IMG/VR virus record: IMGVR_UViG_3300049048_000065
Span: 1-41,373 of that record
Direction: 5' to 3' (one strand)
Length of the DNA stretch: 41,373 nucleotides
Source of the DNA: a virus
The notes under the pieces were generated by a model, which searched no databases, was not told where the DNA came from, and saw only the letters and a program-made list of their open reading frames with translations. The first letter of the stretch is position 1. Every line of letters starts with the position of its first letter. A program made the position numbers and the translations under genes. Shown in pieces: positions 1 to 41,373 of this stretch.

Positions 1-279
1 GGTCTGGGGGGAAGGAGGGAGGGGGCAGGGGGTGTCACGCTCTGTCACAGTGACATCACGTGACGTCACGTGACTTTCCGTGACATCCTCACTTTCGGGC
101 TGGGCGATCATGGCCTTCTTGCGCTCGCGGCGGCGGGCTTGGCGCTCAGCATCGTTCTTGCGACGCGCGTCGAGGTCGGCCGTAGTCGCGTTCTCATGGG
201 CGCGGACGGCGGCGAGGATCATCTCAGGGGTCGCGCCGGCGGCCACCAGAGCCTCAACGATGGGCGTCAGTCGGCTCAC
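1..279 (-). CDS. N-terminal part of junction-spanning putative replication protein
   Basis: The gene starts at a GTG (277-279) whose bases overlap the TGA stop of the DnaB-like helicase, so the two are translationally coupled. It stays open to base 1 on a codon boundary. If the window is circular it continues in frame at 41373 and ends at 40924, giving 242 residues. The first 30 residues (TPIVEALVAAGATPEMILAA) look like a small helical unit. A basic stretch (RQARRRERKK), a Val-Thr-rich segment made by GTGAC-type DNA repeats, and a Pro-rich linker follow. Position directly after the helicase suggests a replication role (loader or origin-binding protein). No family is recognised with certainty, so the function is inferred from context. 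Confidence 0.75.
   Translation of the reverse strand, partial: MSRLTPIVEALVAAGATPEMILAAVRAHENATTADLDARRKNDAERQARRRERKKAMIAQPESEDVTESHVTSRDVTVTERDTPCPLPPSPQT
56..73. repeat. 18-bp perfect palindrome inside GTGAC/GTCAC repeat cluster
   Basis: Bases 56-73 read TCACGTGACGTCACGTGA, which equals its own reverse complement. GTCAC/GTGAC units recur on both sides from about 34 to 85. The cluster lies within the coding frame of the putative replication gene, next to a G-rich tract at 5-32. Such clusters are typical of initiator-binding sites, but they could also simply encode the Val-Thr repeats of the protein. Confidence 0.7.
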
Positions 280-1679
280 GCGCGCTCTCCCCGGTAGTCG
301 TCGCTGTAGCGTTCCTCGACGTCCCGCACGGCGTTGCAGGCCACGTCGATCCACGCCTTCGGATTGCAGAGCGGGCCGGAGCGGTTCTTCTGGATCAGAA
401 GCTCCAGCTCGTTCTCCTGAAGGGCCGCCATGTCCTGATCGGCCTTGTCGCTGGACCGCTCCAGGTAATAGGCAGGGCGGTAGAGGAGGCAGATCAGGTC
501 GGCGATCTGCTCGATGGCGCCGGACCAGTTGAGGTCGGCCACGGTCGGCCGCTTGTCGGTCCTGCCTTCCGGGTTCCGGTTCACTTGCGAGAGGGCGATG
601 ACCGGGCAGCGGAGGGCCTTGGCGAGCGCCTTCAGTTCGTTGGCGATGTCGGCAGTATCGGCCACCTTGTTGCCGCTCGTGCGCGAGGGGCGAACGAGGC
701 CGATGTGGTCGATCAGGACGCAGCCGCGCTCGACCTTGGCCCGGTCCCAAGCCCTCATCTGGCGCATGGCCTGCACGCGGATGTCGTCAATGGTCAGGCC
801 GCCGGCGTCGCAGATGCTGATCGGCAGGCTGGCGAGCTTGCGGACGCCGTCATGGGCGAGGGCGCGCTGGTCGGCGATCGACCGACCTTGGAGCATGTCG
901 GAATAGCGGACGTTCGGCTGGGGGCAGTCGGGGAAGGCGCGGCGGCGCTCAAAGGCCAGGTCGGCGATCAGGCGGCATTGCACCTCCCGGCGCGGCATCT
1001 CCAGCGAGAAGATCATGGATCCCCGGCCTTGCTGGGCCAGCGCCCGGGCGATGTTCAGGCCGAACACGCTCTTGCCCATGGAGGTGCGGGCGCCGATGAC
1101 CCAGACGTCCTCCTGCCGGATGCCCGAAGTCACGCGGTCGAGGCAGTCCAGCCCCACGGGAATGCCGCGGTTGTCCCCCCGATAGGCGGCGTCGAGCATG
1201 TCCATCGCGTCGAGGCCGGCGGCGACGGCGAGAGAGGCCCCGCCAGAGGCCCGGGCCACGTCGGCGGCTCCGCGTTCCAGTTCGGCCAGCAGCAGGTCGC
1301 CAGACCCCTCCAGAACCCTCTCTGCCTTGCTCGCTACCTCGCGGCACAGGCCCTCTACCGCCCGGCGGGTGGCTCGGTCGGCGATAGTCTCGATGTGGTC
1401 GCGGACGGACCAAAGGACCGCCTTATCAGCCATGGCAGGGAAGTAGCCGGGCCCGTAGGCTTTGGCGGCCGGATGATCCGAGAGGCGTTGCGTCAGCCCA
1501 ACAGCGTCGACCGGAGTACCAGATCGGCGGGCAAGCCCGATCTGCTCCCAAGCCGCGACGTGGTAGGGCTCGAAGAACATCTCCGGCCGAAGGCGCTCCA
1601 GCGCCAGGTCAAGGGTGTCGGGATCGTAGAGGACGGCACCGATGACCGCATGTTCGCTTTCGAGGGCGGCGAGGCTCAT
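276..1679 (-). CDS. DnaB-like replicative DNA helicase
   Basis: This is a 467-residue protein. An N-terminal DnaB-type helical domain (about 1-110) is followed by a RecA-type ATPase core. Walker A is GARTSMGKS (about 196-204), Walker B is VLIDHIG (about 321-327), and helicase motif H4 is ALSQVNR (about 362-368). Length and motif order match DnaB-family hexameric helicases that unwind DNA at the phage fork. I chose ATG 1679 rather than the upstream in-frame codons: it gives the conserved N-terminus (LESEHAVIGAVL) and overlaps the TGA of the 53-residue gene upstream. The extra 91 residues of the longer reading frame are shadow sequence over neighbouring genes. Confidence 0.95.
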   Translation of the reverse strand: MSLAALESEHAVIGAVLYDPDTLDLALERLRPEMFFEPYHVAAWEQIGLARRSGTPVDAVGLTQRLSDHPAAKAYGPGYFPAMADKAVLWSVRDHIETIADRATRRAVEGLCREVASKAERVLEGSGDLLLAELERGAADVARASGGASLAVAAGLDAMDMLDAAYRGDNRGIPVGLDCLDRVTSGIRQEDVWVIGARTSMGKSVFGLNIARALAQQGRGSMIFSLEMPRREVQCRLIADLAFERRRAFPDCPQPNVRYSDMLQGRSIADQRALAHDGVRKLASLPISICDAGGLTIDDIRVQAMRQMRAWDRAKVERGCVLIDHIGLVRPSRTSGNKVADTADIANELKALAKALRCPVIALSQVNRNPEGRTDKRPTVADLNWSGAIEQIADLICLLYRPAYYLERSSDKADQDMAALQENELELLIQKNRSGPLCNPKAWIDVACNAVRDVEERYSDDYRGERA

Positions 1680-1837
1680 TCCCCACCCCCAAGCTCTTCG
1701 CCAAGGGCCTTGAGGCCGGGGTGGGAAAGCTTGCGAAGGGCAGAGGCGAGGGCGTCGCCGGCAGTGACGAAGCCGTGGATGGGGCGCACGTCGGCAGGCT
1801 CCCGTGTCTGGTCCGTGGGGAGGGGGGAGGAGGTCAT
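1676..1837 (-). CDS. 53-residue protein of unknown function
   Basis: This small gene exactly fills the space between the adenine methylase and the helicase. Its ATG (1835-1837) overlaps the methylase TGA (1834-1836), and its own TGA (1676-1678) overlaps the helicase ATG. The protein has a polar N-terminus, then a short helical stretch (TAGDALASALRKLSHPGLKA) and a Gly/Glu tail. No domain is recognised. The double overlap is the main support that it is translated; a modulator of the helicase is possible but unproven. Confidence 0.65.
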   Translation of the reverse strand: MTSSPLPTDQTREPADVRPIHGFVTAGDALASALRKLSHPGLKALGEELGGGE

Positions 1838-2670
1838 GCGGCGGCCTCGAACAGAGAGGGCTGGGCGTCCGCAGACGAGGAAACGGCCTTGGGGTTCTTC
1901 CAGAGAACCTCCGTCCGCTCCCTCGCCCCGTCAGCCAGCGCACGGCGCTCAACGCGGGTCCAGCCGGGCAGCGCCTCGTCGTAGAGCGGATGGGGATAGC
2001 CCGACAGGACGACGGCGCCCTTGAGACCGCGCAGGAAAATGAGCAGCCGGGCGTGATCCTCGGCGGTCAGTTCGTGCGCGTAGTCGCCACCCGCATCCCG
2101 CGTCTCGGGGAGGTATGGCGGATCAACGTAGTGCAGGGCTTCGTCGCAATCATGCTGCGCCATGACTTCGCACGCGTCGCGGTTCTCTACCGTCACGCCG
2201 CGAAGCCGTTCAACGATTGCGGATAGAGCCTCGGGGTAGTTGTGCCAGTCACGAGCAGGTGTCGTGCCTGATCTGTTGCTGTTGGCCCGGAACCCGGTGC
2301 TGCGGTGAGTGCCGTTAGACCCAAACCCCATGAACGAGCGGACGATCAGCTTGCGGGCTCGCTCCAGGGCGTCTTCCGTGGTCGAGTAGGCCTCGACTTG
2401 CTCTTCTCGGGCGAAGGGAGTCAGGCGCACCACATTAACAAGGTGCGGCCCCTGCGCCGGGTCGCGGAGAACCCGGAAGAGGTTCACAACGTCACCGTCG
2501 AGATCGTTGTATATCTCGGCATACGAGCGGGGCTTGCGGATCAGTACCGAAGCTGCCCCGCCGAACGGCTCGACATAGATCCGATGCGGCGGCAGGTTCT
2601 CGATGATCCACGGCGCCAGCAGCCACTTGCCGCCGTGCCAGCGCAGGACAGGGCGCGTCAGTTCGCTCAC
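1834..2670 (-). CDS. Dam-type (D12 class) adenine-N6 DNA methyltransferase
   Basis: This 278-residue protein has the class-alpha methylase order: WHGGK (11-15), the S-adenosylmethionine motif VEPFGGAASV (33-42) and the catalytic DPPY (183-186). Length and spacing match Dam/DpnM-like enzymes, which methylate adenine, often in GATC. No restriction partner is nearby, so it probably protects phage DNA from host enzymes or marks it for replication or packaging. The target cannot be read from sequence. It starts by a four-base overlap with the gene upstream and is expressed early in the leftward transcript. Confidence 0.93.
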   Translation of the reverse strand: MSELTRPVLRWHGGKWLLAPWIIENLPPHRIYVEPFGGAASVLIRKPRSYAEIYNDLDGDVVNLFRVLRDPAQGPHLVNVVRLTPFAREEQVEAYSTTEDALERARKLIVRSFMGFGSNGTHRSTGFRANSNRSGTTPARDWHNYPEALSAIVERLRGVTVENRDACEVMAQHDCDEALHYVDPPYLPETRDAGGDYAHELTAEDHARLLIFLRGLKGAVVLSGYPHPLYDEALPGWTRVERRALADGARERTEVLWKNPKAVSSSADAQPSLFEAAA

Positions 2671-3011
2671 GACGCCACCTCATCATTCGCCGGGTTGGGG
2701 AACAGCCGGTGCGCCAGCCGCTCGGCCTCGGCCTTGGCGACGACCCGGCCCAGCTGAAGCACCTTCGAGAAGGCGAGCGACCCGAACAGCGCCACGGCCT
2801 CGGCTTCCCCTTCTCCTGCCCCATAGAGGGTGCGGAGGTGACGGGCTGCAGCCGACATGGCCGACTCCCGATCTTCCTCCGGGAGGGACATGACGAAGCA
2901 GTTCACGGTGGCCACAGCCATCTCACGCACCTGGGCCGCGCGGGCGGTTTCCTTGGCCTTGGCACGGGTGTGGTCGAGGCGGCTGGCGAGCCAGTCTTCG
3001 TGAGCGGTCAC
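2667..3011 (-). CDS. 114-residue helical protein of unknown function
   Basis: Predicted to be almost wholly helical and charged, with Ala/Glu/Arg-rich segments and no recognisable motif. ATGA overlaps at both ends tie it to the HTH protein upstream and to the adenine methylase downstream. It belongs to the leftward early/replication operon; a DNA-replication accessory role is only a guess from position. Confidence 0.8.
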   Translation of the reverse strand: MTAHEDWLASRLDHTRAKAKETARAAQVREMAVATVNCFVMSLPEEDRESAMSAAARHLRTLYGAGEGEAEAVALFGSLAFSKVLQLGRVVAKAEAERLAHRLFPNPANDEVAS

Positions 3012-3412
3012 TGGTCGCCCCCACGGTAGCGGGGCGGAAGTCCCAGCTTCTCCCGCAGGCGGCGCACCGAGCGGTCGTCAATCCCGAGGATGTTGGAGAT
3101 CTGATCGACCGACAGGCCAGCGATCCAGAGGCCCGGCAAGAGGGCGGCGGGGGTGTTGACCGGCTGGGGTGGGGCCACAGGTTCGGGCGGGGGAAGATGG
3201 CGCGCGATCTCCACCACCGGACGCGGCGCCGTGCACACCGCCTTGATGTCCTCGACCGGACGGCCGAAGCGGGCGGCGAGGGCTTGCCACGGCTCCGGTC
3301 GGTCCTTGGAGCGCAGGGCCTCGATCTGTCGGATTTCCTCGCAGGTGAGGCCGCCGCGGCGGGCGGTGGCGAAGCAACCGGCGGAACCGGCTGAACGGGC
3401 GGTCGCACTCAT
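3008..3412 (-). CDS. HTH-containing small DNA-binding protein
   Basis: Roughly 134 residues. The C-terminal third (LSVDQISNILGIDDRSVRRL) has the shape of a helix-turn-helix, and a second HTH-like stretch precedes it (LTCEEIRQIEALRSKD followed by WQALAARFGRPVEDIKAV). A Pro-rich linker separates the two, so it may be a two-headed DNA-binding protein. Start: an ATG at 3410-3412 overlaps the previous stop as TGATG, with a G-rich Shine-Dalgarno-like run upstream; a GTG three bases earlier is possible. A regulatory or origin-binding role is likely, but the target is unknown. Confidence 0.75.
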   Translation of the reverse strand: MSATARSAGSAGCFATARRGGLTCEEIRQIEALRSKDRPEPWQALAARFGRPVEDIKAVCTAPRPVVEIARHLPPPEPVAPPQPVNTPAALLPGLWIAGLSVDQISNILGIDDRSVRRLREKLGLPPRYRGGDQ

Positions 3413-3612
3413 CACCGCACCCCCTTCGTCAGCAGGCGCTCTGCCTTGAGGCGTTCGGTCATGGCGCGTTCAAGCAGGGGCAGCAGCCTTCCCTGCTCGC
3501 GGGTGTCTCCCCGGACCTTGGCGCGGCGGTATTCGTCCTTGGTGCGGTGATAGGCGGCGAGGGCGCGGATGGCCCGGCGCCGGCGGAGGGGGGCGAGGAG
3601 GCGGGCGATCAC
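3412..3612 (-). CDS. 66-residue basic protein of unknown function
   Basis: A GTG start at 3610-3612 overlaps the TGA of the small membrane protein upstream (GTGA), and the stop overlaps the start of the HTH gene. The product is very Arg-rich, with a predicted long amphipathic helix (REQGRLLPLLERAMTERLKA). No motif is recognised. The longer frame running up to 3858 is rejected because it reads through two better-supported genes out of frame. Confidence 0.65.
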   Translation of the reverse strand: MIARLLAPLRRRRAIRALAAYHRTKDEYRRAKVRGDTREQGRLLPLLERAMTERLKAERLLTKGVR

Positions 3613-3776
3613 GCCTCGTCTCCCGTGACGGCAGCGAAGTAGAGGATGGCGGCCCATGCGACGGGCCAGATGGCCGCCAGCGCCAAGTCGACCGCCCTCG
3701 GCCTTCCGGCCATGAGCGTGAAGGCGGCGAGGCTGGCCAGCGCGCCGGCGAGGTAGGGCAGGGCGAAGGAGGCCAT
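3609..3776 (-). CDS. 55-residue two-helix membrane protein
   Basis: The ATG at 3774-3776 forms a TGATG overlap with the upstream gene. The protein has two hydrophobic segments (about 3-23 and 31-50: FALPYLAGALASLAAFTLMA and DLALAAIWPVAWAAILYFAA) joined by a short RPR turn, so it should sit in the inner membrane as a hairpin. Such proteins in early operons can act in superinfection exclusion or host takeover, but nothing here is specific. Confidence 0.65.
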   Translation of the reverse strand: MASFALPYLAGALASLAAFTLMAGRPRAVDLALAAIWPVAWAAILYFAAVTGDEA

Positions 3777-4216
3777 CACTGCGGCCCCCGCATCGGGACG
3801 ACGGTGGCGATGGCTTCGACGTCATCGACTTCCGACGACAGGGCGGCGACCGCGGCATCGAACGCCGCCTGCGCTCCCGGCGTCCCGGACTTCACCGCCA
3901 GAGCGAGGGGGAGGAGCCGGGCGGCGGCGAGAACGACCTCGTGCGTCTCGACCACGACATCGCCGCCCATCGGGCCCGCCGGGCGGGCGTCCGCGATCTC
4001 CCGGCTGTAGATCGGCTCGCCGCAGTAGGCCTCCAGATCGGCCATGACGTCGGCCGGCATCGTCGCCGCGTCCTGGGGGCACTGATAGAGCGACAGGCTG
4101 GACTTGCGGACCCGGCAGGCCGAGGCGGCTTCCTCTAGACCCCCGCAGGCTTCGATCAGGTTTCGGGCGAGGCGCGCGTGCCGGCGCGGGCTGATGGCTG
4201 TTCTATGGACGTTCAC
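3776..4216 (-). CDS. Putative phage regulatory protein (CII-like N-terminus)
   Basis: 146 residues. The first about 75 residues (ARNLIEACGGLEEAASACRV, then SLSLYQCPQDAATMPADVMA) resemble the Cro/CII-type regulatory proteins that follow cro in many alphaproteobacterial prophages. The C-terminal half is an Ala-rich helix region. The start is a GTG with GGAAG upstream. Position two small genes after cro fits a regulator of early or lysogenic transcription; the family match is moderate and the exact role is inferred. Confidence 0.75.
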   Translation of the reverse strand: MNVHRTAISPRRHARLARNLIEACGGLEEAASACRVRKSSLSLYQCPQDAATMPADVMADLEAYCGEPIYSREIADARPAGPMGGDVVVETHEVVLAAARLLPLALAVKSGTPGAQAAFDAAVAALSSEVDDVEAIATVVPMRGPQ

Positions 4217-4247
4217 GGTCAGGCTTCCAGATGACGGTTGCGGACGT

Positions 4248-4424
4248 TCAGGCGATGCTGTCGCCCATGGAAGGAGAGGGATCGTTCGCCGGGCGGGGAG
4301 ACAGGGGAGCCGACCCGCCCGGCAGCCACGCTCCCCGGAGCTGGGCGTTGAAGCGGATGATCTCCGGGCCCTTCCGGGCTCCGTGGGAGATCAGGCGGCC
4401 ACAGGTGCGCTGCACGTCATTCAT
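4248..4424 (-). CDS. 58-residue protein of unknown function
   Basis: ATG 4424 (reading MNDVQRTCGRLISHGARKGP) has GGAG six bases upstream and lies inside the end of the preceding 38-codon frame (ATGAATGA), which suggests coupling. The C-terminal half is Pro/Ser-rich and probably disordered. A longer start at 4481 would add 19 Pro-rich residues without a ribosome site, so I prefer 4424. No family recognised. Confidence 0.55.
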   Translation of the reverse strand: MNDVQRTCGRLISHGARKGPEIIRFNAQLRGAWLPGGSAPLSPRPANDPSPSMGDSIA

Positions 4425-4533
4425 GGGAGGCTCCGGGGGAAAGGGTGCTCCGACCGGAGGCGGCAAGGGGGAGGGCAACACCCCCGGTCGGAGCTTCAGC
4501 CGCGACGGTCTGTGCGCCGGGCTGAATGGTCAT
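4417..4533 (-). CDS. Possible 38-residue peptide downstream of cro
   Basis: An ATG at 4531-4533 overlaps the cro stop (ATGA), and the frame closes with TGA at 4417-4419, overlapping the start of the next gene. The product is low-complexity (Ala, Gly, Pro, Ser). It contains both arms of an 11-bp inverted repeat, so the stretch may matter as RNA rather than as protein. Support is only the double overlap. Confidence 0.4.
   Translation of the reverse strand: MTIQPGAQTVAAEAPTGGVALPLAASGRSTLSPGASHE
4447..4494. repeat. 11-bp inverted repeat, possible hairpin downstream of cro
   Basis: GCTCCGACCGG (4447-4457) pairs perfectly with CCGGTCGGAGC (4484-4494) across a 26-base loop. No U-run follows on either strand, so it is not a classic intrinsic terminator. 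Its place just after cro recalls attenuation or antitermination sites in lambdoid early operons. Confidence 0.5.
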
Positions 4534-4757
4534 GCCGCCTTTCCTTCGGATTGGGCGGTGTCATTCGCAGCGATGCGGCGGTCCAGCTCGTGAGCGACCT
4601 TGCGCAGTGTGCTTACGCGCGGCTCCACGCCGGCCTTCCGCCAGCGCCACCATGTGGTCTGCGCGACACCGACTTCAGTGAGGATGGGCGCGAGGGCGAG
4701 ACCGGCGTGCTTGGCCCGGGTTTCGACCTCGATGACTTCGGGGGCTACGGTCTTCAT
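4530..4757 (-). CDS. Cro-like HTH repressor
   Basis: 75 residues with an HTH in the middle (LALAPILTEVGVAQTTWWRW) and a following helix (VSTLRKVAHELDRRI). It is transcribed divergently from the S24 repressor across an 84-base gap filled with operator dyads, the standard cro/cI arrangement. ATG 4757 is chosen because the operators and likely promoter lie immediately upstream; starting at 4808 would place operators inside the gene. It probably binds the same dyads and favours lytic growth. Confidence 0.85.
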   Translation of the reverse strand: MKTVAPEVIEVETRAKHAGLALAPILTEVGVAQTTWWRWRKAGVEPRVSTLRKVAHELDRRIAANDTAQSEGKAA

Positions 4758-4770
4758 ACCCCGGAGAGTG

Positions 4771-4831
4771 TGCAGGAATGCACGACAAGTCAATGCCGAA
4801 ATGCACACTCACCAAGCAGTGTGCTTGTGCA
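4771..4831. promoter_or_regulatory. Operator cluster of the lysogeny switch (three dyads)
   Basis: Dyads of form TGCA-N4-TGCA: 4771-4782 (TGCAGGAATGCA, flanked by G and C, perfect), 4794-4805 (TGCC-GAAA-TGCA) and 4820-4831 (TGTG-CTTG-TGCA), with centres 23 and 26 bp apart. A minus-strand TTGACT (4788-4793) lies between the first two, with 17 bases to CACTCT (4765-4770), a plausible cro promoter. CACAAT (4830-4835) could be a plus-strand -10 for the repressor. The perfect dyad is repeated identically near 6100. Confidence 0.75.
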
Positions 4832-4841
4832 CAATCACGGC

Positions 4842-5525
4842 ATGGCCGATCTCGCCGACGCCGCGCGCGCCTTCCTGACCAGAGCCGTTGAGGTTTCGGG
4901 CCTGAAACCGCACGCGCTTGCCAAAAAGGCAGGGGTGGCGCCGACGACGATCACCCGGCCGCTCAACGATCCTGAGTTCAAGTTCACGCCCAAGCCGGCC
5001 ACTCTCCGAAAGATCGCAGAAGCAGCTGGGCTAGACCTTCCGGCGGGGCTCGCCGCCGGCCCGGTTCTCCCGCCCACGCTACAAGAGCTTCCGATCGTCG
5101 GTCCAATCCAAGCGGGGGCCTGGCTTGCCTTGGATGAGACCGTGCAGGACGAGCCGATCTTCTTCACGGCGGTAGCGGACAGGCGCTATCCCCACGCCCG
5201 CCAGTGGCTGCGGGAGGTCCGCGGCGACTCGATGAATGCCAAGGGCATCATGCCGGGCGACCTCGCACACATCGTCGATCTCACCGAGGCAGGGATCAAC
5301 CTCAACACCGGAATGGTGGTAGAGGTGACGCGCACCAGGGCGGGAGGCGCCCTGCGTGAGATCACTCTCAAGGAGGTCGAGATATCGCCTGATGGCGTGC
5401 GGCTCTGGCCGCGCTCGACCAATCCGCGCTGGGCCGACCCGTTGATGCTGGACGACGGCAGCGGAGCGGACATCGAGGTCCAAGTCACCGGCCTGCTGTT
5501 GCAGGCGATCAAGCGGTTCCTCTAG
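4842..5525 (+). CDS. CI-type repressor with S24/LexA autocleavage domain
   Basis: 227 residues. The N-terminal HTH (about 20-48: LKPHALAKKAGVAPTTITRP) is followed by a LexA-like S24 domain. The nucleophile is Ser130 in REVRGDSMNAKG, the general base is probably Lys177 in EITLKEV, and an Ala-Gly cleavage bond lies at 91-92 (GPIQAGAWL). It should hold the prophage silent and self-cleave with RecA after DNA damage. ATG 4842 is preferred over the far-upstream frame start because that would run antisense through cro. No Shine-Dalgarno is visible; the putative -10 ends seven bases before the ATG, so the transcript may be leaderless. Confidence 0.93.
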   Translation: MADLADAARAFLTRAVEVSGLKPHALAKKAGVAPTTITRPLNDPEFKFTPKPATLRKIAEAAGLDLPAGLAAGPVLPPTLQELPIVGPIQAGAWLALDETVQDEPIFFTAVADRRYPHARQWLREVRGDSMNAKGIMPGDLAHIVDLTEAGINLNTGMVVEVTRTRAGGALREITLKEVEISPDGVRLWPRSTNPRWADPLMLDDGSGADIEVQVTGLLLQAIKRFL

Positions 5526-6004
5526 ACGAATTCGATCTCGCCGTGGTTCGGGATGGCCAGCCTCACCCCGAAGTCGCCCTCGTCGTGCTGGTTGGTGCGC
5601 CAGCCCCCGCGGATTCTCGCCCTGCACCGTGCGGCCATGATGTCCTTTGAAGCCATCTGTCCGGCGACTCGCTCTGCCTGTTCTCGCGGCAGATAGCCAA
5701 CCTTCTTCCCCTTGATCAGCACCATCACGGCGTTGCTGTCGTAGGCGTTCGATGGCTCGCGTTCGATGATCGCTTCGAACTCGGCGTCGTGTCCGTCTCT
5801 GGTGTGGGGGCCGCAAATAGCTTGTAGCGCGGACTGGTAGTTGCTCTCGCCGACCGCCTCCATCGGAAAGGATCCTTCACGCCACTGAATGCGGCGCAGG
5901 GGGACGGGGCGCGGCGCCTCAAACCTGGGCTTGGTCGGCGCGGTCGGGCGAGCGGGCAACTCTGCCGTCACAGGCCTGCCGAACAGCCAGTCGAACATCC
6001 CCAT
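5522..6004 (-). CDS. HIRAN-domain protein
   Basis: 160 residues. An N-terminal hydrophobic/aromatic stretch (MGMFDWLFG) and a Pro-rich linker precede a HIRAN domain (about 47-150) recognisable by AVGESNYQSAL, the NAYDSNAVMVLIKG core and KVGYLPREQA. HIRAN domains bind 3' single-stranded DNA ends or damaged DNA and occur in HLTF/Rad5 and as free-standing bacterial proteins. GGAGGG lies 5-8 bases before ATG 6004. The gene is convergent with the repressor, and both end in one CTAG. It lies outside both early operons, so it may be expressed from the prophage. Function inferred. Confidence 0.85.
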   Translation of the reverse strand: MGMFDWLFGRPVTAELPARPTAPTKPRFEAPRPVPLRRIQWREGSFPMEAVGESNYQSALQAICGPHTRDGHDAEFEAIIEREPSNAYDSNAVMVLIKGKKVGYLPREQAERVAGQMASKDIMAARCRARIRGGWRTNQHDEGDFGVRLAIPNHGEIEFV

Positions 6005-6070
6005 CACCACCCTCCGCGCTCCGCCTTCAGGCTAAGCGCCGGCAGCGTGCAGGCGAACTCCGGCAAACCG

Positions 6071-6111
6071 TGCATTTGTGCATTGACACGTCGCGTGCAG
6101 GAATGCACAGT
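6071..6111 (+). promoter_or_regulatory. Rightward early promoter with two operators
   Basis: Two dyads of the switch type: 6071-6082 (TGCATTTGTGCA) and 6096-6107 (TGCAGGAATGCA, with the same G/C flanks as the cro-side site), 25 bp between centres. TTGACA (6083-6088) sits between them, with 17 bases to CACAGT (6106-6111), a weak -10. Repressor bound here would block RNA polymerase, so this is the likely early right promoter and a second operator set 1.3 kb from the first. Confidence 0.75.
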
Positions 6112-6125
6112 CTCTCCATCAACCG

Positions 6126-6326
6126 ATGGACCCCGCCATGCAGACCCAAGCCACGGAACAAGCCCGGATCGCCGCCGAGTCCTTCGGCTCCGCCGCCGCC
6201 GCTCTCAACTGGTGGGAACAGGTGGGAAGCCGTTCGGGGCCGGTGGATGCCGCGGACCTCGCCTATGAAGCCGCCCTCCGGTCGCTAGACCGGCATGAAC
6301 GCGCCGCCCGGCAGGAGGCCGCGTGA
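6126..6326 (+). CDS. First gene of rightward early operon, 66 residues, unknown
   Basis: It follows the operator-controlled promoter by about 15 bases. No clear ribosome site is visible; ATG 6126 (MDPAMQTQ) or ATG 6138 could start it. The product is Ala-rich and helical with an aromatic patch (ALNWWEQVGSRSG). The stop overlaps the next start as TGATG. No family recognised; being first in the operon, it should be made earliest after induction. Confidence 0.7.
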   Translation: MDPAMQTQATEQARIAAESFGSAAAALNWWEQVGSRSGPVDAADLAYEAALRSLDRHERAARQEAA

Positions 6327-6553
6327 TGGACCGGCAAGCCCTCCTGCGCTGCGCCAAGCTGGCCCTCGCCGCCGCCGATAACGCCACGATCTCCGCCAGC
6401 TTCGCGAACATCCGCCCCGGCAAGGCGGCGGACTGGAAGGCCCTCACCCGCGCAGCCCTGAACGAAGCCCTCGCCGAACTGGACAAGGCCGAGCCCAGGG
6501 TGGCCCGCGCCATTGAAGCCGCCCGGTCGGAACCCAAGCAGGAGGCTGCATGA
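6326..6553 (+). CDS. 75-residue helical protein of unknown function
   Basis: AGGAGG lies ahead of ATG 6326 (a GTG at 6323 is the alternative). The protein is an Ala/Leu-rich helix-forming sequence with a C-terminal ALNEALAELDKAEP segment. It is coupled to both neighbours by short overlaps. No known domain. Confidence 0.7.
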   Translation: MDRQALLRCAKLALAAADNATISASFANIRPGKAADWKALTRAALNEALAELDKAEPRVARAIEAARSEPKQEAA

Positions 6554-6756
6554 TGCGGACGACCTACCAGAACCGCCCGATGACCTTCCACGAGAGCTTG
6601 CACCTGTGCGGCTGCGACGCCTGCCGGATGGAAATCCTCTGGCGCGTCCAGAACGAGCCGCCGCTCAAGCAGGACTTCGCCGACTACTTGCGGGCGCAAT
6701 ACCCGAACACGGCTCCTCTGCTCGCCGCCCGGTCGGATACGAAGGAGGCTGCGTGA
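6550..6756 (+). CDS. 68-residue protein with CxCxxC motif
   Basis: ATG 6550 overlaps the previous stop, with a GGAGG just upstream. The protein carries LHLCGCDACRMEILW, a tight Cys cluster that could hold zinc, followed by a helical segment. It is one of several tiny Cys-containing proteins in this operon; the role is unknown. Confidence 0.65.
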   Translation: MMRTTYQNRPMTFHESLHLCGCDACRMEILWRVQNEPPLKQDFADYLRAQYPNTAPLLAARSDTKEAA

Positions 6757-6896
6757 TGGCTTGCCTCGATCATCGCTACGAGCCCGGCGCGTATGGCGTC
6801 TGCCGTCGTTGCGGCGGGGAGCGGCCCACGGCGGCCAACCCCATCCGGCCGACTTCGCGCAAGTCCCCCACCCCGACACGGAAGGAGAAGGCGTGA
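6756..6896 (+). CDS. 46-residue Cys-rich protein, possible zinc knuckle
   Basis: TGATG overlap at the start and TGATG overlap at the end. Residues HRYEPGAYGVCRRCGGERP include CxxC with nearby Cys/His, so half a zinc ribbon is present. The rest is basic and Pro/Thr-rich. It is too short for a family call; reading-frame coupling supports translation. Confidence 0.6.
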   Translation: MACLDHRYEPGAYGVCRRCGGERPTAANPIRPTSRKSPTPTRKEKA

Positions 6897-7489
6897 TGGC
6901 GACGCATGGCCCTGTTCGCATCCTGTGCGATGAGATCGGCTTCCCCTTCGACCCCCGTCTGGAGCGCGAGGACGTGTTCCTCGCCTTCGTCGGCGAGTTG
7001 ATTGAGGAGGTGGCGCAGGCGCACCGCATGGCGGTGGACATTCAGCCGTTCACCGGCAAGCCCGCCTCGGCTCACGCTGGCGAGATGGTCGCGGTCGCGC
7101 GCTCGATGGTGGCGCGAGACTTGGGCCTTTCAAGAGAGGCGCGGGAGAAGGTGGCGCGGAGCATCTGTGACCGCGCGCATGAAGTGAACCCCGACGACCC
7201 CGGCCACAAGTGCGATCACCTCGTCGACATGCTGGCGTCATGTGCGGCGGCGGTCTGGTTCGGTCTTCAGTGGCCGTGCCGCTCACGACATGCGGCCGAG
7301 GCGGCGCAACACGTCTGGGCGCAGGTCTACGGCGTCTCCCGCTTCGATGACCACACCCCGGCATGGAAGAAGGAGTGGGCCAGGTCGAAGCTGCAGAGCG
7401 CGATCATCTCGCTCCTGCCTGCTCGCCTCCGCGCCCCGTCCCCCACCCCCGAGGAACAGCACTCCAAGAAGGAGGGGGCCGATGCGTGA
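6896..7489 (+). CDS. 197-residue early protein of unknown function
   Basis: Starts at ATG 6896 (TGATG overlap; GGAGAAGG upstream). Acidic and mostly helical, with short segments such as FVGELIEEVAQAHRMAVDIQ and HKCDHLVDMLASCAAAVWFG. A polar tail with Pro/Ser ends it. I recognise no domain. It is the largest protein of the first part of the rightward operon. Confidence 0.8.
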   Translation: MATHGPVRILCDEIGFPFDPRLEREDVFLAFVGELIEEVAQAHRMAVDIQPFTGKPASAHAGEMVAVARSMVARDLGLSREAREKVARSICDRAHEVNPDDPGHKCDHLVDMLASCAAAVWFGLQWPCRSRHAAEAAQHVWAQVYGVSRFDDHTPAWKKEWARSKLQSAIISLLPARLRAPSPTPEEQHSKKEGADA

Positions 7490-7733
7490 GCTTCAGCTCG
7501 GCCAGCGCGTGGAAATGACCGACGCGAACGGAAGCATCATCAAGGGCCGCGTCACCCGCACCTTCACCGGCGCGGTCTGGGCCGTGTTTCAGCGCGGCTG
7601 GACGTGGCCGGACGGGACCAAAGAGCCTCGCTCGGACTTCGCGTGGTTCTTCCCACCCAACCGGACCCTGAACGACGAGCCGTCGATGGTCCTCCGCGCC
7701 TCCAACCCGGTTGAGAGGGAGGGGGTGAAGTGA
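7482..7733 (+). CDS. 83-residue beta-rich protein of unknown function
   Basis: Overlaps the previous gene by eight bases and has GGAGGGGG upstream. The sequence pattern (LGQRVEMTDANGSIIKGRVT, then GAVWAVFQRGWTWPDG) suggests a small beta barrel, like SH3 or KOW folds, but the family is not identified. The stop overlaps the next GTG start. Confidence 0.7.
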   Translation: MRELQLGQRVEMTDANGSIIKGRVTRTFTGAVWAVFQRGWTWPDGTKEPRSDFAWFFPPNRTLNDEPSMVLRASNPVEREGVK

Positions 7734-7963
7734 GCGACTACGGCGATCTGTGCCGGGATATCCGCGAGGCCCGACGCGAGGCGCGGGCCAAGCATGGCGT
7801 GCCGTGCCCGGTCTGCCCGACGAAGCGGCCGAAAGCGCACCCGTCGATCCTGCTGCCGCAGCAGCGGTGCAAGGTCGATGGTTATCGGGACCCGCGCCCT
7901 CGCACCCGCGACACCGAATACCTGACCCCCGCCCAACCCACCCCACAACAGGAGGAACGGTAG
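7730..7963 (+). CDS. 77-residue protein with CxxC motif
   Basis: GTG start in a GTGA overlap with the preceding stop and GGAGGGGG upstream. The basic N-terminus (DIREARREARAKHG) is followed by PCPVCPTKRPKAHPS, resembling a zinc-ribbon half site, then a disordered Pro/Thr tail. Unknown function. Confidence 0.65.
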   Translation: MSDYGDLCRDIREARREARAKHGVPCPVCPTKRPKAHPSILLPQQRCKVDGYRDPRPRTRDTEYLTPAQPTPQQEER

Positions 7964-8242
7964 ATGGCCGACTGGCAACCGATTGAGACTGCGCCGCGCG
8001 ATGGAACGACATTCCTCGCCCGCATCCCCGGTCATGGCGAGGATAACCTGATCTCCTTCCAGTGGGGCCTTGTGAACCGCGAGGGGCACGACTGCGGGTC
8101 GTGGACCTTGATGTCGGAGCAGGAGCCGCCCGAGGACTGGACTGACGGCTGGTGCTGGGAAGAGAACGAGGACGGCCTGCCGTCAACCCAGCCGACGCAC
8201 TGGAAACCAGCCCCCCACCCAAGGGGAGGCCTGATCCCATGA
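7964..8242 (+). CDS. DUF551-like protein
   Basis: 92 residues beginning WQPIETAPRDGTTFLARIPG and ending near THWKPAPHP, the opening and closing signature of the small phage DUF551-type proteins (WxPIxTAPxDG ... HWxPLP). The function of this family is not known. An AGGAGG sequence lies before the ATG. The stop overlaps the lipoprotein start (ATGA). Confidence 0.8.
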   Translation: MADWQPIETAPRDGTTFLARIPGHGEDNLISFQWGLVNREGHDCGSWTLMSEQEPPEDWTDGWCWEENEDGLPSTQPTHWKPAPHPRGGLIP

Positions 8243-8541
8243 CTCAGTTGAAGGGCTCATTCCGCCCGCAAGCGGGCTCCATACCCACCTGCGCCGTTGC
8301 GATCATCGCGGCGTCTGTTCTGGCGGGCTGCACGGTCAGGGCCGAGGCTCCCGCCGAACCGGAGCGGTTCAAGCGGCACGTCTTGGCCGTGGAGTCCTCG
8401 ATGGGGCAGGCCCGCTCCGGCATCGCTGAGGACCGGCTGACCGGCTGCCTCTACTCGTTCACCTACGCGGACGGGGTCAAGCCCATCACCCTGCCGGACG
8501 GCGCTCACGCGGGCTGCCAATCCGCCACCGGGGAGGGATAG
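8239..8541 (+). CDS. Phage lipoprotein
   Basis: 100 residues. A positively charged N-terminus is followed by a hydrophobic stretch and a clear lipobox (AIIAASVLAGC, Cys about 32), so signal peptidase II should process it. The mature part is small and has two further cysteines (TGCLYSF and HAGCQSA) that could form a disulfide. Expressed in the early operon rather than the lysis block, it is unlikely to be a spanin. Phages T5 (Llp) and T1 (Cor) make early lipoproteins that block receptors; a similar exclusion role is possible but inferred. Confidence 0.8.
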   Translation: MTQLKGSFRPQAGSIPTCAVAIIAASVLAGCTVRAEAPAEPERFKRHVLAVESSMGQARSGIAEDRLTGCLYSFTYADGVKPITLPDGAHAGCQSATGEG

Positions 8542-8545
8542 GCAG

Positions 8546-8806
8546 ATGCTCGCCCAGGAACTGGTCAAGCACACCGCCCGCCTGCGCTGGGTCGACCGCG
8601 ACGGCCGGGAGCATGCCGAGCGCCACGCGGCGTGGGACGCCCGCACCGCGACGACGCATGCCTACCGTCGCGCCCGCTCCATGATGACGACCGGCGAGGC
8701 CCGCGCCTTCCGTATCGAGCACCACGAGCGGGTCATGGCCGAGAGCTCCGTCATCGAGGCGGCGAACGACGACTTCGCGATTCCGGAGTTCGGGGGCGTC
8801 GCCTGA
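8546..8806 (+). CDS. 86-residue protein of unknown function
   Basis: Starts just after the lipoprotein, with GGAGGGATAGGCAG as ribosome site. Contains an Arg/His-rich stretch (DRDGREHAERHAAWDARTAT) and a long helix, ending in an acidic tail. No motif known. The stop overlaps the tiny membrane peptide start. Confidence 0.7.
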   Translation: MLAQELVKHTARLRWVDRDGREHAERHAAWDARTATTHAYRRARSMMTTGEARAFRIEHHERVMAESSVIEAANDDFAIPEFGGVA

Positions 8807-8886
8807 TGGGCCCCGGCATCGCCCTGCTGATCATCGCCATCGCGGCCCTGATCATTCTCAGCATCCCGACCCGGAGAGAGCCGTGA
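8806..8886 (+). CDS. 26-residue single-pass membrane peptide
   Basis: A TGATG overlap starts it and a GTGA overlap links it to the RecE-like gene. The sequence is one hydrophobic helix (IALLIIAIAALIILSI) with a basic end (PTRREP). Overlaps at both ends argue for real translation, though a coupling peptide with no function of its own is an alternative. Confidence 0.55.
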   Translation: MGPGIALLIIAIAALIILSIPTRREP

Positions 8887-9836
8887 GCCTCACCAACCCC
8901 AAGAAGCTGGCCGAGGGCGCGAAGATCACCGCGCCCGGCGTGTGGGACCTCCCCATGTCGGTCTATCATTCGGACTGTTGCGAGGGTCCGTCGATCTCGT
9001 CGTCTGGCCTCCGGACCATCTGGAGCCAGTCGCCGGCGCACTACTGGTACGCCAGCCCCTACAATCCCAACCCGCCGGAGCCGGAAGAGCGGCCGCACTT
9101 CTCCATCGGTCGCGCCGCGCATCACCTCCTGTACCTGGGCCGCAAGGGCTTCGATGCGGAGTTCGTCGTCCGGCCGTCCGAGTGGAAGGACTGGCGCACC
9201 GCCGCAGCCCGTGAGTGGCGCGAGGAGCAGATCAAGTCCGGCCGGACCATCATCACCGACGGCGAGCTCGAGCGCATCACCGGCATGGCCCGGTCTCTCG
9301 GCGCGCATCCGCTGGTCAAGGCGGGCATCCTCGACGGCGCCGTGGAGCGGTCGCTGATCTGGCGCGACCCGTCGGGCGCGTGGCTCAAGAGCCGCCCCGA
9401 CAACATCCCGACCGGCTCCGGGCTTTTCGCTGACCTGAAGACGACCGAGAGCGTGTCCGACGAGAGCCTGGAACGGTCGCTCGCCAGCTTCGGCTACCAC
9501 ATGCAGGCCGCGCTGGTCGGCATGGCCTCCGAGGCCGTCCTCGGCCGCCAGATGGAGGAGTTCGCCCTCGTCTGGGTGGAGAAGAACCCCCCGCACTGCG
9601 TCCGGGTGACCGTGCTGACGGGAGAGGATCTGGAGCGCGGTCGGATGCAGCTGCGCCGCGCCATCGACCTGTTCGCTTCCTGCGTCCGGTCCGGCGAGTG
9701 GCCGGGGCCGGGCGGCGGGCGGACCGACGCCGAATACCTGCAGCTTCCGGCATGGGCCGCGAAGCGCATCGACCAGCAACTCGAAGTCGCCGCCGCCGAG
9801 GCCAACGACAACCACCAGACCGGAGCCGCCGCATGA
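8883..9836 (+). CDS. RecE/exonuclease VIII-like PD-(D/E)XK nuclease
   Basis: 317 residues. Early motif VYHSDCCEGPSISSSGLRTI and GRAAHHLLYLG (about 76-86) match the DUF3799/PDDEXK_12 exonuclease family. The catalytic centre is KSRPDNI followed by GLFADLKTTES (D...DLK). It should chew the 5' strand of double-stranded ends to leave 3' single strands for the annealing protein encoded next. Start GTG overlaps the upstream stop; the stop overlaps the Bet start (ATGA). Confidence 0.88.
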   Translation: MSLTNPKKLAEGAKITAPGVWDLPMSVYHSDCCEGPSISSSGLRTIWSQSPAHYWYASPYNPNPPEPEERPHFSIGRAAHHLLYLGRKGFDAEFVVRPSEWKDWRTAAAREWREEQIKSGRTIITDGELERITGMARSLGAHPLVKAGILDGAVERSLIWRDPSGAWLKSRPDNIPTGSGLFADLKTTESVSDESLERSLASFGYHMQAALVGMASEAVLGRQMEEFALVWVEKNPPHCVRVTVLTGEDLERGRMQLRRAIDLFASCVRSGEWPGPGGGRTDAEYLQLPAWAAKRIDQQLEVAAAEANDNHQTGAAA

Positions 9837-10678
9837 ACGCCGTCGTCCAGTTCCAGGCTCCCCGCCTGCCGTTTCACCCCGTCGTCGAGGAGCGCTTCGG
9901 CGTCGACAAGGGCGGCTGGAAGGTGCTCTGCGAGGCCGTTTTCCCGGCGGCGGAGTCGCCGGACAGCGTCATCATGGCGCTGGCCTACTGCAAGGCGCGC
10001 AACCTCGACATCTTCAAGAAGCCCGTCCAGATCGTCCCGATCTACGACAAGAAGCGCGGCGGGATGGTCGACACCGTCTGGCCGGGCATCGCCGAGCTCC
10101 GCACCACGGCCATGCGGACCGGCTCCTTCGCCGGCTTCGACGAGACCGACTTCGGGCCGATGGTCGAGGAGAGCCTCGGCGGCGTCCCGATGCGCTACCC
10201 TGAATGGGCTCAGTGCACGGTCTACCGCCTGATCGGCGGCCAGCGCGTCGCCTTCATCGGGCCCAAGGTCTACTGGATCGAGACCTACGCCACGGCCAAG
10301 CGCGACACCGCGGCGCCCAACTCCATGTGGAAGAAGCGCCCGCGTGGTCAGCTGGAGAAGTGCGCCGAGGCCGCCGCCCTCCGCCGGGCCTTCCCGGAAG
10401 AGATCGGCAACGAATACGCCGCCGAGGAGATCGAGGGGCAGGCGTTCGGCCACATCCGCGACGTAACCGCCCGCGAAGCGCCGAACCTGGCTGCCCGGCT
10501 GGAGGATCGCAGCGGCGACCACCCCGCCGAGGGCTTCACCGTCCACAACGCGGCGGAGGAGAGCCCGCTGGGCGACGACGACATCCCGACCTTCGACCAC
10601 GAGCAGGTCGACGCCAGCGAAGGGCAGGGGGCTGACGCTCCGGCCGGGGATGACGACGGCTTCCCGGGGGATCGGTAA
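9833..10678 (+). CDS. bet: Bet/RecT-family single-strand annealing protein
   Basis: 281 residues. Residues about 48-100 (MALAYCKARNLDIFKKPVQI and MVDTVWPGIAELRTTAMRTG) are the hallmark of the Bet family of phage recombinases. An acidic, disordered C-terminal tail follows from about 220. It pairs complementary single strands and partners the RecE-like exonuclease directly upstream, together a Red-type system for DNA repair, concatemer formation or mosaicism. Confidence 0.92.
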   Translation: MNAVVQFQAPRLPFHPVVEERFGVDKGGWKVLCEAVFPAAESPDSVIMALAYCKARNLDIFKKPVQIVPIYDKKRGGMVDTVWPGIAELRTTAMRTGSFAGFDETDFGPMVEESLGGVPMRYPEWAQCTVYRLIGGQRVAFIGPKVYWIETYATAKRDTAAPNSMWKKRPRGQLEKCAEAAALRRAFPEEIGNEYAAEEIEGQAFGHIRDVTAREAPNLAARLEDRSGDHPAEGFTVHNAAEESPLGDDDIPTFDHEQVDASEGQGADAPAGDDDGFPGDR

Positions 10679-10680
10679 CC

Positions 10681-11247
10681 ATGGGCCGCAGCCTCGCTGA
10701 CATCGACGCTGAGATCGCCCGGCTGCGGCGGGAGCGGAAGGCCGCGCGCGTCCAGACGTTCGGCCCCGGCCGGAAGCTGGGCGGTCGCACGTTCAAGCCC
10801 GAGGGCAAGGGCCAACGCGACCCGCGGCAGGAGGACGCCGCCTATCTGGCGTGGCTGCACGTCGACACCGACTGCATCGCCTGCATGATCGAGGGGCGGC
10901 CGGCGAACCCGCACGGCCTGCAGAGCACCATCGAGGCGGCCCACCAGAACCTGGCCATCGCGGGCAAGGGCTGGCGTGAGCGGGGAGGGGGCCCCCGCAT
11001 CCATGACGCCCGCTGCGTCCCGCTCTGCACCCTGCACCACACCGGACGCCCGGACGCCTGCGACAATGGCCAGCGGAAGTTCTGGGACCGGCTGGGGCTG
11101 GGCGACCGCATCGCGGACCTGTGCGCCGAGCTCTACTCCGCCTTCAAGGCAGACGCCCCGGCGATGGCTGTCCTCCGGCGGTTCGCTGCCACGACCAAGG
11201 CCAACGACGACGCCCCCGAGGGGGAAGGGAGGGCGGCGCATGGCTGA
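10681..11247 (+). CDS. HNH/Ref-like nuclease (DUF968-like)
   Basis: 188 residues. A coiled N-terminus (SLADIDAEIARLRRERKAAR) is followed by CIACMIEG, IEAAHQN, CVPLCTLHHTGRP and KFWDRLGL. This Cys-Cys, AH, Cys-HH and terminal aromatic order fits the His-metal finger found in P1 Ref and DUF968 phage proteins. Ref is a RecA-dependent nuclease that cuts at D-loops. Placement after the recombinase fits a recombination role. Family assignment is probable, not certain. Confidence 0.75.
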   Translation: MGRSLADIDAEIARLRRERKAARVQTFGPGRKLGGRTFKPEGKGQRDPRQEDAAYLAWLHVDTDCIACMIEGRPANPHGLQSTIEAAHQNLAIAGKGWRERGGGPRIHDARCVPLCTLHHTGRPDACDNGQRKFWDRLGLGDRIADLCAELYSAFKADAPAMAVLRRFAATTKANDDAPEGEGRAAHG

Positions 11248-11440
11248 ACCCTCCCCCGCCGAGATCGCCCGCTTCGCCGCCGGCGCCTACCGCTACGCCG
11301 CGGAGGCTTTCCGCCACTCCCCGCACGAGGCGCAGCGGAAGTTCGCACCGACGCTCGATACCTGGGCCGCCAACGCCGAGCGCCGCGCGGAGCCGGATCA
11401 GGGCGACCTCTTCACCCCCAATGGAGGGCGTAATGCCTGA
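11240..11440 (+). CDS. 66-residue protein of unknown function
   Basis: Overlaps the HNH gene by eight bases, with GGAGGG upstream. The protein is helical with aromatic positions (FAAGAYRYAAEAFRHSPHEA) and a polar tail ending DLFTPNGGRNA. No known domain. Confidence 0.7.
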   Translation: MAEPSPAEIARFAAGAYRYAAEAFRHSPHEAQRKFAPTLDTWAANAERRAEPDQGDLFTPNGGRNA

Positions 11441-11738
11441 CGATATGAAAGCGGTCGATCTGCTGGGCGCTCTCGCCAGCGCCTTCGAGATTGCCGCAAG
11501 CAACGGGCAGAGCCTTGACCTGCCGCCGCGCGAAGCAGCGATTTATTCCCAAAGCCTCCGCGCCCTCCTCTCCGAACGCCGGAAGATGGTCGAGGCGCTG
11601 CGAGCGGCTGACCAGTTCATCGCAAATGGGATCGAATTCGGCTTCATCCGAATGCCCGACCCCGGAACGCCAGACCCCGCCCACAAGACCCACGGGCTAA
11701 TCCGCGCCGCTCTTACCGGGAGCAGAGAACATGGTTGA
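11433..11738 (+). CDS. 101-residue helical protein of unknown function
   Basis: Overlaps its neighbour by eight bases (GGAGGGCGTA upstream). Predicted three-helix protein (LLGALASAFEIAASNG; IYSQSLRALLSERRKMVEAL). No motif. The stop region overlaps the next gene by eight bases. Confidence 0.7.
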   Translation: MPDDMKAVDLLGALASAFEIAASNGQSLDLPPREAAIYSQSLRALLSERRKMVEALRAADQFIANGIEFGFIRMPDPGTPDPAHKTHGLIRAALTGSREHG

Positions 11739-11957
11739 CAAGATGGGCTTCAATCCCTTCGGGACCGGCCTCAGCGAGCCGCGCATCGGCCCTGCCGCTG
11801 ACACCCCTATGGTCCTTGTCCCGCGTAACACCCTTGAGGAGTTGCTGGCGGCCTGCGGCAAAGCCCTTTCCGCCCCCTCCACCACCAGCACGGCGGAACA
11901 GGTGGGGACGGAGCATCCCCCTCTCCTCAGCATCCCCGGCGACGCCGGTTCTGGCGG
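11731..11957 (-). ncRNA. Predicted location of TnpB omega-RNA 3' part and element right end
   Basis: In known TnpB systems the guide RNA overlaps the tnpB 3' end and extends past the stop into the right end of the element, the last bases being taken from flanking DNA. Here the sequence after the stop (minus strand) contains a short hairpin CCGGCGTCGCCGG and GGGGATGC (repeated near 11903-11940). Exact ends cannot be fixed by eye, so this is a predicted location only. Confidence 0.35.
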
Positions 11958-12000
11958 TCAAGCCGCCAAGGTTTCCGCTTCGACGGGCGGCCTCAAGTGA
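11731..12000 (+). CDS. 89-residue protein, 3' end probably altered by the TnpB insertion
   Basis: Starts at ATG 11731 inside the end of the previous gene. The first about 50 residues (MVDKMGFNPFGTGLSEP; MVLVPRNTLEELLAACGKAL) look like a normal small phage protein. The last about 14 codons run antisense through the tnpB end, and a GC-rich hairpin (CCGGCGACGCCGG, 11936-11948) of the type found in the right end of TnpB elements precedes them. The C-terminus is therefore probably element sequence and the original gene end lost. Confidence 0.55.
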   Translation: MVDKMGFNPFGTGLSEPRIGPAADTPMVLVPRNTLEELLAACGKALSAPSTTSTAEQVGTEHPPLLSIPGDAGSGGQAAKVSASTGGLK

Positions 12001-13136
12001 CCTCCCTCCACGGACAGCAACGCCGTGCTTCGGCGCCGTATCTCCAGGGCCGCGTTCGTGTCGGCGTGGGCCTCGTGCCCACAGTGGACGCAGACGAAGG
12101 CCGCTTGGCTCTTGCGGCTTCGCGCGTCAACGACACCGCAGGCCGAGCAGGTCTGCGACGTGAACGCGGCGGGGACGTAGATCAGCCGGCCCCCGGCGGC
12201 TTCGAGTTTGTACTCCAGCATGGCCGCGAAGCGCGACCAGCCCTGCGCAAGGATCGATCGGTTCAGGCCAGCCTTCTGGCGGACGCCCTTGTCGCGGGCG
12301 CGGACGGTCATGGCCTTCACGTCCAGCGCCTCCAGCGCGACGACGCCGAACCGGCGGGCCAGGTTCGTGCTGGCGACGTGCAGGTGATGCGTCCGGGCGC
12401 GGGCCACGCGTCCGTGCAGCCGAGCGATGCGTGCGCGTTGCTTGGCGTGGCGCCGGGAGCCGCGCCTGCGGCGAGCGAGGATGCGCTGCGCCTTGCGGCG
12501 CCTACGCTCCAGCCGCTCAGTGTTCGGCAAGCGGACGTGCTCGCCCGTCGAGAGGCTGAGGGTGTTCGCCACGCCACGGTCGACACCCACAGAGGGCAGC
12601 GCGCTCAGGGCAACCGGGGCCTCACCAGCGTCGCAGGCAAAGACGACGCGCCACTGGCCTCCAGAACGGATGACGGTAGCGGTTTTCGCTGCATGCGGCA
12701 GGGCGCGGGTCAGCCGACACTTCACCCAACCGAGTTTCGGCAGCTTGACCTTGGCCCACTTCGCGTTCAGGCCCTGAACCGACACCTCGCGTCCCCGGAA
12801 GCGAATGCTGTCGTTCTCACCGAGGCGGCGGGGTCGCGGGTAGCCGCCACCCCGGAAAAAGGCCTCGAAAGCCTTGTCCAGATCGTTCAGCGCCGCCTCC
12901 AATCCGCATTGCGGCGCGGCGGCGATCCAATCGTATTCCGCCCGGAGCGCAGTCAACTCACGGCCTTGACTGGCAAGGCTGATCGAACGGCCCTCGTTGG
13001 CCTGAAACTGCCGCCAGAAATCACGACGCTGCTCGAAAGCCAGGTTGTAGACGAGGCGCGTGACGCCGACCCACTGGCCGAGGACTTCGGCCTGTGCGGG
13101 CGTAGGTTTCAACGGAAAGGAGAAGCCGCGATGCAC
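11958..13136 (-). CDS. tnpB: TnpB RNA-guided nuclease (IS200/IS605-type), stand-alone
   Basis: 392 residues from a GTG start (VHRGFSFPLKPTPAQ...), with the typical N-terminal helix-turn-helix region, RuvC I Asp (SVGVDRGVAN), RuvC II Glu (VVALEALDV), a complete four-Cys zinc finger (CSAC ... CVHC) and RuvC III Asp (HADTNAALEI). All catalytic residues are present, so it looks active. No tnpA transposase is present. TnpB uses an omega-RNA from the 3' end of its gene to cut matching DNA. It lies opposite to the early operon and is the only minus-strand gene between 6.1 and 15.4 kb. The longer reading frame starting at 13184 overlaps the next gene and lacks family sequence. Confidence 0.93.
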   Translation of the reverse strand: MHRGFSFPLKPTPAQAEVLGQWVGVTRLVYNLAFEQRRDFWRQFQANEGRSISLASQGRELTALRAEYDWIAAAPQCGLEAALNDLDKAFEAFFRGGGYPRPRRLGENDSIRFRGREVSVQGLNAKWAKVKLPKLGWVKCRLTRALPHAAKTATVIRSGGQWRVVFACDAGEAPVALSALPSVGVDRGVANTLSLSTGEHVRLPNTERLERRRRKAQRILARRRRGSRRHAKQRARIARLHGRVARARTHHLHVASTNLARRFGVVALEALDVKAMTVRARDKGVRQKAGLNRSILAQGWSRFAAMLEYKLEAAGGRLIYVPAAFTSQTCSACGVVDARSRKSQAAFVCVHCGHEAHADTNAALEIRRRSTALLSVEGGHLRPPVEAETLAA

Positions 13137-13183
13137 GCGCGAAGCGTAGCACAGAACGGCGGTTCGCAACACTGGAGGGCTCA

Positions 13184-13441
13184 ATGACCTACCGGGAAGA
13201 ACTGGCGGGGCGGTGCGAGGCCGGAGCGCGCCTCTGTCGGAAAGACGAGCGCAACACCATCGCCCTCCTGCTCGACGAAGCCGCCGCAGCCCTGCGCCAG
13301 TCTCCTACAGTGGAGGAGGTGGCACAGATGATCTGCTCGCGCGAGCTGGTTCTGGGTCGCCACACCGCATCGGATCGCAAGTGGACGACAGCGCTCGAAA
13401 CTGCCGCCCGGATCGCCGACCTTTATGGGAGGAGAGGGTGA
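13184..13441 (+). CDS. 85-residue protein of unknown function
   Basis: GGAGGG lies nine bases before ATG 13184. Helical, with a pair of Cys (GRCEAGARLCRKD; MICSRELV). It resumes the rightward operon after the TnpB insertion, and its GTGA overlap with the excisionase-like gene couples the two. No domain recognised. Confidence 0.7.
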   Translation: MTYREELAGRCEAGARLCRKDERNTIALLLDEAAAALRQSPTVEEVAQMICSRELVLGRHTASDRKWTTALETAARIADLYGRRG

Positions 13442-13635
13442 GCGCAGCGAACGACAACGGCTTCAAGCTCGCCTACACGCCGGCGGAGGCCGCCCAGGCG
13501 ACGGGCCTCGGCAAGACGACGATCTACGAGCTGCTCAAGGAAGGCCGCCTGAAGCGGGTGAAGATCGGCCGCAGCACGGTTATCCCCAGGTCATCTTTGC
13601 TGGCCCTGCTGGGTGAAGAGGCCGACGCCGCTTAG
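13438..13635 (+). CDS. Excisionase-like MerR/Xis-type HTH protein
   Basis: 65 residues. LAYTPAEAAQATGLGKTTIY and ELLKEGRLKRVKIGRSTVIP form the winged HTH of the excisionase/DNA-binding family (helix_turn_helix_17). Position 280 bases ahead of the integrase supports a recombination-directionality role. The CTTAGGG repeats begin within its own stop codon, suggesting that it may bind there and regulate itself or excision. Confidence 0.82.
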   Translation: MSAANDNGFKLAYTPAEAAQATGLGKTTIYELLKEGRLKRVKIGRSTVIPRSSLLALLGEEADAA

Positions 13636-13651
13636 GGCGCGTCTTAGGGCG
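13631..13651. repeat. CTTAGGGCG direct repeats, left pair
   Basis: Two copies, 13631-13639 and 13643-13651, spaced 12 bp. The first contains the stop codon of the excisionase-like gene. They match the right-hand group at 13830-13861 and are spaced near one helical turn, as expected for protein-binding arm sites. Confidence 0.8.
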
Positions 13652-13829
13652 GAGCAACAGAGCGCCCGCGAGATGCCCGTGCTGCGGCAGGGCTCGGCGC
13701 CCTCCGTCTCCGCCAGCTACCCCTTCGCCGGGGTTCGCCACAGTCCACAGACAATCCAGCCAGAGCCCTGCCCGCGGGCGTTTCCGTGCGTCAGAGTTCG
13801 CAGCGGTTCGCCGCAAGCCGACGTCCGAT
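13652..13829. other. Non-coding interval, candidate attP core region
   Basis: No convincing gene. It lies between the two repeat groups, directly upstream of a P4-type integrase, where attP commonly sits in elements with such integrases. No obvious tRNA 3' end is seen, although a CGGGGTTCGCC segment (about 13732-13742) faintly recalls a T-arm. The core sequence cannot be set without a host junction. Confidence 0.4.
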
Positions 13830-13861
13830 CTTAGGGCGGAACTTAGGGCGGGCTTAGGGTG
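13830..13861. repeat. CTTAGGG(C/T)G direct repeats, right triplet
   Basis: Copies at 13830-13838, 13842-13850 and 13853-13861 (the last with T for C), spaced 12 and 11 bp. They end about 54 bases before the integrase start. Likely integrase arm sites or excisionase sites, and possibly an operator over the integrase promoter. Confidence 0.8.
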
Positions 13862-13914
13862 GCGACCGATCCTGACGTTCCCCTATGTTCTACTTCCGTT
13901 CACGGAGGCCGTAG

Positions 13915-15114
13915 GTGGCGCGAGCGATCAACAGACTGACCAGCCGGGGCGTCGCCGCCCTGCGTGAGCCGGGGCTCCATGCCGACGGCCAGGGTCTGTA
14001 CGTACGCATCGACCAGACCTGCGCCCGGCGCTGGGTGCTGATCTTCCACCTCCGAGGGAAACGCCGCGAGATGGGCCTTGGCTCGCTCGAGGATGTCAGC
14101 CTGGCCGAGGCACGAGCCGCGGCAGAGGCGGCGCGGTCGCTGATCCGCGACGGGCAGGATCCGATAGAGAAGCGGAAGGCTGACGCTATCCCGCCGGTGT
14201 CCCGCCTGTTCTCCGCCGTGGCCGCGGACCTGATGGATACGCTGGAGCCGAGCTGGCGCTCGCCGAAGCAGCGCGGGCAGTGGGAGGCCTCGCTTGAGCA
14301 GCATGCGCCGGCCATCTGGAAGGCCGACGTCGCGGCCGTCGACACCGAGATGGTGCTCGAGGCTCTGAAGCCGATCTGGTCGACGAAGACGGAGACGGCG
14401 ACCCGCGTGCGCTCCCGGATCGAGCGGGTGCTCGACGCGGCCAAGGTCCGCGGGCTGAGGGCAGGGGAGAACCCCGCCCGCTGGAAGGGCCACCTCTCGG
14501 CCCTGCTTCCCAAGGCGGAGCGCAACAAGGACCACTTCGAGGCGATGCCGTACGGCGACGTGCCGGAGCTGATGAAGCTGCTCGCCACCCGAACGAGCAT
14601 CTCCTCCATGGCCCTGCGGTTCCTGATCCTGACGGCCAAGCGCTCCGGAGAGGTCCGCGGCGCCACGTGGGACGAGATCAAGGGCGACCTCTGGATCATA
14701 CCGGCCGAGCGGATGAAGGGCGGCCGGGAGCACCGGGAGCCGCTGTCGGCGCCGGCGCTCGAGGTGTTGAACCTGATCCCGACCGAAGCCCGCCGCGGCA
14801 TCATCTTCGCCGGCTGGAACGGGCAGCTCAGCGACATGAGCCTGTCCAAGGTGCTGCGGACCAACGGCTTCGACGGCCCGACCGTGCATGGCTTCCGCTC
14901 ATCCTTCCGGGACTGGGCCGGCGACTGCACCACCTATGCCCGCGAGACCATCGAGGAGGCCCTGTCGCACCAGATCGGCGACAAGGCCGAGCGGGCCTAT
15001 CGCAGGTCGACCGCACTGGAGAAGCGTCGCGCCCTCATGGCCTCGTGGGCCGACTTCTGCATCGGCCGCCGCGGCCAGGTGGTTCCAATCGGGCGAGCTG
15101 TCGACCGGGCATAG
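13915..15114 (+). CDS. int: P4-type tyrosine integrase
   Basis: 399 residues. The N-terminal DUF4102-like domain (LTSRGVAALREPGLHADGQG) and the central SAM-like core-binding region precede a complete catalytic set: Arg243 (KRSGEVRGATW), Lys in ERMKGGREH, His325-x-x-Arg328 (HGFRSSFRDWA), His352 (LSHQIGD) and Tyr362 (ERAYRRS). It should insert phage DNA by attP/attB recombination, usually in a tRNA or tmRNA 3' end for this subfamily. Start GTG 13915 has ACGGAGG upstream. Confidence 0.95.
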   Translation: MARAINRLTSRGVAALREPGLHADGQGLYVRIDQTCARRWVLIFHLRGKRREMGLGSLEDVSLAEARAAAEAARSLIRDGQDPIEKRKADAIPPVSRLFSAVAADLMDTLEPSWRSPKQRGQWEASLEQHAPAIWKADVAAVDTEMVLEALKPIWSTKTETATRVRSRIERVLDAAKVRGLRAGENPARWKGHLSALLPKAERNKDHFEAMPYGDVPELMKLLATRTSISSMALRFLILTAKRSGEVRGATWDEIKGDLWIIPAERMKGGREHREPLSAPALEVLNLIPTEARRGIIFAGWNGQLSDMSLSKVLRTNGFDGPTVHGFRSSFRDWAGDCTTYARETIEEALSHQIGDKAERAYRRSTALEKRRALMASWADFCIGRRGQVVPIGRAVDRA

Positions 15115-15116
15115 CC

Positions 15117-15401
15117 ATGCCCGCCACCGCCTCCGCCCTCCTGTCTTCCGGCTCCGATGTCACCGCCCGCTGCCATGAATGCGGGGCTACGGAGCGGGTC
15201 GATCTGGAGCGAGTGCTCGCCGAAGCCGGGGACCTGGACCTGAGGGACCGACACCCTCCCTGCCGGCGGTGCACCTACTGGCTCGGGTTCTACGCGACGG
15301 ACGGGCAGAGGACGCGGGCGCTGACCACAAGGGAAGGGGACAGGGCGGAGAGCGCGAGGCGGACGGAGTGGCTGCTGAAGCCGAAACGGGGAGGCGCATA
15401 A
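15117..15401 (+). CDS. 94-residue zinc-ribbon-like protein
   Basis: ATG three bases after the integrase stop. RCHECGATERVDLE and PPCRRCTYWLGFY give two CxxC pairs, so a zinc ribbon is likely. Polar C-terminus. It may be a small DNA-binding partner of the integrase; no specific family is known to me. Confidence 0.7.
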   Translation: MPATASALLSSGSDVTARCHECGATERVDLERVLAEAGDLDLRDRHPPCRRCTYWLGFYATDGQRTRALTTREGDRAESARRTEWLLKPKRGGA

Positions 15402-15479
15402 CGCCGGAGCCACCTCCCTCTGCGTCCGGCACCGCGAACGTACAGCGCGGAATACGCGGCCGGGTTCCAGACAGCAGAA

Positions 15480-15509
15480 AGGCCCGCCACCCCGTAGGGC
15501 AGCGGGCCT
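15480..15509. terminator. Hairpin, possible terminator
   Basis: AGGCCCGC (15480-15487) pairs with GCGGGCCT (15502-15509) across 14 bases. On the minus strand it is followed by TTTCTGCT, a weak U-run; on the plus strand no U-run follows. It may back up the stronger terminator at 15752 or end the rightward transcript. Confidence 0.6.
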
Positions 15510-15751
15510 CGTCAGCCCCTAGGGCATCATGGGATATGGGGAAGGGCGGGCATCACACCCAAGGTGACCCTCCATCCCATCCCGCTCCTTGTGAAGCAGT
15601 CCCGCGCTCCCGCCTTGGGCGAGTTTTGATAAAGCACAGCGGACAGAGGGCGTGACGCCCGACAACCCTTATAGCAAGACAGGAGGCCCGCCGCCAGCCG
15701 CCGCGACCCCATGGTGGCGCGCATCCGCGCGGCCGGGCCTGAAACGCCAAA

Positions 15752-15781
15752 AGGCCCGCCGCCCCGAAGGACGGCGGGCCT
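15752..15781 (-). terminator. Late-operon intrinsic terminator
   Basis: AGGCCCGCCG (15752-15761) pairs perfectly with CGGCGGGCCT (15772-15781) with a 10-base loop, and the minus strand reads CCTTTTGG directly after the stem. It lies 44 bases after the last lysis gene and should end the long leftward late transcript. Confidence 0.8.
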
Positions 15782-15824
15782 CGTCACGCCTCTCGGGCGT
15801 CATGGATATGGGGTCGGACTGGGA

Positions 15825-16130
15825 CTAGCCCGGCTCGCGAGGTCGGGCCGACGGCGGCGGACAGCTGAGCCCGCGCATCCCCATCTCGTCGAAGAACCGG
15901 CACAGCCGGCCGACAGTCGCCCAGCCTTCCTCACCCCATGCCTCGACGGCGTTGTCGTATTGCTCCCCGGCGATGCGGGACGTCAGCACCTCATCCGGGG
16001 GCGCCGGCTTCGGCTGGACCGCCAGGTCCGCGGCAGGCGGGAAGGTCGCGCCCGGCGTCTCGCAGCTGGCGACAGCGACGGCGCAGCTCGCGATCATCAG
16101 GCAGGCCGTCAGGAAGCTCTTGCGCGGCAT
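15825..16130 (-). CDS. Rz1-like outer-membrane spanin lipoprotein
   Basis: 101 residues starting MPRKSFLTACLMIASC, with a lipobox-type signal ending at AVASC (Cys about 22) and a Pro-rich mature N-terminus (PPAADLAVQPKPAPPDE). It is encoded partly within the Rz-like gene in another frame, the classic spanin arrangement. GGAGAGAGACC precedes ATG 16130. It should pair with Rz across the periplasm to disrupt the outer membrane at lysis. Longer than usual for Rz1 (40-70 residues). Confidence 0.8.
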   Translation of the reverse strand: MPRKSFLTACLMIASCAVAVASCETPGATFPPAADLAVQPKPAPPDEVLTSRIAGEQYDNAVEAWGEEGWATVGRLCRFFDEMGMRGLSCPPPSARPREPG

Positions 16131-16386
16131 GGTCTCTCTCCTCTTGCCGGTCACGGATGGTGAGGCTGTCGTTCAGGCGCTCGACGGCGGCCTTCTCGCG
16201 GGCAGGGGCGGCCCTTCGCTCCAGCCGTGCTTCTCTGGCCGCCTGACGGTCTCGCTCACCCTCAGCGGCCCTGTGAGCGCAGTAGGCGCCGAACAGGAGG
16301 AAGGCGGCGAGGACGCCGACCGCGGCCCAGCCCTGCGGGGAAAGCATCTTCGGCACGCGACGGAGGAAGGCGAGGACAGCGATCAT
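15991..16386 (-). CDS. Rz-like inner-membrane spanin
   Basis: 131 residues. One N-terminal membrane helix (GWAAVGVLAAFLLFGAYCAH) is followed by a charged coiled coil (ERDRQAAREARLERRAAPAR to DRQEERDHAAQEL). Its last 140 bases overlap the Rz1-like gene in another frame. The start overlaps the stop of a 37-residue membrane peptide. Acts with the Rz1-like lipoprotein in the last step of lysis. Confidence 0.82.
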   Translation of the reverse strand: MIAVLAFLRRVPKMLSPQGWAAVGVLAAFLLFGAYCAHRAAEGERDRQAAREARLERRAAPAREKAAVERLNDSLTIRDRQEERDHAAQELPDGLPDDRELRRRCRQLRDAGRDLPACRGPGGPAEAGAPG

Positions 16387-16496
16387 CTCGGGTCTCCAAG
16401 GCTGAGCGCCCAGCAGATCGCGAGGACCCCGGCGACGCAGAGGGCCACGAACAGCAGGGCGCAGAAGGTGCGGATGGTGAGGCGAGGGCCGGTCAT
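16383..16496 (-). CDS. 37-residue membrane peptide in lysis block
   Basis: ATGA overlaps at both ends, with the endolysin and with Rz. One hydrophobic helix (FCALLFVALCVAGVLAICWA) between a basic N-terminus and SLGDPR. It could be a small holin or antiholin-type helper; overlap and location are the only support. Confidence 0.6.
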   Translation of the reverse strand: MTGPRLTIRTFCALLFVALCVAGVLAICWALSLGDPR

Positions 16497-17098
16497 CGGG
16501 CCCAGGCGCCGGTCTTGCCGTGCAGCCACGACAGGAACTGGCCCACGGTCCGGCCCTTCAGGATGCCGGGGTTGGCGTTCGTTGCGGCCGAGCCCGCGAT
16601 CACGTCGGCCCTGGCGTTCACGTCGGCCCTGATGACCTTGGCCGCCATGCCCGCGCCGAAGAAGTGGGCGGCGTAGAGGCTTGCCTTGTTGATCGGGATG
16701 CCCTGCGTCTTCAGGTAGGCGGCGTTCTTGGCGGTGAAGGACTTGGCCCGCCGCAGCTGCTCTTCAGGCGAAGGGGTCAAGCCGCCGAACGCCTTGCTGG
16801 CATCCGGGCCCCAGGCGCCGCCCTCGCCCTGCCAGGTCGACCGGATGAACTGGTAAAGGCCCGAGGCCGACGAAGTCGGGGCCTTCACATAGGGCCTGTC
16901 GCCGCTCTCTATGCGGGAGAGCATGGGCCAGTAGTCGTCGGGGATTGCGAGGCCGCCGTCGATGACCTCCGCCGCCGGCAGGGGAAGGAGCCTGTCGAGG
17001 ACGGCTTGCGTCTCAAGGCCGGCCCAACCGTCGACCTTCAAGCCGGCGCGGCGTTGAAACTCGCGGACGAAGTCGTCGTCCGACATCAGGTCCGACAT
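16493..17098 (-). CDS. Endolysin: lysozyme/transglycosylase-like with N-terminal wall-binding unit
   Basis: 201 residues. The N-terminus (about 8-38, FVREFQRRAGLKVDGWAGLE) resembles a peptidoglycan-binding repeat. The catalytic part begins MLSRIESGDRPYVKAPTSSA, where Glu64 is the probable acid, followed by SGLYQFIRSTW as in SLT-type transglycosylases. No signal peptide is seen, so a holin is needed for export. Lies between holin-like genes and spanins, as expected for a lysis cassette. Confidence 0.85.
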   Translation of the reverse strand: MSDLMSDDDFVREFQRRAGLKVDGWAGLETQAVLDRLLPLPAAEVIDGGLAIPDDYWPMLSRIESGDRPYVKAPTSSASGLYQFIRSTWQGEGGAWGPDASKAFGGLTPSPEEQLRRAKSFTAKNAAYLKTQGIPINKASLYAAHFFGAGMAAKVIRADVNARADVIAGSAATNANPGILKGRTVGQFLSWLHGKTGAWAR

Positions 17099-17124
17099 CG
17101 CCGGCCTCCGTGTTAGGGTGAGCT

Positions 17125-17298
17125 ATGCCGTGGTCAGACGCCCCTGAGCCGATCCCGCCGATGACGCCGCGCGAGCGAGTGCGGGCCGTCCTCGGCCGGC
17201 TGGGATGCGTCGGTATGCTAGGCCTTCTGACGGCCCTGATGATCTTCGCCTACGTGGCGTCGGACTGGTTGCCCGTCGCCTCGGCCGTGGCGCCTTAG
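17125..17298 (+). CDS. Small plus-strand membrane protein inside the lysis block
   Basis: 57 residues, one hydrophobic helix (GCVGMLGLLTALMIFAYVAS) after a Pro-rich, then basic N-terminus. It fills the 196-base gap between endolysin and holin, opposite to both. GGGTG precedes the ATG and TTAGGG could be part of a -10. Its stop (17296-17298) overlaps the holin gene end. Possible prophage-expressed moron or an antiholin; alternatively a chance frame. Confidence 0.5.
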   Translation: MPWSDAPEPIPPMTPRERVRAVLGRLGCVGMLGLLTALMIFAYVASDWLPVASAVAP

Positions 17299-17612
17299 CG
17301 GGGCTCGACGGGGACTGGCTGATCCGGGTCGTTGACTACCTGCACCGGCTGCGGCGTCGGGCTGGCGCCGGTCGTCCGGGCAATCTCAACATCGGCGGCG
17401 TTCCGATCGCGCTTGTAGACCTCGACCGCCTTGCCGACGAACAGCGCCCCCGCGCCTAGCCAGATCGCGCCGGCCAGAAGGTAGCCGTCGTTCCCGTCCG
17501 TGACCTTCGAGGCCATGATGATGCTGGCGGCCGTGGCGCCGATGCAGCCGGCCATGATGGAGATGGGTCGCGCCACCTCTCCGATGAACCACGCCAGGCG
17601 GTCGAGGGTCAT
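17295..17612 (-). CDS. Putative holin, two membrane helices
   Basis: 105 residues from ATG 17612, which has GGAGGAAG upstream and an ATGA overlap with the previous gene. Two hydrophobic helices (ISIMAGCIGATAASIIMASK and GYLLAGAIWLGAGALFVGKA) and a polar, Pro-rich tail fit a class II holin. It should time pore formation in the inner membrane and release the endolysin. Assignment rests on topology and location. Confidence 0.7.
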   Translation of the reverse strand: MTLDRLAWFIGEVARPISIMAGCIGATAASIIMASKVTDGNDGYLLAGAIWLGAGALFVGKAVEVYKRDRNAADVEIARTTGASPTPQPVQVVNDPDQPVPVEPR

Positions 17613-18028
17613 GCTCTTCCTCCGAACCATGCAGCGACAGCGAGACAGGAGCCGATCAGCCAGGGCGCAGTTTGGCGGAGCCAGTCGACCAGGCCCTTCG
17701 CGCCTCTCTGCTGGTCCCGCGTACTCTCAAGGTCGTCGATGCGCTTGGTGCAGGCCGCCACCAACCCTTCCAGACGCTCAATCTCCCGTCCGTGCTTGGC
17801 TTCTTCGAGGCGGATGAGGCGCGTGTTCATCCCGTCCACCTTCTCGGTCAGCCGCTCCATCGCCCGAGTGGATGCGGCGGAGTGTTCGGCCTGTGCCTTC
17901 CCCTGCGTTGTGACGGTGTCCGAGAGGGTCCGGAGCGTATCCGCGACCTGACGCATGGCGTGGATTTCAGCCATCGCCACGGCCTCGGGGGTCGTGACAG
18001 GCGTCATGATCTGGTCGCCTGCGGACAT
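17609..18028 (-). CDS. Coiled-coil protein with C-terminal membrane anchor (XhlA-like)
   Basis: 139 residues. Long coiled coil (about 25-110; LTEKVDGMNTRLIRLEEAKH) and a C-terminal hydrophobic helix (APWLIGSCLAVAAWF). This layout resembles phage hemolysin/XhlA or DUF1640-like proteins located beside holins, which may help holin function. Between the fiber and the holin. Confidence 0.7.
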   Translation of the reverse strand: MSAGDQIMTPVTTPEAVAMAEIHAMRQVADTLRTLSDTVTTQGKAQAEHSAASTRAMERLTEKVDGMNTRLIRLEEAKHGREIERLEGLVAACTKRIDDLESTRDQQRGAKGLVDWLRQTAPWLIGSCLAVAAWFGGRA

Positions 18029-18067
18029 GGCGGCTCCTAGGTGCTTCGTGCGGAAGAGAAGCCGGCC

Positions 18068-20725
18068 TCAGCCGATGGCGATCTCGACTTCACCGCGCGC
18101 CGTCCAGTTGACCAGCACGCCGCGGGCCGAAACGATGGACGACTTGAGCGTCGCCACGGCGCCACCCCGGACCAGCGTAACCGGCTGACCGATGAACCGC
18201 TTGTCCACCGCAACCCAGTGGTCCGCCAACGCACCGGGCGCGCGGGCGATCTGCCGCCAGCCGGCCGACTTCCTGACCACGAAGTTCCAGGTCAGGTCGG
18301 GGTCCAACGAGGGGTCGAAGAAGCCGGTGATCCCGGCCGCCTCATGGAGCGTCCCGGCTCCCGTCGCGGTATTCAGGTCGCCGGCGTAGAGATAGGTCTT
18401 TAGCGACGTGGTGATGCGCAGGTCGGTGGCCTGGCTGACGCGCGTGGCCGGGAGGCCCTGTCCCATGGTGTCGTCGAGGGTCGTGAACATGCCGAGCCGC
18501 GGCGCACCCGCAAGGCTGGCGATGTAGACGGCCGTCGTTACCGGAACGGCAGGATCCGCCCGCTGCGCCGCCGTGAACTCGAACTCCGAGGCCGGAGCGA
18601 CGGTTACATCGACACCCGCCTCGAAGTCGTCGGCGCCGATGGCCAGCGAGCCGGGAACGAAGACTTCCAGCGTCTGGCCGCCATTGATCCCCAGCTTCTT
18701 GGGCTGAGCGGCGTTCCATTGCACCGGGTCGTAGCCGATCAGGTCGTAGGCGGTCAGGACGCCCCTGACGTTGCCGGTCCAGTCGATCTCGTGGACGACG
18801 CCGAACTCGATCTGCCCGTCGATGTCCTCGTGGATGATCGAGTTGTCCGCGTCGCCGACGTTGGCGATGATGTATTCGACCGCCTTCTTCGGGTTCGGCA
18901 GGACGTAGCGCTCGCGGAAGCGAAGCACAGAGCCGGTGTAGAGTCCCTCCGGCTCCGCGTCCTGATCATCGAGCATGATTTCGACGGAGCGAGACCGGAC
19001 GAACGGCCAGACCTGCCCCGACGCATCGGCCGAGACGGTCCGGTCGGTCGTGGTCAGGTTGCCCGACACATGGGTCAGCGTCGTGCCGTTCATCGCCCCG
19101 GTGTAGAAGCTCCACACCGCGTCCGTGCCGCCGGGCTGGCTGACGACCTGCACCGTGTTCGCATCGGGGACCGTCGCGACCACCCACTCACGGACGCCGT
19201 CGCTCCAGACCGAGCCCACGCGCATACTGTGCGCCGTGATGGTCAGGTTGCGGCAGGGGAGGCCGTGGCCGCCCGCCAGCCATTGGCCGTTGATCCGGTA
19301 GGGCTCGGTCACGTCCCCGCCGCCGTAGATGGCGTCTTCTGACGGCGAGGGCGTAACCGCCCACAGGCTCGGAAACAGGCCCATGTCGAGATCGGCGTCG
19401 ACCAGCCGGGCTCCTTCGTGGTCCCAGAGGCCGTTGTTGTCGGTCGGGGCGATGTCGACCTCGAAGCGCTGCACAAGGGCGCGGTCTTCGAACCTCGTTC
19501 GCACGTAGCGGAACTGCGAGCCGTCGGAGACCGCTACCACATCGGCGGCTCCGTCGTAGCTGAGACCCGCCTCAGGCTGATCCTCTGGCAGGTTCAGGTA
19601 GCTTGCGGTGCCCGACACCGTCCCCCCCGGCACCACGTCCGCCATCACGTCCAGCCGCGAGATGCCCGCGTTGATGGTCAGGCCGATGAAGTAGACGATG
19701 ACGCCGGTCAGGTCCTGGCTGTTGAAGGTTGCCGGGACCGGGACGTTGCTCCGCAGGTACTGTTTCTTCACCCCGGCGGTGAAGCTCATGGTGGCGGTTG
19801 AGCCGGCGAAGCGAGCGTCTGCCACGGCTGACGGATGGCTGATCGACCCGGAAGCGCTGGGTGCCGTCCCGGTTCCGGTCCAGACGACATCGGTCGCCGG
19901 GTTGGGTTCCGGGGTCAGGGCCGCGCCGGCGCCTGCATAGCGCAGGATGACGTACATCTGCCCGCTGCCATTGTTGCTGCTGGCCGCGGTCTGGTTCCGG
20001 TCGCCGCCGTCCTGCAGCAGGATCATCCCCCGCGCATCGATCTTGGGCGGGGTCGTGTCGTCGGGGGTGACACCCATCTCGACCAGCTCGTCTGCGGTCG
20101 CGGAGAAACCGCCTCGAGGCTGGGAGGCGCCCGCCACGTCCGTGGTCTTCCCGTAGATGCCGAGTGCGTTCGGGTAGCCGTAGTTCGACCGGAGATAGGC
20201 GGAGTCGACGTTGGCGACCGATGAGAACGTCCCCGGGTCCCCTCCATGCCGACCGCTCACCGTCGCGTCACGCGTGAACCTCTCGCGAAGGCCCTGTATG
20301 GGCGTGCGTGTCGCGAGCGGCGCGATGTACGCCACCCGGTTCAATGCCGAGGCCGCCGCGGTCTCGGCTCGATCGGCATCGGCAGCCACGCCGTCGAGGA
20401 CGCTCGCGGGGACAAGGTCGCTGATCCAGACCCATGCCGAACCGCTCCAGCCGTAGACGCCGTTCCCGTCGACGACATCGCCCGCCGGGTCTGCCCGGAC
20501 CTCCGCGCGCTCCCCGACCTCCGATGGCGAAAGAGACGCCAGATCTGCGACCGTCTCGACCACCTTCGTGGTCCCGGCCACCGCGGCCAGATCCACAAGG
20601 GCCGCCAGCCAGGTTCGAATGGCCGCCTTGTCAGGTTCGTTGAGGCCTGCAGCCGGCACTCCGGCGACTTCAAAGTCGCGGAAAGTCGCCAGAAGGCCGG
20701 CCTTGATCGACGCCGCATCAGCCAT
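18068..20725 (-). CDS. Tail fiber / receptor-binding protein
   Basis: 885 residues downstream of the tail-tip protein. The N-terminal part has helical adhesin-like linkers (ASVLDGVAADADRAETAAAS), then a long beta-rich region with repeated short strands and many Gly, Asn and Thr, typical of phage host-recognition proteins. No enzymatic motif is seen. Position after the J-like protein and before lysis genes supports the call. It should determine host range. Confidence 0.75.
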   Translation of the reverse strand: MADAASIKAGLLATFRDFEVAGVPAAGLNEPDKAAIRTWLAALVDLAAVAGTTKVVETVADLASLSPSEVGERAEVRADPAGDVVDGNGVYGWSGSAWVWISDLVPASVLDGVAADADRAETAAASALNRVAYIAPLATRTPIQGLRERFTRDATVSGRHGGDPGTFSSVANVDSAYLRSNYGYPNALGIYGKTTDVAGASQPRGGFSATADELVEMGVTPDDTTPPKIDARGMILLQDGGDRNQTAASSNNGSGQMYVILRYAGAGAALTPEPNPATDVVWTGTGTAPSASGSISHPSAVADARFAGSTATMSFTAGVKKQYLRSNVPVPATFNSQDLTGVIVYFIGLTINAGISRLDVMADVVPGGTVSGTASYLNLPEDQPEAGLSYDGAADVVAVSDGSQFRYVRTRFEDRALVQRFEVDIAPTDNNGLWDHEGARLVDADLDMGLFPSLWAVTPSPSEDAIYGGGDVTEPYRINGQWLAGGHGLPCRNLTITAHSMRVGSVWSDGVREWVVATVPDANTVQVVSQPGGTDAVWSFYTGAMNGTTLTHVSGNLTTTDRTVSADASGQVWPFVRSRSVEIMLDDQDAEPEGLYTGSVLRFRERYVLPNPKKAVEYIIANVGDADNSIIHEDIDGQIEFGVVHEIDWTGNVRGVLTAYDLIGYDPVQWNAAQPKKLGINGGQTLEVFVPGSLAIGADDFEAGVDVTVAPASEFEFTAAQRADPAVPVTTAVYIASLAGAPRLGMFTTLDDTMGQGLPATRVSQATDLRITTSLKTYLYAGDLNTATGAGTLHEAAGITGFFDPSLDPDLTWNFVVRKSAGWRQIARAPGALADHWVAVDKRFIGQPVTLVRGGAVATLKSSIVSARGVLVNWTARGEVEIAIG

Positions 20726-20765
20726 GCGAAATCACCTTGAATTGCGGGGAGGGCGGCCAGGGCCG

Positions 20766-20942
20766 TCAGGTCAGCGAAAGGGGCTCGCCGTTTTCGATGC
20801 GGTGCGTGGCGTCGCTCACCTCAGGCCCGACGGGCACGACCGCCTCGCCGGCTCGGGATTGCTGGTACGCCGCCGCCGCATCCGGACAGACGACGATCCG
20901 GCGAATGGTCCCCGTTGCCGTTTCATAGACCGCCACGCGCAT
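20766..20942 (-). CDS. 58-residue protein between tail tip and fiber
   Basis: Starts MRVAVYETATGTIRRIVVCP, a beta-hairpin-like opening, and ends NGEPLSLT. Starts two bases after the J-like stop. Resembles small tail-fiber-linked or chaperone proteins often found at this site; not assigned to a family. Confidence 0.65.
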   Translation of the reverse strand: MRVAVYETATGTIRRIVVCPDAAAAYQQSRAGEAVVPVGPEVSDATHRIENGEPLSLT

Positions 20943-20944
20943 GG

Positions 20945-23338
20945 TCAGCCCTCCAGCGGCAACACGAACAGGGCGCGGCGCGAGACCTGGCCGTTGTTCA
21001 CAGCACCCGGTTCGAACGTGATCTCGTATTCGATGCCAATCCCGGGCGGAGGCGTGTCGAGGTATTCAAGCGACCACTGTGGCGGGAAAATCCAGTTCGA
21101 GCCGGACGAAATGACGCTCGAGATCGGGACCGCCGCTTCGGTGATCTCAACCCCGTCGCGGTAGAGGTGCAGCGTCCCCGTCGTCGCGGCGCTCGCCACG
21201 GAGTCGAAGGTCACATTGATCGACGCCGAAATCCGCACGGCGCCGCGCGCGACGTCGACGACCACGGTCTGCACGCTCTTCTCGGTCGACTCCGAGGACC
21301 AGAGCAGTGCACCCGTCGTCACGGCTGAGAAGTAGGGCGTCACGGCGCCCTGCAGAACCGTGCCAGTTTCCACCACATCGGCGGCGAGCCCGGTCGGATC
21401 GGCCAGCGCGTCACCGGAGACCTTGTTCAGGAACCCGGCCTTGTTGTCCCCGCCAATGTTCAAGGCCTGGAACTTCGCCACGCCGGTGGCGAGCGCCTGG
21501 GCGGAAACCTCAGAGCTACCGCCCCCTCCGCCGCCCCATCCGCCCGGAGGAGTCGGAGGAGTCGGGTACTCAGTGCCGGTCGCTGTGTCCGCGGTCGCCT
21601 GCCAGCCGATGAAGATCCACGAACCCGTCGCCATGTGGCCGGACGCTGGATATTCCTCGGCCTCGAAGCCCGTTCCGTCCTTCCAGAACACGCCGTAGTT
21701 GGTCAGTTCGTCGAGGCCCGTGATCGACCCCGCCGGGATGGTGACGTTGGTCCCGTCCGGCAGGATGCCGTCGAAGGTCACGATGGTGATCGTGTCGTGG
21801 GTGGCGCTCGTGGGATAGGCGACCGTCCGGCCGGTCAGGGTCCGCGCCGGCTCTGTCTCGGCAGGGTCGCCGGGCGGGCGAGTGACGGGGTCGGGCTGCT
21901 CGCCTTCCTCCTCCTCCGGGTCCCACGCGTCGATGTCCTCATCGGCCAGGATGACGTCAAACACCACCTGAGAGTTGGCGAAGTCGACCTCGACGTTCAT
22001 CACCTCGCAGACCACGTCCGTCATCGAGGCGAGGTCCGGGTTCTGGACCCGGATGTAGCGCTCGCCCAGCCCGTTCAGGCCGTAGATGCCGGTCCGGATT
22101 TGCCCCCGGCGAGGGGCGTTCACGCGCGTCATCATGCGCTTGGCCAGCCGCATCGCCTGCGACCGGCTGAACACCCACGTCAGGGCGAGGTTTTCCGACC
22201 TGACCAGACCGCGCTCAGTGATGTCGCTTTCGTCGCGCCAGACCCCGGCCTCGATCTCGGTGTAGTCCTGATCCGGCGAGACGTAGGAGACCGCCAGCTC
22301 GTTGACCGACTCCTCGTCAGCCTGGAACGCCTTCCAGCTGTAGCCCTCGATATGTTCGCCCGTGATGGTGAAGGTCGGCTCGACGTAGCGGCCCGACTTC
22401 ACGACCAGATGGCCCTTGCCGTTCACCGACAGCCAGCCGTCCATCGTCGACAGGACAGCTTCCCGGACCGCCTTCGGCTCGGTGTTGATGGGGTAGTTGC
22501 CCGCCAGACGGTAGCGTTTCTCCGTCCCGCCGGCCTTGAGCGCCACCGTCGTGTCGCAGTCGTCGGCCTCCGCCGTCAGCTGGGCCAGAACCGGGGCGAT
22601 GCAGCGATCCCATGACCGTCCGAACCGATACCACTCCAGATGCACCGCCCAGACGACGGGGTTGTCACAGGCCTTCCAGGTGCTTTCGTCCTCGCGGTCC
22701 TGCGTCTCGTCGCGCCAGTCGTAGCAGACCGGGGTTCCGGCCACGGACGGGATGGGCTCGACATGGGGGAAGTGGCGGCCGAAGCTCTCCTTCGACCGAT
22801 GTTGCGCGAGGAAGGCGAGGGAGGCGATCCCGTCACCCCGCGCGGTCGTCGGCCACTGGGAGCCGAAGTCAGCGGTCAGGAACGAGTAGTGGGTCTCCGT
22901 CGGCTCGCCCATCCGCGTGTCGAGACGGATCAGGTCGCCGGTGCCGTATTTCTCATTCGCCATCCCCTGCACGAACCCTCCCGACAGGGTCACGCGGTCG
23001 TCGTTCAGGTAGATGCGGTCGATGCTCTCCAGCCGGCCCTCGCAGATCGCGATGACCACGCCCAGCTTGTTCTGCGTCGTCTCCCGAAGCATGTAGGCGC
23101 CCGACATCCGCGAGGAGCCGCCGACGGCCACCACGCGGACCGGGCGAGGTTGCTTGCGCGTGATCTTCTGGGCTTCCGGCTCCGGGACCTGGGCGCGGGC
23201 GAGCGAGTTGAGGCCGACCGTCACGCCGACGGTGAGCAGGGTGTAGGTCGCGAGGTAGATGGTCGTGTAGGCGACCGTTCCAGCCGTGGCGAACGCGCTG
23301 GCGACCGCGGCTGCGGCGGCCGGAATGGCTTGCGGCAT
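20945..23338 (-). CDS. Tail-tip attachment (lambda J/baseplate hub-like) protein
   Basis: 797 residues. The N-terminus carries hydrophobic helices (AAAAAVASAFATAGTVAYTT and TYTLLTVGVTVGLNSLARA) followed by a J-like core (TRKQPRPVRVVAVGGSSRMS; LNDDRVTLSGGF). A Gly-rich linker (GGWGGGGGG, near residue 610) separates the C-terminal beta domains. It follows the 124-residue DUF6950-like gene as J follows K/I in lambda. It forms the central tip that contacts the cell. Confidence 0.85.
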   Translation of the reverse strand: MPQAIPAAAAAVASAFATAGTVAYTTIYLATYTLLTVGVTVGLNSLARAQVPEPEAQKITRKQPRPVRVVAVGGSSRMSGAYMLRETTQNKLGVVIAICEGRLESIDRIYLNDDRVTLSGGFVQGMANEKYGTGDLIRLDTRMGEPTETHYSFLTADFGSQWPTTARGDGIASLAFLAQHRSKESFGRHFPHVEPIPSVAGTPVCYDWRDETQDREDESTWKACDNPVVWAVHLEWYRFGRSWDRCIAPVLAQLTAEADDCDTTVALKAGGTEKRYRLAGNYPINTEPKAVREAVLSTMDGWLSVNGKGHLVVKSGRYVEPTFTITGEHIEGYSWKAFQADEESVNELAVSYVSPDQDYTEIEAGVWRDESDITERGLVRSENLALTWVFSRSQAMRLAKRMMTRVNAPRRGQIRTGIYGLNGLGERYIRVQNPDLASMTDVVCEVMNVEVDFANSQVVFDVILADEDIDAWDPEEEEGEQPDPVTRPPGDPAETEPARTLTGRTVAYPTSATHDTITIVTFDGILPDGTNVTIPAGSITGLDELTNYGVFWKDGTGFEAEEYPASGHMATGSWIFIGWQATADTATGTEYPTPPTPPGGWGGGGGGSSEVSAQALATGVAKFQALNIGGDNKAGFLNKVSGDALADPTGLAADVVETGTVLQGAVTPYFSAVTTGALLWSSESTEKSVQTVVVDVARGAVRISASINVTFDSVASAATTGTLHLYRDGVEITEAAVPISSVISSGSNWIFPPQWSLEYLDTPPPGIGIEYEITFEPGAVNNGQVSRRALFVLPLEG

Positions 23339-23713
23339 TCAGACCCTCCACGCCTTCAGAACTTCCGCCGCACCGACCGTCAGGCCCTCGCCCTTGGCCG
23401 CCCAGAGCGCACCGGTGCAGATCGCGGCCAAACGACGACCCGCCATTTCGACCAGCCCCACGTCGCCCCGGAGCGGGTTTTCCGTGGGCTGCAGGCCAGC
23501 CCGCTCCGCCCCGGCATCCATCACCGCCAGCATCCCGCCCTCGCGCCTGACGATGCGCTCACGGCCCAATGCGGTGCGGTATCGGCCCCGGAAGGGCTCG
23601 GCGGGGTCGGGATGTCCGTTCAGCACCACCCAGTCGGCCACCGTCAGGACGCAGTCTGCCTCCCCGTCGCGGAAGGGCCGACGGGCCATGTCATCCAGAA
23701 ACTGCTCGAGCAC
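23339..23713 (-). CDS. DUF6950-like tail protein
   Basis: 124 residues, GTG start. DGEADCVLTVADWVVLNGHP holds a Cys-Val-x-x-Val-Ala-Asp-Trp pattern and RGDVGLVEMAGRRLAAIC the second block, matching the DUF6950 family found beside tail-tip genes. It is distantly like NlpC/P60 peptidases (Cys, later His), so it may remodel peptidoglycan during entry; the catalytic His is not evident. Confidence 0.75.
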   Translation of the reverse strand: MLEQFLDDMARRPFRDGEADCVLTVADWVVLNGHPDPAEPFRGRYRTALGRERIVRREGGMLAVMDAGAERAGLQPTENPLRGDVGLVEMAGRRLAAICTGALWAAKGEGLTVGAAEVLKAWRV

Positions 23714-23714
23714 C

Positions 23715-24305
23715 CTACTTGCCCGGCCCCGGCCACTGGATCGTGCTGTCCACCCCGTAGGCCGGCACGCGATCGCAGAAGGTGTCGGTCGGGCTGCGGC
23801 GCTTCTGGTCCGCCGGGGTGTAGAAGGCCAGCTGAGGACGGGTTCGGTCGGTGAAGGCAGAGCCGACCGACAGAGTGACGCGCCGGCCGAGTTGCCCGTC
23901 GCGGTCGACGCCCGGCTGGTCAGCCGTCCCCTCCCAGAGCCACGCGACAGGAGCGACCTCCTGCCAGTCCTCGTCGAAGAACACGACCCCGACGTGGACG
24001 GGGGCGCCGCGCACCTCAGCGACCTGGTCGTCCGCCAGCGCGAAGGTGGTCTCGTCTGCCCCGTTCAGGGTGAACTCGACCCGCTCCGCCAGACCGCCGA
24101 CCAGCTGGCGAAGGGCGGGAACATCCCCGACCATGCCGATGCCGAGATAGGTCCCTCCGGTCTCGTCGACGTCGTCCGCCGCGACTTGGTAGTCACCCAC
24201 CCCCAGCCATGCCCGCACCGGCTCCGTGGCGCACTCCATGTAGAAGAATACCGACCAGCGCGGCGCGCCCAGCGCCGACATCGCCGCCGCCTGTTCGGGC
24301 AGCAT
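23715..24305 (-). CDS. Minor tail protein, 196 residues
   Basis: Starts at ATG 24305 (MLPEQAAAMSALGAP), overlapping the preceding stop as TGATG. Beta-rich, with YLGIGMVGDVPALRQLVGGL and ADDQVAEVRGAPVHVGVVFF. Position between the tape measure and the tip suggests a distal-tail or hub protein. The longer frame to 25094 is out-of-frame shadow of the neighbour. Confidence 0.75.
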   Translation of the reverse strand: MLPEQAAAMSALGAPRWSVFFYMECATEPVRAWLGVGDYQVAADDVDETGGTYLGIGMVGDVPALRQLVGGLAERVEFTLNGADETTFALADDQVAEVRGAPVHVGVVFFDEDWQEVAPVAWLWEGTADQPGVDRDGQLGRRVTLSVGSAFTDRTRPQLAFYTPADQKRRSPTDTFCDRVPAYGVDSTIQWPGPGK

Positions 24306-24970
24306 CAGAACGCCTCCACGAACACCGGCGCGAGGTCGCCGAAGCGCCCCAGCCGAATGGCAGAGAAGAAGTCGTCGGCGTTGGCCAGCCGCATGACGCA
24401 GGCGCCGGTCGCGAAGTCGACCTCTGCTCCCGCAGTCACGGCCTCCCGGAGCGGCGGACGGATGGTGACTGCCCCACCTTCGCCGACCCGGGTCACGATG
24501 TATCGCCGCTCGCCCCGGACGGTGTGCTTGATCGACAGCGCCTCGCCGCCGGTCAGTGTCGCCCCGTCCGGAAGGGTGAGGACCAGCGTCGTGGCCCTCA
24601 GCGCCGCATCCTCCGCCACCGTCCCAGTGGGAGATGCGCCGGCGTAGAAGCTTCCGTCGTCGAACGGCGTGCCGTCGCTGTGCGGCACCGGCTCGGTCGG
24701 AGCCGCCCATGTGGCGAAGGCGCTCTCGCAGCCGCCGACGACGATCTCCGTCAGCCCGCCGTCCAGCAGGGCGTCCAGAGCACGGGCCGTCTTGATCTGG
24801 TCGCGCGTGCGGAGCCAGATCCCCGACATTTCGCAGACCCAGAGCCCGCCCCCCGTGGTCCCGGCCACCCGGGGCCCCAACTCCACCGGGATGCCGCCCT
24901 GGATCGTGCGGTGCATCAGCCGCCAGCGAACCTCGAGGGCGGGGAAAAGCGTGCGCGGCCAGTAGTCCAT
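24305..24970 (-). CDS. Minor tail protein, possibly distal tail (Dit-like)
   Basis: 221 residues, directly downstream of the tape measure (TGATG overlap), the usual place of the distal tail protein. The N-terminus (YWPRTLFPALEVRWRLMHRT) and a beta-rich remainder fit, but sequence alone does not prove the family. Confidence 0.72.
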   Translation of the reverse strand: MDYWPRTLFPALEVRWRLMHRTIQGGIPVELGPRVAGTTGGGLWVCEMSGIWLRTRDQIKTARALDALLDGGLTEIVVGGCESAFATWAAPTEPVPHSDGTPFDDGSFYAGASPTGTVAEDAALRATTLVLTLPDGATLTGGEALSIKHTVRGERRYIVTRVGEGGAVTIRPPLREAVTAGAEVDFATGACVMRLANADDFFSAIRLGRFGDLAPVFVEAF

Positions 24971-27417
24971 CAGGTGGTCCCCAGTCGGCGTCGGCGTTGG
25001 TCGAGCGCGGGCGCGGCCCGGCGGGAGGTCGCGAGCACCGTCTGGCCCATCTGCGCGCTGGCGGCCTTGGCGATGGGCGTCGCCCGTCCATCAATCCGGG
25101 CGTCCAGCATGTCGGTCTTCAACGCCAACTCGACCAGCACCCGCTGAAGGCCCCCCTGCTTCTGCTGCGCCCCGGCCATCGCCGCGTTGACGCTCGGGAT
25201 GATCGACCCGGAGACGGACGGGACGAACACCTCCGGACGCTTCTCGCCCACGAGGACGGGGTAGCCGGCGGTTACACCTGAGCGGCCCGTCGCAGCCTTA
25301 CGGCCGCCGCTGAAGATCGCAGCCGCAGCGTTGATCCAGTCAAACCCACCGCCGCCCTTTCCGCCGCCGCCCATCTGGGCGAACAGTTGCGACAGGAGCT
25401 GCTCGATCCCGTCCCATGCCGCGTCCTTGAACCGGCGCCCGGCCTCCTCCCAGATGTTGTCCGAACGGAGGACGTCCACGATGGAGCGGGCCATGTCCGC
25501 GCCGGCCTCGGTCCGGTCGAGTTCATCCCACTCCGCGCCCGCCATCGCCGCGGCTTGTTCCTTCGTCAGGGCCAACCGCAGCCGAAGGATTTCCAGCGAC
25601 CGCTCCTCGATGAACAGGCGGCGCTCAGCGTCGCGGATCATTCCCTCGTTGCCGCCGAGGCGGGCCAGCTGGGCCTCATACCCGAGCCGGTCGAGGGTTT
25701 GCTCCGTCACCAGCTGGGCGTAGTCCGCCTCGCGCTGCATCTGCCGCTCGCGGCCCTCGAGAATGAGGTCGATGCGCTCTTCCGCGGCCTCCCGCTCCTC
25801 GGTGAGGGCCGTTGCCTGGTTGATCAGGGCAAGGTGCTGCGTTGCGCGGTCCTGTGCGTCAGCGTAGCCGGCCGCCTCGTATTGCTGGGTGAGCCGCGCC
25901 AGTTCCTCGCGCTCCTCCGCCGCACGGATCAGGGCTTCATCACCGGTCGCGCGTGCTTGGGCGATGGCCAGTTCCAGGGTCAGCGCCGCGCGGGCCGCTG
26001 CGATGCGTTCTGCGTCCCCGGCGCCGCCCCGGCTTCCACCGCCCCGTGTGGGAACGCCGGTCCCGCTCCGCTGGGCGTCCGACAGGCCGAAGTCGCCGAG
26101 ATTGTCGAGCGCCGCCCGCGCCTCCCGGTCCGCTACCGCCGCCGGGTCGCTGGCCGCCGCAGAGAACGCCGCCCCCTCCAGTTCGGCCATGCGGCGGGCA
26201 CGTTCGCGATAGAGGCCTTCGAGGTCAGCTTGAAGCTGCGCCCGGAGCGTCGCGTTGCGCTGGCGGGCGACCTCGCGCTCCCGCTGCCGAATGGTGGCGT
26301 CCAGATCGGGCGCGCGGCTGTCTCCGGAGAGCGACAGGACCGCGGCGGCCGTCCCCACGCCCGGCACAAGGCGAGCGCCCGCCCCGGCGGCTGCGGCCGC
26401 TCCACCGGCGCCCGCCGCACCAGAGGATACCGCAACAGCCGCCAGAGCCGCGCGAGCCGCGACTGCAGCCGCGATCAGCGAACGAAGTCCGGAGATCGCC
26501 GCCCCAACAGGGCCAGATGCAGCGACGAACGCCAGAAGGGCGAGGCCGGCGGTCTGAACCCCGCTCGGGAGGTCGTTAAAGGCCTTCAGGGCGTCGGACG
26601 CCCACTGCAGCACCTTGGCGGCGACCGGAAGGAAGGTTCGGCCGAAGTCCTCGGCCGCCTTCGTGAATTCCGCTCGGGTTCGCTTCTCCTGCTCGGCCAG
26701 CGTGTCGCTCTCGCGCGCCACCTGCCCGTGCATCTCTGCCGACTGGCGCAGGATGATGTTGGAGCGGGCGATGACCTTGGCCGCTTCGCTCGCCTGCTGG
26801 GCGTTGCCCTTGAACCCGAGGCGCAGCAGTTCGGCCTTCACCGCCGTCTCGTTCAAGACGATGCCGAAGCGCTTCAGCGGCTCAGTCTCGCCCGTCAGGC
26901 CCGAAATCACGGCCCGGAAGGCCTCGGCGTCCGACACGTCCCGGAAGGCGGCAATGTCCAGCGAGCGGCGCTGCAGTTGGTCCACGAGGGCCAGCGACTG
27001 GTTGGCATCCACCCCCAGCGCCACCAGGACCGACCGCATCTGCGTGAAGTTGTCCTTCACGTCCGTCTCGAGGCGGCCGAACTCCTCGGCGATCTGCGCG
27101 GTGGCTTGCGCCGCCTGCTGCGGCATGTCGCGGAAGGTCTGCTCGAAGGCGCCATTGACCGCCTCGGCCCGCTTGGCGGCCTGATACGACAGTGCGGTCA
27201 GGGCCCCCAGCGCCAGCCCTGCCGCGATCTGCACCGGGCGGGCGAAGTTGCCCGCCTCTCGGCCCAGATTGGCGAGGTTCCGGTCGAGCTGGCGTTGCCG
27301 GCGCTCGATGTTGTTGGCCGTGCGGTCGAACGAGCCCTGCGCCTTCTGGAGCTGCTTCTCCATGCTCCTGATGTCCGCCGACATGCGGAGGACGAGGCTC
27401 TCAACGTCACGGGCCAT
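24970..27417 (-). CDS. Tail tape measure protein
   Basis: 815 residues. N-terminal coiled coil (MSADIRSMEKQLQKAQGSFD), a TP901-type core (ALTALSYQAAKRAEAVNGAF), a central hydrophobic Ala-rich region (about 285-375) and further coiled coils with many Glu/Arg. These features and location just before tail-tip genes define it. Its length would predict a tail of about 120 nm by the usual 0.15 nm per residue rule. It also serves in DNA delivery. Confidence 0.92.
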   Translation of the reverse strand: MARDVESLVLRMSADIRSMEKQLQKAQGSFDRTANNIERRQRQLDRNLANLGREAGNFARPVQIAAGLALGALTALSYQAAKRAEAVNGAFEQTFRDMPQQAAQATAQIAEEFGRLETDVKDNFTQMRSVLVALGVDANQSLALVDQLQRRSLDIAAFRDVSDAEAFRAVISGLTGETEPLKRFGIVLNETAVKAELLRLGFKGNAQQASEAAKVIARSNIILRQSAEMHGQVARESDTLAEQEKRTRAEFTKAAEDFGRTFLPVAAKVLQWASDALKAFNDLPSGVQTAGLALLAFVAASGPVGAAISGLRSLIAAAVAARAALAAVAVSSGAAGAGGAAAAAGAGARLVPGVGTAAAVLSLSGDSRAPDLDATIRQREREVARQRNATLRAQLQADLEGLYRERARRMAELEGAAFSAAASDPAAVADREARAALDNLGDFGLSDAQRSGTGVPTRGGGSRGGAGDAERIAAARAALTLELAIAQARATGDEALIRAAEEREELARLTQQYEAAGYADAQDRATQHLALINQATALTEEREAAEERIDLILEGRERQMQREADYAQLVTEQTLDRLGYEAQLARLGGNEGMIRDAERRLFIEERSLEILRLRLALTKEQAAAMAGAEWDELDRTEAGADMARSIVDVLRSDNIWEEAGRRFKDAAWDGIEQLLSQLFAQMGGGGKGGGGFDWINAAAAIFSGGRKAATGRSGVTAGYPVLVGEKRPEVFVPSVSGSIIPSVNAAMAGAQQKQGGLQRVLVELALKTDMLDARIDGRATPIAKAASAQMGQTVLATSRRAAPALDQRRRRLGTT

Positions 27418-27418
27418 G

Positions 27419-27447
27419 TTGCCTCACTGGTCGAGCGCGCCTAACCC
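27419..27447 (+). promoter_or_regulatory. Putative promoter of the plus-strand moron gene
   Basis: TTGCCT (27419-27424), 17 bases, then TAACCC (27442-27447). CCTAACCC resembles the GCTANAWC -10 of alphaproteobacterial housekeeping promoters. It lies at the tape-measure start and points to the small membrane-protein gene, so that gene could be expressed from a silent prophage. Confidence 0.5.
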
Positions 27448-27469
27448 TGTCGCGAGGACGGAGGCGGAC

Positions 27470-27685
27470 ATGGTGTGGATTGGTCGAGCCCTGATCGGGG
27501 CCGGACTATTGATGATGGTCTGGGCGGCGACGATGAACGTCACTGTCGCGGACCCGAGCGGGCTCTACAGCGCGCTCGCCAACAACGACCTGATGAACCA
27601 GCGCCTGCTGTTCGGGATGTTCGGCGTGGGGGCCTTCATCTCCGGCTGGCTGGCGCTGATCCTCGAACAGATGAAGCGCGGCTAG
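27470..27685 (+). CDS. Two-helix membrane protein (moron candidate)
   Basis: 71 residues with ACGGAGG six bases before the ATG. Two membrane helices (WIGRALIGAGLLMMVWAATM and LLFGMFGVGAFISGWLALIL) flank a short periplasmic loop (NVTVADPSGLYSALANND). It is transcribed against the surrounding late genes, between tail chaperones and tape measure, with its own likely promoter. HK97 gp15, a superinfection-exclusion protein, is also a small membrane protein encoded in the tail region. Exclusion is an inference; sequence similarity is not claimed. Confidence 0.72.
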   Translation: MVWIGRALIGAGLLMMVWAATMNVTVADPSGLYSALANNDLMNQRLLFGMFGVGAFISGWLALILEQMKRG

Positions 27686-27825
27686 GCGTATTTCCGCATC
27701 AGAGCGTCGTGCTCGTCTTCGGACAGGCTCTTCGGCTTGCCCTCGACGCCGTTGGCCCGGTTCCAGCCCTGCACCGCCGCGCCGAACTCCCAGAGGGAAC
27801 AGTCATCGACCTCGCGCGGGGTCAT
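27682..27825 (-). CDS. Small tail assembly chaperone (second chaperone, 47 residues)
   Basis: ATGA overlap with the first chaperone. The start MTPREVDDCSLWEFGAAVQG resembles the short chaperones (TPxEFxxMxxWEF...) that follow gp10 in gene transfer agents and many alphaproteobacterial phages. It likely corresponds to the lambda GT part, but it is made from its own start instead of a frameshift. Its stop shares a CTAG with the plus-strand moron. Confidence 0.75.
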   Translation of the reverse strand: MTPREVDDCSLWEFGAAVQGWNRANGVEGKPKSLSEDEHDALMRKYA

Positions 27826-28238
27826 TCCGACTGCTTGGCCGGTTCCGTAGAAGGCTGCGAAGCGGAGTTTTCCTCGGGGGAGGGGCGGCTCTCCGTCTCC
27901 TCCCCCTCCGGCTCCCCCAGGTCTTCGTCATCCACCCCCACGATTGCGGCGGCGACGATGGCTTGCGCCACGGTGACATGCGGCTGGATCGGGGTGTCGT
28001 CGAAATAGGCGAGGACGGCCTTCGTGGCCGTCTGGTTGTCCAGTCCGCCGCCGATCAGGCCTTGCAGGATGACCTCGCGCACGTCGTCGATCATCCACGC
28101 CTGCGTGATGTAGCGACGGAGAAGCTCGGGCAGGCCAGCGTCGCACTTCTCCTGAACAGCGCGGATGCGGCCGATGGGGAGGCGAAAGAGCCGCTCCTCG
28201 CCTCCCCAGAGCAGACTGACCTCTGCCGCTCGGCTCAT
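27822..28238 (-). CDS. Tail assembly chaperone (GTA gp10-like)
   Basis: 138 residues. The segment EVSLLWGGEERLFRLPIGRI then AVQEKCDAGLPELLRR and IDDVREVILQGLIGGGLD is the usual signature of the gene-transfer-agent tail chaperone family. Acidic Ser/Glu/Pro tail. It escorts the tape measure during tail building. ATG 28238 forms TGATG with the tail tube gene; the longer frame to 29024 is out-of-frame readthrough. Confidence 0.85.
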   Translation of the reverse strand: MSRAAEVSLLWGGEERLFRLPIGRIRAVQEKCDAGLPELLRRYITQAWMIDDVREVILQGLIGGGLDNQTATKAVLAYFDDTPIQPHVTVAQAIVAAAIVGVDDEDLGEPEGEETESRPSPEENSASQPSTEPAKQSE

Positions 28239-28702
28239 CAGCTGCCGCCGACGTTGGCGCCGAACTCGGCCGTCACCTCGCCGTCGGAGGCGAGGGTCAG
28301 CGTCGACCCGACCTTCTCGCCGCGGTTGCCCGACAGATCGAACTGCGTGAGCTTGAAGGCGCCCTCGAAGGTGACGACGTTCGCCGCGGTCGCGTCGTCC
28401 AGAATGATCTGGACGTTCTTCGACTCGCCCGACGACCACCAGGTCCAGAGCGTGTTGACGTCTTCCTTGGCCGACATGCCGCCGCCCGTGACGCCGACCG
28501 ACAGGCTTTCGGCCTCGCGCGCCACCCAGGCCATCAGGTCCGGATCGGCGCAGTCCGGGATCACCTCGTCCCGGAAGGTGCCATCGAAGCTGATGCCCCG
28601 TTCGGCGTTGACCGTGCAGAGCGCGGTGAAGACTTCGGGGGACGCGCCGTCCCCGACCTTGAGCACGAGCTTGACCCCGCGCGTGTAGTTGACTTGCGCC
28701 AT
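28238..28702 (-). CDS. Major tail (tube) protein
   Basis: 154 residues, beta-rich (GVKLVLKVGDGASPEVFTAL; NVQIILDDATAANVVTFEGA; VGSTLTLASDGEVTAEF), the pattern of siphovirus tube proteins of the GTA/TP901 type. It lies between tail completion and chaperone genes. A terminator-like hairpin sits 22 bases before its start. Confidence 0.87.
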   Translation of the reverse strand: MAQVNYTRGVKLVLKVGDGASPEVFTALCTVNAERGISFDGTFRDEVIPDCADPDLMAWVAREAESLSVGVTGGGMSAKEDVNTLWTWWSSGESKNVQIILDDATAANVVTFEGAFKLTQFDLSGNRGEKVGSTLTLASDGEVTAEFGANVGGS

Positions 28703-28723
28703 TTCTGGCCTCCTTCAGGCATG

Positions 28724-28743
28724 AAAAAACCGCCCGAAGGCGG
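28724..28743 (-). terminator. Intrinsic terminator ahead of the tail tube gene
   Basis: Minus strand reads CCGCC-TTCG-GGCGG followed by six T (28729 down to 28724): a five-pair stem closed by a UUCG tetraloop with a U-run. It lies between the tail completion gene and the tail tube gene inside the late operon, so it may tune the ratio of head to tail transcripts or be bypassed by antitermination. Confidence 0.75.
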
Positions 28744-28774
28744 CGGGGTGATCTCGTTTCCGAGAAGGGGTGAC

Positions 28775-29200
28775 CTAGGCCGTGGCCGTGGTCAGGTAGC
28801 GGAAGCGGAGGTTGCGATGCTCCGTCAGGACGTCCGGGTCTCCGATCGGTCGGTCGCCCTCGAACTCCCACTCGTCGATCACATGACCGTCCAGTGTGAG
28901 CGGCGCCGTCCAGACCTTGCGGAGCGCGCCGGCGATGGCCTCGGCCTTCTGGACGCTCTCCAGATAGGTCCCGGACCGGGCGTAGACGTCGGCGAGCAGG
29001 TAGGCCTCGGCCCCCTCCGCGCATTCGGTGTCGTCTCCGATGACTTCGACCCGGAAGACCACGTAGGGAAAGGTCGGGTTGGTCGGGGCCGCAAGAGGGT
29101 AGAGACGCACGTTCGACGGCGCGAAGGCCGCGACGACCAGCGCGCTCGCCCGAGCCGCGGCTTCGGCGGAAACCCGCAGGGCAGTGGTGATGTCGCTCAC
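28775..29200 (-). CDS. Tail completion/terminator protein (DUF3168)
   Basis: 141 residues. SNVRLYPLAAPTNPTFPYVV followed by YLLADVYARSGTYLESVQKA and LRFRYLTTATA is typical of DUF3168 (lambda gpU-like, SPP1 gp17-like). It caps the tail at the neck. The start overlaps the stop of the gp10-like gene. Confidence 0.85.
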   Translation of the reverse strand: MSDITTALRVSAEAAARASALVVAAFAPSNVRLYPLAAPTNPTFPYVVFRVEVIGDDTECAEGAEAYLLADVYARSGTYLESVQKAEAIAGALRKVWTAPLTLDGHVIDEWEFEGDRPIGDPDVLTEHRNLRFRYLTTATA

Positions 29201-29589
29201 TTCACCGCCTCCTGCAGCGCCTTCTTCGCCGCGCGGGTCATGCGGGCCTTGAACTTGCGCCTCGCCAGCCGGTACGCGGGCCAGAAGTACGGCGCCGCCT
29301 CGCTCTTTGAGGTCCCGAACTCCACCCAGGCGGCGTAGTCCCGGCCCTTCTCATCCTTCGCGCTGGCGCTGACCTTTCGGCTGATCCGGGTGCTGTCCGA
29401 CACGTCCTGCTGCTTGATGCCGGACTGCAGCTTGCCGGTCGGGTCCTTGAAGGAGGCCGCGGCGAACCGCTTCTGCGTCTCGACCAGTTCCTCGGCGTTC
29501 TTCTTCAGCTGCTCGCGGGCGGCCTTCTTCACCTCGACCGGGATGGCCTTCATCTTCCGACGCAGTCGGTCCCGGTTGGTGAAGGCCAT
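29197..29589 (-). CDS. HK97 gp10-like neck protein
   Basis: 130 residues with a basic helical N-terminus (RLRRKMKAIPVEVKKAAREQ) and the family block DYAAWVEFGTSKSEAAPYFW, which marks HK97 gp10-type head-tail joining proteins. Strong context between head closure and tail completion genes. Confidence 0.88.
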   Translation of the reverse strand: MAFTNRDRLRRKMKAIPVEVKKAAREQLKKNAEELVETQKRFAAASFKDPTGKLQSGIKQQDVSDSTRISRKVSASAKDEKGRDYAAWVEFGTSKSEAAPYFWPAYRLARRKFKARMTRAAKKALQEAVK

Positions 29590-29933
29590 CAGCCCACCGC
29601 CCCGCCGGCCGTCGCCAGAATGTTGATGAACCCCGGGTCCTGCCCCGGCGCCACGGCATTGATGTTCAGTTCCGTCCCGCCGCGCACCCCGCGCCCCGAC
29701 ACGACTACCGCCCGCATGGCGTTGGTGATGGTCCGGGTCTGGCTGTTCTCCCGCACGTCGATCATCACGGGCTGGCGACCTTCGATCCGGTTGGAGACCG
29801 CGCTTTCAGAGCCCCGGAGATACTGGACGCGCGCCCAGACCGTGAAGCCTTCGGCCCATTCCCCCAAGGGGTCGCCGTTGGCGTCCACCGCCCGGCTGTC
29901 GAACCGGACACGGGCGTCCAGAACGTCAGGCAT
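29589..29933 (-). CDS. Head closure / head-tail adaptor protein
   Basis: 114 residues of SPP1 gp16/phage_H_T_join type: DARVRFDSRAVDANGDPLGE, then WARVQYLRGSE and VMIDVRENSQTRTITNAMRA. The order (connector, adaptor, gp10, DUF3168) is standard. Confidence 0.82.
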   Translation of the reverse strand: MPDVLDARVRFDSRAVDANGDPLGEWAEGFTVWARVQYLRGSESAVSNRIEGRQPVMIDVRENSQTRTITNAMRAVVVSGRGVRGGTELNINAVAPGQDPGFINILATAGGAVG

Positions 29934-30102
29934 CGGCTTCCGGCTTCGGCGGCGACTTCACTTCCTTGGCGACACCCTCGGCCACCATCGCCTCGCCCCA
30001 CGCCCGCTTGACCGTGTATTCCTGCCCGTCGAGGTATTTCACCGCCATGCGGCGCTCCTCCGCAGGCACGAAGTTGTGCGTCTTGAGCATCTTGATCCGC
30101 AT
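29926..30102 (-). CDS. Internal in-frame gene, 58-residue small head protein
   Basis: ATG 30102 is preceded by CCGGAGGCGACG, a near-ideal ribosome site within the 256-codon frame. The product has a basic N-terminus, KYLDGQEYTVKRAWGEAMVA and a Lys/Pro/Glu tail. Both size and the VAEGVA pattern echo the 63-residue protein upstream of the connector gene. Likely translated separately. Confidence 0.6.
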   Translation of the reverse strand: MRIKMLKTHNFVPAEERRMAVKYLDGQEYTVKRAWGEAMVAEGVAKEVKSPPKPEADA

Positions 30103-30696
30103 CGTCGCCTCCGGGGCTCGTCTGATCCGCTGTTTCGTCTGCGCCGGCCCGAGCCCAAGGCTCGCCAGCCACTCCTCGTCCGGCCGCCCGAACAGGTCCG
30201 CGGTCCAGCCGGATATCGACCGGATTGGAGCGCCCTCGGCCTTGGCCTTGAGCGCCGCCTCCCGGTAATGGTCCGCCATCTTCCAGGCGCCGGGTGTTTG
30301 GAAGTGTCCGGCCTCGCGCTCGAGAGGCACGCCGCAGAGGATGACGCCGGCGCAGCCCAGCACCTCAAGGGCCAGTTGCGCCGCGAACAGGCCGGATGAG
30401 CCGTTCCACCGTTGGCGGTAGGGCTCCGTCCCGGAAACCGCCTTCCTGCCGGCGTAGACCAGCGCCCGATAGTCCGTATTGAGCCGCGCCCGGGCCCGTT
30501 CCTCGCGCCACGGCTCGAAGAGTTCGGGGTGCAGCGTCACCCAAGCGTCGATGTCGCCACCGAAGAGCCGCCCGGCGTGGTTGGTGGCGATTACCTCGTG
30601 AGCGCGATCTCCGACGAGCGCCTGCGCCGCCGCAAACTCCTCCCATACGGCAGGCGAGCCGCCGATGACGAGGCCGACCGCCCCTAGACCATCCAC
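29926..30696 (-). CDS. Probable fusion: Rossmann-like protein plus small head protein
   Basis: 256 residues from GTG 30696. Residues 1-195 (GLVIGGSPAVWEEFAAAQAL; VIATNHAGRLFGGDIDAWVT; GCAGVILCGVPLER) look like a nucleotide-binding or glycosyltransferase-like Rossmann fold, of unknown role. The last 58 residues (from MRIKMLKTHNFVP) resemble the small K-rich head protein at 31244-31435. No stop separates them, yet CCGGAGG sits five bases before ATG 30102, so the short form is probably also made. Unusual in a head-joining cluster. Confidence 0.7.
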   Translation of the reverse strand: MDGLGAVGLVIGGSPAVWEEFAAAQALVGDRAHEVIATNHAGRLFGGDIDAWVTLHPELFEPWREERARARLNTDYRALVYAGRKAVSGTEPYRQRWNGSSGLFAAQLALEVLGCAGVILCGVPLEREAGHFQTPGAWKMADHYREAALKAKAEGAPIRSISGWTADLFGRPDEEWLASLGLGPAQTKQRIRRAPEATMRIKMLKTHNFVPAEERRMAVKYLDGQEYTVKRAWGEAMVAEGVAKEVKSPPKPEADA

Positions 30697-31241
30697 GAGC
30701 GAAACTGGGCGAGGAGGGCCTGCGCCCCCATAGGCATTTCCTGCGCGGTCTGACCGATCACCACAGCGTCGCGGTTGCTGTACCAGTGCGCGACCATCAT
30801 CAGCACAGCCGAAATGACCGATTGCGGCACGGTCGGAAACCCAGCCACATAGCGGACCCGGACGCCCTCAGCATCGCCACGCAGGGTCGGCCACGAGGCG
30901 TTGTGAGCCAGCGCCACAACCCCGTCGTTCGTCAGAATGTACTGACCTTCCGCCAGCGTCTGCTCGGCGCCGTCGCTGTCGACGTACTTGATCGACGTCA
31001 CCGACTGGACCGGCCCGTAGGGCAAGCGCACCTCGGTGCCAAACACGTTCTGGCGCAGCTCCAGCGTCTGCGTCCAGATCGCGCGACCGAGGCTCCCCCG
31101 TGGTCCGTCGATGTGAGAGACCGCGGCGTCGACATACGCTTGGATCAGCGTGTCGTCGTCACTGAAGTCCACCCGCAGATGAGCCTTCACGGTGTCCAGA
31201 TCGATCGCGGGCGAGGGCGGGGTGACGACGACGACGCTCAT
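30684..31241 (-). CDS. Head-tail connector (HK97 gp6-like)
   Basis: 185 residues. IDLDTVKAHLRVDFSDDDTL, IQAYVDAAVSHID and AVLMMVAHWYSNRD are hallmarks of the gp6-like connector family (putative DNA-packaging protein). It binds the portal and forms the neck ring. Overlaps the next gene by 13 bases. Confidence 0.9.
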   Translation of the reverse strand: MSVVVVTPPSPAIDLDTVKAHLRVDFSDDDTLIQAYVDAAVSHIDGPRGSLGRAIWTQTLELRQNVFGTEVRLPYGPVQSVTSIKYVDSDGAEQTLAEGQYILTNDGVVALAHNASWPTLRGDAEGVRVRYVAGFPTVPQSVISAVLMMVAHWYSNRDAVVIGQTAQEMPMGAQALLAQFRSWMV

Positions 31242-31243
31242 CG

Positions 31244-31435
31244 TCAGGCCTTCTTGTTCGCGGCCTTCGGCTCGGCCTTGTTCTTCGGCGCGGCCTCGGC
31301 CTTCTCCTTCATCGGCTCCAGCACGCCGTTGGCGACGAGGTGCTTCACCGTGCCGGCGGCGACCTCGCGGGTCATCCCGGGCATGTACATGCGGTCGCCG
31401 AGGTGCTGGCGACGAACCTTGAACTTGTCGGACAT
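31244..31435 (-). CDS. Small Lys/Ala-rich head protein, 63 residues
   Basis: AAGGAGG before the ATG. VRRQHLGDRMYMPGMTREVA and TVKHLVANGVLEP then a Lys/Ala/Pro tail. Proteins like this are common between capsid and connector genes; a role in head stability is possible. Related in pattern to the 58-residue internal product downstream. Confidence 0.72.
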   Translation of the reverse strand: MSDKFKVRRQHLGDRMYMPGMTREVAAGTVKHLVANGVLEPMKEKAEAAPKNKAEPKAANKKA

Positions 31436-31469
31436 TGGGGCCTCCTTGCGGATCGACCCCTGCGGCCGA

Positions 31470-32093
31470 TCAGATCAGGTGGGTGCGCTTGGCACTTTTT
31501 CGGATGTTCTCTGTCGCCCAGAGGGGGCGGAGGTTCGTCAGCGCCCACGCGGCCTTAAAGCCGGGGCAGTCTGGCGTGGTGAATTCGAAACTTGACACCG
31601 GCACGATGTGGTCGATGTGCCATTGACCGCGATTAGCCCAACTCATGCCGGGCAGAAACTGGCGCTCTAGATGAGCGATTAGGTCGGCGACGGTGAAGCC
31701 CGCTAGGGCTTCCCATGAGCGGCCGGCCTTGCCGCTTCCTAAGCTGTTCTTGATCCCCGCCGACATCCGCTCGTGAAGCGAGACGGCTGGCAGGCGCTCT
31801 CGCCGCTCCTTGTTCCGGGCCGACTGATAGGCGATTACCCTCGCCCTTTGGGAGGGCAGGTAGTCACGCGCCGAAAGGGCTGTGCATGGCGGGCAGTAGA
31901 ACTGTCGTTTGTGGGTCTTCGTGAACGGCGCGCCGCACTCCTTACAGACCATCGCCGCTCCGATGATTGAGGCTCCCGCCCTCGCCCTCTTCTGTCGCCG
32001 CCACTCATTGTAGCAGACCGTCCCGCAGGTTGTTGCCTTCGGAGACCGTCCGACGATGGGGTTGCTACAGACAGAACAAGGGCGGGAAATCAC
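31470..32093 (-). CDS. HNH endonuclease with zinc fingers (homing-type)
   Basis: 207 residues. N-terminal Cys motifs (RPCSVCSNPI; VCKECGAPF ... FYCPPC) precede an HNH block (WHIDHIVPVSSF then LTNLRPLWATENIRK). It is wedged between capsid and connector genes, where no structural gene is expected, and its base composition is less GC-biased. Probably a free-standing homing endonuclease, cutting phage genomes that lack it. Confidence 0.85.
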   Translation of the reverse strand: MISRPCSVCSNPIVGRSPKATTCGTVCYNEWRRQKRARAGASIIGAAMVCKECGAPFTKTHKRQFYCPPCTALSARDYLPSQRARVIAYQSARNKERRERLPAVSLHERMSAGIKNSLGSGKAGRSWEALAGFTVADLIAHLERQFLPGMSWANRGQWHIDHIVPVSSFEFTTPDCPGFKAAWALTNLRPLWATENIRKSAKRTHLI

Positions 32094-32105
32094 CCCGTCA
32101 GGCTA

Positions 32106-33311
32106 CTACGAAACGCGCCCGAAATCACCGAAAATGAAGGCTTCCGGCCGGTACACGGCCAGGGCCAGACGCTCTTCGGCGAGGATGGTGACCAGGTTCT
32201 TCGTGAAGTCGTCGTTCACGTAGCCGGTCTCGACGCGAGCATCCCAGCGGTCGAACACCTGGGCGCCCAGCTTGAAGGCGCCGGTCAGGAACTTGTCGAC
32301 CGAGATCGCCTGCGTGGCCACGACCGGCAGGCTCCAGAGGGTCGGCGTGATCGTGCCCTGCGGGTTGCCGATGATGTACCGGCCCTCGCTGTCCTTCAGG
32401 GTCTCGATGAAGGCCCAGTCGGACGGGTGCATCACGTGGCCGGTCGCCGGGTACTCGGCCAGCGCCGCCTGCAGCATCGCCAGACGCATCAGGTCGATGC
32501 TGGTCGGCGAGGACAGGGTGATCGGAGCCGAGTAGGCCGTCGCCTGCGGGATGATCCCGTTCAGGTTCTGGCCGGTCCCGTCACCGTTCAGGAGCTGCTG
32601 CTCCTCGACGTAGGCCAGGCCGTACAGCAGGCGCTGGTCGATGGTCGACCGGAGTTGCGACACGTCGCTCAGGATCTGGCGCGAGGCCTTCATCCAGTGG
32701 GCGATGACCTTGGCCGAGGTGGTCTCGAGGTCGAACTTCAGGTCCGACTCCGGCTTGGCGGCGCCCTCGGCGACAGGGGCGGCCGAGTTGGTGAACCCGG
32801 TCTCCTTGACGTACTCGAGGGTCGAGCCGTCCATGCGGCCCTGCGAGAGCAGGTCGCGCACGGTCAGCCGGCGCTGCGGCAGCGGCAGGATGCCCGGCAG
32901 GCGGGTCTGGTTGACGGCGTCGCCGACCGAGCCCGCCGCGTCCGTCGTCGCCGACGTCAGGGTGGCCTTGATCTGCATGTCGCCGGCGCGGGCGCCCTTC
33001 GAGAAGCCCGACTCCTGGAAGGCCTTGAAGCCATCGGAGTTGATGAACTGCTCGCCGATCGACTGGACGGCTTCGTCGTCCGAGCCGCCGCCGCGCGCCA
33101 TCTTCTGCTCCAGCTCGTCGAGACGGGCCTTCGCTTCGTTCATGGCGGTCAGGGCGCCGTCGATGGTCTCCTTCTGGGAGGCCGAGGCGTCGACGCCCTT
33201 CTGGGCTTCGGCGACGGCCTTCTCGGCCAGCGCCTTCACGGTGTCGAGCTTCTGGTCGAAGTCCGACTTGAACTCGGCCGCCAGTTCGGCAGCGGTCTTT
33301 TGCTCGCTCAT
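32106..33311 (-). CDS. Major capsid protein, HK97 fold
   Basis: 401 residues. An N-terminal coiled scaffold-like delta region (about 1-105: LAAEFKSDFDQKLDTVKALA) precedes the mature capsid core (SATTDAAGSVGDAV; HWMKASRQILSDVSQLRSTI; GYVNDDFTKNLVTILAEERL). The viral protease encoded upstream should remove the delta region, probably shortly before IKATLTSA. GAAAGGAGC precedes the ATG. Confidence 0.95.
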   Translation of the reverse strand: MSEQKTAAELAAEFKSDFDQKLDTVKALAEKAVAEAQKGVDASASQKETIDGALTAMNEAKARLDELEQKMARGGGSDDEAVQSIGEQFINSDGFKAFQESGFSKGARAGDMQIKATLTSATTDAAGSVGDAVNQTRLPGILPLPQRRLTVRDLLSQGRMDGSTLEYVKETGFTNSAAPVAEGAAKPESDLKFDLETTSAKVIAHWMKASRQILSDVSQLRSTIDQRLLYGLAYVEEQQLLNGDGTGQNLNGIIPQATAYSAPITLSSPTSIDLMRLAMLQAALAEYPATGHVMHPSDWAFIETLKDSEGRYIIGNPQGTITPTLWSLPVVATQAISVDKFLTGAFKLGAQVFDRWDARVETGYVNDDFTKNLVTILAEERLALAVYRPEAFIFGDFGRVS

Positions 33312-33373
33312 GGCAAGCTCCTTTCGATTTTCAGAGGGGGGTGTGGAGCCTGCCGCCGAAGCGGTCAGGCGGG

Positions 33374-34057
33374 TTAGGCGCGCAGAGCCCGAAGGAACTC
33401 CAGCGCATCAACCGCCTTCGCCTCGGGCTCCCCCCGAAGACACGGCGTCGCCTTGGCGGCGATTGCCGCGGCAAGGCTCTTCGGGAACCCTGCTTCCCGC
33501 AGGTGCTCCTCGAACTGTCGGACGGTCGGCAGATCGCCGCCTTCCAGAATGCTCTTCACGTCGGTCACGCGAGCCGCCCGGCCCAGCGCTCCGAAGGTCA
33601 CGAGGCTGACCTCTCGCAGATCCAGCTTGAGCAGCCGCAGGACGCCTTGCTTGTCGTCGTGCGGGGCCGTCTGGACGGTCCGGTAGCCGATGGACAGTTC
33701 GTCCAGCGCCCCACCCTTGAGAAGGCCATACGCCTCGGCCGCCAGCTTCGACGCGTCCTTGAGGATGCGGCCCTTGACCCAGAGACCCTTGCTGTCCTCA
33801 GCCAGATCGTCCCAGACCCCGATGGGCTGGGTCGAGTCGTGCTGCCAGAGCATCTTGATCGAGCGGCCCTTGCGCTTCGACTCCACCAGAGATGCGGTGA
33901 ACGCGCCCGGCTCCACAACCTCGTTGTAGCTGTCGACCACGCCGAAGGCCGAGGCGTAACCCTCGATTACGCCGTCGTCTCCAACCGCCTTCACACCCAG
34001 CGGCAGGCCGCTGTTCTTCGTATCCAGCCCCGCGAGGCCGCTCTTGATCCGCAGCAT
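33374..34057 (-). CDS. HK97-type prohead protease
   Basis: 227 residues with IEGYASAFGVVDSYNEVV, the catalytic His73 (MLWQHDSTQPIG), Ser122 (DELSIGYRT) and the closing REVSLVTFGA motif of peptidase U35. It cuts the capsid delta region and itself during head maturation. Lies between portal and capsid. Confidence 0.94.
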   Translation of the reverse strand: MLRIKSGLAGLDTKNSGLPLGVKAVGDDGVIEGYASAFGVVDSYNEVVEPGAFTASLVESKRKGRSIKMLWQHDSTQPIGVWDDLAEDSKGLWVKGRILKDASKLAAEAYGLLKGGALDELSIGYRTVQTAPHDDKQGVLRLLKLDLREVSLVTFGALGRAARVTDVKSILEGGDLPTVRQFEEHLREAGFPKSLAAAIAAKATPCLRGEPEAKAVDALEFLRALRA

Positions 34058-35290
34058 CTAGGCCTCCTCGGCCGCAGGCGCCGGCGCTTGGCCGGCCTCA
34101 GTGATCGGGACGTTCTGCATCTGCATCCGGGGCGTGTCCCCGCCCTCCACAGGGGCCATGTTCTCCAGCGCCCGGACCTCGTTGATCGTCATCCACCCGT
34201 TGGTCAGCGCCGACTGATAGAAGGAGGCCCGGCCGCCGCTGTCGCCGCGAAGCAGCCCCTCCAGGTTGAACTCGATCCGGTAGCCCTGCGCCCGCTCCAC
34301 AGCGGTCAGCAGTTGCTTCTCCAGCGCCTGTTCGATCCGCTTCAGGCGCTTGCGGAGCGTGAATTTCACGAAGCCGATGGTCTGCTGCTCCAGACCCGTG
34401 CCCCAGCTCGTCGACTTCTCGGTGTGGCCAATCATGTGCGGCGGCACGCCGTAGAGCCGGCAGACTTCCTCGACGCTGAAAGCCCGGCTTTCCAGCATCT
34501 GAGCGTCTTCCGGGGTCATGGTGATCTGCTGCCACGACATGCCTTGCGCCAGCAGCATCGGGCGGCCGGCGTTCATGGCGCCGGAGAACTTCTCCCCGAG
34601 GCGGCGCTCGGTTTCGTCGAACTGCTCCTTCGTGAGCGGGCCGCCGGCGGTCAGCACGCCCGTCGATCGGACGCCGTTGGCGAACATCGACCCGGCCGCC
34701 TGATTGGCCGCCACCGAGAGGCCAAACACCTGCCGGCCATACGTCAGTGTCGAAAGACCGCCCAGCGGCGAACCGCCGAAACCGCGGACGTGGAGAACGC
34801 TCTCCTGCGGCTCGTCGTAGCTCTTGCCGTTCTCCGTCCAGCGGTAGCGAAGCGATCCGTTCGACATCCGGGTGACGGTCGGGTTCCAGACCGGATGAAG
34901 CGCCACCAGGCGCCCACCGGAGACCTCCTTGCGGGCGTGCATGTTGCCGCGCAACTCCAGCGCCGCGACGCCGCCCTCCCAGAAGTCCATCGCCGTCTGG
35001 TCGTAGTTCGGGCTGTCGTGGAGGATCCGGTAGAGCGGGTGATCCCGCGCCACTTCCCGCCGGCCCTTGGCGTCGGTCCGGTAGACCATCAGCGGCAGCG
35101 ACGCGATCGTGCCCGCCAGCAGGTTCACGCAGGCCCACGCCGCCGACAGCGCCAGCACTGACGACTCGGTGACGTCCGCCCCCGAATAGGTGCGCTCCAC
35201 CGGCCAGCCGTCCGGCTCTGTCAGGTTTAGAACCCGGACGACCGGCTCGGCCGACTTCCGGCCGAAGGGCCACAGCGCCTTCAGGTTCAT
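34058..35290 (-). CDS. Portal protein, HK97 type
   Basis: 410 residues from ATG 35290 ([13 protein letters not shown]), overlapping the terminase stop by [44 protein letters not shown] and [20 protein letters not shown] are diagnostic of the phage_portal family. It forms the dodecamer through which DNA enters. The longer frame adds 61 unrelated Arg-rich residues. Confidence 0.95.
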
Positions 35291-36975
35291 CCCTGAACCC
35301 CCAGGCTGGCGAGGTAGTCGTTCCATCCCGCCCCCTTCGGCTCTGGGTTCCGGCTCATCAGCATGGCCGCGTTGAACATCGCCACGAGCGGGTCGATCTT
35401 GGCCCGGCCGGCGCTCTGCTTCGTGATCAGCACGGCGCCGCCCCGGACCTCGGCCTTCGCGTTGCCGACGCACCAGGCCATCAGGCGAGAGCCCGAATGC
35501 CAGAAGGTGCCGTTCTTGAGCTTGATCTCCGTCCCCCAGGTCGCCGGCGACAGGGCCGAGCCCTGACGGACCGCCGCGAGCATCTCGCCCTCGATGTTCC
35601 GCTCGGCCAGTTCGTCGATCAGCGCCGCCACACCGTAGGGGTCCAGCCCGACCCCGTGCTTCTCGGGCAGGAGGCCCGCGAGCATCACCTGTTCGACCGC
35701 TTCCGCCGCCTGCCGGACCGGCTCCATCGGATCAGAGCAGATCACCAGATCGCCCGATCGCTCGAAGTCCCGCAGCACGGAGGCGATGTCCTTGCGGCGC
35801 TCCAGAACGACGTCGTGGGCCCAGCCCTTCGACCAGTTCAGCCAGTCTCGGGTCTTCCTGCAGCGTCCGATCACCGAGAGGCCGAACAGGTCGTCCAGAC
35901 CGCCGCCGTCGATCCCGCACGTCGCGACCTCCGACCGCTCCAGCAGTTCCTCCAGCGAGACCAGCGTGGGGTCCGCGGCGCCTTCCCAGTAGTCGGCCCC
36001 GCCCCAGCGGTTGTTCGACAGCCGGAGCCCGATCTCGACGTTCAGATGCTTGGCGAGGAATACCTGCCGCTCGCCGCCCGTCGCGTCCGCCACCTTGCGG
36101 AGCTCGTCCTCCAGCCACTCCAGATCGACCGAGCGACCGAGGTTCGGGTTCGTGATGTAGAAGTTCGCCGGGTCCAGATAGGCCTCGGCTTCGATCATCT
36201 CCGGCGGGAACTCGTAGATCACCGGCAGGAACCGCGGATCGACCACCTCGCCGTCGCGGACCCGCCGCGCATAGTCCAGCTTCGCCTTGAACACGCCCGC
36301 CGGCTCTTCGTCGGCCTGCGTCGACAGGTAGATGACGAAGCCCTCAGGCCGCGAGACCAGACCGCCAGTCGCCTCACGGAGCATCGCGTCGGCCTTCGGC
36401 TTCTTGCCGAAGATCCAGAGCTCATCCACCAGGACGAACGCTGCCTTCTTGCCCGACACCGTGTCCGCGTCGGCCGCGACGACCTTCAGAACTGCCCGGG
36501 TGCCCCGGTGAGTGATCGTCCGGGTGTGCTCCTGGACGTGCAGCAGGTCCGAAAGCTCGTCGTCGACCCGGATCATGTCCCGGGCCGGGTGGAAGGCGTT
36601 GTTGGCCACCTCCAGCGTAGGAGCCAGAAGGAGCAGCTCCGCCGAGTGCCGCCAGTTGCGGATCAGCGCCGTGAGCATGATCCCGGCGGCGACCGTGCTC
36701 TTGGCGTTCTTCTTCGAGATCAGCAGGAAGAACTCACGGATCAGCCGCCGGCCTTCCTCCGCGTCGTAGGCGCCGAAGATCGCCGCAACGAAGTCGAACA
36801 CCCACTGCTCGCAGGCCTCGCCGAACGTCGGCTGGCCTGGCGCATCGACGATCCGCAGCGACTTGAACACGTCCAGCGCCGCCGCCGCCTCGTCGGCGAA
36901 CAACGGAGAGGGGATCAGGGACCGCCGCGCGACGATCCGGGCCTGCCAGTCGGGACAGGCCGTCGACCACTCCAT
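35287..36975 (-). CDS. terL: Terminase large subunit
   Basis: 562 residues. The ATPase carries a deviant Walker A (SKKNAKST, about 87-94) and Walker B FVLVDEL (about 180-186). The nuclease has Asp in [15 protein letters not shown] and [14 protein letters not shown]. This is the Terminase_1/HK97-like form. It powers packaging and cuts the concatemer. Confidence 0.95.
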
Positions 36976-36981
36976 CGGACG

Positions 36982-37554
36982 TTACTGGACCAGCCGAAGC
37001 GGCGGGGAGGGAGCGGAGAACCGGCCTCCGCTCTGAGCGACTTGCTCGCCTCGCTTTTGCCGCTCGGCCTTCACGCCGGCCGGCGCGCCTGACTCAGCGA
37101 GAGTCTTGGCCGCGGTCGCCAGCGCCTTCAGGACGTCCGAACGCTGCTTCAACGACACTGCCTGCATCAGGGCCTCGCGCTGATTGCCCGGGTCGCCGCT
37201 GTCGGTCGCCGCGACGATCATCGACTCGAGCTCCCCCTGCCGGGTCGTCGTCGCGTCCAACTCGTCCATCAGTCGCATGACCAGGTTGCGCCCGCGTCCG
37301 ACGATGGCTTCCGGCGTGGTGTTCTCCGGCGTCAGGACGGTGCCGACGTAAACCTTCTCGGGCTCCGCGTTCGTAGTCTCCGGGCGCGAACCTTCCTGCG
37401 AACCGGGACGCTCCCAGCCTCCAGCCTTCGCCTTCTTGCGGATCGCGGTCTCGCTGATCCCGTACCAGCGGGCGATCTCCCGCACAGACATAGGGCTCGT
37501 GCGGTAGTCGCGCTCGATCTCGGCCCAGTCGACGGGCTTTCTGTCGTCGGCCAT
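36982..37554 (-). CDS. terS: Terminase small subunit
   Basis: 190 residues from ATG 37554 (MADDRKPVDWAE). HTH near the N-terminus (SVREIARWYGISETAIRKKA), a coiled middle and a tail with KALATAAKTLAESG. Recognises the packaging start. The longer frame adds residues with no homology signal. Seven bases from terL. Confidence 0.87.
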   Translation of the reverse strand: MADDRKPVDWAEIERDYRTSPMSVREIARWYGISETAIRKKAKAGGWERPGSQEGSRPETTNAEPEKVYVGTVLTPENTTPEAIVGRGRNLVMRLMDELDATTTRQGELESMIVAATDSGDPGNQREALMQAVSLKQRSDVLKALATAAKTLAESGAPAGVKAERQKRGEQVAQSGGRFSAPSPPLRLVQ

Positions 37555-37679
37555 GAGGGGCTCCCGCCGGCCCGGTTCGCAGGTGCAAACTCCCAGCCGG
37601 GATTTAATCTCTGAATGGGAGGGCGGCGGGTCGGAGAGAGACGGCCGATCCGAAGTCTCGACCACCCCCCCCAATGGCC
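37555..37679. other. 125-bp gap between HNH and terS, candidate cos/pac region
   Basis: Non-coding, directly upstream of the small terminase gene, where HK97-like phages carry the packaging site. GC-rich with a C7 run (plus strand 37665-37671). I see no clear dyad that would define a cohesive end. Confidence 0.3.
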
Positions 37680-38060
37680 TCAGTCCCACACCCCTCGGTG
37701 ATGCAGGCTGGACTGCTCTTCCTTCTGGATCAGGCTGTCGTGAACCGCCTTGGTGACGGTCTCGACGTTCGCCTCATCGAAGAACAGGGCGCGGTTCCCG
37801 CGATGGGGCTTCTTGTGGTTCGCGACCGGACTGTTCGGGGCCGGGTGCTTGCCGGCGCAGAGCTCGCCCGTCCGCTGGCAGATGTAGCCGTCGCGGGCGA
37901 AGACCCGGAGGCGAAGCGCCTTCCATGCTGCTGTGTCGTACCAGGCTCGCCAGCTTGCCTCCTGCCTGAAGCGCTTAGGGCTGGTCGTCTGGTGAGGCGG
38001 GCGGCCGATGCGGGCGGGGGCCGACCCGATGCGGGGCGGTAGCGATGAGAGCTTGGCCAC
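37680..38060 (-). CDS. Packaging-associated HNH endonuclease
   Basis: 126 residues. WKALRLRVFARDGYICQRTG, then SPVANHKKPHRGN and FFDEANVETVTKAVHD form a compact HNH finger of the HK97 gp74 type. In that group the HNH protein works with terminase to cut cos or mature DNA. Lies immediately before terS. Confidence 0.9.
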   Translation of the reverse strand: MAKLSSLPPRIGSAPARIGRPPHQTTSPKRFRQEASWRAWYDTAAWKALRLRVFARDGYICQRTGELCAGKHPAPNSPVANHKKPHRGNRALFFDEANVETVTKAVHDSLIQKEEQSSLHHRGVWD

Positions 38061-38149
38061 CTCGCCTCCGTGTGTCTCGCTTCACCCTGTTTCCCTGAGC
38101 TGGCCGTTGGAGAACCGCAGAACACAGACGGGAGGGTGCGGAAACGACG

Positions 38150-38181
38150 ACAGGCCCGACCGGGTTAGGGTGCGGGCCTGT
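38150..38181. terminator. Hairpin between GIY-YIG and HNH genes
   Basis: ACAGGCCCG (38150-38158) pairs perfectly with CGGGCCTGT (38173-38181), a nine-pair stem. No clean U-run follows on either strand. It shares the AGGCCCG/CGGGCCT core with the two hairpins near 15.5-15.8 kb. Possible partial terminator between early and late leftward genes. Confidence 0.6.
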
Positions 38182-38211
38182 CTCTTGGCGCATGACGCCA
38201 CGTTGGTCTTT

Positions 38212-38856
38212 CTATGCGGCCGTTTGCTGGGATTTGTCAAGGAACTCCTTGTAGCGGGCGTTCTCGATCTTCACCCAGATCTTCACCAGTCCGTTCAGCG
38301 CCTTTATGAGGCTGGCCTCCGCCTGTCGGGCCAGCCCCGGCTTGCGGTAGAGGGCGTGGCTGATGTCCCGGTTCTCCACGATGACCTGCTGGAACATGAT
38401 GTAGGCCGCCTGCCCAACCTCCTCCAGCAAGGCGCGGTTCACCCGAGCGATGAACGCTTTCTGCGTCAGGTCGTTCGCGGTGTTTCGGTAGCGGGTCACA
38501 ATGTCCAGCGACCGGGAAGGGTGGTCGGTCAGGTTGTAGCAGACGTTCGTGCTGAACCAATCGGCGCGCTCTCGGGAGATCAGATACTGCGACGCCACCG
38601 AGTCCAGGCTGGACTTGAGAACCGGCAGCGGCACGTCGAACCACTCGCCCCTCACGCGCCGCTCATCGAACTGCTCGTGCACAATCTGCTCAATCGTCGG
38701 CGCGACAGTCCATGGAACCGACACGCTGTGATGGATCGCGAGTTGCTGCCAGTTTCCCATCTGGAGGCTGCACAGACGACTCTTGATGTTCGTCGCGTGT
38801 CCGATCTTGATGGGGCCTGTTTCCGGGCCGATCAGGTAGACGTAGCCAAGTCGCAT
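38212..38856 (-). CDS. GIY-YIG nuclease (T5orf172/MUG113-like)
   Basis: 214 residues. RLGYVYLIGPETGPIKIGHA is the GIY-YIG-like opening, with an Arg in KSRLCSLQMGNW and the Glu in RRVRGEWFDV. The C-terminal two thirds are helical. It overlaps the end of the DUF6456 gene by 25 bases and has composition less GC-rich than neighbours, fitting a mobile or host-DNA-degrading nuclease. Confidence 0.82.
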   Translation of the reverse strand: MRLGYVYLIGPETGPIKIGHATNIKSRLCSLQMGNWQQLAIHHSVSVPWTVAPTIEQIVHEQFDERRVRGEWFDVPLPVLKSSLDSVASQYLISRERADWFSTNVCYNLTDHPSRSLDIVTRYRNTANDLTQKAFIARVNRALLEEVGQAAYIMFQQVIVENRDISHALYRKPGLARQAEASLIKALNGLVKIWVKIENARYKEFLDKSQQTAA

Positions 38857-39674
38857 TTCGCACCGTCCCGGTAGTGAGCGTGGAGGAGATCGAGAGCCAC
38901 AAGCAGAACTGCCTCAGTTTGCTGCGCTTCGGCCTCATTGTCACCCGCTATCGCCCGGATCGTCTTTCCCTCTCCACAGACCTGATTGCAGATGCCGATC
39001 ATGCGCTCGTGACTGTGGAGGCCGGACTGACGGGCAGACCGCAGCCGGAGGAACGCCTCGTGCCGCGCCTCCTGCATAGAGCCAGCATCGCCTCCGCCGA
39101 CGCTGTTGGCGATGCACGACCGCAAGCTGATGTCTTCGGCCTTTCGGTAGTCGTCGGCGTAGCGCTGGCCGGCGATCTGCTGCTCTGGCGTCAACCGCCC
39201 CTTCTTCCACAGCCACTCCAGACCGCTCCGGCGCAGCATCGGCTTGGCGGGCTCGCCCGGCTTCTTCGGCGGGCTGTCGATCTCTTCGCCCCGGCCCTTG
39301 GCGAGCGCCAGCGTCTCAGCCTCATGCGCCTCACGTTCGGCCCGCTCGATCCATGCCGCCCGCTCAGCATGAAGCCGCGCCATGTCCGCGACGCCCTTGG
39401 CCTGGGTGCGCGGGTCATCGGAGGCGATCTTCTGCTCTGCCCGCCGGATACGGGTGATCTGGGCCGTCGTCCAGCGAAAGACCGGCGCGGGCTCAACCGG
39501 CGCGGGCGCATGGGCTTGACGAAGCATCTGGCGTAGGATGCGGGCAGACGGCCCGTCCTTCACCCGAGGCTCGTCATTGGCGATCAGGTCGCCGTCGTCG
39601 TTGGCCGCGATCGCCTCCGGCGTCATCACCACCTTGCGCGGGGCGGAGGGCTTGTTCTTCTTCTTCCGGCCCAT
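38832..39674 (-). CDS. DUF6456 protein, possible late-gene regulator
   Basis: 280 residues. A low-complexity basic/Ala N-terminus, then LEWLWKKGRLTPEQQIAGQR, SMQEARHEAFLRLRSARQSG and ALDLLHAHYRDG, the DUF6456 signature. The family has no established biochemical role that I can state. Location just before the late genes makes an antiterminator or activator role attractive, but this is inference. The last codons overlap the GIY-YIG gene. Confidence 0.75.
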   Translation of the reverse strand: MGRKKKNKPSAPRKVVMTPEAIAANDDGDLIANDEPRVKDGPSARILRQMLRQAHAPAPVEPAPVFRWTTAQITRIRRAEQKIASDDPRTQAKGVADMARLHAERAAWIERAEREAHEAETLALAKGRGEEIDSPPKKPGEPAKPMLRRSGLEWLWKKGRLTPEQQIAGQRYADDYRKAEDISLRSCIANSVGGGDAGSMQEARHEAFLRLRSARQSGLHSHERMIGICNQVCGEGKTIRAIAGDNEAEAQQTEAVLLVALDLLHAHYRDGAKCDLATST

Positions 39675-39675
39675 G

Positions 39676-40065
39676 TCAGACGGTCTCCTGTGAAGCGGCG
39701 GGGGGATTGGCCCAGTCAGACGAAAGGCGCACCTCCACGCCAGCGGCCCTGGCCTGTGCGATCATGTTCTGGGTGCCGCGACCGCCGGGGAAGGCGACCA
39801 CGAGGTCCGGCGAAGAAAACTGGAGCATCGCCGCGTTCCGGGTCGGGCCTGCCCGCTTGCCGAGGAAGCGCCAGTTTGCCGGGTAGAGGCAAACCGGGAT
39901 ATGGTTGCGGTCAGCCCAGCACTTGGCCAGACGATCCGCGCCGGGGGCGTCGCCCGTCACGACCAAGGCGATGCCGAGGCGCTCGTGAACGCCCCGCAGG
40001 CAGGCCCCGACCACCTTGCGGCCGTCGTAGTCCCGGCCGCCACAGACTAGCACACGGACGCTCAT
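39676..40065 (-). CDS. DUF2493 / SLOG-family nucleotide-binding protein
   Basis: 129 residues. VRVLVCGGRDYDGRKVVGAC, VVTGDAPGADRLAKCWADRN and AGPTRNAAMLQF with FPGGRGTQNMIAQA form the complete SLOG/YAcAr signature. SLOG proteins bind nucleotide-derived ligands and occur in defence and stress systems; in phages their role is unclear. The gene is flanked by identical 19-bp repeats. Confidence 0.88.
   Translation of the reverse strand: MSVRVLVCGGRDYDGRKVVGACLRGVHERLGIALVVTGDAPGADRLAKCWADRNHIPVCLYPANWRFLGKRAGPTRNAAMLQFSSPDLVVAFPGGRGTQNMIAQARAAGVEVRLSSDWANPPAASQETV
39686..39704. repeat. 19-bp direct repeat, copy 1
   Basis: TCCTGTGAAGCGGCGGGGG, identical to 40075-40093, 389 bp apart. On the coding (minus) strand it encodes the end of the DUF2493 protein and includes AGGA used as ribosome site of the DUF6456 gene. 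Confidence 0.9.
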
Positions 40066-40112
40066 GTTGTTGCGTCCTGTGAAGCGGCGGGGGAGGCGGT
40101 GAGGCGGGTCAT
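40062..40112 (-). CDS. 16-codon coupling ORF
   Basis: ATG 40112 overlaps the cytosine methylase stop by ATGA, and its TGA overlaps the DUF2493 ATG by ATGA. It encodes MTRLTASPAASQDATT. It contains repeat copy 2 and probably relays ribosomes between the two genes; a peptide function is unlikely. Confidence 0.45.
   Translation of the reverse strand: MTRLTASPAASQDATT
40075..40093. repeat. 19-bp direct repeat, copy 2
   Basis: Same 19 bases as 39686-39704, located between the cytosine methylase and DUF2493 genes. It provides AGGA ahead of the DUF2493 start. The pair brackets the DUF2493 gene exactly. Confidence 0.9.
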
Positions 40113-40927
40113 GCTGCGGTCCTCTGGGGGTGGGGCGGGTTCTGGTTGGCGGCGGGCAGGTAAGTCCGGGCGATATGCCGCGAGAGCGGCAGCGGTATCT
40201 TGGCGATCTTGGCGCTGGCGGCTTTGCGGGATTGTCCGCGCGTCGGGTTCTGGGCCACGTTCTTCTGGCCCGGCGAGCCTATATTGAACCAAGAGCCGCC
40301 GTCGTTCTTCCTGCCGTCGCCGCCATCATCCCAGCCCCGCGTGCCGGTGTAGTTCGCGCGGTTGACGTTCCATTGCTCGCCAGCCTTCACCTTGAGCCGC
40401 TGGTGATATTTCTGGGGTGGCATGAGGGCGGGAATGTCGCCCCATAGGAAGAAGGATCCGAACGCCCATTGAGCGCGACCAACCCACGGCTGCGCGCCCT
40501 TCACGTTCTCGACCACCATCGGGATAGGTGGCTGGCCGCGCGCCGCTCGGATGACGTTCGCCTCGCGCTGAATACGGAAGCAAGCGTCGAAGAGGGCCGT
40601 CAACTGTGCTATCGTGCGCGAGCCCTTGTAGCCCGCAGGAAACTCGTCCTCGCCTCGGAGTGCGCGGGCAATCTGTTTGGCCCGGCCCCACGGCATTGCC
40701 ATGTAGGAGTACTCAGTGCAGGGCGGCGAGGCGACGATCAAATCACCATCGGCCACGTCTTCGCCACGGAGCGTCAGAACGTCCGCAAGGACCAAATCGG
40801 CAGGGTAGCGCTCCTCGCCATACTCGTGCGCCTCGATATCGTAGCCACGCACCCGCCAGCCCTCGGCAAGCAGACCCTCCGTCCAACCGCCAAGGCCGCA
40901 GAACAGGTCGATCGCCAGCGGTTTCAT
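40109..40927 (-). CDS. Cytosine-5 DNA methyltransferase
   Basis: 272 residues. Motif I DLFCGLGGWTEG (7-18), the catalytic Cys in ASPPCTEYS (about 66-74), ENV motif VI (VVENVKGAQPW) and a closing motif X-like LSRHIARTYLPA. The variable target region between about 170 and 240 is Gly/Asn-rich and shorter than in classic enzymes. Probably an orphan methylase protecting phage DNA. Starts by ATGA overlap with the junction gene. Confidence 0.9.
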   Translation of the reverse strand: MKPLAIDLFCGLGGWTEGLLAEGWRVRGYDIEAHEYGEERYPADLVLADVLTLRGEDVADGDLIVASPPCTEYSYMAMPWGRAKQIARALRGEDEFPAGYKGSRTIAQLTALFDACFRIQREANVIRAARGQPPIPMVVENVKGAQPWVGRAQWAFGSFFLWGDIPALMPPQKYHQRLKVKAGEQWNVNRANYTGTRGWDDGGDGRKNDGGSWFNIGSPGQKNVAQNPTRGQSRKAASAKIAKIPLPLSRHIARTYLPAANQNPPHPQRTAA

Positions 40928-41373
40928 GCTGCCTGTTCTCCATGTGCGGGGGGATGGGAGGGGGTGTTGGTGTTGGCGGGGCTGTCAGGGCGCGGCCCCC
41001 AATCGGGTTCCCAGACGCCGGTGTCGCGCCAGTGACGGAGGCGACGGGCGATGACGGCGGGGTCGGCTTGGCTGGGTGGCGCAGGCTGGGCGGCGAGGTG
41101 GTCCCGCCAGTGCTCCCCGGCGATGACGAGGTGAACGCCCTTGGCGAACTCGCCCTGCGCCCGGCAGTGGTCCCGAACGCTGGCGATCAGCGCCTCGTCG
41201 GTGGCCCCGGCCCGGATGGCGGCGAGCACCGCCTTGCCCAGCGCCGGCCGGCCAGAGCGATCCCTGCTGACCTTCGACGCGGCCTGCCAAACCCGTTCGG
41301 TCAGGTCGGGCTCGGGCTTGGCGAGGGTGCGGCCCTTACGCGTGCGCGACTGTTCCCCGGGGGTGGGGGTGGG
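40924..41373 (-). CDS. C-terminal part of junction-spanning putative replication protein
   Basis: Open from base 41373 with no stop until 40924. Begins PTPTPGEQSRTRKGRTLAKP, continuing the Pro-rich linker that ends at base 1, then LTERVWQAASKVSRDRSGRP and a helical block (LAAIRAGATDEALIASVRDH) similar to the N-terminal block LVAAGATPEMILAAVRAHE. A Trp/Arg segment (ARRLRHWRDTGVWEPDWG) follows. GTG 41229 is an internal codon, not the real start, if the circle is accepted. Confidence 0.75.
   Translation of the reverse strand, partial: PTPTPGEQSRTRKGRTLAKPEPDLTERVWQAASKVSRDRSGRPALGKAVLAAIRAGATDEALIASVRDHCRAQGEFAKGVHLVIAGEHWRDHLAAQPAPPSQADPAVIARRLRHWRDTGVWEPDWGPRPDSPANTNTPSHPPAHGEQAA

Follow-up and report, generated by a model that had tools for sequence, protein, structure and literature searches.

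Assembled circles usually leave a terminal repeat of k-mer length, and CheckV takes a direct terminal repeat of at least 20 bp as the mark of a closed assembly (PMC8116208). GC-rich and G-quadruplex sequences are known to drop out of short-read assemblies (PMC7757076). Among described replication loci, two are closest to the one considered here: the DUF1376/PHROG primosomal proteins (phrog_9327), which are encoded after dnaB, and the lambdoid O gene, which contains an internal replication origin (PMC7466680). We analyzed a stretch of viral DNA of 41,373 nucleotides (IMG/VR record IMGVR_UViG_3300049048_000065), hereafter the window, in which a gene next to dnaB runs off both ends of the sequence. 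The features around these ends are as follows.

1–279, minus strand: 5′ part of the split gene (codons 1–93, GTG start, no stop)
40924–41373, minus strand: 3′ part of the split gene (codons 94–242 plus stop, i.e., 149 codons and the stop)
276–1679, minus strand: dnaB-type replicative helicase (PF03796, 1.6e-57), directly upstream of the split gene
40109–40927, minus strand: DNA methyltransferase (PF00145, 8.4e-6; phrog_363, 6.3e-12), overlapping the split-gene stop, directly downstream
1–32, plus strand: left part of a G-rich, quadruplex-type tract, joining 41359–41373
41359–41373, plus strand: right part of the G-rich tract, a GGGGGT repeat whose minus strand codes for a Thr-Pro linker
33–95, minus strand: array of 10-bp repeats of the TCACGTGACA type in the linker-coding part, candidate iterons

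An earlier, sequence-only reading had proposed that the window is a closed circle with one gene crossing the 41373/1 junction. As it claimed, the minus-strand frames 279..1 and 41373..40924 are in the same register and join on a codon boundary to give 242 residues, with the GTG start at 279 overlapping the dnaB stop codon as GTGA. The break does fall within a Pro-rich linker (PSPQT/PTPTPGE, where the slash marks the junction), and the AGAT blocks seen in the two halves are genuinely similar (local alignment score 52, matched by 9 of 2000 shuffles), a similarity that alone is no proof of the join. When two window positions were joined at random, 40% of the joins yielded an open frame of 242 codons or more that extended for 92 or more to either side of the join, and in 15% the frame was as long as the full stop-to-stop span (about 410 codons). 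On its own, the open frame is therefore weak evidence for a circle, and we rejected it as proof of circularity. It would also be compatible with a linear fragment of a larger phage genome, in which the frames match by chance. The lack of a terminal repeat also favors such a fragment: no exact direct or inverted repeat of 8–199 bp was found at the window ends, and the window does not carry the direct repeat of at least 20 bp that CheckV looks for. This absence of any repeat of at least 8 bp, together with nine extra bases in relatives (see below), counts against closure.

Relatives of the locus gave a different kind of evidence. A search for near-identical phage records had returned only short matches of 73–79%, and tblastn scans of phages with the joined protein had given nothing beyond weak matches to one half, in Tetraselmis-associated viruses (E 0.02). 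DnaB (window 276–1679) was used as bait for relatives, yielding contigs, viral ones among them, with DnaB identities of 76–77% (L002, L107, L108, L123 and L124). In L123 (also G007; IMGVR_UViG_3300014589_000012), a viral contig of 46,788 bp in which the gene in question is internal, one uninterrupted 225-aa gene directly follows a 76%-identical dnaB. Its product shares 66% identity with the joined protein over residues 1–222, crossing residue 93, and thus is the single continuous homologue of both halves that the earlier reading had named as a check. Taken separately, residues 1–87 of the 5′ part are 64% identical to the start of this single gene, and the 3′ part is 69% identical to the single genes of L123 and L124 (also G008). 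A profile-type search of the L123 contig with the joined protein matched residues 2–231 (E 1e-92). Besides the order of dnaB followed by one gene, L123 shares with the window the N-terminal module, the Pro-rich linker, the C-rich tract and the C-terminal module. It differs in being 9 bp longer at the break, and of the window genes compared with it, just three (dnaB, the split gene and 17609–18028) found a match.

The same arrangement was found at the DNA level. By blastn, window 1–1678 aligned with G007 18761–17108, and window 41373–40994 with G007 18771–19153, so that base 1 has its partner at 18761 and base 41373 at 18771, with nine bases between them and in the same orientation. The alignment extends to both extreme ends of the window. 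In L124, blastn likewise aligned window 41091–41373 and dnaB; here, the linker and C-terminal part, as in the window, lie within one gene behind the same dnaB. A single gene also occupies this place in L002 and L004. More distant single genes cover the break as well (residues 43–234 in G002 and G003, 86–224 in G001), and in G001 collinearity with the window extends from 38.2 kb via the junction to 3.4 kb. The relative contiguous over the junction is thus G007, with G008, G001, G002 and G003 in agreement. For a linear fragment of a larger genome, both ends would have to match adjoining parts of one gene, 9 bp apart and in the same orientation, with collinear flanks in G001 and a full set of phage modules in between; we consider this very improbable. 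On comparison with these relatives, the two contig ends are neighbours in the genome, in support of the proposed circle.

Joined, the ends form a 47-nt run of G-tracts, reading GGGGGTGGGGGTGGG up to the junction and GGTCTGGGGGGAAGGAGGGAGGGGGCAGGGGG beyond it, which holds the G-richest 40-mer of the circle. Very few places in the window are as G-rich as its first 32 or its last 15 bases, and only 16 window positions have as many G in 32 nt as 1–32. L108, an independent contig from a Brevundimonas MAG, breaks off within this tract too, 234 bp past dnaB; a search at the other end of that contig for the gene's second half gave no match in that genome. Since both window ends lie in the G-richest tract, and L108 stops there too, they almost certainly represent an assembly break and not a physical end. 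Tailed phages can have fixed ends at which a contig may stop, and the window ends might accordingly have been the physical ends of a linear genome in the virion (cos or a defined packaging end). However, these ends cut through the reading frame of a conserved gene, with the small terminase gene about 3.7 kb away, the relatives are continuous through the site, and the tract is explained by its G-richness, with L108, part of a bacterial MAG, ending there as well. Physical termini are thus extremely improbable. Under an assembly break, loss of coverage at the tract would be the cause, and the absence of a terminal repeat would fit such a coverage gap rather than a graph loop. In the scenario that we favor, the genome of an unclassified temperate siphovirus-type phage would have been sequenced from DNA that was circular, concatemeric or permuted, assembly would have failed at the one 47-nt G-rich tract between dnaB and the methyltransferase gene, and both the start and the end of the contig would have been set by that failure.

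The sequence-only reading had cautioned that a few bases could be missing at the junction. This was borne out: three relatives carry nine extra bases exactly at the break, which encode PQQ in L123 and L124, while the window is without them. The exact joined sequence is uncertain for this reason. Nine bases (three codons) may be missing, and the true genome length may be either 41,373 or about 41,382 bp, with the frame kept either way. A larger piece could also have been lost between adjacent ends, for example an in-frame insertion like the HNH domain found in the N-terminal half of the same gene in L124 (PF01844, 1.6e-7). Microsatellite and G-rich tracts do collapse during assembly, and the relatives are 9 nt longer, but the L123 protein, whose N-terminal module is the same, can be aligned over its full length with just 3 extra residues at the break, and the GGGGGT phase is unbroken over the join. 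A larger gap is therefore unlikely.

The integration and packaging genes of the window lie as follows.

13915–15114, plus strand: tyrosine integrase (PF22022, 7.1e-24; phrog_1, 5.2e-34)
35287–36975, minus strand: terminase large subunit (phrog_9, 4.7e-124)
36982–37689: terminase small subunit (phrog_1206, 1.4e-29)

Since the integrase gene is internal, with phage genes on both sides, the contig is not a prophage cut at att; since both terminase genes are internal, the window ends are not right at these genes either. No tRNA that might hint at an att site was found in the window. The window encodes the integrase, an S24-type repressor, exonuclease VIII, a RecT-like annealing protein, DnaB and methyltransferases, as well as small and large terminase, portal, protease, major capsid and connectors. 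It also has tail tube, tape measure and fibre/J genes, along with a transglycosylase-type lysis or tail enzyme. We conclude that the window almost certainly represents an essentially complete temperate phage genome, broken only at the G-rich tract in the split gene. Among the genomes compared, its DnaB is nearest to the Brevundimonas contig, and the GC content of the window is 68%; for these reasons, a host in the Caulobacteraceae is likely, and the host is probably a member of this family or another Alphaproteobacterium.

With the ends joined, the leftward genes were expected to form one unbroken block from cro to the spanins. This holds roughly, in that the block runs from cro (4530–4808) across the junction as far as the lysis region at around 16.5 kb, but two further leftward genes lie outside it, and no family support was found for spanins at its end. 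Of the genes there, 17295–17630 looks like a holin, and 17609–18028 resembles a coiled-coil protein that has a membrane helix at its C-terminus. The first of the outlying genes (5522–6010, minus strand) encodes a HIRAN-domain protein and lies beside the repressor, opposite to the direction of its neighbours. The second (11958–13184, minus strand) is TnpB-like (IS605 OrfB/Cas12f-like) and sits inside the rightward early block; no TnpA was noticed. Two other genes in the window stood out. A T5orf172/MUG113 (GIY-YIG-type) gene (38212–38856, minus strand) separates the replication genes from the gene for the small terminase subunit, and has a 47% identical counterpart in the same relative place in G001. 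An 885-aa protein (18068–20725, minus strand), encoded next to the tail fibre gene, has no PHROG or Pfam match.

The product of the split gene would begin with a helical module, followed by a disordered, Pro-rich linker and, at the C-terminus, a conserved module (ARRLRHxRDTGxWxxxWGPxP). Pfam and PHROG searches gave no strong family match for the window protein itself; its left half has a weak profile match to phrog_2447, 'replication initiation protein' (1.3e-5). Pfam matches to CSN5_C and DUF5069 were below the cut-off and were disregarded. The gene at this place in L002 encodes a DUF1376/primosomal protein (PF07120, 5.7e-23; phrog_9327, 9.9e-30), and that in L004 a related primosomal/replication initiation protein. 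The C-terminal motif is common to the window protein and these DUF1376-group relatives. The split gene is located directly after dnaB, and the genes for the PHROG primosomal proteins of L002, L004 and L107 have the corresponding place after dnaB. In contrast to that group, the window and L123 have a short helical module instead of the DUF1376 N-terminal domain, which Pfam detected neither in the two halves, separately or joined, nor in L123. A structure predicted for the L123 homologue, with low confidence (mean pLDDT 60), has helical N- and C-termini and a disordered linker at 62–109 that contains the break; only the helical N-terminus and this linker were used from the model. Judged by its position and its relatives, the split-gene product is probably a helicase-loader-type or primosomal replication protein that acts with the adjacent DnaB.

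The linker-coding DNA contains a short repeat array just before the conserved C/G-rich tract. The 10-bp TCACGTGACA repeats are found in the window and L123 (array score 46–49), whereas L124 has 4.8 copies of a 12-bp repeat, AACGCGTCACAT (7619–7676, score 116), and 11-bp arrays are present in L108 (9544–9591) and L130 (about 366–403 nt after the dnaB stop). The repeats thus differ with each version of the N-terminal part while keeping their place before the tract. Within dnaB of the ten closest sets, no array of comparable score was found. Segment 33–82 is 96% identical to L123, the most conserved 50 nt in 2 kb, and third codon positions in the repeats and tract agree at 26 of 31 sites, compared to 247 of 466 in dnaB (p 5e-4). 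With an AT content of 48%, the repeat segment ranks at the 99.85th percentile for the window, a value somewhat inflated by being the maximum over the searched segment; it is the AT-richest 60 nt within 1 kb (mean 32%), while not being AT-rich in absolute terms. The cumulative GC skew is lowest at 39.4 kb, at a distance of about 2 kb, inside the co-oriented leftward gene block, and the detrended skew at 37.7 kb (minima 37696–39396, about 2–4 kb from the candidate origin).

L123 and L124 share 94–95% identity in two regions, dnaB and the sequence that starts at the C-rich tract, but the intervening N-terminal module (L123 9401–9620, L124 7226–7680) is unalignable and has been replaced. The HNH endonuclease domain of the L124 replication protein (7226–8137) occupies about residues 64–147, and its best NCBIfam match, below the cut-off, is the HNH part of IscB. 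L107 has an HNH ORF (1671–2219) between dnaB and the corresponding replication gene.

From these patterns in the sequence, we tentatively suggest that the linker-coding DNA might contain a putative replication origin, and that the N-terminal module and its own repeats might be exchanged as a cassette, with crossover at the C/G-rich tract; we regard this as possible rather than probable. Alternatively, the repeats could simply reflect low-complexity coding of the linker. The putative origin would resemble that of the lambdoid O gene (PMC7466680) in having repeats in the middle of a replication gene, within coding sequence and beside the helicase system, and in its relatively AT-rich segment. 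It would differ from it in that no sequence similarity was shown, dnaB is encoded by the phage itself, the repeats in the window lineage are 10–12 bp long, and the flanking tract is G/C-rich, not AT-rich.

With its ends joined, a virus record that has no terminal repeats becomes an essentially complete genome, which points to a simple, general approach for closing such records, namely to look for a relative in which one gene covers both ends. The analysis also identifies a G-rich tract that halts assemblies at the same place in independent projects. If the suggested origin is real, it would represent a lambda-O-like arrangement in phages of a lineage that encodes dnaB, where the repeats lie next to a G-quadruplex-type tract, and an origin-like array that is swapped together with the N-terminal part of the protein would offer a direct test of where replication starts in these phages.
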